From Owenia fusiformis (taxonomy: Eukaryota > Annelida > Polychaeta > Sabellida > Oweniidae), in assembly GCA_903813345.2 (NCBI GenBank), contig CAIIXF020000012.1, forward strand, positions 12,446,932 to 12,510,931: a stretch of 64,000 bases of DNA. The letters run 5' to 3'. This document shows, in pieces, positions 1 through 64,000 of this stretch. The position numbers were made by a program, and so were the translations under genes. Under the pieces are notes generated by a model that searched no databases, was not told the DNA's origin, and saw only the letters and a list, made by a program, of their open reading frames with translations. Each line of letters begins with the position of its first letter. Position 1 is the first letter of the stretch.

Positions 1-1717
1 AGGTAAGAGCAGGATCCACTGACTGAAGCTTGGAGAATGCGACAAAACACTGACGTATATTAAGATTTCACTTCATGACATGGACAGAACTTGTAAAATA
101 TACATGTACCTATAACTGTATCCATACAAGAGTATATCAATTTAACAGTTTTGAAAGCTTCCCATTTAATAATTGCTGACTCTCTCAATAAAATAATAAG
201 TATAACTCTATAAATAATATAGAATGACAACTCAAGATCACTGATATGACTGATGTCACACTTTCAGTGCAAAAATGACTGCACACAGAATGATTGAGTG
301 TTTTTTACTTTTATTTTGTAATTATCTTTTTATGTTGTAACTTTATGAAGAGGCAAGTAAATATATGTCCATTACTTATTGATTATCCCTTGTACAATAC
401 TGTACAGATCATGACAGGACAAATTGGAAGGCTCTTTATTACCTGGCTTATTTTGAGATATCACATATGTTTCAGGACTATGAGAATTTATAGGATGGCG
501 ATCTAGGCCTCGTTTATTCCAGTCTAGAGCCACACCTAGTCCATGTAGATCCTCTAATTATGTGCTGTAAGTTCCATTTCATCTAGTTAACAACTAAAAT
601 AAATAAATGATAAATTATTTAGCAAGAACAGCAGAGGAGTGATTATTAGAGTGTAGCTGACATCAAAAAGGCTGGTCCTAGCCAGGATAAAGATACAAAG
701 CCCCGTCAGTCCTGTTTCTACCTTAACATATCAGGGTACAAGTTAATTAGTGCAGAGGGGGCATTCAATGATCATGGACCAGTGTCAAAATATATATAAG
801 TTTCGATATTTCATGAAGACTTACATTTATTTTTATTATCTATAAAGAAACCCCCTAGATAAGCATTATTTCAGCTGATATTGCTCTTGAAACATGGTCA
901 CAGGTGGATCTTAAAAATATAAAAGTTTATTTCCCCTTTTTGAAGCTTTGAACTGAATTTACACTTCTTAATGCCAAAATTGATAGTTTATCCATACATT
1001 TTAAGAAAAGAGGTATGTCAAAGAAGTTGTTAACGCCAAATGTTGCATTGATAGCTCAGAAATTATAATTTTCCTATTTTCCTATTTTCTCTCCACAGGC
1101 CTTGTTGTACCTTTAAAGATACTAGCAAACCAGGGCTAAGAAATGGTACATTTGATCCAGATGAATTAAACCTAGTTCTACATGTATGTAATATTTTGTA
1201 TCATGTCTTTTTCCAGAGGAATACCTCTTTCAGTTTCAATTTAAATTGAAGTTCTGTTATGTAATGTATCAGAAACACGCGTAAAAGCCTTGATAGCAAG
1301 CTGCTACTACAGTGCAACCTAGCTCAAAATTTACATTGCACAATTGGTATACCATTAGGCTTTGGATCTGAGAGTCTAAGGGGACAATTCCAACACAGGT
1401 CACTGAAATTGAATTGTTTTATTTCAGATCTCAGTTCGAGACCTCACAAGTTAGTAAGAGGTGAATGGGTCCTACAATGCAGAAAGTCCAAAACAGAGAA
1501 CAGAACAAGTAGGGTCCATTGCATATTTTCCAAAAGTGAATCTTGTGCAGAGTGCACGCCACATACATTGTAGTCTAGACGATGAACACCGCCTCTAAGG
1601 TGTTGGATTGTCATATGGACTTGCACCACGATCCTCAGAGACCCAGAGGGTGCATGAATGCACCTAATTGTAGTCTCGAATCATAAAGCTAGCCAATGCA
1701 ATATCTTATTTATATCT
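1..1717. other. Gene-poor left edge
   Basis: I see no convincing gene here. A strong acceptor (pyrimidine-rich tract ending in CCACAG at about 1099) on plus is followed by a short frame reading GLVVPLKILANQG and then a stop near 1137. This could be the terminal exon of a gene that starts left of the window, but such a short frame can arise by chance. Confidence 0.3.
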
Positions 1718-2602
1718 CAGTGTTCGCGCTAGCCATTAAAATTTCTGAGTCCCAGGGACGCAACCCATTTGAAAAATTTGAGTCCCCATCTAATTTTTTT
1801 GCGTCCCTCTTATTTCTTCACAAAGTTCAAGAAAATATTGTGAAAGTGAAAATAAAGTGGGCGATAATAGAGTGCTTACACTAAAATGGGATAAAAATGA
1901 CATATATTGTAATTTGATGCATCCTCCCAATAAATATCTATCACTGGGTCCTTTGCACACAATTCTTAAGTAATGTTATACCAAAATAGTCCGAAATGAA
2001 TAAAGGAAATGCTCAAATTAAGAGTTTTGTTTTCACATTTTACAAACTTGCGATCTTGAAGGTCATGTCAAGGTCGTGAACTTTTGCTTCTTTTTATTAA
2101 CATTTCTCCTTATTCTGAAGACTTTTAGATGAAAAACCTTTATCTTGATGTATAACATTAGATCGATATATAATGGTTTCTAGTGGAAATAATAAAAATA
2201 ATCGTGAAAAACAATCGTTTCAATTTGTGGGGAACCACAGGGGATTTCTGCAATATTGTATGTTTTGATCTTCCATTTCGATTGCGGCATTTTCCGGAAT
2301 ATATCGGAACCAATCAAAATCCATGTTTCATACTGGAAACTCTGTTAATCTTCGATAGTCATGATAGCCAATCAGATTTATCGATGTAAATATACCTGGA
2401 TCATTGCTCGCCGTATATCAAGGTAGTGAGTTTGAAAATCTTGATGAAAATCATGTTTCACCGCTACTGTGCTGCAGTAAAAGTTATCTTGAAGCAGTTA
2501 ATAATTTTTGCGTCCTAGGGACGTAAGTTGATTTTGATTTTTACGTCCAACCTTCTGAAATTTCCGTAAAAATGGCAAAAAACGGCGTCAACGCGAACAC
2601 TG
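1718..2602. mobile_element. Non-autonomous hAT-like DNA transposon, 885 bp
   Basis: The ends are perfect 11-bp inverted repeats, CAGTGTTCGCG at the left and CGCGAACACTG at the right. The segment is flanked on both sides by TATCT, which reads as a 5-bp target-site duplication. Subterminal copies of a GCGTCCC-GGGACG motif lie near both ends. CAGTG-type termini are typical of hAT elements, although those usually give 8-bp duplications, so the superfamily is uncertain. No transposase frame is visible. Confidence 0.65.
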
Positions 2603-3784
2603 TATCTTATTTCATTAGTTACTCTACTGTAGATCTAAAGCTAGCCAAGTTCAGTATTTATACAGGCGAACCACAGTGATTACTAACAATCTTCAGATAT
2701 TTAGATATTAGACTGTATATTAGATATTAGATAGATGGACTGTGAGGCGAACAGAAAATCATTGAAAATTGTCCTGTGTTCTACAATTGTAACAATACCC
2801 CAAAGTACTCATTTTCCAGTGAGGTTTTCACTGGTTTATCTGTTAACTTTTTCTTTTTCGAGTTAATAGGGGCCTTTATCAAAGTTCTAGGGAATTCTCA
2901 TAACTGAGCTCATATCATTCCTCGAAGTACTAGACTACTTCTAGTTCTAAGAAGGATGGGAGCTCAGACAACTCGACCTTTCACTTTCAGACCCTCATCT
3001 GTGATAGCATATTACTTGGTACTGTTAGGTCGTGCAGTACTTTAAACTAGTGGATTTTAAACAGTGATATCAGTTTATTATCTGTCTTTCCGGCTTACCT
3101 TTTATTTATTCCAGTGAAGTCTAACAATCAAGAAATAAAATACTTTTCAAAAGTTTGCGCGAAAATTTCCTCTTTACTTTTTCTTCGCAAGGTGGCGCTA
3201 TGTACAGTCATTCATTTCGTGCAGTGGAAAGGTAAAATAAATTCCCGGGTGAATATTAGTTTATGACACCATATCAAATTCAAGACTCGCCTTACACTAT
3301 TTTCTCCATCTTTATCCAACTACAGGGTTCCCGTAAAACACACTGGTACTTTTATGTTGCTGGTTACGCAATACAGCTCGTACATGTACATTTGTGTTTA
3401 CTGTCGAAAATAGACCGTGGGAATATAGATAACCGATTGTAACTTTATAAAAACGTACAGAGTTTATCTAATTTTGTACATACACTTTCAAATATCACCA
3501 CAAACCTAACACACGGTGTCATAACATATGGTTTCTCAGGAGCTGATCCATGTAGACCTGCACTAGCCTACTAGGGTCATGTGAATGCTACAGTCTGTGT
3601 ATCTACAGGGTGGTTCAAAAATTGGAACATCCGTAATTGTAGGCCTATGTACGCAGAAAATGTATTTCTCATTTTCTCCTCATTTGCCAAAATTTTATTT
3701 AGCATAGTTCCGTCAACAGTTTATCTGCTATAGAACTTGTATCATATATGTTTATGATAGTATATGGTAATATACGTCCATGCC
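2603..3784. other. Intergenic, no feature recognised
   Basis: AT-rich sequence with no supported exon. A segment at about 3606 (AGGGTGGTTCAAAAATTGGA) resembles the terminal sequence of Tc1/mariner-type elements, but I could not find its partner end. Confidence 0.3.
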
Positions 3785-4540
3785 TATTCTAAAATGAACG
3801 GAAGACGGAAAGTATCGCAACAAATTTCGGACAGTCATATTTTGGATTTTGGCTATTTTATGTGGATTTAAACAAGTGCATATGTTAAGTCAATGCATCA
3901 CCTCCAGGAAAAGCACTCCAAGGGATGATTTGAATTTGTTTTCGACTTTGAGACAGGGAAGATGCAAACAACCCACCTACATGTTTTCTGTTCTGATTTT
4001 CAACCCCTTCCACCCCAGTTTCTCAACTTTTGTTGAATCAATATGTTGCGTTTTGAGACACGGTTAACCGCTTTAAAGGAATAAGTAATTCCTTATAGAT
4101 AAAGTGGAAACAATTATAGTTCCCATGTTATTTTCCCATAGCGGGAAAACTCATGCGATCCATTGCTTTCACTTTCAGCTTACTTTTGCTCACCCAAAAT
4201 GGATATCTTTAAAACACCTGACGGATAATACTTATTCCTTTAAATGGGTTAACGGTGTCTCAAAACGCAACATATTGATTCAACAAAATCAGGGGTGGAA
4301 GGGGTTGAAAATCAGGACAACATTTCAGAAAAAAACATGGGGGTGGGTTGTTTGCATCTTCCCTGTCTCAAAGTCGAAATTATTATATCATCTCTTGGAG
4401 TGCTTTTCCTGGAGGTGATATATTGACCTAACATATGCACCTGTTTAAAGCCTCAGAAAATAGCCAAAATCCAACATATGAGAAATCTGTTGCGATACTT
4501 TCCGTCCTCCTTTTACTGAAGTCATTTTACACTATTTCTT
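3785..4540. mobile_element. Foldback element with ~300-bp arms
   Basis: The segment is a large imperfect palindrome. Sequence from about 3800 to 4100 (for example CCTCCAGGAAAAGCACTCCA and GCGTTTTGAGACAC) recurs in reverse complement between about 4200 and 4510. The two open frames inside are mirror copies of non-coding arms, not genes. It would form a long hairpin; foldback or MITE origin is inferred. Confidence 0.7.
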
Positions 4541-5273
4541 TATCAGTGCCTACGCTAGATCCTTTATTGGGATATTTGGGCTTGTTTATTAAGTGACTGG
4601 TTACACTCTTTTCGAACACCAATTGCTGAACATCGTCCACAAAAAGTTAGAGACTATATACAAGCTATCTATAGCAATATGTCAACACATCTGGCTGTGA
4701 CATAAAACTATTTATATAACATTCTTCATTTAAAAATTCATTCAATACATTAAGAAATATTTAAAACCTCTACACACTACCCTACACTAGTTAAAGAAGA
4801 CAAAGCTCTCTTTAAGGAAGCGAAGTCAAACGAATGCAAAGGGTATCTACATATTGTTATTTTAATTTTAAAACATTCAAACTCATTTATTTGGTGTCAT
4901 TTGTCCGTTGTTACTTGTTCATTATTCACATTGTAAAGATCTTCTTGCTTGAAAATTCAAAAATCAATGTATAGGCTGTATAGAAATGGTCTGATCGTAT
5001 TTAGAAAGTTTATGTTCTTTCATTTGATCCCAAATTTGCAGTAAATGTATACACGGCCCATTGTCAGCAGCTGCAAGTACATGTAGTCCAAAGTCCCAGG
5101 CCAATTAAAGTCATGCCATCGTGCACATGCATTTGAAACCAATCACTCAGAATGAGATAGAATATTACTTGTGCATTAACGCATTATAGATCTGTAAACC
5201 ATGATCTGGACACTTCCTAGGGTCTAGATTTTTTCATTTCCTTAATAAGATGTAATTCTTCCATTAGTCAATA
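4541..5273. other. Intergenic downstream of the first GST gene
   Basis: The part from about 4860 to 5180 is similar to 13180-13450 downstream of the second GST gene (shared AAAGTCATGCCATCGTGCAC and GAGATAGAATAT). The tandem gene duplication therefore extended at least this far 3' of the stop codon. No gene is seen here. Confidence 0.5.
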
Positions 5274-5401
5274 GGGAGTTCAAGCTTACATAACATCGAA
5301 ACGCCAACCCATACGTATGACCAATCGCCCATACAAATGCATCGCTTACATATTTTCCGTTCACGTTTAGGTTGTGAAAAACATTGCAAGCTTAAACTCC
5401 C
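5274..5401. mobile_element. 128-bp TA-flanked MITE in the GST1 3' end
   Basis: The ends are inverted repeats starting GGGAGTT-AAGCTT, flanked by TA on both sides as in Tc1/mariner-type elements. A second 128-bp copy, in opposite orientation and also TA-flanked, lies at 45319-45446, and a longer relative is nested at about 54593-55102. This copy stops 6 bp from the GST1 stop codon, so it forms the beginning of that gene's 3' UTR. The paralog at 13694 lacks it. Confidence 0.8.
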
Positions 5402-5407
5402 TAGTGT

Positions 5408-8400
5408 TTAGTCATCGGCCGGTCTCTCTTTGAGCCATTTAGCAATGTTAGGCAGTGCGGCCACCTTGTCTCTGAGGGAGACTATAAGTGGGTGTTTGTC
5501 AACTACAGGTGCAGCGTCTGCTAGATGCTTCATATTTAGTAGATCAATCAAACTGAACACTGCAATATCAGCTAGAGTCAGCTGGAAAACGAAAATATAA
5601 AAGAGTGAGACATAAAAGGACGGGTACCAGGTTTTATTACTATTTGAGACGTTATCATATCACTTTTTAGGGGTGCGAGGATCGCTCAAAATGTCTTGAA
5701 AATTTTAAGTTAATATTTTAAGTTAAAATACTTGCTCTGATTTCATCATTATTTTTGTCATTCTTACAATTTTAAATATGACCTAGAAACTAAACAACAT
5801 TTGAGTTTAGATAGATATGATCTTAGAACCATGGCCATGGTTTTCTAGAAAGGTACAGGTAGTTGTTGGTTTTTATGAGTGGTCAACATTTCCCTGTGCA
5901 ATTCATTTGTTGACAGAAGTGGGAGCATATTAATATAACAAGACCCTTTTTACATTTGGCAGGAATTGGGTTGTCAATGTTACGCGTACTAAGTTCCGTA
6001 TCACTTTCTCATTGGTGAGTCGTGTAGTGAGTATGCCATATACCGCAGGTGGATCTGTCATACACCGCAAGTACAAGTGCAAGTACTGTAATATGCAGAA
6101 TATGACATGTATACGTATCATGTTTACCGCATTAGTCACTTCAGAGTGTATGTACTTACACTGTCGCCAACGAGCCACCCCTTTCCTTCACTATTCCTAG
6201 TGTACATTTTTGTAATGAAGCCATACCACCTGTCGAGGGTCTCCATCGCTTGCTTAAAAAACTCAGCCTAAAAAGTTAATAATTATAAGTATCAAAATTT
6301 AATTGAACCCACAAAAATTACAAATATACACTTGCAAAGATCTCCTACAATATTTAACCGCGTACTTTTTAAATGCAATTTTTGTAACTTGTATATACGC
6401 TGAATAAATAATTTGAAAAAATGATTATCTTGTCGGAAACCATGTTGATCGACTTACACTAAATAAGTAGCTTTAGTGTGGTCTAACCTTTCGTTCATCA
6501 TCCTTCTCATACAAGGCTTTTCCGAATGCCTTCTTGACATCTCCCATTGAATCAACGACTGACTCAGCTAAAGCTTGCTCAACACTCGTATTTCCAGCAA
6601 GTCCTTTAAAATATATTCACTCATAGCCATATTAGCAATGTAAGGTATATCAAATTCCAAAAATCAGAACACAGTATTCCAAATAATGTGGATTCTTGAA
6701 ATTACATTCACGCATACCTAGACAAGGTATGCCCGATTCCAGCCAATCCGAACTCTGTATTTCATATAACTGAAGTGTATGATATCACCAATCACCGCAT
6801 TCAAGGTCACTTGTTAATCAGTTGTCAAGGTGACAAGTTGACTCTCCAGATTGAAATTGATACTTTGACAACCTGACCCTTGCTAAATAGTCACATTGAA
6901 ACATTTTGTCACACAGAACATTTTGCACACATAGCTAGGCAAAGGTGTATCCGATGACCAGCCAATCCGGTGACAATCTATGATACCGACTGACATAAAC
7001 AGAAGTGACAAATTGACCAAGCATTGATGTTTTTTTCGTTTAGGTCATTTCACATCTTTTTAGTGATATTGAATAAAACATTTTTGTGAAAAGTATTTAG
7101 TCCAGGACTCAATGCATTGTGGAATGACCATTCCTTTCAGGCGTTGTTTCCTAAAATCAACACTCGATGCAAGCATCTCGTGCACATTTTGGAAAGCAAC
7201 ACCTTCAAGGTATGGTCATTTCACATTGCACTGAGTCCAGGGGCTAAATCCTTAAATAAGTGAAAAGAATTTAAGCCCAAAAACTGCATCAATGAGAGAA
7301 TTGAGGATATTATATTCAAGGATGTCTAGGACCGTATATCTTTTTAACTAAACACGCTAACTGCCGGAATACCACGAGGTCCGGGCTCTTACCATTCTCT
7401 CGAGCAATATATCTTGCAATAGTTCCTGTCTCTCCTACCAAAGTGTCATCTATCTGCAGCATAGGCATCACACCAAAAGGCGAAGCTGCAATCGTAACGT
7501 GAAAAATATTCATATGGCCTTTTAATTTAGAGATACCTACTCCACGGTGTCAGGGTGTTATAGCATGACGGTTACAACACCTCTGAAAACGAGATTAGAC
7601 GACTACGATCACTGATTTATCCAATAAAATGGCCGCGATGGAACAGAAAACTAAGGTTGGTGCATTATTTTCTTCTCCTGTCTATCAATGAAAGGATGAA
7701 CGATTTTTGTAGGCATCGCATTCGGTGATGCACTTAGTAATGTATATGTTGAACGTATTCTTTGCAAATTGATGCCCGAGGATAACATGAAATAAGCGAA
7801 AATTGTTTAGTTTGAAATTCAAAACTACACAAAATTTAGTAATTTGTTTATTTTTGTCGTTAGGGCATGGTCTACATTGCCTAACGACCTCGGAGTATAT
7901 AGATGTAACCTACATATGACCATAGAAAGCCAATTGAGCATTGGAAACCACCTAATATGTTCTACTTAAGCCATAATATTGTATTTTTAATTTGCGGTTA
8001 CGCAAAAAATTGATTGACGGTTACGCAAACCTCGTTCAAATATGTATCCCAGATTCATTGTCATATTCATCAGTACTTGATGCTAATTCTTCTTTTGCCT
8101 CTTCATTGGTATCTTTTTGACTTAAAATAAAGCAAGACACAATTTTTTCCTTGCCCTATAGAGGCTCAATCAAGAGCGTCTCAGTCTTGCGAGTCCTGAA
8201 AACAAAAATATAAGCAAATTCAATATTCCATTTCTTACCCATTATAACAATTACATGGAAAGAGGCTATCAGAACTAGCAACTTTAACTTGAAAGATGTA
8301 CATGCACGTAACCGTCCGCTAAATATCTAATGTACATCTAATACAATACGTTACCGTCCATAGAATTCATACGTAGTCGTCTAACGACATTTCGTTTGAA

Positions 8401-8905
8401 ACCTTATTATTTACAATATGACCACGTTCCTGTTCTGGATTTGTCATTTTATGGCTTGTTTATACATGCTATCTTTCAAATCTGCCATTTTTTGTTATCG
8501 TTACCGCAAAATTTTGCAAATCGCCTTGTCGTAACCGTCATGCTATAACACCGTGTACTCATTATATGAACGTGAACCGTGTAGAATTATGGTCCTTTAG
8601 CAGTCTTTGGATTAGTTCTCCTCTTCGTACATTTCATAATATTTACTTGCCTGTAACCAGCTGATCATTTTCTCCCCCTTTTCACAATTTTCAAGGAAGA
8701 AGCTGAGCTCTGGTGATGCAAATTACTATGGTACTATCCTAGTACAGTGTATAGTATGCACTTCATACTCACTCGGTTTGATTTTCTCCCATTCTTCACG
8801 CCTCAGTCTCACATCTTCGTATTTCACCTCAGCTTGAGCGAATAGTAGTCTCAGCAATTCACCATTGCCCCTGCCCCTGAAGTACATCAGCTTGTAAGTT
8901 GGCAT
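5408..8905 (-). CDS. Sigma-class glutathione S-transferase (HPGDS-like), copy 1
   Basis: Five exons on minus: 8905-8773, 7485-7393, 6603-6488, 6267-6160 and 5581-5408, with phases 1,1,0,0, giving 207 aa. The protein starts MPTYKLMYF. Tyr8 matches the catalytic tyrosine of sigma GSTs and hematopoietic prostaglandin D synthase, and the cis-proline motif PFGVMPMLQ and the ETGTIARY glutathione-site segment follow. The position equivalent to HPGDS Arg14 is Asn here. The all-helical C-terminal domain contains WLVGDS, TLADIAVF and the end WLKERPADD. Such enzymes conjugate glutathione to electrophiles in the cytosol, and some isomerise prostaglandin H2. The exon-2 acceptor is GATTGCAG; it keeps the frame and gives TSPFG, as expected for the family. 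Intron 1 holds a 1-kb transposon (7543-8555). It is a tandem duplicate of the gene at 13694-16346 with identical exon lengths. Confidence 0.93.
7085..7275. mobile_element. Small foldback element in GST1 intron 1
   Basis: Imperfect inverted repeats pair about 7087-7150 (AAGTATTTAGTCCAGGACTC, GGAATGACCAT) with about 7205-7270 (ATGGTCATTTCACATTG, GAGTCCAGGGGCTAAAT). The segment lies outside exon 2, on its intron-2 side. It is probably a MITE; no target duplication was identified. Confidence 0.55.
7543..8555. mobile_element. Non-autonomous Transib/RAG-like DNA transposon, 1,013 bp
   Basis: The ends are inverted: left CACGGTGT followed by CAGGGTGT and TATAGCATGACGGTTAC, right the complement of CACGGTGTTATAGCATGACG. 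The element is flanked by TACTC on both sides (7538-7542 and 8556-8560), a 5-bp target-site duplication. The paralogous GST2 intron has the uninterrupted site (GATACC-TATTT-ATTACATGAACG at about 15940), an independent empty-site control. CAC..TG heptamer-like ends with 5-bp duplications are the pattern of Transib and RAG-like transposons. Subterminal and internal GGTTACGCAA-type motifs repeat. No transposase frame is present, so the superfamily assignment is inference. Confidence 0.75.
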
Positions 8906-9239
8906 TTTTCTTGATACTGGAACACTGGCCGTTGGAACTTAATTTGCTTAGCTCGCTCGCGGGTACGACGAGATTACAAATGGCTACCGGAGTTGTACTG
9001 AAATGTGTAATCGATTTAGCCTATGACTGTATAGTTGGTATACCATTAGTACTTGTGTTGCACTTGAACTACTAAAATATGTTCTTTGGCCTAATTCTAT
9101 AAATGGAGTGTTTTGATTTTTAGTGCATACATGCAATTTAAAAAGGACGCGATAACCCCATTTTGAAGCACATAAATACTACAGTATAGTAAAATGGATA
9201 AAAATATATTTGCATATGATGCTATTGACTTGTCTTTAA

Positions 9240-10872
9240 TATGGGAGCACTATTGTAATTGCAGGAATAGTTGTCGTATGTGAACACTATTGAACAAATG
9301 TGAACTCTGTTGGAAAACAGTTCCTCTCGATGTGATCGAACGGACGAACACTTTTGTATGGCAGTAAATCTGTGAATTACGACTGAACTACAATAAAGCC
9401 TGACTTATGCAAACACTAAAGTAGATAGCAAAAGACGTCTTATATATATTAACATTGGAGCACACTTAAACCCGTGTCATCGGAAACCACCGAACTACAA
9501 CTACAATAAAACATATCTTCTCAGAACACTACTGGGGAACAATAAAACCTGTCCTATTTTAATACAACTATACAATAAAATCTACCTTATTTGAACAAAT
9601 TGAACTTTCGTAACTCTCCTAAGTGAACACAACTGGACAGTAAAATCTACCGATGTGAATATAAGTGAATTGCAGTTAAATCATCTATGCGAACACCTAT
9701 GAACTTTTTTTGAACGGCTTTTTGAGATTGAACACTCTTAAAAATGAATTACTTGAGTATTTCCCAAGTATTTCCCAAGTATAAAAATTACTTAAAGTTA
9801 AATACTTAGTTTTACTTCATTTTACTTAGGTTTAACTTATATTGTCATTTTGAGTTTTTTTAATTGCTTAATTATGTAAATGAGTATTACAATTACTACA
9901 GTAAGTATTTCAATTTCTCTCCTTGCATTAGTAAATTCACCATAAATGAATTACTTAAAAATTACTTAAAAATTATTCAGTAGTTCAAGATTATTTAAGT
10001 AATTTTTGACTTAAAATGAGTAGTACAATTTCTCAATATAAGGAAATCCAAGTAATAATTTTTAAGAGTGAACAACTGCTTTAAAAACCAGTCTTGAGTG
10101 AACAATTGAACTGCCTGCAATAAACCCTATCCAGCTGTCTTATGTGAACTTTATGATTTATGCAAAGATTATTGAACTACAGTATCTTATGTGAACACTA
10201 TTGCACAAGAATAGAAACTGTGTTACGTGAAACATTTTGAACTTCACTAAAATCTAAAAAAAATGAACTAACTTAAGTTAAACCTTCCTTATGTGAACAT
10301 TATTAATGAACTTCAGTAATTACAGTACTGAAAAATAAAGCTCGTCTTATATGAACACTATATGACAAGGGAACAACCTGTGCTATGTGAAAACCTTTTA
10401 ACTCCATTAAAACCTGTCTAATGTGAAAACTACTGAACTAAAAAAACTTATCTTATAGAAGCATTATTACATTGTACTAGAACCTGTCTTATGCGAATAC
10501 TTTCGAATGGCAGGAAAATTTTGTGAGTACAACTGAATTGGAATAAAACGGGTATAATAAAAACACTTAGCACTACAGCAACTAAAACCTGTCTTATGTG
10601 ATCACTAGTGGAAAACATTAGAACCCGTGTTATGTTAACACTTGAGATACAGTTAAACCTTGTGAACACTTTTAGACTACAGTAAACGTGTCTTATTCGG
10701 GACAACAGAAAAACGTTTCTGATATGAACACTATTGAACATTGTTTATATCTGTCTAATGTGGACACTATTGGGCTGAACACTTTCAGACGACAATAAAA
10801 CCTGTCTTACGTTATGCTATTTACAATAAAACCCGTTTTTGTGGAACATTATGGACAACAGTAAAACATGAC
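9240..10872. repeat. Diffuse ~35-bp minisatellite upstream of GST1
   Basis: Many degenerate copies of a unit close to AACCTGTCTTATGTGAACAC plus TATTGAACTACAGTAA follow one another at roughly 30-40-bp spacing. They begin about 330 bp upstream of the GST1 start codon. The same monomer occurs upstream of GST2 (16680-17040) and forms the trimeric 106-bp array beyond it. A MITE (9733-10070) and a retrotransposon (10873-12800) interrupt the run, which resumes briefly at about 12815-12840. Confidence 0.75.
9733..10070. mobile_element. AT-rich MITE, 338 bp
   Basis: The ends are inverted repeats, CACTCTTAAAAATGAATTAC at the left and the complement GTAATAATTTTTAAGAGTG at the right. The interior is rich in AATTACTT-type motifs in both orientations. 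It interrupts the GAACA-containing minisatellite. No coding potential. Confidence 0.7.
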
Positions 10873-12800
10873 TTGGTGAACACTTGTGAGGTTCAACAGG
10901 TAGTTAAGATCCTGCTTCAAAGCATTATTGATAATGAATTTATTCCTAACAACTTTCAAATTGGTATACTATTGCCTCTTCTCAAATCAGGTATCCGGGA
11001 TCCACTAGAAAAAGACAATTTTAGGGGGATTACCCTCATGTCTGTTCTTAGGAAGGTTTTTGATAATATCCTTCTGATCAGAAGCAAACCAGTTATCCTA
11101 ATAAATATCCCCCAGTTACAAGGGGCATCTCAATCTAATTGCTCATCGATCCATACATCCCTGATTGTACAAGAGACAATAGCTCATAATCTTGACAAAG
11201 GTAATAATGTATACTTGTCTACAATTGATATCCGCAAGGCCTTCGATACTGTGTGGCTTAACGGGCTTCTTTTTAAGTTATTTAACATTGGCATAAATGG
11301 TAAATTGTGGAGACTCCTTCGAGAATCTTACAAAAATTACAAGTGCATGGTACGTGTGGATACACTCTCTGCTCCGTTCTGTGTACTTCAAGGAGTTCAT
11401 CAGGGCGGGGTATATTCTATGTTAATGTACCAATTATATAATGCTGACTTAATCCTAGAATTGCAATCGTTAAAGTTGGGTGCATTAGTTGGTGGGTTGG
11501 ATATCACATGTCCAGTTTACGCCGATGATACATCAATAGTTACTACAAGCACGACATCTATGAATGCACTGTTAAATTTGGCATACAATCACAGCCGTAA
11601 GTGGCGGTATGATATCCATCCTGATAAATGTAATGTGATGATTTTCGGAAATAATCACCACGCTGTGCAGCCTACGTTCAAAATTGGCGACAAGCAGGTG
11701 AATATTGTGCAAAATCAAACCCATGTAGGTATACCCTTATCAACTAGTGGAAGCGTTTCCGAATATGTTGAGAAGGCGGTTACGTCTGGTAAAAGGAAAT
11801 ATTTCTCTCTACTTGGTCTAGGGAGTACTTGTGGTGGACTCAATCCTCTAACGGCATCACGCCTTTATTGGACTCTGTCTATCCCTACAATGCTATACGG
11901 TAGTTCAATCATTTCTTATTCGAATAATGATGTTGAATTAATCCAAACAGCCCATAGGCAGATTGGAAAACGCATTCAATGTCTTCCTAAATTTGCTGAT
12001 AATGTATTTTCAACTGATCCACTGGGCTGGATGGACATCGAGTATAAAATCGCCTTAGATAAATTAATGTTCTTACTTATGTTGATAACACTACCGGTAA
12101 AAAATATTTATAAGCAGGTCTTTCTTTATCGAGCTACGGAATTCCAATATAATGGTCACGGTGGTGCTGCGTCACCACTTAATACAATATGGAATGTTTT
12201 AAGCAGATTTAATCTTTTAGATGCTGCAACTAATATGATAAACACAGGTGTCTACCCATCAAAGGGAATATGGCGTAAATTAGTTTTAGGTAGGCTACGT
12301 CAAAGCCAAAATGCAACGTTTATGATTAAATGTGCTATAAAAAGTGCAACACATTTGTATGTAAGTGTAAAATGCTTTGCTCAGCCACTTAAATGGTGGA
12401 CACTCAGTTTCAAATACCCTAGAGATTTAAAATATTGTAAATTAATGGTCAATTTGCTTATGAACCAGACACTCAATGGAAATAAAAAATGGGGTGACAG
12501 AAAATGTAATATATGTGATACTGGCGAAATAGAAACATTGGATCACTTTTTACGTTTCTGCAATTCCATAGATGCGGAAAGAGTTGCACTTCTCAATTTA
12601 TTTAGAATTGGTAATGATGACATTATATTTCAAACTTTCAAATCAGACAATGATGAAGCAATGATTTTAAAAGCCAAAGCTGTATTTCTAATGTATGCAA
12701 AGCGTAACATGCTTATGCAAATGTGATTTTATTGTTAATGCAAAACAAAAATTGTAAATGTACTCACAATATATACTTGTGGTAATAAAGGATACAATAC
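10873..12800 (+). mobile_element. 5'-truncated non-LTR (LINE) retrotransposon with open reverse transcriptase
   Basis: An uninterrupted frame of about 617 codons (10873-12726) encodes a reverse transcriptase. Conserved blocks appear in order: finger region FRGITLMSVLRKVFD, motif A DIRKAFDTVW, motif B QGVHQGGVYS, the catalytic box PVYADDTSIV (usual FADD is YADD here), then HVGIPLS. Near the C-terminus is a CCHC-type knuckle, CNIC...HFLRFC. No apurinic-type endonuclease domain lies upstream, so the element is 5'-truncated. The 3' end is a tail of repeated AATAC units (about 12783-12812). The lack of stops suggests a recent insertion. The LINE clade cannot be fixed by eye; CR1/L2/Jockey-like groups are possible. 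It sits inside the 35-bp minisatellite between the two GST genes. Confidence 0.88.
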
Positions 12801-13508
12801 AATACAATACAATTAGACTACAGTAGAACCTGTTTAATAGCTAAATTTAAAACGCCCAACAGTTTTTACTTATATCAAGCTATTCCTTGGAGGCTTAAGA
12901 TTATACAGGTGTAGATCAACTTTTAAATTCAAATCTATTGAATTTCGACATTTTTGAATCATTTAATTGCTTCTTTATTGGATCAGCTATCGTCAATTAT
13001 CTTTTTCAGATGATAAACTTCGTACTCTACTGGGAAATTGGTCTAGTTTTTGAAAACAACCAAAGAAATTCTGCACAGGCCACGCTCTCTATTCATACTA
13101 ATTTGGTTTTAATGTTGATTTTATATTAAAACATTGAGGTTATAATATTCTTGCTTTGAAAAACCTCTACAAACGTTTCATATTTTTATTTTTAAAACAT
13201 TCAGAATTATTTATTAAGTGACATTGTAAAGAAATATTTGAAAATTCAATGCAGGCTATATAAAAAATGTTTTATTTAGAAAGCTTATGTTCTTCCATAA
13301 CTTCAACTTTTCATTAAGTCCCAAGTCTGCAGTAAATATAAGTATTCACGGCCCATTGTCAGCAACTACAAGTTGTCCTAAGTCCAAAGTCATGCCATCG
13401 TGCACATGCAATTGAAACAAATCATCCAGTATGAGATAGAATATCACACTGTAACTCATTGATGTAGACACGTCCTTGGTCTAGATGTTTTACATATCCT
13501 TATATAAT

Positions 13509-13678
13509 GCCTCAGTCACATTCGAACTACGGCAACCGTACGGCGTCCGTGGCTTCTCAAAATCCAGAGTAATATTCAGCATAACATATAAGGATATGCA
13601 GTATAATGTCGATTTCCATATCCATATTGTGAAGCTACGGCCGCCCTACGCCCACCGTAGACCAAATGTGACTGAGGC
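13509..13678. mobile_element. 170-bp MITE in the GST2 3' end
   Basis: Inverted ends GCCTCAGTCACATT and AATGTGACTGAGGC are followed inward by further complementary sequence (CTACGGC..CCGTA). It lies 15 bp downstream of the GST2 stop codon, in the region that would be 3' UTR. It is unrelated to the MITE at the same position of GST1. Confidence 0.75.
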
Positions 13679-13693
13679 TTCAGATATCAATGT

Positions 13694-16346
13694 TTAGTCA
13701 TCGGCCGGTCTCTCTTTGAGCCATTTAGCAATGTTAGGCAGTGCGGCCACCTTGTCTCTGAGGGAGACCATCAATGGATGTTTGTCGACTACAGACGCAG
13801 CGTCTGCTAGCATTTTAATGCTTAGTAGATCAATCATACTGAATACGGCAATATCAGCAAAAGTCAGCTGGAAAATGAAAAACAGAATACGTAGAATATA
13901 TACATTAAGGGAATGGAACTTTACCCTTTCATAAGTATTATCTTTCATGAGGATCATCGTCTCTCATGTAAGTTCAGGACGAGTGAACTACTGTAGTGAG
14001 CGACATGTAAGGTCGAGATAACGCGGAACCGGGCTTTATTAAAATGTTGAATGACTCGGATATTTTGAGGAAGGCCGCTGGATAAATATCGGTAATGAGG
14101 ACAATATCAGATATATGATTATGAACTTTTTATCCCATTAATGTCGTAGGAGGGTTTTCCAAAAATGAAACTGAAACTGATTTTGATCACTTTTTGATAT
14201 TGTGACAATAATATCGTCGTTTTTGATTATTTAAGAGGTCAATTTTTCGCTTTGCAATGTTGCAAAGATGGGTGGGACGGTGCAGTTTTATTTGACATGG
14301 TCTTAATTTATACCCGTTTGTTTCAGAGGGTGTAGTTGTACTTACACTGTCGCCAACAAGCCAGCCCTTCCCCTCATTATTCTTGGTGTATATTGTTGAA
14401 ATAAAGCCGAACCACTTGTCGAGTGTCTCTGTCGCTTGCTTGAAAAACTCAGCCTAAAATAATAATTAGAAGTATCAAAAAATGTTTGTGAATTTGCAAT
14501 GATTTTTTACTTATAAAATGTTAAATTATTTTGTAGCTTGTAGGCCTATACAATGCTGAATAATACCTCTAGATTGAATTGTGAAGAAATAAGAATATGG
14601 ATAATGTTATGGTGGACTTGGCAAACAAAGAATTCCATAAACAAGCCCAATGCCCTGTACCATTGAAAATGGATTCTAGCAATACTGTCCCACATGAACT
14701 TTCTTGTTGAGACTCATCAACTTGAGTTTTTCTGAGAAAATGAGGATTTCAGCAAGGGTGTTAACATGGGGATGCAATTGACATAAAAGCTTCATGTCAT
14801 CATGGGGATGGAAACAAAATCCCCATTACCTCAGATCGAAAAACTCAAGTTGATCGAGTCTGATGTGGGAGAATATTGGTAGAATCCCGATTTTCAATAG
14901 TAAGAATAGGGATTCTTAAACATGACATTAAAGCTTAACATGGAAGGCTTTTTTTGGAATTAAGGTTACTTTATTATAGCTTTAGGGTTTCTAACCTTCC
15001 GTTCATCATCTTTCTCATAGTAGGCTTTTCCAAATGCACTCTTGACATCTCCCATTGAGTCGAAGACAGACTCAGCTAAGGCTTGTTCAACACTCGTTTT
15101 ACCACCAAGTCCTTAAAAAATAATCAAGGTTGTCTTTTAGTAAATACTGGCCGTAGTTCGGTTTCTTATTGGTTATTGTGCGCGTCCAATAGTTTTGACT
15201 ATAGACATTAGAAAGCGGTCGGAATGCACTCCCGGTTGATAATATTCGAGGATAACAAAGACGTATGAATGTCAAACCAATTCTATGGTTAACCCTACTT
15301 TATTGAAAAACTAGAATTTTGGGTGTTATACTAATAACTGAATTTTTCTGGATTTACTGGGAACATAATGCGCGCATCTTGCGATATGAAAAGTACTAAA
15401 ACGTTCAATGTATCTACGCGTTTTCACGGCCTGTATATAGATAATGATAAAACATGGCTATGACTGGCTAGTTATATTTTCAAACGGGCAACGATCCTTT
15501 TAACCCTTTTAGCTAGCAAAGAATAAATTTGAAACAAGACTGCTACAAGCAAGGAATACGTTGAGGGTTACATTTCAGTTAGTAATGTCTAGAGCTGTGT
15601 ATTTTCAATCTAAACATCGTGTTGTAACAACTGTTTATACCACAGATGTTCGATATAGCCTTACCGTTCTCTCGAGCAATATATCTTGCAATAGTTCCTG
15701 TTTCTCCTACCAAAGTGTCATCTATCTGCAGCATAGGCATCACACCAAATGGCGAAGCTGCAATCGTAAACTGAAAAATTATTCATATGCCCCTTTTATA
15801 CAGGAATATGTATCACTATATGGTGGCCAAATCTGGAATAACAAGCTTTATTCGAATATAGCTATTATTTTTCCAGGTTTAACCAATAGATGTCATGTGT
15901 TGATGTAGGTTCATGTCCTGTGGCCCTTTAATTTATGATACCTATTTATTACATGAACGTGTAAAATTATGGTCTTCTACTTAAAGCAATCTTACACTCC
16001 CTTTAGTAATATCTACTTGCCAGCTGACCGTTTTCTCTCCATTTCAATTGTGATTTAGAGAGACCTTTTTCAGAAAACTTGAAAATCCTGGAAGAGTTAC
16101 ATGTAAAATACCGCTGTAGTTCAAAGACAGCACTGAGAGGCTGTTCCCGGGAGGCTGTTACTCTGGCGATACAAACTCCTATGGTACTACATGTATTATA
16201 TTGGTTTACTCACTCGGTTTGATTTTCTGCCATTCTTCACCAGTCAGTCTGACATCTTCGTATTTCACTTCAGCTTGAGCGAATAGTAGTCTCAGCAATT
16301 CACCATTGCCCCTGCCCTTGAAGTACATCAGTTTGTAAGTCGGCAT
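13694..16346 (-). CDS. Sigma-class glutathione S-transferase (HPGDS-like), copy 2
   Basis: Five exons on minus: 16346-16214, 15757-15665, 15111-14996, 14453-14346 and 13867-13694, with the same lengths and phases as copy 1, giving 207 aa. The N-terminus is MPTYKLMYFKGRGNGELLRL with catalytic Tyr8. It differs from copy 1 at scattered positions (Lys10 for Arg10; TGEEWQ for RREEWE), and several exon-5 residues also differ (FSMIDLLSIKMLADAASV). All splice sites are intact, so both copies should be functional. The intron-1 acceptor is GATTGCAG, as in copy 1. Intron 1 lacks the 1-kb transposon of copy 1 but has its own ~140-bp insertion at about 15790-15920. Cytosolic glutathione conjugation or prostaglandin isomerase activity is inferred from the family. 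Confidence 0.93.
14660..14905. mobile_element. Foldback element in GST2 intron 3
   Basis: Imperfect arms pair about 14660-14735 (TGGATTCTAGCAATACTGTC, CAACTTGAGTTTTTCTGAG) with about 14820-14905 (CTCAGATCGAAAAACTCAAG, TTGGTAGAATCC). It falls wholly in the intron between exons 3 and 4. It is probably a MITE. Confidence 0.6.
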
Positions 16347-16679
16347 TTTGCTTGATAAGTCTAGTTCGCCCTGGAACACTAAGATTGCTGAACTCGCTAT
16401 CAGATACCCTACTCTGATTACAAATGGCTACCGACGAGTGGTACTAATATCAACTGAAATGTAATATCGATTCAGCCGTATATGCACTTGTATTGTGTAT
16501 GTTCTCAGTCTAGCCTAAATCTATTTTGATTTAATGTGTACTGAGTTGTTATTTAAACAGGGCGCGATTACCCCATTTTGAAGTACCTCGATAGTAGATA
16601 ATGATTGATGAAACAAGTCAAACAAGAAACGCGTGATCAGAGTAATATCGTACGAAAAAAGAAAATGCAGTTGCATATG

Positions 16680-17040
16680 ATGCTATTGCATCTGTCTCAC
16701 GTGAAAACTATTGAACTTTACAATATTAAAACTAACTAAATTATGTGAAAACTGTATATTGAACTAAAATAAAGCTTGTGTGAAAACTACTGGACTACAA
16801 TAAAACCAAACTTATGTGAACACTATTGTAGAACAGTAAAAGTCGTCTTATATGAACATTGGACCACAATCAAACCCGTATCATGGGGACACCTCTAGAA
16901 AACAATAAAACCTGTTCTATTTCAACACAACTATTTATTAGAACCTGCCTTATTTGAACGCAATTGATCATGAACATCAGTACTAACTCTATTATGAGAA
17001 AACCTGTAGCATATTCTTGGAAAACTTTTAAAACTTGTCC
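16680..17040. repeat. Degenerate ~35-bp monomers upstream of GST2
   Basis: Same monomer as at 9240-10872 (TATGTGAACACTATTG, AACAATAAAACCTGT). It starts about 335 bp 5' of the GST2 ATG, the same distance as in copy 1, so the repeat was present before the gene duplication. It passes without a break into the 106-bp array. Confidence 0.75.
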
Positions 17041-19130
17041 AATGAAACAAAAGTGGTCTAATAAGAACACTTATTATGACAGTAAAACCTGTCTTATGTG
17101 AATAGTATTGAACGGCAGGAAAACCTATATATGTGAATTGTGAATACCGTGGCAACTGAACTATGACAAAAGTGGTCTAATAAGAACACTTTGTATGACA
17201 GTAGAACCTGTCTTATGTGAATACTATTGAACGGCAGGAAAACCTATATATGTGAATACAACTGAATTGCAACAAAAGTGGTCTAATAAGAACACTTTGT
17301 ATGACAGTAGAACCTGTCTTATGTGAATACTATTGAACGGCAGGAAAACCTATATATGTGAATACAACTGAATTGCAACAAAAGTGGTCTAATAAGAACA
17401 CTTTGTATGACAGTAGAACCTGTCTTATGTGAATACTATTGAACGGCAGGAAAACCTATATATGTGAATACAACTGAATTGCAACAAAAGTGGTCTAATA
17501 AGAACACTTTGTATGACAGTAGAACCTGTCTTATGTGAATACTATTGAACGGCAGGAAAACCTATATATGTGAATACAACTGAACTATGACAAAAGTGGT
17601 CTAATAAGAACACTTTTTATGACAGTAAAACCTGTCTTATGTGAATACTATTGAATGGCAGGAAAACCTATATATGTGAATACAAGTGAATTGCAACAAA
17701 AGTGGTCAAATAAGAACATTTTGTATGACAGTAAAACCTGTCTTATGTGAATACTATTGAACGGCGGGAAAACCTATATATGTGAATACAACTGAATTGC
17801 AACAAAAGTGGTCTAATAAGAACACTTTGTATGACAGTAGAACCTGTCTTATGTGAATACTATTGAATGGCAGGAAAACCTATATATGTGAATACAAGTG
17901 AATTGCAACAAAAGTGGTCAAATAAGAACATTTTGTATGACAGTAAAACCTGTCTTATGTGAATACTATTGAACGGCGGGAAAACCTATATATGTGAATA
18001 CAACTGAATTGCAACAAAAGTGGTCTAATAAGAACACTTTGTATGACAGTAGAACCTGTCTTATGTGAATACTATTGAACGGCAGGAAAACCTATATATG
18101 TGAATACAACTGAATTGCAACAAAAGTGGTCTAATAAGAACACTTTGTATGACAGTAGAACCTGTCTTATGTGAATACTATTGAACGGCAGGAAAACCTA
18201 TATATGTGAATACAACTGAACTATGACAAAAGTGGTCTAATAAGAACACTTTTTATGACAGTAAAACCTGTCTTATGTGAATACTATTGAATGGCAGGAA
18301 AACCTATATATGTGAATACAAGTGAATTGCAACAAAAGTGGTCAAATAAGAACATTTTGTATGACAGTAAAACCTGTCTTATGTGAATACTATTGAATGG
18401 CAGGAAAACCTATATATGTGAATACAACTGAACTATGACAAAAGTGGTCTAATAAGAACATTTTGTATGACAGTAAAACCTGTCTTATGTGAATACTATT
18501 GAATGGCAGGAAAACCTATATATGTGAATACAACTGAATTGCAACAAAAGTGGTCTAATAAGAACACTTTGTATGACAGTAAAACCTGTCTTATGTGAAT
18601 ACTATTGAATGGCAGGAAAACCTATATATGTGAATACAAGTGAATTGCAACAAAAGTGGTCAAATAAGAACATTTTGTATGACAGTAAAACTTGTCTTAT
18701 GTGAATACTATTGAACGGCGGGAAAACCTATATGTGGGAATACAACTGAATTGCAACAAAAGTGGTCTAATAAGAACACTTTGTATGACAGTAAAACCTG
18801 TCTTATGTGAATACTATTGAATGGCAGGAAAATCTATATATGTGAATACAACTGAATTGCAACAAAAGTGGTCTAATAAGAACACTTTGTATGACAGTAG
18901 AACCTGTCTTATGTGAATAATATTGAATGGCAGGAAAACCTATATATGTGAATACAACTGAATTGCGACAAAAGTGGTCTAATAAGAACACTTATTATGA
19001 CCGTAAAACCTGTCTTATGTGAATACTATTGAACGGCGGGAAAACATATAAGCCTATATGTGAATACAACTGAATTGCAACAAAAGTGGTCTAATAAGAA
19101 CACTCTGTATAACAGTAAAAGTTGTCTCAT
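17041..19130. repeat. 106-bp tandem array (about 20 units), trimer of a 35-bp monomer
   Basis: The landmark AGTGGTCTAATAAGAACAC recurs at 17052, 17171, 17277, 17383 and then every 106 bp or so to about 19086. The first spacing is 119 because of a 13-bp insertion. Each unit splits into three related ~35-bp parts, beginning AAAAGTGGTCTAATAAG, AACCTGTCTTATGTG and AAACCTATATATGTG. Diagnostic variants (TCTAATAAG versus TCAAATAAG; GAACGGCAGG versus GAACGGCGGG; CTATGAC versus TTGCAAC) alternate, and one variant order seems to recur about six units apart. The short open frames crossing the array have no coding significance. Confidence 0.92.
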
Positions 19131-19329
19131 GTGAAAACTAGTACTGAATGCCAGGAAACCATACAAAAACATAACTACCAAACTATTTTATCAATTAAAA
19201 ACCTGTCTTATGTAAAAATACTATAGCACTGCAATAAAACATATCTATTCAAATACTCATATGCAAAGACTAATAATATATTTATCTAATATGTCAAATT
19301 TTATTTTATAATACACAATAATAATACAT

Positions 19330-20681
19330 TCATTCCAATCCTTCTCTTTCTTTGAACTCTTTTAGTTTTTCTAGTTTACTTTTTACTTTTTGCTTTTTAG
19401 TTTTGTATTTTAGTTTCTCTATTCGCTTCTGTCTCTCTATGTAAGCATTTTCTCCATTATAATGGAAATCCAGTCTCTGCTGAAGATTTTGACGAGCTCG
19501 TTTTCTATTTGTCTCTAGTGACCTTGTTTCATGATTCTGTAAGATAAATCATTCATGTGTTACAAACATTTGATGCAATGGTGATATCTGGGCCAAATCA
19601 CACTCATATCTTACATACAGGGTGTCTTATAAATAAAGTGAAAGATACTTTCTCTCTCTCTTAATGTTTTACCAATCTTCATGAAATTTGGGCAACATGT
19701 GAATCAAACCTTTTCATATTCATTCTGTAAATTTCAAGCTTTTCTCATTTGATTGGTTAGAGTTATGGTTGCTATAGCATTGAATATTACAGTATTTTTC
19801 ACACACTGTGCCTTACTCTAGGATGAAGAAATATTTTCTTTATCCTAGATCTTACTACATATTAAATATTTTCTAGTAAACACTTGTATGCAGGCCTGTA
19901 GCCAGGACTTGCCAAGGGGAGTCATTTGTGGCAATTTTGGACCAAAAATGGCCTAAATCCCTTAAAAAGTGCTCAGAATGGTGAAAAACTGCATGATTTT
20001 GAAAGATTTTTTGGCAGGGGGGGGGGGGGGGTTGAACCCATGAACCCCATTGAACCCTCCCCTGGCTACAGGCCTGCGCATGTATGGCAAATACACTTTT
20101 ATTATAGCATAATTCATACATAGTTTTATTGTATGTATGATACATGATAATGTGACATGATAATATTATTTCTATAGCCTTACCATGACAACTATTCCTG
20201 TAGGCAAATGTTTCAGGACAACCTTATTCATCGTTCGGTTAACAGATTGGCCCCCTGGTCCAGATCCCCTGGTGAACTGTTCCTCAAGGTCCGACTCAAT
20301 GAGAGGGGGATACAAATGTGTATGTTTTTTTCTAGACACTATCACCATGGCAAGATTTAAATTGTGCGAAGGATTCTCCAAAATATAAGCGTTCTTGCTC
20401 AAAATTCTTAATTCTTCTGACTTTGTCATTGTATGAATCCAGTTTGACTGAATATTATTTAAGCCGTACATATTGTTTTTGTAGTTGCATATTGTTTTAT
20501 AAAATTGGTTGCTATGGCAGCAATGACTGCTATTATAGCTGCTATGTTTCAATGTTTTGTTGTTCAAACAGTTCATAGTTTGATGTGGGTACCGGTAGGT
20601 AAATGTATCCAAGAAATATTGTTTAGGCACTTTTAAAGCTGAATGCCTTGGAAACAATCGAATAGTCTGCATCAAAACCAT
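19330..20681 (-). CDS. MTRFR: Mitochondrial translation release factor in rescue (C12orf65-like)
   Basis: Two coding exons on minus: 20681-20184 and 19536-19330, phase 0, 234 aa. The catalytic GGQ loop is [13 protein letters not shown], with Gly-Gly-Gln at about residues 143-145. It is followed by [14 protein letters not shown]; across the splice come [16 protein letters not shown] and a Lys/Arg/Glu-rich helix ending [10 protein letters not shown]. This is the codon-independent RF-1 fold of human MTRFR, which with MTRES1 releases peptides from large mitoribosomal subunits stalled with peptidyl-tRNA. No stop-codon recognition domain is present, as expected. It is longer than the 166-aa human protein because of the N-terminus, which could hold the mitochondrial presequence. 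Met4 or Met85 are alternative starts. An 8-codon upstream frame overlaps the first ATG out of frame. A pyrimidine-rich acceptor at about 20745 suggests a spliced 5' UTR. Confidence 0.92.
19890..20077. mobile_element. 188-bp MITE in the MTRFR intron
   Basis: Inverted ends GCAGGCCTGTAGCCAGG and CCTGGCTACAGGCCTGC bound the segment. The interior contains a run of about 13 G residues near 20020. Similar GTAGCCAG ends, unpaired, appear near 46916. It lies between the two MTRFR coding exons. Confidence 0.75.
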
Positions 20682-20974
20682 TGTTCTTTTCGGGCCATAT
20701 GAATCCTTATGTTAACTTCTTGGTGTGTATGCCAATTACTGATTCTGAAAAGAAAATATTGTAACATTAATAATGACAATTAAAGTTTACTAGTAATAAA
20801 AAGAAGTAAATGAATCTGGATTAACAAATAACATTCCAATTTAAAAACTGGCTAACTGAAGGATTAGCCCTACAAATGACGATGAATTTGTCATTATTAG
20901 ACTTGAAATTTTTTCAATTAAGCATCCCTCTGTGCAAGCTATCAAAAATAAGAGGCATAACATGCAAAATTTCA

Positions 20975-21115
20975 CCACCTGCCATTTGATACAGATGGTG
21001 AAGGATGACCACCAAACAACAACCACTTAACACCAGCCACCAAACTAATCCACAAAAAAGTTGGAGACTAACAATATGTAGCCACTTCTGGTGGTGACAT
21101 AAAAAGTTTTTACCT
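20975..21115. mobile_element. GTCACCACC-ended MITE, copy 1
   Basis: Ends read TTTCACCACCTGCCATTTG and (complement) GTCACCACCAGAAG. The interior shares TTTTTTGTGGA and AGTTGGAGACTAACAATAT (or complements) with copies at 24553-24672, about 26520-26625 and about 58013-58125. No coding potential; classification is by repetition and inverted ends. Confidence 0.6.
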
Positions 21116-21196
21116 ACAGAAGAGAAATATGACTGACATATCCTGGTGCTCCTCCTAACATTGGCACTAACTTATATCATTTTGTAACGCTAACCC

Positions 21197-22087
21197 AGGC
21201 CTCGACACTCACATTTTTTGCCTGGTGCCAAAATAACTACCTGGCCAATTTTCAGGTAATTATTTGCTCCTGTCAGGTAGTTGTATATAAAATGATGTTA
21301 TAAAATTTCAAAAATAACATATACCCAGCATATAATGTTTATCTTGTGCCAATCCCTAGATTATAGTAAGCATGGGACTTGATGGCTTGATGCTACTACT
21401 GACTTCTAAATGCGCATTTAATTGGGAAGATAGATCCAATAAAACATTATAGGGATTTCAAGTTCTTATAATTTGAAGTTTACATTCCATCTTTGAGATA
21501 GGTATTATTTATTAATTAGCTGTAAAGCATTGTTTTAGTATGACAGCAATATACATGATTTGATTGGTTGTTGGCTGACTCTGGGCACACTTCACATACA
21601 AGGTTGTTTACATTGAAATGCTTTCTGATTGGTCAAACGTCAGAGCTGAGAGGTTTTGTTTATTAGTTGATTGACAGATTTGAATTTCATTTTCACTGAT
21701 TAGATTTTCTCACGCTAAGACAAAGAAGAGGTACTTTTCCATGACCCCAGATGAACCCCCCTTGGCCAATCAATGATCTAGTTTACATCAGAGAAGTGTG
21801 CATCTATGAGTTCTGGGGTATTCCCCTTTCCTTAAAACAAGTGAAGGATAAAATTGATTTATACATGTACAGGGCCAGGGGTATTCTCATATAAGTTTAA
21901 CTATGTAAAGTGCAAGTGTAACTGAGCAACCCTTTGCAAAATTGGTAAATATTGCTTCAAATCATGCAATACTTTGGTCAATCTAAGAGTGTGGGTGGCC
22001 AAAATAACTACTGGGTAAAATAATAGGTAGCTTTTCTTTAAAATCAGGTAGTTATTAACTACCATAGCAACGCGAGTTTCGAGGCTT
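21197..22087. mobile_element. hAT-like non-autonomous transposon, ~890 bp
   Basis: Ends are AGGCCTCGACACTC at the left and, as complement, AAGCCTCGAAACTCGC at the right. The flanks GCTAACCC and GCTAACAT match in 6 of 8 bases, as expected for an old 8-bp hAT target duplication. Repeated CAGGTAGTTATT / CAAAATAACTACC motifs lie near both ends. It accounts for a large part of the spacer between the MTRFR and POP5 genes. Confidence 0.6.
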
Positions 22088-23001
22088 GCTAACATATCTC
22101 ATTAGTTAGACTGTTATCTCATAAACATGTAAACTTCATTTTTATTGTCATAAGTTCACACATAGATCTATTAATATTTTACAGGTACAGGTTCGGTACG
22201 AGGTCCGTCATAAGGATATGATGTATATAAGTAATTGTAAATGACAAAAGATTAAAAACTTCAAAGTATAAGTGGCGAAATACTTCATGACGTTATAACT
22301 TTGAACATAATCACGAAAAAGTGGAGAAAATCCTATTATTGACGCCGATTTCATTTGTCGACGACAGGTATTTTAGTCCTACACAAACTGAGCGTGTTAG
22401 ATGATAATGTCTCCAAATAAACGATCACTCGAGATGAAGACATTTAATTTAGGCCACATGCTAATAGGTTATAAGGATTGGTCGTCCACATAATGAGTTT
22501 TATTAAATGGCATTTTGACAGAGAAATTAATTCATGGGCGATAATATGTGAGAATTGAGTAAATTTGAGATCACGATAATTTTGCGCATTTTCAATGTAA
22601 TCCTATCACTTCAGCTCAAATAAATATATGTGTTCCTTATGTTTCATGGAAATAAATCAAAACATTCTTTACCTTAGTCGAGATATTGTGACAAATATCG
22701 GAATTCGTATTTTCCGGGTAAATTTCCAGATTTTATTGAGAGGTGTACAAAATGGTATGCTGCTTAAAATTGGAGGGTAAAACGTTGCTAAATACAATTC
22801 AAAACCATATCTTTTTAATTTCATCGAATAGAAAAGAAAAGAATTTAACTTTGAGATAAAATAGATAAATAATTTGTAGAATTTAGATTGTTATACGATT
22901 AAATAGAATTACCAAATTGTAATATTCAAAGTACAACCATGGATAATTTTTAAACAAAAATCAAAATTCACTTTTGTTTTTCCTCAATTTCTCTAGTTAA
23001 A
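22088..23001 (+). promoter_or_regulatory. 5' flank of POP5
   Basis: AT-rich sequence directly upstream of the POP5 start codon. No clear TATA box or long CpG cluster is seen. Because MTRFR diverges from the other side and most of the remaining spacer is transposon, regulatory sequence for one or both genes probably lies here. That is inferred from position only. Confidence 0.3.
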
Positions 23002-26000
23002 ATGGTCCGATTAAAGAATAGGTAAGTTTGTAATATTCATACCATACTTTACAATCCGAAACATTAGGGTAATGTTGATTCCTCTCCTTCCAGTTCCACG
23101 ATTTGCATAATTAGAGTCCATTTCACTGCTTCATTTCGTCAGTAGAACGGCAAAAATAAGAAATTGGGAGACCATTGTGCAATAATATATGGAAAAGTAT
23201 ATTCATAATGTACATGAATGACATTTGTTTATTTCAGATTTTTTAGTTTTTTGTGCAATAAGCCTGTGTCGTCTTGTAATTTGAAGAGTTTCAGCCATGT
23301 TAATCTTATTGAAAATAACATGGCAGAGAAACATCGAAATATAAGAGGCCACACGCTTTATAAGCCAAACTAGAAGCAATCCAAGATATACAAATGTCAT
23401 TCATGTACATTATGAATATACTTTTCCATATATTATTGCACAATGGTCTCCCAATTTCTTAATTTTGCCGTTCTACTGACGAAATGAAGCAGTGAAATGG
23501 ACTTTAGACTTTCAGTTTCACATCTAAAAATCCCCGGGCCCGGGTGAAAATCTCTACAGTTCCAATCACTTTGTGTACGTCAGTATAACCTAACAAGAGA
23601 ATCCGTGGAAAATTTCACAAAGAATGTACAAAGGCCATACTTTGTGACAGACTTGTGGAAAGTGGGAAGTTCCGGGGGAATTTTACAATGGTCTTGCATT
23701 TGAAGTAATTATCTGGCCAAAAAAGCAAGTCATGAATTCTTTCCTATATCATTTAGGTTGTTATCCCAGGCTTGTACCACTGTCAAATCTTGATAATCAT
23801 GTACTCCTGGTGTTTTTAGGTACTGATCCATCAGGTACCCTTTGCATTCATTCGACTTCACTTCTAAAAGAGAGCTCCGTCTTCACTCTTTCAGTTTGCA
23901 ATAAATCTCTGAACTCACCGAGCCATTTAGAGTTTGTTGTAGAAATACGGATGACTGTCTATGTATGGTCGATTCCTCTGACGTCATCGCATAGTTAATG
24001 AGCATGCATTTAGCATGTATTCCTTCCAGTTCGCTGATTGGTTGAGAAAAGATCATCGTGGTAGGTTTGAAATGATTTATGACCAAGACTGTCATGGGCA
24101 TAGGTTGTAGGGCAGGGCAACTAAACTGTAATATAGTCTATACGAGGCAGAGGGTAGTATATAATTAGACTGCGCACAGGGAGCGTGTGTCTCTAATTGA
24201 TGTGTTGACATGTTTCTGTTATTTCAGATATCTTCTCTGTGAGATAATGTTCCCATTGGAAGACAAGAGACTCGTGCATGACATTAATGTCAAAACACTG
24301 AGATATCAGATAGGACAAGCCATACAAACTTTACACGGGACATATGGACGGGGATTACTACAGCAGTCATTAAAAGGTACACTGCATCTTCATGGTGTGT
24401 ACTGTATATACATTACAGCTTATGTATCACCTTTTTTCAGCAGTCATTAAAAGGTACACTGCATCTGCATGTATGTACAGTAAAACCTGTGTATCCAAAC
24501 ACTAGCACCTACGTTCAATCTGATCATCTCTCAATGTGAACACCTTTTCTGTCCCATTTTTATGTCACCACCACAAAGACATATTGTTATAGTCTCCAAC
24601 TTTTTTGATGACAGTGGTCGGGGAATGGCTTTCGTTGTCAGTAATAGATGGCAGGTGGTGACATTTTGCAATCTTAATAAAGTAATACAGTGACGTTCAC
24701 AAGTAGTGTTTGCAAAGATTCTTGTTCTGACAATTGAGACCACTCAAAATAAACATATTTTTCAAATATGTGCAAATGGATTCTTAGGTGGGTGCAGGCC
24801 TCAAGTAGGTGCAGCGCCCACTTGCTTTCATGTTGGGGAGGTCACTATAGCAACCACATGTTACATACCCATAACATACTATATATTGTCTCTTTTCAGT
24901 CAATTATATTAATACCTACACCAATACAGTGTTAATCCGTGGTAAGAGAGGAGCACACAAGCTACTGTGGAGCGCTATTACAACAATTAAGAAAATAGGC
25001 AATTTTGACTGCTTCTTTAGGCTTATTCACTTAGGAGGTATGTGAAATGTCCAGCAAAACTTGTATTTCATATCCTAGTACAAAATCAACTCCTAGGCAT
25101 GGTGTTTTCTGCAGAAATATATTTTTGTAGAACAGCTTTTATGTTACACGCATGTACTACTACAGTAAAACCTGTATTGGGTAACACCTATCTCAAGGGA
25201 ACACACCTGTCTCTAGTGGACACCCTTCCTCCACATATAATCTACAGACTTATGTATAACTTACTCTTTCTGTAGTGAGTACCTACCAATATTATTGGAA
25301 AAAATATACACACTGACAGGTTTTGCTGTATAACTAGAATATCTTTACAATTGCAAAAAGCTACATCTAAATACTTTTAAATTGTAACTGCATAGTAACA
25401 TTCTGCATGATAATTTTTGTGAATACAATTGTGAATAAAATTTTGCTTATTTTGTGCATTTATTCCTAGGTACAATACGCTCCTGTCAGAAATCTCTAAT
25501 ACAACACAACAAGAAAAGATTAGCTCAAATATTACCATCTATACACAATGAAGGTACAGTACAAGTATGAATAAATACAGGGCCATAGCCAGCATTCCCT
25601 AATGGGGTTCACCTTTCAAAGAATTTCAAGAAGGAGAGGGGGTCATACTTGACAGCTAGTGCATGATATTTAACATTAATTTCTTATTGTAATACAACTG
25701 CATTTTGGTAAAAAGCTATAATTAAAACTATACTGTTTTAGTATTTGCCAAATTGCTGGTTCAATTTTAGTTATTTTTATCTACAATAAAGAATAAAATT
25801 AAGCTAGAAATTATGCAGCAAATAATATAATAAATGCAACACTGTGGCATGAGTCCCGGAGTTCTCTGACTGGAGCCATGGTTTAGACTTATCTACATAA
25901 ATATTCAAAATGTGTTCCAATTATACTGCATCACCCTGTATTTTTCTTCCAAATATTAATATGGAATGATAATATTTACAGTGCATTTGTATTATTTTAT

Positions 26001-26284
26001 CAGGCTTGTTACCAACCTTTACAACCCCCAACGATGTAGTGTTTGGTACCAACAAGACTAACAGGCCAAATTAGTTTAAGGGCAGGCAGCAACGTTGTAA
26101 CATAGCACTTTAAGTTTAGCAAAATTTTTATTGTTTTACAGGTGAAAAGTTACAAATACGGCAATCCATCATGAACTCAACTCAGAAGCTAGAGAAGCCG
26201 CACGAACAGGACTATATGTTTATTAAAAACAAACAGAACATTGACGCTATATCAACTGATAGTGATGAATTAGAGAGTGATTGA
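23002..26284 (+). CDS. POP5: Ribonuclease P/MRP protein subunit POP5
   Basis: Five exons: 23002-23021, 24228-24376, 24900-25037, 25470-25553 and 26142-26284, with phases 2,1,1,1, giving 177 aa. The tiny first exon encodes MVRLKNR and joins in phase to YLLCEIMFPLEDKRL. Then come HGTYGRG, the NYINTYTNTVLIRGKR strand-turn region, LLWSAIT, CFFRLIHLGGTIRSCQK and the acidic, Ser-rich tail ending SDELESD. Order and spacing match the Rpp14/Pop5 family (human protein 163 aa). POP5 is a nuclear or nucleolar protein of RNase P and RNase MRP; it binds the catalytic RNA and supports tRNA 5' processing and rRNA processing. Intron 1 carries a 391-bp MITE. The exon-2/donor sequence is partly duplicated about 77 bp downstream. 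Confidence 0.95.
23114..23504. mobile_element. 391-bp foldback MITE, copy 1 (POP5 intron 1)
   Basis: Ends GAGTCCATTTCACTGC and GCAGTGAAATGGACTT are flanked by TA. The terminal arms are about 120 bp long, with a central, non-palindromic ~150-bp core. A copy of exactly 391 bp at 59211-59601 has the same arms but the core in the opposite orientation. An older, interrupted copy spans about 48430-49400. TA flanks suggest mobilisation by a Tc1/mariner-type transposase. Confidence 0.88.
24361..24470 (+). repeat. Direct duplication of the POP5 exon-2/donor boundary
   Basis: The 5' copy covers the last 16 bases of exon 2 and the donor (CAGCAGTCATTAAAAG then GTACACTGCATC). It is repeated about 77 bp downstream at 24438-24470. 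The second copy is preceded by a pyrimidine tract ending TTTTTTCAG, so it looks like a 13-nt micro-exon with its own acceptor and donor. Confidence 0.8.
24553..24672. mobile_element. GTCACCACC-ended MITE, copy 2 (POP5 intron 2)
   Basis: Ends TATGTCACCACC and GGTGGTGACATTTT are inverted repeats about 110 bp apart. The interior shares TTATAGTCTCCAACTTTTTT and GGCAGGTGGTGACATTTTGC with the other family members. A minisatellite-like ACAGTAAAACCTGT piece lies just upstream at 24478. Confidence 0.65.
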
Positions 26285-27304
26285 AAAAAATAAATACCGG
26301 TACTAGTAGCAGTCCCAAAAATGTGTTAATTTTCATGGTTAGTGATGCCAGGTTGTTGGTTAATCATGTGAACTAACCAGACCTCAATATAATGCTCCAC
26401 ATTGAACAGATCATACGCCAAGTTCTATAATACACAGCGCCTCATGCCTGAGCTATGATACAGCCGAGCAACCTCGCAAAGTCACGTCTGTATCCCTCTT
26501 AATATCACATTTTTGTTGTTATAAGTCCCCTACTTTTTGTGGACGGTGTTTGTGTTCGGCGGACAGCAGTTCGTGTTCTGCGGTCGGTGTCTGTTACAAA
26601 TGGCAGGTGGTGATATTATGCATGACATTGCATGTTTATACCTTGTTTTCTCCATGCTGTTATTCAAAATAATACATAAACATACATTACAATATATCAT
26701 CATCGAGTATCACGTCTAGCCAGTAAGCTAAGCAAAAGATTGTTTCAACTTAAAATATTTTTTGCTCATATCATTTCTTATCATGTCTTTTTTCTAAAAA
26801 AAATCTTCAAAATGCATTTTATTTGAGGACATCTAGATATTTTATTATTTGGGAGAATTCGTACATTTTCCCAATTCTTGCATTTTGAATATTAAATAAC
26901 TTAACTCACTGGCGGATCTTTTTGGAGATATTATATTTGAGATCATAAGGAATAAATTGGTAGGTCAATTGTGCACGTTGCTTGCAATTTTTTCACCCCA
27001 TCAAGACTTGATTCAGCCAATACCTGATTACAATTGATGTAAAACATGCGTTACTTACCATTTGCATGAGCTGGACTAAAAGCTCTAAAATGTTAAAATT
27101 GGGGTATTTCTAATGACAAAATCAGTACTACATTGTTGTGGATGACTTCCATGCAGATTGAGGGTCTCTGAATAATACTAGTAAGGTGACTACATGGCTT
27201 GAAGTAAGATCATTGTCCCACGAATTCCCTAGGGTTATCGTGAAACCTTCTGTTCGCAATCTTCGACTACTACCAAGGTGTTTATATGGAGTAATTGAAA
27301 CCTA

Positions 27305-27396
27305 GCCTTGCCCAAGTCGGTCTCTTTTACTTATTTTGATTTCTATTATGACAAATTCAAGATCAGATAAGTAAAAAATACCGACTTGGGCAAGGC
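27305..27396. mobile_element. 92-bp TA-flanked hairpin MITE
   Basis: The arms GCCTTGCCCAAGTCGGT and ACCGACTTGGGCAAGGC are perfect inverted repeats. They are extended inward by TTACTTAT/ATAAGTAA and flanked by TA on both sides. The whole element would fold into one stem-loop. Confidence 0.75.
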
Positions 27397-27567
27397 TACT
27401 GAAACCTTGAGATTCAAGATGCCGTTCGCTCGATTTCTCCATATTTTGTGGAAATATCTATAAAATTGTAAATGTTGAAAATTTATTTACAATGCATATA
27501 AAATATAACTTGCGGAATGTAAGTTATGTATGCTTGTTTGCCATCGAGCTCGTGCTTCTGTGGATTC

Positions 27568-27917
27568 CCGGTGTGAAAGAAATGATGGTCCCCCAGGGAT
27601 TATGGTCCCCTTTCTTAATGGCCCTTACTGGCCCTGATTGTGTATAAGATAATGAGGGAAAGAGTTGTATTTAGGTCACCATATAAATCAATGGAGAGTA
27701 GGACCATAATTTGATAGGACCTCCTACACTTTTACACCGGTGAACTGAAAGGGTACTGGGACTGGTCTTATCAATATGGTCCTAGTCTCCATTGATTTAT
27801 ATGGTGACCTAAATGCAACTCTTTCCCTCATTATCTTATACATAATCAGGGCCAGTAAGGGCCGTTAAGAAAGGGGACCATAATCCCTGGGGGACATCAT
27901 CATTTCTTTCACACCGG
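27568..27917. mobile_element. GGTCC-family MITE, head-to-head dimer, 350 bp
   Basis: Two ~165-bp arms are near-perfect inverted copies (CCGGTGTGAAAGAAATGATG at the left; its complement at the right). The arms contain GGTCCCCCAGGGATTATGGT and TTAGGTCACCATATAAATCA. The single-arm form of the same element, bounded by CCCGGTG and CACCGGG, is at 63658-63830, so this one looks like two copies joined head to head. Confidence 0.8.
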
Positions 27918-28335
27918 CTTCTCAGTGAATCTTAGATGAGCTGTTTTACTCAGTAATAGGCGGAATGTTAAGTTCATCGGGAAAGGATCAATTGATATCG
28001 ATGTATCGAATCGATGTTTTTTCTAGCAATTTTACCTCTGCATCTTATTCTAGCATCTTAAAGCGTGATCAGTGAACAAAGCTCTACCTTGTCGCAGGTG
28101 TGATAGGCTTTATCAAGTTTATAATGAAATTCAAGTCAGTTTATAGATGGCACTACTGTACAAACTCCAGCCAATCGGAAGTGGATATTAACGTCTCCTC
28201 TTTCTAGAAAAATGGAGTCTGATCGAGAAATATAACGAAGTAACACTAAAGAAATGTTACGATATCATGTATTTCGTAATATCAAACTTAAAGCAGACTA
28301 GCACAATCGAGTAAGCGACGATAATATTTATCGAA

Positions 28336-31300
28336 ATGGCTGGTATGTATAGCCTTTGGTAAGTGAATGACGATTGAGACATGAAAGACTTGAAATGGAT
28401 ATTTCATCATCCTCTTTGGTTGGACATAAGTACGGGTACTAGAGGTACTAAAACAAAGATGGAGTGCACGTACGAAAGTACAGGCGAAAATAAAACTTTG
28501 AACATTAAAATGGAATATCGGGTCAGATCGATTCATTTCCAATCGCTATTCATCGTTATTTAGTTTATTAACACACTAAAATACAGACAACGGCACTTGA
28601 ATAAACATCTGATACAAACATTCAGTGTTAGGCCTATAGAATCAATGTGTTAGTAAATAGCCCTATTATATTAGACCTAGCGATAAAAATAAATGTATAA
28701 AAATGAGAAAATACAGTTACCTAGATTTCGTTTATAATATTCGTATATTTATGATACATTATGATAGGCTTACCTTGTAGATATAGTCTACTTATTATGA
28801 GTTATTATATGATGTTATACACACTGAGTTATTTGAATATTTAATGACGATTAACCAGATTTGTCTACCCTTTACAGTTTACCAAAATAATTTGATTTCA
28901 TGGATTTTGTTTCAGAAAGATATACCTTAAAAGTAGTTGGCTTAATTATTTGGCTCCTGGCCTTAGAGTACGGATTGGCAGCTATGATACAATGCCTCTT
29001 TTCTCAATAGAACTTTGAAAGTTGAAGTTGTATTTGAACAGTTATCAACAGGGTCAAGAGGGCTGAATAACAATCTCGATATCATCTTGTTTATCGTAAC
29101 GTTTTTTTAACTGAACTACAGTAATGTTTACCTGTTCAAAGGAAGTCTAGTATTTTCCCGCTTTATAGGCATTCTAATTGAGTTTATTGAGGATCGGATA
29201 TTGAGTTTAGTACAATACTCCAATGCATTCACGTAGGATTTTATGGGATATGATAAATTGTGGGTAATATCATTTCTCTATGTATTCTGGCTTTGGTCAA
29301 GTGAATTAAATGGTATGATTGCAATAGGCGGATTAATTGGCTGTGGATGAGTTTATTTTTTTTATGATTTATCTGTTTTCCGTAACTTATTGTTGTCAAC
29401 TACTGTCATTATTTACACCTCTATTTACACATAATATGGGGAATATGAATCAAAATAACACCGTTGCTCATTATCAGTATTGAATATTTGTCATATTTTA
29501 CCACCGATTTTATATTTGTTAACATGCTCTAAAATTTTAATTTTAATATTCTTCTGGTATTTTATCACAGAGTATCTGAGGAAGAATGAGCTCAGCGATT
29601 TATTTATATCCTCTCTAAATAGACCAGTTTAAACCATGTAAATCAACGTCTCCAGAGGGGCCTCAAAACTTGGACTCTCATTTATAAGTATTATACTTTA
29701 TTTTCCAGACGAACGTAATGTCAATATGGATACAGCAAGTCAAGTGGATGATGGAATTGAAAGAGGCGAAGAACCAATGGAACAAGAAGATACAGCGCAA
29801 CCAGCAGTAGAAAAATTACCACCATTTACGAAATTAAAGGCCCGTGGAAGAAAGCTTTTGCGATGGTAAACAATATTTTCCTACTTCAATAGTAAACAAC
29901 ATGCACTACTCTAATGGATAATATTCAGAGGAAACAAATTATCTACATAAAACATTAGATAACCATACTGCAGATCATCAATCAACGATATGATACCCAT
30001 GGTGGCTACATTTACTTGGATACACATTGTGTCATTCGAAAAAAAATTAAAATCTTATAAATACCAATTTCATAGCTCTTGATCATGATAATGTTTTTAT
30101 TTAAATAAATAATTTAATTGGTGGTTGTATTATGAGTCTTTAGTGACATATTTTTCCTTCGTTTTTATATATGTTTTATAGAAATTAAAAATTCATATCA
30201 TATCATATTCATATGAGATACAGTCTGAAGAAGGAGTAAATAAAGCCTTGCGAATGGAGATTCAAATTAGAGGGGGAAAGATTTTCATTCCGTGACTTAT
30301 TTGTTTCAGGATCCCACCAGTGAAGTTCTTTGGCATGGGTGAAGATGGCTACTATTCAATCCATATAGAACACGACTGCATGAAAAAGACTACAAGATTC
30401 ATTGAAAAGAATATTCCAGGATATACGTTTCACTTTGTCCCATTTGGCCAAGATGAATCTATCCACTTATTGTTTTGTCCAGAACCAGGAAGTCCTATAC
30501 ATGGTACTCTCAAAACTTGTCCTACAGAATGTATTAAGCCACATGGTACTATTGGAGGCATTGTTGCATTGCTTGATTCAAATGGCAAAAAAGAACTATA
30601 TGCTCTAACAGCCAATCACGTTATCGAATATTGCAAACCCTGTCAAGAATACATCTCATGGACAAAACAAGACCAAAGCGATAAGATAATGATAGGTAGG
30701 CCTACAGATGTATCTTTTAGTATACCATTGAAAATGGATGATGAAAAACATGTAGATCAGTCTATATGCTGGAAAAGTGATGACACAGATCAAGCACTCG
30801 CTGATATATCATCAACATTCGAAAAATATTGGGATGATGTAAAAGAGCAAGACCAAGAACAATATGACATTGCATGCATTAAGGTAGATGACCATTGTGA
30901 TGACATCAAAAAAGAGTTTGCCCCTTGTGATAAATGTTGTTTGATTGAGTGTCAAGAAGACAAAGTAAAATTTTCTTCAACAGCAGAAAAACTAGAATCT
31001 GCAACTACCAGATCTAACAGATGTTGTGGGAAAATATTACGCACTGATGCAGGGGGTATCATTACTGTTGGGGATAAAACTGCATGGGTTGATAATATGA
31101 CGGTAATATGTTCAGTTGATGACACAGATGATCAGTTCATACAGGAAGGAGACAGTGGCTCTATAATGGTGTGTGGGAACAAAGATGACGAGGAAGGTCA
31201 TCGTCAAAATTGTTATATGGTATTTGCAGGTTTGAAAAATGCAAATAAAAAGTCCTGGAACTGTTCATCAGCATCTTTCGCCTTTTCACTGGATCGTGCA

Positions 31301-31510
31301 ATCAAGAAACTACAGGAACAGCTCAAAGAGGGTCAACGGTTGCAATTGTCATGTTGTAAGCAGGCCAAAAATGTTAACATTGGAAGGCAGGATAGCCAAA
31401 CTTCCTTTGACGTGAAAGAAGAAAAAAATGAGGAAAGCACTTGTGCCATTTCAAAATCGGGTACGAGGGGTATTAAAGTTTCCCCGAAAAATGACCTTAA
31501 GTCGATGTAA
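28336..31510 (+). CDS. Intracellular chymotrypsin-fold (PA-clan) serine protease-like protein
   Basis: Three exons: 28336-28342, 29709-29865 and 30310-31510, with phases 1 and 2, giving 454 aa. Exon 1 encodes only MA plus one base; joining gives MADERNVNMDTASQ. There is no signal peptide or membrane segment; an acidic stretch and then a basic one (KARGRKLLRW) lead into an unrecognised domain (KFFGMGEDGYYSIHIEHDC). The triad of a trypsin-like fold is visible: His158 in LTANHVIEYC, Asp241 in YDIACIKVDD and Ser337 in EGDSGSIMV. The protein is Cys-rich with CC pairs (DKCCLIEC, NRCCGK, LSCCKQ). The family is not recognised more closely. Proteolytic activity is inferred from the triad. The first Met is supported by in-phase splicing; Met at 29726 is an alternative. 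It is convergent with the receptor gene, about 210 bp apart. Confidence 0.8.
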
Positions 31511-31720
31511 ATAGGCAATAGTATGCCAAGTGTAAATATTATTTAGAACAAAAGGTTTTATAAAGTATACGTACATTGTATTTGCTATTTACATAATCAT
31601 TCGCTATTAACACAATCGTTCTTGTTCATATAAATCATTTGATCACTTCCTGTCTCATGCATCATATAAAAGAACTGTCAGCTGAGCATTTTTGTTGAGA
31701 TGCGTAGGTCAAATTGTTCA
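31511..31720. terminator. Shared 3' end between convergent genes
   Basis: The protease stop (31510, plus) and the receptor stop (31721, minus) are only 210 bp apart, so the two 3' UTRs are likely to be short or to overlap. No canonical AATAAA was identified with confidence on either strand. Confidence 0.3.
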
Positions 31721-34700
31721 TTATGATATAAAATTGGTTCCATTTCTAAATGATGCATTGTATGATTTGGGATCATCTGGGTCATTCAAGTCTACCAGGC
31801 CTAGTGTTGAGCCTGCAGCATCAAATCCTGCAGCATGGTGAATACCTGGAAAATACAGAATAAGACTTTAATCAAGTGCCATATGTTATAAATGCTAGCT
31901 TTATATAGTCAAATAGATGTGTTTTTACGTTTGATTAATTTGATGTACAACGCTTACAAAATGAATCTAAAATTATAATATACGAGTATATTTTGTCTGA
32001 AAATAAATTTTTGAATAAAACTATTCTTTACAATGTTTGTTTTGGAAAAATATGTAACAAAATGGTGGAAAAGATGATCAAACTATACGCTCATTCTTAT
32101 TTACTTCCAATTTTTATATGATCTGACTTTCGCACTTCAGAATGCTCCAGTTCGCAGCGCTATTGTTCAAACCACAAGGGTTGTTGAATTTGTTCTTGAT
32201 AAGTAATAATTGTATCCCTATAGACTAGCTTTATTACTACTATTACACAATAGACATCCATGATATTCAAATGATTAGTCCTCTAAAATTCTATTTTTCT
32301 GGAATATAAAAAGCAAAATATCTAAAATAATCTTGTGTTTTGACGGATCCAACTTGATCTCTTACCTGAATCTGAGCTTCCTCTTAGTGAATTCCTCGGC
32401 TCCATATACTGCTGTGGTATTGGAATGGTGGAATCTGTTGGTTTGCTTTGTTTTGTCTTCTTTGTGGTTTTAGCGGCTCCTTTTGGGCTAGTTGCTGTTA
32501 GTGCTAACACCTTCGGTAGAAACATCATACCGAATATCAATGACGTATTTACAGTGTTCCCTATACATATAGCCGGAGTTTCGTATTCTCCATCGGCTAG
32601 CATATATACAGGTATCCATGCTAGCATGATAACTATTGTTCCTAGGGATGTCACACAAATGTACATAGCTTCCTGTTGGAACTCGATCGACTTCCTAGCT
32701 TTGATGGCAAACGCGAGTGAGAGGACTACCAGAACGTATATATAACACAATGATAGCACTAAGGATAGTTTTGGATTGACACATCTCCAGATTGGTGTGT
32801 ATAAAGGGTACTCCTCATCTTGTGTTTCATTAACGAGGTACCACTCTACCTCTGGAGGTTTCAGGATAAGCCATTCAACAACAAGGACCAACTCTAGGGC
32901 TATAAGAACACACGTGGCAACAATCTGGCTAGGTCCACTTATAAATTGAGGCTTGTTACTAGAATTCATCTTGTTTGAAAATCTGTTGATCCGGACTATT
33001 TTCACTAATAGGCTTGAGAAGATCATCGAGTAGAAGAAGCCGATTCCAAAGCGTTTCATTCCACACGTGATAGGAGAGGATGAGATCATCCATATGAAGT
33101 TCATTAAATATAGCAGCACTATACCTAAAAGTATTATGATACTTAGCGCTCCATTCGAACCAAGCACCACTGGATGGTTTTGTTTAAGCATAAACAGCAT
33201 CATGGTGATGAAGGCTAACACAATTCCTAATATGGACAACGTGATGACGAGAAGTCCCCATATAGTCTCGTGAGATTCAAATTTGATTGGGACATTAGTG
33301 ACATCTAGTGGTTGTTCCTTCCAGTTGCAATGTTTACAGACTCCAGGGCATTCAGAAGTGTGCATCTTACGTCTACCCTTAGAGTCATACATGCGTATAA
33401 GGCTTTCGTTGAAGCTGAAGATTCCACCACTCCAGTAACCAATCTGAAAGAATAAAAGATCAGTAATATTTACAATGGACGAATTTCAATACAAGGTGGG
33501 CCTAGAAATGTTACTTATACGGATTTCAATGTGATATATAAAGGGTAATAATTTCTTGGCCCAGCCTGCATGTTCAGAAATTCGTAATAAAGCAGATTAG
33601 ACTTTTGATTATAATTTCTACTCCCTCCGTTGATTAACGCGTTGATGAGGTCGAATGAAAGCACATCTATTATTACCTGCTTCATTTGATCTGAGTTATC
33701 GGGCTGATAATTTAAAATCTTATACTCTCCGAGGCCATCTCCATTCCATGTAAACCTAAACCTCTTTCCATTGACGCTCTTGAAGGTCGCCCTGTGTATG
33801 TATTCATATGGCATGGCTGTATCGTTTGGCTGTATAGCACTGCAATGGGGAAGTTTCGTAGATCCACATTCCTCCTGGAGCATAGCTGTGATACCTTTAG
33901 CAAAGGCGAATACAGCGTTGATGGTATTGGCAACGTATTCATTCTGTTTGAAGTTACTATCTGTTAATGACTCCAGTCCGTTACAAGCCTGGTTGAATTT
34001 TCCCCTATGTCCGAGGTTACATTGGAAATGATGCTCCCAGAATTCAGTCAACCATGGATTGTTAGGGTCACTGTTTGGTTTGAGGTTCATGAAGAATTTA
34101 TCAAAGTCTGGATCATATCCCCAATCAGGAACAACATTTATGGCTCCTCTGCTAACGGTCTCTAATCCAGCAGTTACTGTTTTAAAAACTGTTTCATCAA
34201 GCGTGGATATCCACACAAATCGTCCCAATATTTGTTTGCTGTTAACTGCATCTAGCAATAGACGGAACTGATGGGGTTCCAGGAAGACAATCACACCCCT
34301 TGCTCCTTCCGCTTTATTCAAAGCATCTACGTGTATTTGGTAGTCTTGGTTGGTGTCATCAACAACAGTAACTTTAGCAAGGCATATCCCTTCAAACTCC
34401 AATGATTTCTGCAGCCATTCTATGGCTATCATATTCTCCGTTGTGTTATGATATATTGTTGATACATATGTCCAACCTAGTTCCTTTATTACCTCAACTG
34501 TCGCTTCAACTATGGACCTATCTGATGGTATAGTTCTTAGGAACAATGGATGGCTAGCCCTGTTTGATAAATCATCGGACGTCGATGACGGGCTTATCTG
34601 TACCAGGTTGTATCCCTTCTGGTTGGCTTTGCTTAGGGAGGCTGATACGTCACTCCTAGTGTCCCCGAGGAATGCAAAGACGTATGTAAGAATGGGCAAC

Positions 34701-37700
34701 TCAGGGGGCTTGTTCATGAGCAGTAGATTTCTATCAAACGCTTGGAACACTTGTCTGCCGTAGTCCGGGTTAGAGCAGGTATCAAAAGCCATCATCCCCA
34801 GGGAGATATTAGGCAGCAAATGAAGCTCGTTGTTTATCTTATCAATGGCATACTTGAACGCCATATACTGTTGGAACCCAACGTCGGACACGAAATCCCC
34901 GCATGGATTAGACGGCGACTCTCCTTTGGAATGGATACTGAAATACGCTGGAAGTGTCACCCTTTCGTAATGTATATCAAAGTCAATATCCATCAACTCC
35001 ACGGAGGAACATCCACACGTGTCACGAGTGTTTTGACATTTTGATATGACCTCAGACATAGGAAATTCCAGTTGTTTTAGGTCGTACATCATGGCTTCGT
35101 CATCCTTTAAGCTGAGATACCCGTTATACCAGTATCCAATCTGAAGTACAAAAATATTGTTATGTATAGGATTAGAAAGTGCAAGGGCAACATTTGAACA
35201 ACATTAACACGTCATGTAATTGCGTTTTCAATTTCAATGTTACGTGTTTTCATTGGGCTAATTATAATCTTTGTTAGTTGATTTGTTATCAGTGAGCTTT
35301 TAAACTGTAAACTTAACAAGGAATTTCTTTCTTTACATTCTTCATACTACTTAGCTCTACTTACCTTCTTATAATCAAAGATATCCGCACTTTTTGAAAC
35401 AACCTTGTAATTGTATATATCATATCTTGGAACTCCATTTCCAAGAACATCGAACGCTACTGATAAACCTGTTGTAGAGTTGAACGTATTGTTTCTGATA
35501 AAGTCTCTTAGTTCAATGAGATGAGTTTGTGCCTCTGGGCAGAAGTTTTCAAATTCACAATATGTTTTAATTAAATTGTCCAAGCCTCTAGCGTATGCCA
35601 TTACAGAGTCGACGACGTAAACAGCCTTTGTTGACAATGGTATGACCTTGTTTTCTAAGGTAAAACTAATTGAGCATGGGTTGCTATATTGTTTTGCTGA
35701 GTCATCAGAAATATAGCAGCGAAATATATGTTGCCAATATTCTTTGAACCATGGGTTTCTGAGGTTTGTCTCAGGTCGAAGTGTCCGAAAATGGTCCATT
35801 AATGCTGGGTATTCTGGGAGGTTGAAGTCCAACGTGATTGCTCCCGAAGCTATTTCTTTTACACCGTCGACAATATGTTTCTGTGTGCCCCAATAGTCTG
35901 CTGCAAGCCACACCAAATCGTTTCCAATACTCGTGATCTGTTTAGTTTCTAATATGGCACGAGTCATTGTATCTGTGGTGAACATAACAACTACTCGTGA
36001 TTTGTTAAAATTCCCGGGGAAATAAAAATGAAGAATGTTACTCATAACGGTTTCGTTCTTTGCGAAGTATTCCTCCATCTTGATCTGCGTTGCGACACAT
36101 ATGCCTTCATTTGTGGCGATCCTTATAAACTCTCGCATGCCCGAGACTCCATAAGCATTATCTGAGAACACAGCATGGACGTAAGACCATCCAAAGTTCT
36201 TTATGATATCAACAAGTGCTTTAGCCTGGGATTTATCTGAACCAACAGTCCTCAGAAAATGCGGATATTTAATAATGTCATCCAGCCTTGAACTTGAAGA
36301 AGAAGGCGATATCTGTGTTACCTTATGGACTGAGAGTAACTCAGCTAACTGTAAAGAAGCGTCTGATGTCGGGGCACCAATCACACCCGATAGTTTTGAC
36401 TCGTGGTTCATTGAAACAATATCATCAAATTCTTTGTTTATAATTGCTTTACTAAGTCTAACTGTCCTTTCTGGGCTTCTACACCCATCAAATATCACTG
36501 TTCCTAGTTTGATATTTGGCAAAATGTCTTGGTCATTATTGACTAAGTCTAAAGCATAGAGCATTGCTTCGGTGTCCTGAATTCCCTGTTCATCGAGCAT
36601 TTCGCTACACTCTTCCCCTTTAGAAGAGATTTCATCCCCAACTGATCCCGACATGTGGATATCAAATATTCCTGCTAGAAGAACGTCTCCGTCTGATAGA
36701 ATTCGCCTGAAAAAAAAACAAGTTTATTTTTATGGATATTGATCAATATGTAATGAGGAAACGCCACAAAGGGCTCCACTTGAAAACAATATTGGCTAAT
36801 GCGATTCCTTGAAACTATATGGAGCATTTTAAACTAATAAAAACGTTAATTGCGAGCTATTTTCTTGCCACGTATAGAAATTGTTTCCTTGGTGGGATTT
36901 GTTATTTATTTTTTAAAAACACATTGAGAGTTGTATATGCCTGACGTAGCAAAACTGTGATACATATGTATAAACTGTCCATCCCATATATAAACAGTGT
37001 CAGAGATTGTTGCGTGTTTACAATCACCGTTGTCTCTTTTTAATCAAAGCAAATTAACCACAGACTGATATGTATTTAATCATGTAGCTGTTTTTACTGA
37101 CATACATTACTATGATTACAGTGACCCTGATGGTCCATTCACATGCAATTAATCATTACTAGTTTTTGATTGGATTTGCCAAAGGGGTAGCTTCATCTAC
37201 CTGTTGTCAAATTTACTATTGGAGCAGGTACACAGGCCTTTGCATTGTGATGGAGGTAGCATTGCCATCTCATTGCCATCTTGGTACATCCTTATGGTAC
37301 TATTCAGCACTAATCCACGTGAAGGCGTCCAGGAGCCAATCTGTTATAAAGAAACCGAATCGGAACATTACATGTTAGCAAGTATGATACTAGCAAGCAT
37401 AATCGTAAGCCAAACAGTGTTCAACTTCTTCTTTCTGAATATTCCACAGTCCTGAGTTTAGAAGATGCAATAAACCATGACAATAAAGTCTAAAAGTCTT
37501 AAAGACAAATTTCTGGACAAGAAGCTTTTGAAGTTAAATGATAAAGACGTTCAGATCTTTGAGTGATTTTACATCTACTCACAAAAGGAAAGACAACATT
37601 AAAAAAGTACAGCATGACACATTAAGCATACTAGACACAAGAACTAAAGCTCCAATACCCAATAGCAAGCTTATGTTCGATGCTGTCAAAAAGAGCGGCC

Positions 37701-40700
37701 ACTCACCAATTTCACCTCATAAAGCTTTTCCGTAGTTTGGACATTTTTAATCCTGTACTGAACCTCTCTAAGATCACCCTTCTCATCAAATTTAATATTC
37801 TGCCCGCTTAGACCTACAAACTCCACTGTCTTCAAATATGCTAACAGTCTTTGTGGAGCTATATTTACAAAATCCTTGCATAATCCAGAGGCATTTGCTC
37901 CACAAATGTCAGTGTGTGCTTTCTTCAGCGCATGCGCATATGTGTAAACAGCCGTGACTGTTTGCGACACATACTGATGTTGGTGGTACTCCGCTGTGTG
38001 GTTTCTATGGTGAGATATGGTACAGCTAACATTTACCAAACAATCGTACTGTTGTTCCCAGTAGTCCTTAAACCACGGGTTAGTAATATGAACCCTGGGT
38101 CTCCGACCGACAAACTTGTAATAAAATTCCGTTAGTTCACCGGAATATTCTTCGATTGTCACTATCCCACTGATGGTTGATTTAATATCGTGGTAGCTAA
38201 ATGAATCCTCGAAACCGAAAGGAGTTATCCATTGGAGTCTTGTTAATACACTAAGTGATTTGCTCTTCTGCTCCACCATTTTGAAAAGCTTGAACGTTGT
38301 CTCGGGGTTTGTTAACATAACTACCCCTGTTACACCTGAAATACAAATATATCGAATAAACTTCAATTTAAGTTCTGTTGTCATGACTATTTAACATGAA
38401 AATAAATGATCTGTATATTTTAAGAGGATTTTTATTTAATTAGATATAAGTAGAATACCGTCTGTAAAATGCTATACATTTGTTTAGTGACAACTGTATT
38501 CAAACGATTAGTTTTACAGTTTTACAATAAGTCTACATTTTTACATTTGAGAAAAAAATAAGAACTATAGAACTGTAGAATATAGTCACTGTAGTGTGTC
38601 AATTAGTTCCTACCTTGGTTGACTATGGTCGACAGTTCCTCAACAGCCTCCTCAATCTCATCATCGGTAAGATCATTAACCTCAACAGTCTTATGGATGC
38701 ATATATCACGAGATCCCGCAGTTTTCATCAGCTGATCCATGACGTAACGAGAGTTGGAATCCATATCAACGACAACCGCAACACCTTGCCATTGAATGGC
38801 TGTGATAATGCTGATTATGACCTGAAAGGTAAACCAGCAATAAATGCAATCTGTAAACATTTGAAAGGACAAATGCCAAACGGGGAACGTTCAACAGGTT
38901 ATTAGGAAACAAACGCCCAGTGACCTAGCCAGGAAGAAAAAGCGATGAGACGAAGAAATATATGTCCAAACCTTGCGTTTACCTGGCCATAGAAGAACAC
39001 GATGATAACCCTTACGTGATGAGAATATTCACAATTGAATCAAAAAATGATGGTTTGAGATTAAAAATCAATAAAAGTTATACAATTGATTTACAAGTCG
39101 TCATTGTTAGAGGTATGTTTCTCAAACACCCTTGGCAAAAGCTGGCTAGGGGTCTAAGTTCATTAGTTCAGGTTTTGATGCGATACATCAGTTTTTCTGT
39201 GAATACGTAATTACTAATTGTACGTTTCTTTTCAATGCTTTTAAAAATACTCGTTCTTCCAAGGGAAAAATCAATACCCGGTGATTTCAGCGGGAAGTAG
39301 CGTTTCGTTCAGTGGATGAGCTGCGCGCGCACGCATAAATGTGATTATCAATATTATTTAGGGGAGGGATATTCAAGCTTATTTTCGTCATAGGCGCGAC
39401 CCAGGGCTGTTGTCTTAAGGACATTTCGTTGAAAATTAGCCATTCGGCTGATAATTTGTAAGAGTTTGCTATCTTATAATGTATAACTGTTATTCAGACA
39501 CATATTTTGACACGATCCTGTTGGAATTAAGCTTTGAACCGAGAGATATTCACGATTGATATGCACGTTTTTGATTGTGCCATTGCTTTTCCATTGCACA
39601 ATCCATGTATTGATAGAAGTAACAATAATGCCGATTGTTTTACCTTCAATACATGGCGGATTAACTACATATCGGTCTATTAATTACCATTTTGTGCCCT
39701 AAATAGTTTTATATTTCCCGATCACGGCCTGGAGCCTATATGCTTGTGAATTGGTGGGGCTGGCAGGGCCACCAATCCCCTGGCCCCGCCCATCCTTTAT
39801 TCTACTTCCCAGTTATTATAATTTATGCTGTAACATTCAGACTTTGCTGGAAAACAATAGGAATTATTTTTCTTGCCAATCAATCGTGAATCACAATCAA
39901 AATTTCAGAAAGGATCAATCAGGCAATCGTCCAAAATCCAAATCAAGTTATGGTATGAGGTTCCATATCCATCCGCCAAAAGGTATGACCCCTATATAGT
40001 CCATTTAAAAACTCGTGGTATTGTTCTAAATAACGCCATAGTTGGCTTCTAGGGTACCTAGTATGCCACTATTTGGTATCAAAATAAAGAGGAGGAGTTC
40101 AACTTTTATTTGAATTACGAAAATAGCGATGTAGGTCAAAAATAGTTCCGACATGAGCATGTTTACTACGCGTTTGCCCATCATATCAGAATTGAGGAAG
40201 TGGTAGCAAACGCGAGTCACAATAAATGGACGCTGATATCTCAAAAAGTAACCTGACTCCCTATAATTTGATGTAGATCAATCGAACCCCTATATGAACA
40301 GGTACATTTTGATATATAACACTATGGGGGGTAAGCGTTTTATAGTTGGTCACGAACGCCATATGTGCAAAGTATTGTTATGAATTTTCGAATTTGGTGT
40401 TGGATTACGGTACTCATACCTTATAACATTATATGATATTCAGCAAGAAGTCCGGTAGAAATATAGAATATCTATACATCAAAGCTGAAAGTTAAAAGCT
40501 AATCTGTCAATTTTCTGTCTGCAAAAGAACGTTTACATTTGACACAATAAAAGACCGAAGCTTTGAAATCTAGGATTCCCCAGGAAAATATGACGTCATA
40601 CTAATTAGCATAAGGATTTCCCTAGTGGTCTGGGTCGAGCATCGTCCGAAAACACAATCCGATAAATACATGCTAATTTCTAAGGAGATGGGAAGTGTAT

Positions 40701-42909
40701 GGCGTGTTTATCGATTTTGTTTAAAGATTTAATCAATTATCAAATTGTTTAAGTGGATAAAGTGGTCACACTTGCTTCAATTCATAGCGTAATCGACGGA
40801 TAGAAACTGCACCGAATTCCCGATATCCTACCCCGTATTATGTAGGCTATAACCACAGTGACCTGCAGATGGCGCTATCACAAACAAGTACTGCACGAAC
40901 CGATAAATTCCCGGGTATTGTAACGCCCTTGGTTCTTCCTTATTTGTTCAGAATTCAGCTATTGAATTCAAAAGTCCACACACGGGAATTTCGCGTCATA
41001 ATTATTCCTCCGCTTGGTGCGCTGTTGTGCATAGCAACGTCCTATGCAACGTGTATAAACATCGCGCGGACGTATAAGTACAACCCGTCAGTTTTTCATG
41101 TTTGCAATGAAATTTTCTATTCAGATAGGTGTTTTAAACTATGATTTTCTTTCATAATATATATTGTTAAATAGGCATGATACATATCATCGTGTTTCTA
41201 AAGAATTGCTTATTTTAATCCTGTTTATTTCAAGTTGATAGGTTCAATATTAGTAAAGTTACGGCTTCACTATGGAGGGGCAATTTCTTCGTAAACTAAA
41301 AACCGCATCGTCAGCAAAGATTTGACGAAAACACAACATTTTTGCGCCGGTGGCATTTTTTCATTTATGGATGAATCTTTATCAAATTTGAAACACGTTT
41401 GAGCTAAATATACAAATTGTGTCTTGGCCGAGGCGGAATTTTAAAATTCAAATTACAATTAGAGAAAAATAGCTAACCAGTGTCAAGTTTTATCGCTGAT
41501 TTTCGAAAAAAATATGATGTTATTCCTTATACAGTTGGAAGAAAACGAATTGTTTAAACTGCTCAGGATAAAAATATATTAATCCAGATACATGCAAGCT
41601 TTATATACAAATCATTACATACGTTAAAGGCCATCATCAACTACTAGAAAATCGTGTGTAAAGTTGGACAATGTTTGACCCGAATTGACCGGCAAAATGG
41701 CCGCGCGCTCGCAGCGCCTCTAGCGGAGGAATAATTATGACGCGAAATTCCCGGGTGTGGTCTCGATATTTACCTCGGATATATGGTCAAGTCTAGGTAC
41801 CACACTTAGACTGTATGTACTCCCAGTCGCCTTGATTGAACGAGGGATATGACCTAACGCCACTTGTGCTACATTTGCGTCATTCAGAAGGTTACCAACT
41901 GCTTTCGTTTCATCACCATACATTGGTCCAATCACACCTACAGAAATCGGATATTTAAGTCAGAACGATACCAAAATGAAAAAATGATATATTTGGAAAT
42001 CAATCAACGCTGCAATTTATATCTGTATCTACTTTAGTAAAATGACGTATCGCGATGATTCTAGGGGTTCGCAAGAGTAGAGTAACACAAAAATCATAAC
42101 GTAATACACTTACCAGGAAATATTTTATCTGCGGGGCAAATATCGCCATCACTGTCAGTTAGGTTCTGCCTTGAGGCAAGATAGGACATCGCTCTTCGAA
42201 GAGCAACGTCTTTATTGCCACATGTATCAAATGCCTCAAGACCTGAAATTGAAAGACGACCAAATGATTCAAAGATATTATTTTCTTGTACTACTTTGAA
42301 TATATTACTCGTTCAACTGCAAAAGCTTCTTTGATGTCGATGTTCCCTCACAACGTCACTCTCCCTCGAGTATCTCGCCGTGCTTTATTTCAGAAACAAA
42401 TAAGTCAAACATCGTCTGGATATCTTCATTTGACCATCGATGTTGAAATTTTGTATGTCAGAAACCATAGTTATTTCTTTAACTTTAAGTTGTGTGATAA
42501 CTTAATGACAGTTGTAATGTGATTCTTTATCTGGTGGGGAGGGGGGGGGGGGATTGTGGTGACTGGCATGGGATTGAGGGGGTTTAATCAATAATCAAGT
42601 CGTCAGAAAGTAATTCATTGCGCAAACTCAAATACCGCGAGTACATGGAACATACCGAATTTCACTCCTCTGATGAAGTTGGCGTCATTCAGTTTCTTCA
42701 CGGCGAACATGGCAGCTTCCAGACGTTGAATAGAGCTTGGGTTGATCACCCCTGAGCACTCCGTGCCACCGATTCCCTTTTCGTGCATGTTGAACAGGGC
42801 CCCGATGATGACGTCACCAGGAACGCTAGTCTTTAGAGGTTGTTGGCAGGTCTGACTGTATGAGCTGGGAACGTGTACGACTAAGATGACGAGCAGTTGC
42901 AGGATTTGT
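31721..42909 (-). CDS. Class C GPCR with three tandem Venus-flytrap domains (mGluR-like), 5' end missing
   Basis: Ten exons on minus: 42909-42656, 42242-42114, 41937-41774, 38821-38614, 38335-37707, 37340-37201, 36706-35365, 35140-33677, 33443-32366 and 31845-31721. Junction phases 1,1,0,1,0,2,0,0,1 all agree, giving 1,844 residues. A hydrophobic signal-like segment (QILQLLVILVV) precedes flytrap 1 (GDVIIGALFNMHEKG). Each flytrap carries the mGluR hallmark NPW(F/L)..(Y/F)W......C and is followed by a linker starting IGSW or IGYW with a short Cys cluster. The last linker enters an mGluR-type 7TM (TM6 AWIPVYM, TM7 end FLPKV) and a basic cytoplasmic tail. It should be a plasma-membrane receptor; the ligand is unknown. 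The start-Met exon, which must end in phase 2, was not found. Single-transcript status is inferred from phase continuity and the absence of intervening 7TM or signal exons. Confidence 0.85.
32366..33443 (-). CDS. Receptor exon 9: linker 3 and seven-helix domain
   Basis: Begins IGYWSGGIFSFNESL, with the shortened Cys cluster ECPGVCKHCNW in place of the nine-cysteine domain of mGluRs. Seven hydrophobic helices follow, from about WGLLVITLSILGIV to SLIFGMMFLPKVLAL. A Cys at the start of TM3 (ITCGMKRFG) and one in loop 2 (IWRCVNPK) can form the conserved disulfide. The tail is Lys/Thr-rich (KTTKKTKQSK). Confidence 0.9.
33677..35140 (-). CDS. Receptor exon 8: linker 2 plus flytrap 3
   Basis: A 1,464-nt exon with phase 0 at both ends. 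It starts IGYWYNGYLSLKDDEA, has the Cys group TRDTCGCSS, then a full flytrap (VTLPAYFSIHSKGE, FDTCSNPDYG, QISPSSTSDDLSN, GWTYVSTIY, NPWLTEFWEHHFQC) and ends ILNYQPDNSDQMKQ. The donor is GTAATA. Symmetric phase 0-0 makes this module easy to duplicate or skip without a frameshift. Confidence 0.88.
35365..36706 (-). CDS. Receptor exon 7: flytrap 2 in a single exon
   Basis: One 1,342-nt exon holds a whole Venus-flytrap module. It runs from GDVLLAGIFDIHMSG through the lobe-1 loop QISPSSSSSRLDD, hinge strand GWSYVHAVFSDNAYG and NPWFKEYWQHIFRC to YDIYNYKVV. The Ser-rich loop and the AYG..G motif resemble the alpha-amino-acid site of metabotropic glutamate receptors, so ligand binding is plausible here. 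Confidence 0.88.
37201..38821 (-). CDS. Receptor exons 4-6: rest of flytrap 1 and linker 1
   Basis: Exons 38821-38614, 38335-37707 and 37340-37201. Exon 4 continues the domain (IITAIQWQGVAVVVD). Exon 5 has lobe 2 and NPWFKDYWEQQYDC. The 46-codon exon 6 (IGSWTPSRGLVLNSTIRMY, then QCKGLCTCS) is the linker, and it ends in phase 2, exactly as required by exon 7 (giving FDNR-RILSDGDVLLAG). This exon is too short to stand out as an open frame. Confidence 0.83.
40975..41760. mobile_element. ~785-bp inverted-repeat transposon in receptor intron 3
   Basis: The left end CCACACACGGGAATTTCGCG and, as complement, the right end CCACACCCGGGAATTTCGCG extend inward through TCATAATTATTCCTCCGCT. Its right end is about 13 bp from the donor of receptor exon 3 (exon ends at 41774 on minus). 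No transposase frame and no clear target duplication were seen. Confidence 0.75.
41774..42909 (-). CDS. Receptor exons 1-3: signal segment and start of flytrap 1
   Basis: Exons 42909-42656, 42242-42114 and 41937-41774 encode the leader, GDVIIGALFNMHEKG, the FDTCGNKDVALRRAM helix and GVIGPMYGDETKAVGNLL. These match lobe 1 of metabotropic receptors. Where glutamate receptors have a Ser/Thr-rich amino-acid-binding loop, this module has VALGHIPRSIK. Flytrap 1 may therefore have lost amino-acid binding. An 8-bp-shy transposon end lies close to the donor of exon 3. Confidence 0.85.
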
Positions 42910-44824
42910 CTGAAACTGATTTTACACCAAACATCGTTAAAATACTACAAGAAGTTGCACCCAATGTAACAATTAAATCAAAGAATTATAAGAATCAAAA
43001 GAGGATCATGGATGAACTCATTATTTCATAAGGCAACGTTTCTACGTATGCGCCTATATAACAGACATAGTTACCATTGTATGCTTTTCTCCATGATTCG
43101 TTTATGATAATATCTTATCCAAGAATTTGAATAGTTACGTTTCCGATGACATTGATGATCAAAGCTTGTGTGCCAATTATCATGACCAGCGTTGTGTTCA
43201 TCTAATCCCGTTTTATTAATAATCTAGTGCTATATCTCATGTATCTGGTCAGATTAATGTCCATAAATTCCAATTCATCTCCAAGTGGTCCAATCGGTTT
43301 ATATAAAAACAGAGTTATGAATTCTAATTTGCTTGTGAAATTGAAAATTGAACGTTTTAATTCAAACTTGGCTTCTGGGCATTTTATATAATGACAACGA
43401 TACATCAAGCAATATTCACATAGTGAGTTAAAACCCAAACACTGTCATCATCATTTATTGGGTTTTAATTGATGTACACCTGCAGGCAAATTTGAAAATT
43501 GACTGCATTTTTGGAAAATCAAATGAACTTTTTAAATGTTATTTTCGAAGCTTGACGACCACATTCGGTCAACGAAGTATCCAAACAATAATCCCAATGC
43601 ACGCGTCTCGATCGTACGTGATGTAATAAGTGCATGTTTGTTTCTTTCCAATTTGCGTCTTATTACACTGAACGAAACTCAAACTACCGCACCTGTTAAT
43701 TCCTAATAGTTGTGAGATTTTCTGGTTATTTGTAAACTTTTTTGTTTTTATTTTCAAACACAGGGCTGATTGATACACTTTGCATCATTCTCAAAAATAA
43801 CTAAGAATGAAATTTGGTTTGGTTTTAAATGCTAGTATACAGAGGACTTCCTACTCTACCAAATATTAATCATATTCTTGTGAAGTAAAGCAATGAAACA
43901 CACCAGCAGTGCCGTAACACACCTGTCCCGTGTCAAGCGAAAAATCATGAAAACATGAAAGCATTTTATAGAAACATTCGCAAATGTTAAAACTTTATAC
44001 TCATTAATTTCAATGACACAGTACTGGTTCATACAAACTTCTTTAAAAATAATTTATGTGAGTGTCCCATTTTGGCCCACCCTGTACTGGACGAAAATTC
44101 AAAAAATTTTAATCGAAAAATGGCCCTATAGCTAATTTATTTTCAAGTTTAATTGAAGATTTAGAGGTCAGGGTTTCTGTTCTTTATGATCTGCAAACAA
44201 TAGTTTGAAAAATAATATTCCCTGCCCTACGCCTCTTGGATATCGCAAATATTTTTTACTTTTCATTTTTCATTTCAAGGCCTGGAATAAAAGATTATTT
44301 ATTTAGTGTATGAAATTAATATTTATCAAAAGAGCCAAAGTATATCCCGGGAATTCAAAAAAGCACCGAAAGAAATTCCCGACGACGCTCACCTCAGCGG
44401 GAGATATATATATACCACCAGCTCACCTCAGATATCGATTGTATTCCCGCATGTTATTTACCTTACACTACTAAGTATGGGATAAGATTTTTTAATTTAG
44501 CCCTCGTATTCCTTGTCATGATACCGGAAGTTATCGTCTGCTTCCGGTACGTCAACAGGTCAGTGCACGTTGTTTAAAATTATCCTAAAACGTGAAGTTA
44601 ACAAGTAAAAGTATATACATATATTGAGCCAATATTTACTTAATTATGTTGGTCTCTCTTGGCTGTGTATAGTCGGGTGTATAGTGAAAACTGGCGTTTC
44701 TAGGCCTACCACCGAAAAGAACTGACTGAATTGAGATTTGGCTCGGGATGCCAGTCGGGTCCTTGCTATGAAATGATTCTTAGGTATATTTCATAGCTCC
44801 CTTTCGATCCTTTTATTAGCATAA
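42910..44824. other. Upstream flank of the receptor gene
   Basis: The exon with the receptor's initiator Met should lie here or further right. One open start (MNTTLVMIIGTQ on minus at about 43203) precedes a GTAACT donor in phase 0. It would fit only if a different acceptor (TTCTTGTAG at about 42950) were used, so it is not asserted. No other gene is seen. Confidence 0.3.
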
Positions 44825-45318
44825 GTACTTTAACCACGCCCCATTCTCAACACATCGTACAAACGGAACTGAACGATGTGCTTTTGGCGCTTTTGTAATT
44901 AAGTACTCACTTATTTCAATGTTTTGACAGAATATAGGCCTTTCACCCTCATAAAAACATCGCCCATGCTATGCTATGCAGAGATACATGTATACGTACC
45001 TCTACTAGAGGGAGTCCTCTAGTATCGCTTCGTCTCAACATTTTTTCTGAGCACGATCTCTTCTCAAATCAGATAGAAAGCACGACATTTTCTTGAAAAA
45101 TATTGTTATTTTTCACAAAATCCATCATATTTCCGACATCTTGCTGAGTTATAACTTATATCGTCATACAATAGTGACTTAATTAGTAATTACTAATAAA
45201 ATTATTATACATCATCCAGAGTTCAGGCACATTATTTTCCAAAACAAATGGAAGAATTCGTAGAAATTAACTATAATAGAAAGTGAACGACGTGAATGTG
45301 TGTACGACGTACACATTA

Positions 45319-45446
45319 GGGAGTTTATTGCAATGATTTTCACAACCTAAACGCGAACAGAAAATATTCAAGCGATGCATTTTGTATGGGCGATTGGTCA
45401 TACGTATAGGTTGGCGTTACGATTTTTTATGCAAGCTTAAACTCAC
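45319..45446. mobile_element. 128-bp TA-flanked MITE, second copy
   Basis: Same family and same length as 5274-5401 but in opposite orientation, starting GGGAGTTTATTGCAATG and ending GCAAGCTTAAACTCAC, flanked by TA. It is inserted in the loop of the surrounding foldback element. Confidence 0.8.
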
Positions 45447-45937
45447 TATTTTTGCTCATATGTCCTTCTAAGTTACAAAATATGTATTTGATAAGATTAA
45501 TACGGATTTTCTATATTCAATGAAAATATGAATATGTTTTATTTTAGTAAGGCATGGTTAAAAACTATTTAAGAATAAACCATTGGACCATCCTGTACAA
45601 AAAATTAACATTGGTTTTTAGTGCGAAAATAATTATGACTCTTGGGGAATATTTTGTGTCATGATTTGGAGCTCTTGTCAAGATGGATGTCCATCTATCC
45701 CAATATATCGTCAAACCAAGATAATCATCAAAATTACAAAGCATCCTTGGTCTAAGGATATTTCACTTCTTACCAATAGCATCAAAGCCCGCTCTCGAAG
45801 GATGTCACCAAGTAATTTGTCAAGAGTTTAAACGACATCAACTCTCAATAATTACGTCCCGACGGCGTTCAAGATGATTAATCACTACTGTGACGGTCCA
45901 CAGATGCATTTTTGATCGAGCTGAATGTAAAAATATT

Positions 45938-46056
45938 GGGTTTTCAGTCAGGGGGTGCGATTTTGGCAAAAACAAGAGATTTGTTGCATCAATTTTTGTA
46001 AAATTCAAAACAAATCTCTTGTTTATGCCAAAGTCGTACCCCTGACTGAAAACCCC
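45938..46056. repeat. 119-bp hairpin
   Basis: GGGTTTTCAGTCAGGGGGTG and, at the other side, its near complement CCCCTGACTGAAAACCCC, with ACAAGAGATTTG/CAAATCTCTTGT further in. Related CTTTCAGTCAGGGGGGTG sequence appears at about 46924, so this is a dispersed small element. Confidence 0.65.
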
Positions 46057-46870
46057 ATTTTTGCCGATTACCCCTCACCCTGACTGAAAGCTTGCTACTT
46101 TGGTATACATAACCATCCAATGGATGGGATCCTACCGCAGCTTGACCGATGCAGTGATTCGAATATACTTTTTCATGTCTTTAACCCTATGAAATCTTAA
46201 AACTTTTGGACGCTCCTCGAATTTTCATAGATTTTTGGACGAAGTAAAACTCTTAAAATGCGCATTATTGGAGTTACTCTCGAATATGCCCACTGGACGT
46301 TTATTTGAAAGAACTCCTTGGGCCTTTATTAAGAGGGGAACATTTTTCCAAGGTGATGGGTGATTATTAAAGCTAAGAGGGGAAAAGATAATCAATAAAA
46401 GCACTCAAACACATTTCAATGGCCTTGTTGAATGACCTGTACGTGGTGCAAGCCTTTCACATCGTACACTTTTCAACTAAAATTAATTTCTCTGAATTTT
46501 TCTATTTATTTTGGAAACTGAAGTGTCTGGGTGATGTGTAGTGATTTTATTAATAGTTAACTCACTATTACATTATGATTACATAGCTCAATGTTAATGA
46601 TGGATTTTGTGAAAAATGACAATTATGTTCAAGAAATTGCCGTGCTATCTAGAAGATTTGAGAACTTCTAGATCATGTTCAGAAAAAATATTGAGACGTA
46701 GTGATACAAGAGGCATCTCTGCTTAGCATGGGTGATGTTTCTATGAGGAAGAAAGGCTCATATTCTGACAAAAAACGTTGGAATAAATGAGTAGTTGCAA
46801 ACTTGGCCCCAAAAGCACGTCGTCCACTTCCGTTTGTATGATGTGTTGAGAATGGGGCGTGTTAACGTAG

Positions 46871-47911
46871 TTTGTCACCGCAATGGCCTGGACATACGAT
46901 AAAGTTGACAGGTGCGTAGCCAGCTTTCAGTCAGGGGGGTGGTGCGATTGTGTCATAAACAAGCCAAAAAATAAGATTTATTTTGAATTTTACAAAAATT
47001 GATGCAACTTCCTTCAAAATTGAGCTAAAAGCTTCAAATAAAAAGCATTTTAAAGCTCTTTTATTTTTATTGGTTATGGGGGGGGGGGGGTGCGATTATC
47101 GCACCCCCTGGGTACGCCCATGGTTGACATTCGAATTCTGTCATTCTACTAAAGACATGCGTGTTGATATCAACAACATTTAATGTGTATCATTTTATTG
47201 CTACAACGGGCCGGGTAATGTGTTTAAACTATTGCTCACTTTTTGAACTACTTTGATGTTTTTTGGGGAAAAAGAAGGTTTTTGCGGCAAACATAAACTC
47301 TACATTAACTACATAACATCTAATCAATGTATCAGTATAATTTCGAAAGTTGTTTGGGATTTATTTTTTCAAAAAGGTTGACTTTCGAAAAAAGTTATTG
47401 GTCTCTTAATTTTTAAATATTTGAATTTCCCGCCATTTTAGCTGCAAAAAGTTCAAAATAAATGGCCTAAATAAGTTGAAAATAAGTGTTTATCATGCAC
47501 ACCTCTAATATTTCTGCCCCATTGGTTTCAATGAGAACTAAAGTTTTAAAGTATTTTTCTCTGGACCACTTTTCTGCGCTTCATATTCTTCAACCAATTT
47601 TCTTAAGTTTTCAACATAAAAGAGATTAGGATGTAATGCTATCCAGTGGTATAAATTATTGCTTGTATGTGACAACAAAAAATTATTTGAAATAAGTTCA
47701 CAATTTGCTAACATACGATAAGACAACATAAGCTGAAGTGGTTTAAAAATATGGGGCCTTTACGACTGGTCGTAAAATATAAAAGTTTATTGCGTACGTA
47801 GAGCTAACCCTGACCCGGGAAACCAATCCCATTTGTGCTTTATCTAAACTTGAAAGCGTTATTTTTTCATAACACTTAAAGTCCATTTCCTGATTTCACT
47901 GTTCTCACACT
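46871..47911. other. Intergenic, no gene seen
   Basis: Contains a fragment ending in GTACGCCCATGG and a run of 12 G residues near 47080. The remainder is AT-rich with no supported exon. Confidence 0.3.
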
Positions 47912-48420
47912 GGAATAGCCTGACTACGGTAAAGTCAGATACCGTTGTCACAAATGGCGGACATAACCGTCGCTTCAATTAGATTTTCATGAACTGTATG
48001 TTTAATAGAGCACCTAGACTAAATTCCTTTGGAACAACAAGCAATCAAAGTGTCTTAATACTCATTGTACAGTTAATAATGTTCTACCATCGAAATAAAG
48101 TCTTTAATTTTACCGACCAAAATGAGATACGGGACAACGGACACTGTAATTACCATATGCCGTTGTCTTTCTAAATTACCCAAATTCAGATTCCGTTGTC
48201 ATTGACGATATCGAAGACGCTATATTGTGGCGATTCATGACCCAATCTGATAGAAAATGGGATTTCATATGATACATTATCACAAGAGCTCAATGCATGC
48301 ACATAATTAGCGATGATAAAATCCCATAAAATGAGGACCAAGTGATTAGACAGTTGAAGCGACGGTTATGTCCGCCATTTGTGACAACGGTATCTGACTT
48401 TACCGTAGTCAGGCTATTCC
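47912..48420. mobile_element. ~509-bp transposon with 67-bp inverted ends
   Basis: Ends GGAATAGCCTGACTACGG and the exact complement, continuing perfectly through AAAGTCAGATACCGTTGTCA and ATGGCGGACATAACCGTCGC. The near-perfect arms suggest recent activity. The interior has CCGTTGTC motifs in both orientations and no coding frame. No target duplication was recognised. Confidence 0.82.
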
Positions 48421-48429
48421 GATGTGGTT

Positions 48430-49400
48430 CTGTGAGGTCAGTAAAACATAAAAATTACAAATCGGGAGACCATTGTGGTAAAATATATTCATACTGTACA
48501 CAAATGACATTATACAAATATTTAATTCTATTGAGGTGAATACCTGTGTATCTTTCACAAGTGACATTCCACGAAGCCCGAAGGGCTAGTGGAATATCAT
48601 CTTGTGAAAGTGTCACAGGTATTCACCGAAAATAGAATTAAATATTTGTTTTATTATATCACTGTCATAACATCTTCTATAATTAAATAAGTCATATGTT
48701 AACATCGAAATACATTTATATTTCTTCTAACAATATAACAATAAATATCAACTACCAAATTGTATAGTCAATAAATATCAACTCCCAAATTGTAGTATTT
48801 TAATTTAAGGTTTCATGTTAACATTATAATTAATTGTAACATTGCAATGGGTCAATGAAAATGGAACCATTGTGTTCATACTCATAGTATTGGCCATGAG
48901 GGAAACAGGGTTGGGAATGTTTTTCAAATGTCCATTCTGAGATGACTCCTTGTTATCACTGCCATTAACACTTGTATGATATGTATGTATAAGTCATTAC
49001 CGTTGAATATCATTTGATACTCACCGGAAGTCACGTCACGTTGAATATCGCTAGTTATTTTTTAGTCACGTGTAGGACATGGACCAATAAGAGAGTGAGG
49101 AATATGACAGTAATATAATAATTGTACATATTTCAGATTACTTAGATTTTTGTACAATAAGCCCATGGGCTCTTGTAATGAAAGGAGTTTCAGCCATGTT
49201 AATCTTTTCGAAATAACATGACAGAGAAGCATCAAAATATTAGAGGCCACACATTTTATTAGCCAAACTAAAAGCAATTCAAGATATACAAATTTAGATG
49301 AACAATATAAACAGATATTCTGAACATTATTGTAAAATGGTATTTTGATTTCTTATTTTTTAGGGTTTACTGACGCAATAAAACAGTGAAATGGACTATA
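48430..49400. mobile_element. Old copy of the 391-bp MITE, split by later insertion
   Basis: A left-arm remnant at about 48437-48510 (GGGAGACCATTGTGGTAAAA) and the core and right arm at about 49110-49400 (TTTCAGCCATGTTAATCTTT, AACAGTGAAATGGACTA) together correspond to 23114-23504. About 600 bp of other sequence, including the hairpin at 48514-48649, separates them. Confidence 0.6.
48514..48649. repeat. 136-bp hairpin element
   Basis: Arms of about 50 bp: ACAAATATTTAATTCTATTG, GAATACCTGTG and TTTCACAAG are matched in complement by CTTGTGAAAG, CACAGGTATTC and AATAGAATTAAATATTTGT. The loop region CGAAGCCCGAAGGGCT is itself palindromic. Confidence 0.75.
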
Positions 49401-50100
49401 CTTAGACTCTTGAAATACATTTCGATAATAGACAGTTGATAAAAATAGAATTAAATTAAATGTTAGACTGCTATGAAATGTTAATGCTGAAATAATCAAT
49501 CACAATAGACTCGTATTAACAGTTCGAATCATTAATTGAAAATATAAACTAGTGGTACAAATGTTTTATGATATAAATTGTTTGAGTTATTGGTTATTAA
49601 TAACGCATAAGCATAAACGGTTGATGTTTTCCACTGGTATGTTGATTTGATACATTCAGACAATAGGTTTATAGCTTAACTAGCTTAATACATCATTATT
49701 GGCTTGGCTTTGTCTGTTCATAATTGCGTATTTACCGTTTAGATCGTGTGGCCTTGCCGTTCGCCACCATGTGAATTCTTTGGGGCAGACCCCGGGGCAT
49801 GGTATGAATACACGATGGGCAGAACAAATAGTTTACAGCAAGATATCCCCCATCACACCAAACACTAGCCACACGGTGGTGGCGAACGGTGAGTCAACAC
49901 GCTTTCAATAACGGGAAAAATACGTGTTTTTCAAAGGACCAGCATTGATAAACAGCATTGATATTATTCAAAATGAAATCGACTGTAATCAATGATTCCC
50001 AGCCCTCAGAAATTTAAAAATTAAAAATACCTGGGTGTTAATCCATAGATAATTCTAGCAAATGAGAAATATCTTTTTGGAGAGCGGGGTAAGACGAAGT
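49401..50100. other. Intergenic, dispersed repeat
   Basis: No gene is seen. About 49985-50085 (TGATTCCCAGCCCTC, ATACCTGGGTGTTAATCCAT) matches about 58698-58785, so it is a dispersed repeat. Confidence 0.4.
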
Positions 50101-50480
50101 TGACCCTGTATCATTAGGGTCTGGTACGCGATCGCCTCTCCTGCCAAGTGGACCCTGTATCATTATAGGGTCTGGTACGCGAACGCCGCTTTTGCCAAGT
50201 GGATCCTGTATCATTAGGGTCTGGTACGCGATCGCCTCTCCTGCCAAGTGGACCCTGTATCATTATAGGGTCTGGTACGCGAACGCCGCTCCTGCCAAGT
50301 GGACCCTGTATCATTAGGGTCTGGTACGCGAACGCCGCTCCTGCCAAGTGGACCCTGTATCATTATAGGGTCTGGTACGCGAACGCCGCTCCTGCCAAGT
50401 GGACCCTGTATCATTAGGGTCTGGTACGCGAACGCCGCTCCTGCCAAGTCGACCCTGTATCATTAGGGTCTGGTACGCGT
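50101..50480. repeat. 49/51-bp tandem repeat, about 8 copies
   Basis: GGGTCTGGTACGCGAACGCC, CTCCTGCCAAGTGGACC and CTGTATCATTA recur with a period that alternates between about 49 and 51 bp, depending on CATTAGGG versus CATTATAGGG. The array is open in more than one frame, but nothing suggests it is translated. Confidence 0.88.
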
Positions 50481-50741
50481 CCCCAGTCCTCAGCGGGAAG
50501 GTGAGGGTTAGATTATCATTAAAAACCAATATAGGTCATAATAATTATTATTATGACATAATTTACCGAACTATTTAAGAATCAAACATTTACAGGAAAC
50601 GCCGCCTGGTTGCCAAACTTATGGAGGGGGTGTACGTCAGAGTGGTCGTATATGTTTCAGAGTGCACGTAATCGTATATATTTCGATGCCATACCCAGTG
50701 TTATCGTTGACTCGACAGTAATCTGAGAGCTACGGGAGATA

Positions 50742-50990
50742 AGACCGGTGTAAAAGTATTTCTGGTCCTACCTAAATATGGTCCTACAGACCATTATCCC
50801 TAGTAAAGATGGTCCGATGGACCTAATCTCCTGGGGAATACTGTCCCACCTGCTAGAGTAGGTGGTCCCAAATCGGACCAAAATCCCTAGGGTTATTGGT
50901 CCTGGACCATTATCTCTAGGGATATTGGTCCTGGACCTAAATTCCTGGAGAAATTGGTCCTACGGCTTTTTTCAAGGGAATAATGTTCAC
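50742..50990. mobile_element. GGTCC-rich element, family member
   Basis: Begins ACCGGTGTAAAAGTATT and contains about a dozen GGTCC or GGACC words at short, irregular spacing (GGTCCTGGACC, CCCTAGGG). It matches the style of the MITEs at 27568, 63658 and 53955. The right end is not defined. Confidence 0.5.
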
Positions 50991-51109
50991 TTTGGAAACG
51001 GGTTATATTATTTAATATATATTGAATAGAAAACGATTGAAGATGTATATCTTGTCAACTATTTTTTTTATTATGTTATGCGTATACATGTCATTGCCAC
51101 AAGTTGTGT

Positions 51110-51600
51110 GAAGTTTTTGTGGGATAACAATGAGCTGTGTGGTGTTTTTGTGTGATGACCATGAGCTGTGTGGTGTTTTTGTGTGATGACCATGAGCTGT
51201 GTGGTGTTTTTGTGCGATGACCATGAGCTGTGTGGTGTTTTTGTGCGATGACCATGAGCTGTGTGGTGTTTTTGTGCGATGACCATGAGCTGTGTGGTGT
51301 TTTGGTGCGATGACCATGAGCTGTGTGGTGTTTTTGTGCGATGACCATGAGCTGTGTGGTGTTTTTGTGCGATGACCATGAGCTGTGTGGTGTTTTGGTG
51401 CGATGACCATGAGCTGTGTGGTGTTTTTGTGCGATGACCATGAGCTGTGTGGTGTTTTTGTGCGATGACCATGAGCTGTGTGGTGTTTTTGTGCGATGAC
51501 CATGAGCTGTGTGGTGTTTTTGTGCGATGACCATGAGCTGTGTGGTGTTTTGGTGCGATGACCATGAGCTGTGTGAGGTTTTTGTGCGATGAACAGCATG
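51110..51600. repeat. 31-bp minisatellite, about 16 copies
   Basis: The unit GATGACCATGAGCTGTGTGG plus TGTTTTTGTGC repeats nearly perfectly. Because 31 is not a multiple of 3 and the unit lacks stops on minus, all three minus frames are open and encode the same 31-residue repeat. This is an arithmetic effect, not evidence of a gene. Confidence 0.92.
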
Positions 51601-51859
51601 AAATCTATTCAAAATGTAGCATACAACTAGCTAGCATAGTAATTCCCTAAAAAGATTCATTGAGCAGGTTACTTAATCCATAACAAATAAGTGAAAACAC
51701 ACGACCAGAATACAACTTTTGACTTTGACATTTAAATGAAAGAATTAACTAGACTTTGGAAATTGAACGAAGTTCAATTTCAGACTCCAGATCTAGACTT
51801 TTTTAAGCCCAGTCATCTAAAATAAGCCGAGTCATCCAGAATAAGCGGAGTCATCCAGA

Positions 51860-52065
51860 ATAAGATGGATGGATAAAATAGGAAGGTAGGATAGGATAGA
51901 ATGGGAAGGAACGATAGGATAGAATAAGAAAGAAGAATAGGATAGAACAGAATATGAAGAAAGGATATGATAGGAGAGGATAGGAAGGAAAGGATACGAA
52001 GGAAGGATACGAAGGAAGGATAGATAGGAAGGATAGGATAGGATCAGATAGGAAGGATGGATGAA
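51860..52065. repeat. Purine-rich GGATA/GGAAG simple repeat
   Basis: An irregular run of GGATAGGATAG and GGAAGGATAC words with strong purine bias on plus. Low-complexity sequence. Confidence 0.8.
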
Positions 52066-52124
52066 TTTTTCAATATTTTCTTCTCTACTCTTGACTTTCT
52101 ATCAGGATACCATCAGATCGATTT

Positions 52125-53400
52125 TCCGAAATTTCAAAACGCCATAACTTCCGAACCGGAAGTCGGATCTAAATTTGATTTAAAGTTTCGGATTCCTGAT
52201 TCATAACTCATACGTTAAATTTGGCGAATTTTTAATTTGACCTACTTTTTAGACACGCCATTACTTCGGAACCGGAAGTCGGATCGAAATTTGGTTTGCA
52301 GACTCGAATACCTGAGAAAATTCTACCCTTAATTCATAACTCATATGTTAAATTTGGAGAACTTTTTTTTTTACCTACTTTTCGGACACCATATCTTAAA
52401 AGTGGGTCGAAATACTTTCTGACGGCAAAAGGCTAACACTATTAGCACACTCTTTCCTACCTGTATACAAAATTTTGAAGCAAATCATTTAAATATAGTG
52501 TCAGAATCGCAAAAATAAGGAAAAACTATGAATTTGACCTAGATTTTGACCTAGGGATTTTGGTGTCCAAATTTTGAAGTTGGGTAGCCTTCGAGGTCCC
52601 CTTCTTTCATAGGCTTTCATTATTTTAAGCTGTACTTAGTCTATATCTCGTATTTTACACTTCAAAAAAATCTTTTATCCCATTGACATAACATGGGGCA
52701 CCAAATTTAGCGATTTTTGAGCTTTCAAAATGTCATAACTTCCGAACCGGAAGTCAGATCGAAATTTGGTTTGCAGATTCGGATTCCTGAGAAAATTCTA
52801 TACTTAATCCATAACTCAAACGTTAAATTTGGAGAATTTTTTATTTTGACCTACTTTTCGGACACCATATCTCAAAAGTGGGTCAAAATACTTTCTGACG
52901 GCAAAAGGCTAACACTATTAGCACACTCTTGGCTACATGTATACAAAATTTTGAAGAATATAATTAATCTGTAGTGTCAGAATCGCAAAAATAAGGAAAA
53001 ACTTTGAATTTGACCTAGATTTTGACCTAGGCATTTTGGTGTCCAAATTTTTATGAAAAGAAGGTTTTGAGGTCCCTTTCTTCTATGGGCTTCCATTATG
53101 TTTAGCTGTGCTTAGTCTATATCTCGTATTTTACACTTCAAAAAAATATTTTTTCCCATTGAATTAACATGGGGCACCAAATTTAGCGATTTTTGAATTT
53201 TCAAAACGCCATAACTTCTGAACCGGAAGTCAGATCGAAATTTGGTTTTCAGATTCGGAATCCTGAGAAAATCTCCTATAAGACTGATATCCTGGACATT
53301 GGATTCGGAGAACTTTTTTTTGGACCTCGTTTTCGGACACTGATATCTCGAAATCGGTTTGAGATACCAAAAAAACTAAATCGACCCTAGATTTTCTATT
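52125..53400. repeat. ~475-bp tandem repeat, about 2.5 copies
   Basis: The landmark CCATAACTTC(C/T)GAACCGGAAG occurs at about 52142, 52258 (a shortened unit), 52731 and 53210, so full units are about 475 bp. Shared blocks include GACGGCAAAAGGCTAACACT and CTATATCTCGTATTTTACAC. The short open frames in it are repeat-derived. Confidence 0.8.
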
Positions 53401-53756
53401 TTTTTATGAGGAACACAATGAAAAAAACCCGGATCCAAAATATTGAAGGACGACCGAGAAAATCAAAAAAAGTGACAAAGTACTGGATTTGACCTAGTTC
53501 TTGACCTTTGACCTAGATAAAAAATTGACCCAATTTCCCACCAACTAGATACTGAACCTAAATAAACTGTATTATGGTCCTTACTGGATACCTCATAGTT
53601 ATTGAAAAAACTCCTAAAGAATAATAAGAATAAGAATAAGAATAAGAAGAATACTGGCAAAAACAATAGACTCCAGATTGACATCTGGAGTCTAATAAAA
53701 AAATCGAGCAAGAAATGAAAAGGCAAAATTAGCAATTATTTTAGATGTACTGGAAT

Positions 53757-53884
53757 AGGACTCGAACTTTGTACCTGGCGGAATGAAAGAAACACAATGG
53801 AAATACAATCATAACAAGTACATACAATAACATATACATACGCTTACAAGTCCAACGCCTTACCAACTGAGCTACACTGCAAAC
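53757..53884 (-). repeat. tRNA-derived element (SINE-like), Pol III boxes
   Basis: On minus, a perfect A box (TAGCTCAGTTGG) and a B box (AGTTCGAGTCC) are visible, with a TGT anticodon-like loop (GGACTTGTAAGC). The distance between boxes is about 110 nt, and the 3' anticodon stem is absent, so it is not a normal tRNA gene. A tRNA-derived SINE or pseudogene is most likely. Confidence 0.45.
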
Positions 53885-54592
53885 GATGCTGACCAACCAA
53901 ATCGATGTGTCTATAAACTTAATTACCCGCTTAAAGGGACCACCTACTCTTTTACTGGTGTGAAAGAAATTATGGTCCTACTCTAGTAAATGGTCCTACC
54001 CTCTATATGATATTTTAGGACTATTTTCCCTAGGGATTGTGGTCCAACAACAAGCTTAAATTATAGGGTGGCTCAAAATAATTTTTTTTTGGAAATGTTA
54101 TGCTCCCTACGTGAATCGAGTTGCATTTTGGGGTAAATATCACCTGTGATTTTTTTCAAATTTTTTAGTAAACTTTTAGGGGTCCCCCACAGCCTTTGAA
54201 GTTTGCCCATAGGCTTAACATTAGTGGGCGTCGCCCAAAATCGTACTTTATAGAAGCTTTTTTTCTAGTGATTTACTTATGTTGTTTGAAGAAAACCAAC
54301 ATTGTATATGATATGATTAGATGTTTAAATCATCATATTACTCTGTTTCATCATGTGAACTTATATAAAAGGCTATACTGACAATATCCTATTAACAAAA
54401 TATCAGGTACATTCGACCAGTATAATTATTTGAACAAGTACAGTTTTAGAGAATCCTGTCTCATATATGATTTGGTACTGTCATTATAATGGTTTAAACT
54501 ATAAAAGGTATATTCGTATGTGACATTTGATGTTTTAAACATGGTTCAGATGTGACACTCTTCCTCTATGATCTGAGCGTACAACACATACG

Positions 54593-55102
54593 GTGGAGAG
54601 GTTAAGCTTTGCATATATAATCGAAACTGAACCTGTACGTATCACTCGACCATATACAAATTCATGTAGCCTTCTCATATAAATAGCCGTTCAAATCCAG
54701 TGTTTGTTTAGACTACACCATAGCGTGTAATGATTCTATAGTATGTCATTGATGCGGTTTTATAGCTGGTTTTCTAATACATATTTTAAACGAGCTCGTT
54801 TCGTAAGATTTTTGGCGCTAAATCATGCATGACATACATCATCGTGTTCAGCAAGAATTCAACTGTGCATCGAAATCAAAATTGACAGCATAGTGTTCAA
54901 TAGACACGTGTAAAATGGTTCCCGTTGACCCAACGTCAAATTTCAAATCTCCCGTTCTAAACCCGAAAATCTGAAGCTGAAAGAGTATCTGAAGTAGACT
55001 AAGCGCGCATAAAACTATGAGCGCTCGATACATTCCTTTGTTAATTTTCGTACTTTGCGTTCACGGTTACGTTGTGAAAAACATCGTTAGCTTAACCTCT
55101 CC
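54593..55102. mobile_element. MITE nested in the left foldback arm, ~510 bp
   Basis: Ends TGGAGAGGTTAAGC and GCTTAACCTCTCCA are inverted repeats. The right end (GTTCACGGTTACGTTGTGAAAA) resembles the 128-bp TA-flanked MITEs at 5274 and 45319. The intact right arm reads straight through the equivalent point (CACATACATTGTCACGATG at about 55680-55700 in complement), which shows this is an insertion. Confidence 0.75.
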
Positions 55103-55199
55103 ATTGTCACGATGCACCGCGTCACAGGTCATTGGAGAGCATTCCTGTACCAGCTTCACTGCTCATTCAGCTGGATCATTAACAGAATGCAGGTCTTGA

Positions 55200-55589
55200 C
55201 AGAAATTCTATCGCCAGTAGACCTTGACATAGAAAACGCAGCTCTTCGCAGTGTAAGAAGCCATCTATGGTTAACCTCTGCCCTGAATTAGTTGTTTTGT
55301 CCCTATTCGACAAATACACTGCAAGAGAGGAGAAGCAGGAGCTTGCTACAGCACTGCTCAACATCCCACGGCCTGTACAATTTGCAACTGGCAAACCAGG
55401 ACAGCCTGACTTCAACCCAGTTGCTGCTCACTTAGGCAATGTTAACCATCACTAGCAATGTTTGTAACTGAGAGATCTAATGGCTCTTATTTCACCTCCT
55501 GGAATCAGATCCAATTATATGGCTTCAAGAGAATCCAGTTGCATGGCATACTTATCCAACTTATGTTCAAACCCAGAATTTTTGTCAAG
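55200..55589 (+). pseudogene. Coding-like fragment in the foldback loop
   Basis: The unpaired loop contains a 62-codon frame, from about 55267 to 55455, reading ELVVLSLFDKYTAREEKQEL and then NIPRPVQFATGKPGQ. Its composition looks protein-like, unlike the arms. I do not recognise the family; a captured host exon or a transposase remnant are both possible. Confidence 0.35.
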
Positions 55590-56348
55590 ACCTGCATTCT
55601 GTTAATAATGATCCAGCTGCATGAACAAGCAGTGAAGCTGGTACAGGAATGCTCTCCAATGACCTGTGACGCGGTGCATCGTGACAATGTATGTGTTGTA
55701 CGCTCAGATCATAGAGGAAGAGTGTCACATATAATAAAAACTGATCTGAACCATGTTCAAAACATTAAATGTCAAGAATGAATATACCTTTTACAGTTTA
55801 AACCATTATAATGACAATACCAAATCATATATGAGACATGTTTCTCCAAAACGGTACTTGTTCAAATAATTATACTGGTCGAATGTACCTGATATTTTGT
55901 TAATAGGATATTGTAAGTATAGCCTTTTATATAAGTTCACATGATGAAACAGAGTACTATGATGATTTAAACATCTATAATCATATCATATACAATGTTG
56001 TTTTTCTTCAAACAACATAAATAAATCACTAGAAAAAAAGCTTCTACAAAGAACGATTTTGGGCGACGCCCACTAATGTTAAGCCTATGGGCAAACTTCA
56101 AAGGCTGTGGGGGACCCCTAAAAGTTGACTAAAAAATTTGAAAAAAATCACAGGTGATATTTACCCCAAAATGCAACTCGATTCATGTAGGGAGCATAAC
56201 ATTTCCAAAAAAAAATTATTTTGAGCCACCCTATTAAATTATGGTCCGACTAGGACCACCTACCCTAGGAACCGTGGAACGTGGTTCCTAGAGTAGATGG
56301 TCCTACAGACCTAAATCCCCATGGGACAGTAATTTCTTTTACACCGGT

Positions 56349-57122
56349 CTTAGGCCAAATGTGATAATGATTGGAAGATCGTACGTCTACTACTATTATA
56401 TTAACAGAATATTAGAACATTTTGAGTGATGCCAAAGTTACCGACGAGTTGATATCAAATATCAACACGAGTGAGCGATGCAAATTTTTGTTGATATTCG
56501 ATTTCTGACCAGGCAATAAAATGATATTAATAGAAATGATCTGACAGTGGATTTATCTCGTGATAACAATAAAAAATAAAAATTCACATTCGTTTCGGAT
56601 ATGCGGCTAATAAACGATATCACCCGCATAAGGACGATAAACAATTTTTTGAAAAACATCACACGGGTCTCAATAGTGTCAGGAATATCCCTGAATTTTG
56701 TGTTATTGTACCCACATCGTGGGATAAATTTATGTATTAGCTTCACGACCGACTGAGTAGGCATACAGTTGAATCATGAAAAAGCGCCAAATGAAAAATA
56801 GTAGAATATCAATTAGGCAAAATCAGTACCTCGAGCATGTACACGCGCAAATGAACTTGAAAGGAGAGCGAGTTGTTTGTATTGTATTTTGTTTACCACC
56901 AATGAAGGTGAGCAATACCTCTTGGGTATGTCCCGTATATATACGGTCGTAATTTACGTAATTAACATGGAAGATAAACCCAGAAACCCCTCCTTGAAGG
57001 AGCCCTGTGTTCTTTTATGTGCACTTATACATAGACATATAAGTACACACCACAGCCCTTTGTACGAGTTGCGGACCACTCAGTCAAACACCCTGAAGTA
57101 CTTCACGCAAACAAGCAAATTT
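56349..57122. other. Intergenic, no gene seen
   Basis: AT-rich, with no supported exon. A 22-bp word (AAAGGAGAGCGAGTTGTTTG and on) at about 56858 reappears inverted at about 58891, so both may be the ends of a larger, poorly preserved element around 57203-58676. Confidence 0.3.
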
Positions 57123-57205
57123 AGTCTTGCCTGAACCGGGGATCGAATCCGGGACCTATTGCGTAAGAGGTACCTGCGCTACCGCTGAGCTACACGGGTG
57201 GACTT
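57123..57205 (-). repeat. tRNA-like sequence (tRNA pseudogene or SINE head)
   Basis: On minus: A box TAGCTCAGCGGTAGCGC and B-arm CCGGATTCGATCCCCGG with tRNA-like spacing. The putative acceptor halves (ACCCGTG and TTCAGGC) pair poorly and the anticodon stem is imperfect, so it is listed as tRNA-derived and not as a functional tRNA. Confidence 0.45.
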
Positions 57206-58676
57206 TTACGATAAATGCTGTTTTAAATAGGTTTTACGAATGCCAATGATTTCTCAAATTATGTAAGCTGAATGCATTCCATAATCCCTAGAATATTCTC
57301 TTGGAGGAATCCAATGGTAGTTCCAAGCAGATTTTTAGATGGCAGGTAAGTAAATTCTTTAGTACTCGCCTTATTGGGTTGAGTTAGTTTATATTCAAAA
57401 ATTATAGATGATTCTGTAAAGATGTCAATGTGGATGCTATATAGATTGCACACGTATGGTAAGCTGTATAATCCTATATTATGTAACACAAGTACAGTTT
57501 TGGTTGACATGATTGTGACTGAGTGAGAGATTAAACTCTTTAAGGTAGTTCTGCATGTTGATAATTTTTATTAATTTTGGTGATGAATACATTATCTGAT
57601 AATTATAAATTGGACAATATTTTTGACATTTTAAGTGGATATAAAGAATTATGGTAACATACACCATGGACCATGCATACACATACAATTACAAATGTGA
57701 AAATATTGTCCCTTTCATTGATTATCGGTATTTATAATCATGAAAATTAGTGAAAAATATTGAGACATATCTACCTTAAAATCAGATTGGCTTACAAGTA
57801 CTTAAGCTATTACTTAGCTAGTACTTATTTATAAGACATAAATTATTGTAATTGTATGATATCGTATTTGTGATTTGAATATACACTGTGATATTTGAGA
57901 AAAAGAATAACCCTAATATCTTAAAGCCAGAATCATTCATTGTCTTCCAATTTTCTAATAACCTCAGAAGTTCCTACTTTTTTAAAAAAAATACAATTTT
58001 CCATGATCATTGTTATGGTCTCAAACTTTTTTGTGGACGGTGTTCAGTGGTTGGTGTTTATCATTTGGCAGTTTGTGTTTGGCAGTTGGTGTCTGTAACA
58101 AATGGCAGGTGTTGACATTTTGCATGTGAATGCCTTGTCTTATAATGTAGCCAACTGCAATGGATGTAAAACGGATACAGTTAACTAATACTTTTCTTGG
58201 CATCAATTCAAATCATATGCTAATTTTAAATGAAAATGCTTTTTTTCATGTTTTACCACTCATAAATGCCATAATATCTCGATGTCACATTCAGGAAAAT
58301 ATGGCTATCAACAAGTTTTGAATTCTTACAATCCTGGAAGTTGTACATATAAGCATACACATCTGTCAGTTCAGCTTATGTGTAAAAGTTAATCCCCTAA
58401 GCCTTAATACCTGATGCATGAAATATTATGGATGAGTTACATAATATGTACTTGTGCTATTTAGGTTAATGTTGTGCTGTTTCACCAGATTTGACTGACA
58501 TCTTTAAATAACAACAATTTGATTTGATGATCAGACAGCAACAAAACATATTAAGTGGCCAAGACAAAAGAATGTTATATGATAGGCATTCTAGGGATTA
58601 AGGAATGCATTCAGCTTACATAATTTGAGAAATTATTGGCATACGTAAAACCTATTTAAAACAGCATTTATCGTAT
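57206..58676. mobile_element. ~1.47-kb transposon with ~95-bp inverted ends
   Basis: ACGATAAATGCTGTTTTAAA, AGGTTTTACG, CAATGATTTCTCAAATTATG and AGCTGAATGCATTCC at the left recur in complement at about 58580-58676. The interior contains a partial GTCACCACC-family piece (about 58013-58125) and no transposase frame. Confidence 0.75.
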
Positions 58677-59210
58677 TCAAAAGCGTTGAGCATCATTGAT
58701 TCCCAGCCCTCTGAAGTTTGAAAAATAAAAATACCTGGGTGTTAATCCATGGATTATCTTTGAAAATGAGAAATATATTTTTGGATTACATGGTGTAATC
58801 TTAAAGTAAACAAAATGTTTTAAAGTGTATTGATGTTTTTTGGATGAAAAACATAAGCAAAATTCATGAAAAAATCCCCCGATTCATTCTACAAACAACT
58901 CGCTCTCCTTTGTAAAAATGTTTTATTTTCAAGAAAAGGGATGTCCTTATTGAGTGTCGATAAAAACGGTTACATATAAGGATACTATGACAGAAGGTGC
59001 GTACCACTCTTCTGATTCTAGTGTAGAGTTGTCGCCATACCAGGTGAAATCTTGCCGGAGGCAGTAGGTACAGCAAAGGCCGTACACGAGGATCATTCAA
59101 TGAACACTGATAAATTATTGATTCTCCCAATCCTCCGATCAAAGGGGTTCAAAATCCAGAACATATTCTTTCTTTTTACGAAGGAGGTACGGATTCTGGA
59201 CACCTGCTTA
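58677..59210. other. Intergenic, dispersed repeat
   Basis: About 58698-58785 repeats 49985-50085. No gene is supported in the remainder. Confidence 0.35.
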
Positions 59211-59601
59211 GAGTCCATTTCACTGCTTCAGTTCGTCAGTAGAACGGCAAAAATAAGAAATTGGGAGACCATTGTGCAATAATATATGGAAAAGTATATT
59301 AATAATGTACATGAATGACATTTGTATATCTTGGATTGCTTCTAGTTTGGCTTATAAAGTGTGTGGCCTCTTATATTTGGATGTTTCTCTGCCATGTTAT
59401 TTTCAGTAAGATTAACATGGCTGAAATTCTTCAAATTACAAGACGGCACAGGCTTATTGCACAAAAAACTAAAAAATCTGAAATATACAAATGTCATTCA
59501 TGTACATTATGAATATACTTTTCCATATATTATTGCACAATAGTCTCCCAATTTCTTATTTTTGCCGTTCTACTGACGAAATGAAGCAGTGAAATGGACT
59601 C
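59211..59601. mobile_element. 391-bp foldback MITE, copy 2
   Basis: Same length and arms as 23114-23504, TA-flanked (CTTA-GAGTCC and GGACTC-TA). Its central core (TGGATTGCTTCTAGTTTGGC) is in the opposite orientation relative to the flanking plus strand. The short open frame in it mirrors one in the other copy and is not a gene. Confidence 0.88.
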
Positions 59602-62600
59602 TAGGAGGATGGATTCCCTCACAAGCATGGAAATGAGAGCACTTGTATCAGTATATTGGACAACCCCCGTATTCAGTTAGAATCTGCGCTAATAGAGCCT
59701 TTTCCGCGATATCAATTCACAAGCTGGTGATTTTTGTTTTGAATGCGACTGTATAGACTATTTTTAACCCGAGGGTCAGAGCGTAGTACATTGGAAGTAG
59801 AAAAATCATTATATTAGAAAAGGTTCCTATTATTTTCTTTATGTCGTTTCTGTGCAACTACTCTCCAACAAAAGGTTGATGTTGTTACACGAAGTTATCG
59901 CCGATAATTCATCTATAACGCATGATGATGACACAAAAGAACTTAATTGATTTTTTGAAATATTTTGGAAGGAATAACGATTTCTTGGGCCCAGCGTACA
60001 CCGGATACTTTTTTATCAAATATTGATCTTTTGCAGTATCTCACTATTACGGCGTAGTAGTCAATCAACTCAGTCTGGAGTTTAAAGCCCGGCATATCAT
60101 CTTCATGTTACGGCAATATACGATGCCACTGACGTCGTTTTAGGTTATTTTAGGATAATCTTTTACGTCATTAGTTTTGCTATAACGGCTACAGTAGACT
60201 CCTTATCGAAATATTGATTGAGCATCTTTTAATATGAATGTCTGAGAATCAAGTTCTAATAGATAACTGATGTACTAGAGGAGGTCGTAAGCGATTCTTG
60301 CGTGCCGTCTTGATCATATGCGGAAGGGAGTACCGTTGAATGACACCTCGTGTCTTTGAATCGTGCATTCAGACTTGATAAATGGATTTATCTTCGGATT
60401 GGAATTACTGGGAAATCGTATTTATTTTCGATGGAACGCTGGTTAAAAAGAGTGAGGTCGTGCGGAGTATCTGGGCATGGCTTGATCAATAAATAATACC
60501 CTGCTTTGCAGAGATCGAGATTACTTAATACTGAGACCTATAAAGCGAGTATTATGTTCATTACTGGCTAGAATTATGAACGTAAACGACAAAAACAAAG
60601 CAGAATGCTGTTTTAATCACATTCTTCCCAGACGCATCAGAAATTGCTTCGGAATAAGAGCACCTAGTGTCAAATGGTCATAAGTACATCACACAGAGCC
60701 CCGCAGAGTATTTGTAATATAAAACCGGCGCACGATCGCGCTTCATTGTGACATATCTGTCTCATTACGTCTCTAAAACGGACAAAGGACACGGAAATCA
60801 ATGTCTTAATGATGAAGATTACTTGCAATATGGGATGATGGATGTCTATACCTGTATCTTATTTGGATTGTTCTAGACCAGTTCACTTGCAACAGGATAA
60901 TATTGTAGTGGATATAGAATTGGGGTTGTAGCCATGGTCTCAAAATAGGTGAGGAAAATTTTAATATGTGAGGGGAAGTTAGTGAGGCAAATTAGGCGAG
61001 GCAATAACGCAGATGCGAGTAGGTAGTTTCCAGATTCACCACCAGGTGGCTCGTTCGGGTCAGATAGCATGGCGGGTATAGTAGAAAGTTCCCTTTAACT
61101 TAAATTACATCTATTTGCGTGGTTCAATTTTCATATAACCCTTATGTATCTAATAGTTATGTAAATTAAAATATGTCCAGTAAAAGAAAATGTTATCTGT
61201 CCAATACAAGAAAAAATAATTCACTTTTTGTGATTTTGTAACATGGGGTCTATATGGGGAATCAACCCGAACAAGAAGTCACATTTTCAAAAAAAAAATT
61301 TTCAAAGTTGATAGACAATTTTCGAAAGCATACTTCTAGATGTACTTTTACATGCAGATTTCAAATATGACATCGCTTTGACTGAATTTTGAATATTTAA
61401 TGACGTAAACCAAGATTATTTCTACTCGCATCTAGTCTATTGAGATAAATAGGATTAAAAAAACTACCTCGAGACATAATTTTGAAAGTTTTCCTCAAAA
61501 AGTAATCAGAACATTACATTTCAAATGCAACACATGAGATTGAAATAACTTGAAATAACAAAAACTAACACAAACATTTTTTACTGTAAAATGTTGGGGG
61601 ATTTGCATCGCATGTCTAATGCCTTGCTTACATCCAGTTAGTTTAGTTAGCTTTAGTCTACTAGGAAATGGGTACAGTTAAAATAATTCAATATAGTGTT
61701 GTATTCTAGAACACGGTATGAATTTAGTGAGGTATTTGCGGTCTAATAGACTTTAATAGTAAACAGAATAGACCTGCAGCAACGGACATCATGGCATACA
61801 CAGCTAAAGTTATTTCTACCTCATAATATTCTATTCAATTCAATTTAAAGATAACGTGTGATATTTACAATGGCAGTTGTATGAAGTGCAGTTGTATAAA
61901 AACACAAAGTAGTTTATGGATATAGTACATTAATTGAACCACAATCGAAGATGCTTGAAAGAGGCGGAAAGAGAGACATTATAACATACACGTTTAGAAA
62001 TTTGAGTCTTGAGATCTCCAGAGGGAAGGTTGTTTCAGATATATACACACGTATGTAGCCGTACATTACGACCTAAAACATCACGACCTTAAGTCCAATT
62101 TCGGTTGTTTTGGTATAGAACAGTTGAGGAAGTCGGCTGGCATGCGACCTTATCTTTTACCACACTGCGTTCTATTAAGTGCATCTGAGAAAAATGTAAA
62201 TGAGTTGAAAAAACAGAATTTCATGCTTTGTGTTTATTATTTTTACAGTATCGCATATGAGGAAAATATTTTAATAATGTCATAATAAGGATATAAAAAC
62301 TCTTATCGTGTTTTGTGATTAATTTGAATGTACTACATATGATCATGAGGCCATCAAATACAGATAACTGAGCTTCAAGGATGTCCATGGAGCAATACCA
62401 ATTCCGAGCGTGAGCGTGATATTTAAAATATCAGTAGAAAGAATGATTTGTTGGGGTGCTTTGACCTATAACGTGCATTTTCACTTGGACTGGGACTATG
62501 ACTTTATTACAATGCCCCGTGTATGCGGATGCTCTTATCGCCTATCTATTTGGGAAAATGCTCTCACTTAAAAAATATTCACTGTAGACTTCATGTTTAA

Positions 62601-62672
62601 TACTGTATAGTAATATTAATGGTTGCAATATCAACAAAACTCATATATTAACTAAATGTTTTTTCTTATTAG
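59602..62672. other. Gene-poor stretch with a possible TATA-type promoter
   Basis: No exon is clearly supported. At 60718-60724 a TATAAAA box precedes a short GC-rich segment (CCGGCGCACGATCGCGC) and a candidate initiator at about 60748. This could be a core promoter for a plus-strand gene, perhaps the one ending at 62771, but no coding exon linking them was found. Confidence 0.25.
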
Positions 62673-62771
62673 GAAGAAGTGATTCGAGAATTAGTATCTC
62701 TCGCCCAGAAGGGAAAACAGAACTATGAAATGGCCTGCTCGACTAGAAGCCTTCTGGCGTGCAAAGACTAA
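62673..62771 (+). CDS. Candidate terminal exon of an unidentified gene
   Basis: A good acceptor (TTTTTTCTTATTAG) is followed by an open 32-codon frame starting EEVIRELVSLAQKGKQNY, ending SLLACKD and a stop. Codon content looks protein-like compared with the surrounding AT-rich sequence. The protein is not recognised and no upstream exon was located, so this is tentative. Confidence 0.25.
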   Translation, partial: EEVIRELVSLAQKGKQNYEMACSTRSLLACKD

Positions 62772-63657
62772 TTTAAGACTCTCGGATGATAGTAAACCAT
62801 ACGTCCACCTGTTCGTGTGTATATATATAGGAATAGCCATAGGTAACTATATTTTATTACATGCAGTTCAGGGGCGAATCTGAAAACTAACAAGGGAGTG
62901 GGGTAATTTAAGTCTGTTTGAAACTTTGGACACCTAAAACCCCATGGCCCATTTTCTTAAAAATGTGGCCTCATATTCAACAAACTAAGGCCCAAAAAGA
63001 TCCAGTAACGCCAAAAGAGGTCCACTTATTGGGAATCTTGGGGGTGGGGGTGCCTAATACGCCAGTGCAGTATATATATGTACAACTACACACTATGCAT
63101 ATGCATTATACTGTAAGGCTAAAGAATGAGTTCAGCAAACTGAAATAGCATTCCATTATTTACGTTGAATTCTTGTATAATTAAAGTGTTTTCTCCATAG
63201 TGCACTTGTCTGTCTGGCCGGCGGTCTTGATTGTATTTCTAAAAATATAAACGGTTCAAAGACTTAAAATGAGGTGGGAACGACGGGAAGGGGGGGGGGG
63301 GGGGCGTACACTATATATCCCCCTTTGTAAGTTTGTCATTCCTAAGTCTCAAAATATTATTGCCTTTTTGTTCTTAATTTTGTTCCTATTCAATCGGAAT
63401 ATTTAGTATATGTCGGAAAAATCTGATAAAAACAATTCATTAGCAGGTTTTAACATCTGGTCCAAAAAGACCCCTGCTTGTCAAACCTTTGGAGGGGAGT
63501 GTAGTTTTATTGGATTACAGACCAAATGTAATTAGAAATACTCTCTCCGATATTTAATCATCTAAACATATGGCTACATCTGTCTATGACTCTATATGTC
63601 TAAAAGAGTATTTAATATCTATCAATGCACACAACCATATTAATCAACTCAGTTATT
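62772..63657. other. Intergenic, no gene seen
   Basis: Contains short TA repeats and a G-run of about 15 near 63290. No supported exon. Confidence 0.3.
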
Positions 63658-63830
63658 CCCGGTGTGAAAGAAATGATGGTCCCCCAGGGATTATGGTCCC
63701 CTTTCTACGGCCCTTACTGGCCCTAGTTGCGTATAAGATAATGAGGGAAAGAGTTGTATTTAGGTCACCATATAAATCAATGGAGAGTAGGACCATAATT
63801 TGATTGGACCTCCTACCCTTTTACACCGGG
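63658..63830. mobile_element. GGTCC-family MITE, single form, 173 bp
   Basis: Ends CCCGGTGTGAAAG and CTTTTACACCGGG-type complements are flanked by ATT on both sides, a possible 3-bp duplication. The body is almost identical to one arm of 27568-27917, which shows a recently active family. Confidence 0.8.
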
Positions 63831-64000
63831 ATTATTCCAGTTTCTCCATAGCTACCTGTACGTGTATCAATGAAAAAGATTTGCCAATAGCATTTTGACT
63901 ACCAATCTGATGGTCATGAAATATGGTTAGCTGGTAGGAAATTGAATGTTGTACAAATATGTCAAATATCAGATAATTACCTAAAATAACAAAGATATGA

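Follow-up and report, generated by a model that had tools for sequence, protein, structure and literature searches.

The minus strand of the window, the whole 64,000-nucleotide stretch of Owenia fusiformis DNA that was analysed (contig CAIIXF020000012.1), carries between positions 42909 and 31721 ten exons which, spliced by script, yield a single open reading frame, 1,843 codons long and closed by a stop codon. All nine introns (413, 176, 2952, 278, 366, 494, 224, 233, and 520 bases, from the first to the ninth) have GT...AG borders and matching phases. The initial annotation had proposed ten minus-strand exons with phases agreeing at nine junctions, and every one of them was recovered in place. 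Exon 1 (42656..42909) encodes the end of a putative signal peptide (QILQLLVILVVHVPSSYSQ) and the start of a Venus-flytrap domain, flytrap 1; it opens at a splice acceptor and has no ATG. Flytrap 1 continues through exon 2 (42114..42242), which includes a loop cysteine (DICPADK), exon 3 (41774..41937) and exon 4 (38614..38821), the latter preceded by the 2,952-base intron, and ends in exon 5 (37707..38335), a PF01094 piece terminating in phase 0. Exon 6 (37201..37340) starts in phase 0 and encodes linker 1, with the motif IGSW and three cysteines, and exon 7 (35365..36706), ending in phase 0, encodes flytrap 2 with a complete amino-acid motif. Exon 8 (33677..35140), in phase 0 at both ends, comprises 488 codons, with linker 2 and flytrap 3 in the same frame. 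Linker 3 and the seven-helix domain (7TM) are encoded by exon 9 (32366..33443), which has a phase-0 start, and the end of the cytoplasmic tail and the stop codon by exon 10 (31721..31845).

The stop-to-stop frames of exons 8, 7, and 9 extend over 562, 458, and 387 codons. With the measured stop frequency of 0.062, the expected numbers of chance runs that long in the window are 2e-12, 1.5e-9, and 1.4e-7, respectively, which excludes a chance origin of these frames. Since position 42909 is an acceptor (tttcag, followed by A) and exon 1 has no in-frame ATG (frame 42615-42944), a start exon is required upstream. The hydrophobic run of exon 1 (KD10 maximum 3.33) includes the stretch ILQLLVILVVHV, which resembles a signal-peptide core; the peptide would begin in that upstream exon. 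A scan of positions 42910-49500 for a start exon revealed nothing convincing, including its best candidate at 43923-44032.

Several other features were noted in the window. Beside the receptor, a single 404-codon frame at 30296-31510 on the plus strand has no Pfam family above the cut-off; it contains the words TANH and GDSGS, which we take to resemble the His and Ser motifs of trypsin-fold peptidases. A minus-strand frame at 20172-20711 contains an RF-1 (peptide release factor) domain (41.3 bits, cut-off 35) with the GGQ motif and probably encodes a mitochondrial rescue factor. The 655-codon plus-strand frame at 10759-12726, with a YADD word, appears by eye to be a non-LTR reverse transcriptase. 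At 51012-51630 (minus strand) a short tandem repeat leaves three frames open (HTKTPHSSWSSHKN and its shifts) and is probably a minisatellite rather than a gene. Elsewhere in the genome, mGluR-like receptors form clusters (L009-L012 on C3 at 32.02-32.05 Mb; L017, L020, and L021 on C1 at 49.88-49.90 Mb; L014 and L019 on C9 at 6.65-6.66 Mb). These clustered receptors are lineage-expanded, carry the flytrap, the cysteine-rich domain and the first helices in one frame, and could, as a prediction, be chemosensory. The Hox cluster, located on C1 in agreement with the chromosome 1 position given for O. fusiformis (PMC9977687), includes a Lox5-like gene with the KLTGP motif and two Lox2/Lox4-like genes. 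These are spiralian features and make the echinoderms, hemichordates and amphioxus suggested for comparison improbable sources of the DNA.

The spliced protein matched PF01094 (ANF_receptor) in three stretches (whole-protein E 1.9e-147), all N-terminal to a single match to PF00003 (7tm_3; E 5.2e-44) that spans positions 4-251 of 251 and scores 151.2 bits against a cut-off of 33.5. A weaker, overlapping periplasmic-binding-protein match was also present in the same Pfam scan. The three ANF_receptor matches and one 7tm_3 match bear out the order originally read from the exons, in which flytrap and linker alternate three times before the 7TM. The linkers had been described as opening with IG(S/Y)W, and this motif was found three times, at residues 462, 956, and 1444, linker 1 starting with IGSW and linkers 2 and 3 with IGYW. 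The NPW signature ascribed to each flytrap is likewise present in all three (residues 337, 825, and 1316), but its W-to-C spacing is five residues, not six. At the genome level, the architecture of three flytraps plus a 7TM is real. The cysteine-rich NCD3G domain, located between flytrap and 7TM in the mGluR/CaSR/T1R group, was found neither by Pfam in the whole protein nor, at E values up to 10, in linker 1, 2, or 3; one linker from another gene of the genome, used as a control, scored 7.4e-13. Each linker contains three cysteines, which would suffice for one internal bond and one bond to the lower flytrap lobe.

Exon 8 is open throughout, and linker 2, continuing flytrap 2, is followed in its frame by flytrap 3. 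Because both linker and flytrap 3 lie inside this exon, the domain order there is independent of splicing, and it is the reverse of the usual flytrap-linker-7TM order. The three linkers begin at the same codon and in the same phase. No in-frame ATG lies between the start of exon 7, 8, or 9 and the next upstream stop. A scan for signal-peptide exons detected none in introns 7 and 8 (224 and 233 bases); in intron 6 (494 bases) it detected a single candidate, whose donor is poor. The frame of exon 8, the missing in-frame ATGs and the equal linker starts argue for one chain, and the splice sites and frames lead us to infer a single mRNA containing all the exons. The proposal that a single receptor-like gene encodes three flytraps together with one 7TM gains support from the ATG and intron 6-8 scans, in which the poor-donor candidate is all that was found by way of separate signal peptides for flytraps 2 and 3.

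Each of the three repeats has a phase-0 intron immediately preceding IG[SY]W (exon borders 5/6, 7/8, and 8/9), so that two frame-neutral cassettes, each consisting of a linker and a flytrap, can be delimited: exons 6 and 7 with 494 codons, and exon 8 with 488 codons. The border between flytrap and cysteine-rich domain is intronless in all 22 other mGluR-type loci of the genome for which the flytrap end and the cysteine-rich domain both fell inside the fetched piece (L002-L015, L017-L023, and L030); this set includes many close paralogues, and most of its members were chosen for closely spaced flytrap and 7TM matches. Five intron-rich mGluR loci (L024-L028) are uninformative on the border intron, since the exon found in them begins past the border. 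The phase-0 intron is shared by locus L016 (C5, from 6794217 down to about 6792402, minus strand), where it precedes IGKY. This gene comprises a one-exon flytrap, the intron and a short tail; by eye, it has a signal peptide and its tail ends in a hydrophobic GPI-signal-like stretch. No 7tm_3 match was found nearby. Its flytrap holds the five residues of the amino-acid motif (with E for D318), and L016 may, as a prediction, be a cell-surface or shed amino-acid-binding protein.

In the flytrap tree, L016 groups with flytrap 2 (support 96/90), as it does in smaller sets (91/81, 88/96, and 84/91); by this placement it is the nearest relative of flytrap 2 in the genome. The three flytraps and L016 form one side of a weakly supported branch (59/64), flytraps 1 and 3 are long branches, and an exclusive clade of the three flytraps is neither demonstrated nor rejected (p-AU 0.066). 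It is the intron, more than the tree, that speaks for the putative common descent of the cassettes.

The three flytraps differ in their relation to known receptors and in their predicted binding sites. Their best matches among solved structures are mGlu7 for flytrap 1 (8e-34), mGlu5 for flytrap 2 (3e-67), and mGlu4 for flytrap 3 (7e-53). Residues S165, T188, D208, Y236, and D318 (mGlu1 numbers), which we take to form the amino-acid backbone motif of mGluRs, were located by motif on mGlu5, with S/T and D/E substitutions allowed. Flytrap 2 has all five (S for T188), flytrap 3 has three and flytrap 1 none; the motif is complete in 20 of the 20 other flytraps of the genome in which the five positions are covered (L001 and L003-L021). 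Two more residues, R78 and K409, hold the glutamate side chain in mGluRs, according to the available portion of a published study (PMC6307864). The R78 position is occupied by R in the motif-less flytrap 1, by D in flytrap 2 and by Q in flytrap 3. The K409 column, in a gappy stretch of the alignment, has K in flytrap 2 and Y in flytraps 1 and 3; provided that the alignment is correct, the K argues against a loss of glutamate binding by flytrap 2. These residue roles are carried over from mGluRs. Six cysteine columns, including the lower-lobe cysteine, are common to all three flytraps, and a cysteine in the upper-lobe inter-subunit loop occurs in flytrap 1 only. It can be equated, by analogy, with the cysteine of the inter-VFT disulfide in mGlu2/mGlu3 (C121/C127, as given in the accessible text of PMC10543438), in that the loop matches while the column differs. 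A structure predicted for exon 8, for which exon 7 served as the sole companion row, was set aside because of its pLDDT of 34.

Among solved structures, mGlu3 is closest to the 7TM (E 1e-36, against 2e-8 for GABA-B1). In a ten-row tree the genome's mGluR 7TMs cluster with mGlu3 (88/91); the domain is not part of this cluster and adjoins L029, a long-branch receptor without a flytrap. In the alignment, both cysteines of the extracellular loops are retained, as are the lysine of TM3 and the glutamate of TM6; the TM6 tryptophan of IIWLAF is replaced by M. Given the roles that these residues presumably have in class C receptors, the retained ones, set against the lost tryptophan, provide hints bearing on the predicted dimerisation and G-protein coupling. 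The domain can safely be called mGluR-related; its placement inside a known mGluR class would not be safe.

Genome-wide profile searches yielded at least 111 ANF matches, a lower bound with 115 of 190 candidates scored, and 72 7tm_3 matches. Thirty-two of the latter reach the domain start, three of them without an upstream ANF match. More than one flytrap's worth of sequence upstream of 7tm_3 was found in one of these 32, the triple-flytrap gene, by a count that could miss flytraps divided among small exons; four other genes show overlaps of up to 9 positions that seem to be edge effects. A whole-protein search of the genome revealed no close paralogue: matches outside the locus have at most 39% identity, and the best-scoring one 31%. 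To our knowledge, flytrap-bearing class C receptors carry one flytrap per chain, and their activation is understood as flytrap closure relayed between two chains. No class C receptor with the present build was found among the matches listed from the open-licence literature, although gene predictions may exist elsewhere, and within that scope the result agrees with the initial annotation, whose author knew of no described animal receptor with this architecture. Tandem flytraps were found, among the same matches, only in bacterial sensors, such as CdgH (in the part of PMC5431781 available), and trypanosome cyclases, outside GPCRs, and the accessible sections of a 2025 survey of animal ANF-domain builds do not mention repeats (PMC12716839). 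As far as searched, the build is undescribed and new within a known receptor class.

The likeness to mGluRs lies in the best solved-structure matches of the flytraps and the 7TM, but mGluRs have one flytrap, whereas the receptor described here has three and no NCD3G match. In GABA-B, a binding and a non-binding flytrap cooperate and are located on two chains, whereas here all flytraps are on one chain. Like this receptor, GABA-B has a flytrap without NCD3G (PMC12716839, in its available sections); the sequence is, however, far closer to mGlu, as the E values of the 7TM indicate, and GABA-B is absent from the best 60 matches listed for each flytrap. Class IV mGluRs, as described in the available portion of PMC6307864, keep the backbone-binding residues and have an acidic residue in place of Arg78, as in flytrap 2; the K in the gappy K409 column of flytrap 2 argues against full likeness. 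EvgS, a bacterial histidine kinase drawn as a dimer with two consecutive flytraps per chain, and the likewise tandem-flytrap histidine kinase BvgS cited with it (both from the accessible part of PMC5573083), differ in their kinase output and in having two flytraps rather than three. Most trypanosome receptor-type adenylate cyclases are said, in the available text of PMC6027212, to carry two ectodomain flytraps, and unlike the present receptor they have one transmembrane segment and a cyclase output. Venus kinase receptors, invertebrate receptors that re-use the class C flytrap, combine one flytrap with a tyrosine kinase (excerpts of PMC3703292 and PMC4026697), and no kinase domain was detected in the Pfam scan of the triple-flytrap protein.

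Taken from the sequence, the reading that we consider somewhat the better bet is a single-chain mGluR-related receptor that arose by cassette insertion or copying, in which flytrap 2 would sense, flytrap 1 dimerise and flytrap 3 relay. The chain would consist of a signal peptide, flytrap 1, flytrap 2 and flytrap 3, each flytrap followed by a short linker, and the 7TM. A frame-neutral cassette of linker and flytrap would have been inserted, or tandemly copied, into a phase-0 intron between flytrap and linker. Flytrap 2 is predicted to bind a ligand of the amino-acid type; the replacement of Arg78 by Asp makes glutamate an improbable one. Flytrap 1 would have lost amino-acid binding and provide a distal, possibly disulfide-linked, dimer contact. 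When flytrap 2 closes, flytrap 3, with its site half-decayed, would transmit this movement to the 7TM by way of a mini-linker, in which one retained disulfide to the lower flytrap lobe may replace the full cysteine-rich domain. This predicted division of labour agrees with the residues observed. Against the explanation as a whole stand the start exon not found upstream in the scan of 42910-49500, the p-AU of 0.066 for an exclusive three-flytrap clade, the 59/64 support of the branch shared with L016 and the long branches of flytraps 1 and 3, as well as the position of the 7TM outside the mGluR cluster and its M in place of the TM6 tryptophan.

Phase 0 applies both to the ends of exons 5, 7, and 8 and to the starts of exons 6, 8, and 9, and the joins 5-9, 5-8-9, and 5-6-7-9 are therefore all in frame. 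One gene could accordingly have cassettes 6+7 and 8 spliced in or out, with products of one or two flytraps being usual and the triple form rare. We regard this as unlikely: the frame-preserving joins permit skipping without requiring it, and the shortest form would seat the motif-less flytrap 1 directly on the 7TM. A shorter product is also conceivable at intron 6, which carries four polyA-like words; exon 6 left unspliced runs into a stop, and together these features make a short secreted flytrap 1 product possible. The same polyA-like words and the candidate signal exon of intron 6, along with the existence in this genome of a lone flytrap gene with a signal peptide and a GPI-like tail (L016, by eye), could point to two or three adjacent genes misread as one, with secreted or anchored flytrap proteins encoded upstream of a flytrap 3-7TM receptor. 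This arrangement is distinctly improbable, given that linker 2, which continues flytrap 2, shares the frame of exon 8 with flytrap 3, that exons 7, 8, and 9 have no in-frame ATG after the preceding stop, that the donor of the intron 6 candidate is poor and no candidate was found in introns 7 and 8, and that ATGs internal to the exons would yield no signal peptide.

The motif residues gone from flytraps 1 and 3, the long branches and the start exon not found in the scan of 42910-49500 might instead indicate gene decay, in which an mGluR-like receptor whose parts were duplicated is losing its function. There is little room for such decay in 1,843 codons without a stop or frameshift and nine splice-site pairs that are all intact; each flytrap also retains its six cysteine columns and flytrap 2 its complete motif, and we consider this explanation highly improbable.

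If the triple-flytrap protein is a single-chain receptor, its three flytraps, one of them apparently amino-acid-competent, offer a system in which domain swaps would separate ligand binding, dimer contact and relay. It also raises the question of how a signal passes across stacked flytraps without a cysteine-rich domain. As the initial annotation foresaw, a dimer would then display six flytraps, and the relay to the 7TM may differ from that of known receptors. More tentatively, the receptor may be modular, with cassettes setting the number of flytraps, and the binding and non-binding flytraps on the same chain may act as a built-in pseudo-heterodimer. If so, one polypeptide would do what takes GABA-B two subunits, and cassette splicing could yield one-, two-, and three-flytrap receptors from a single gene. 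The gene would show that class C receptors can grow through phase-0 cassette insertion.
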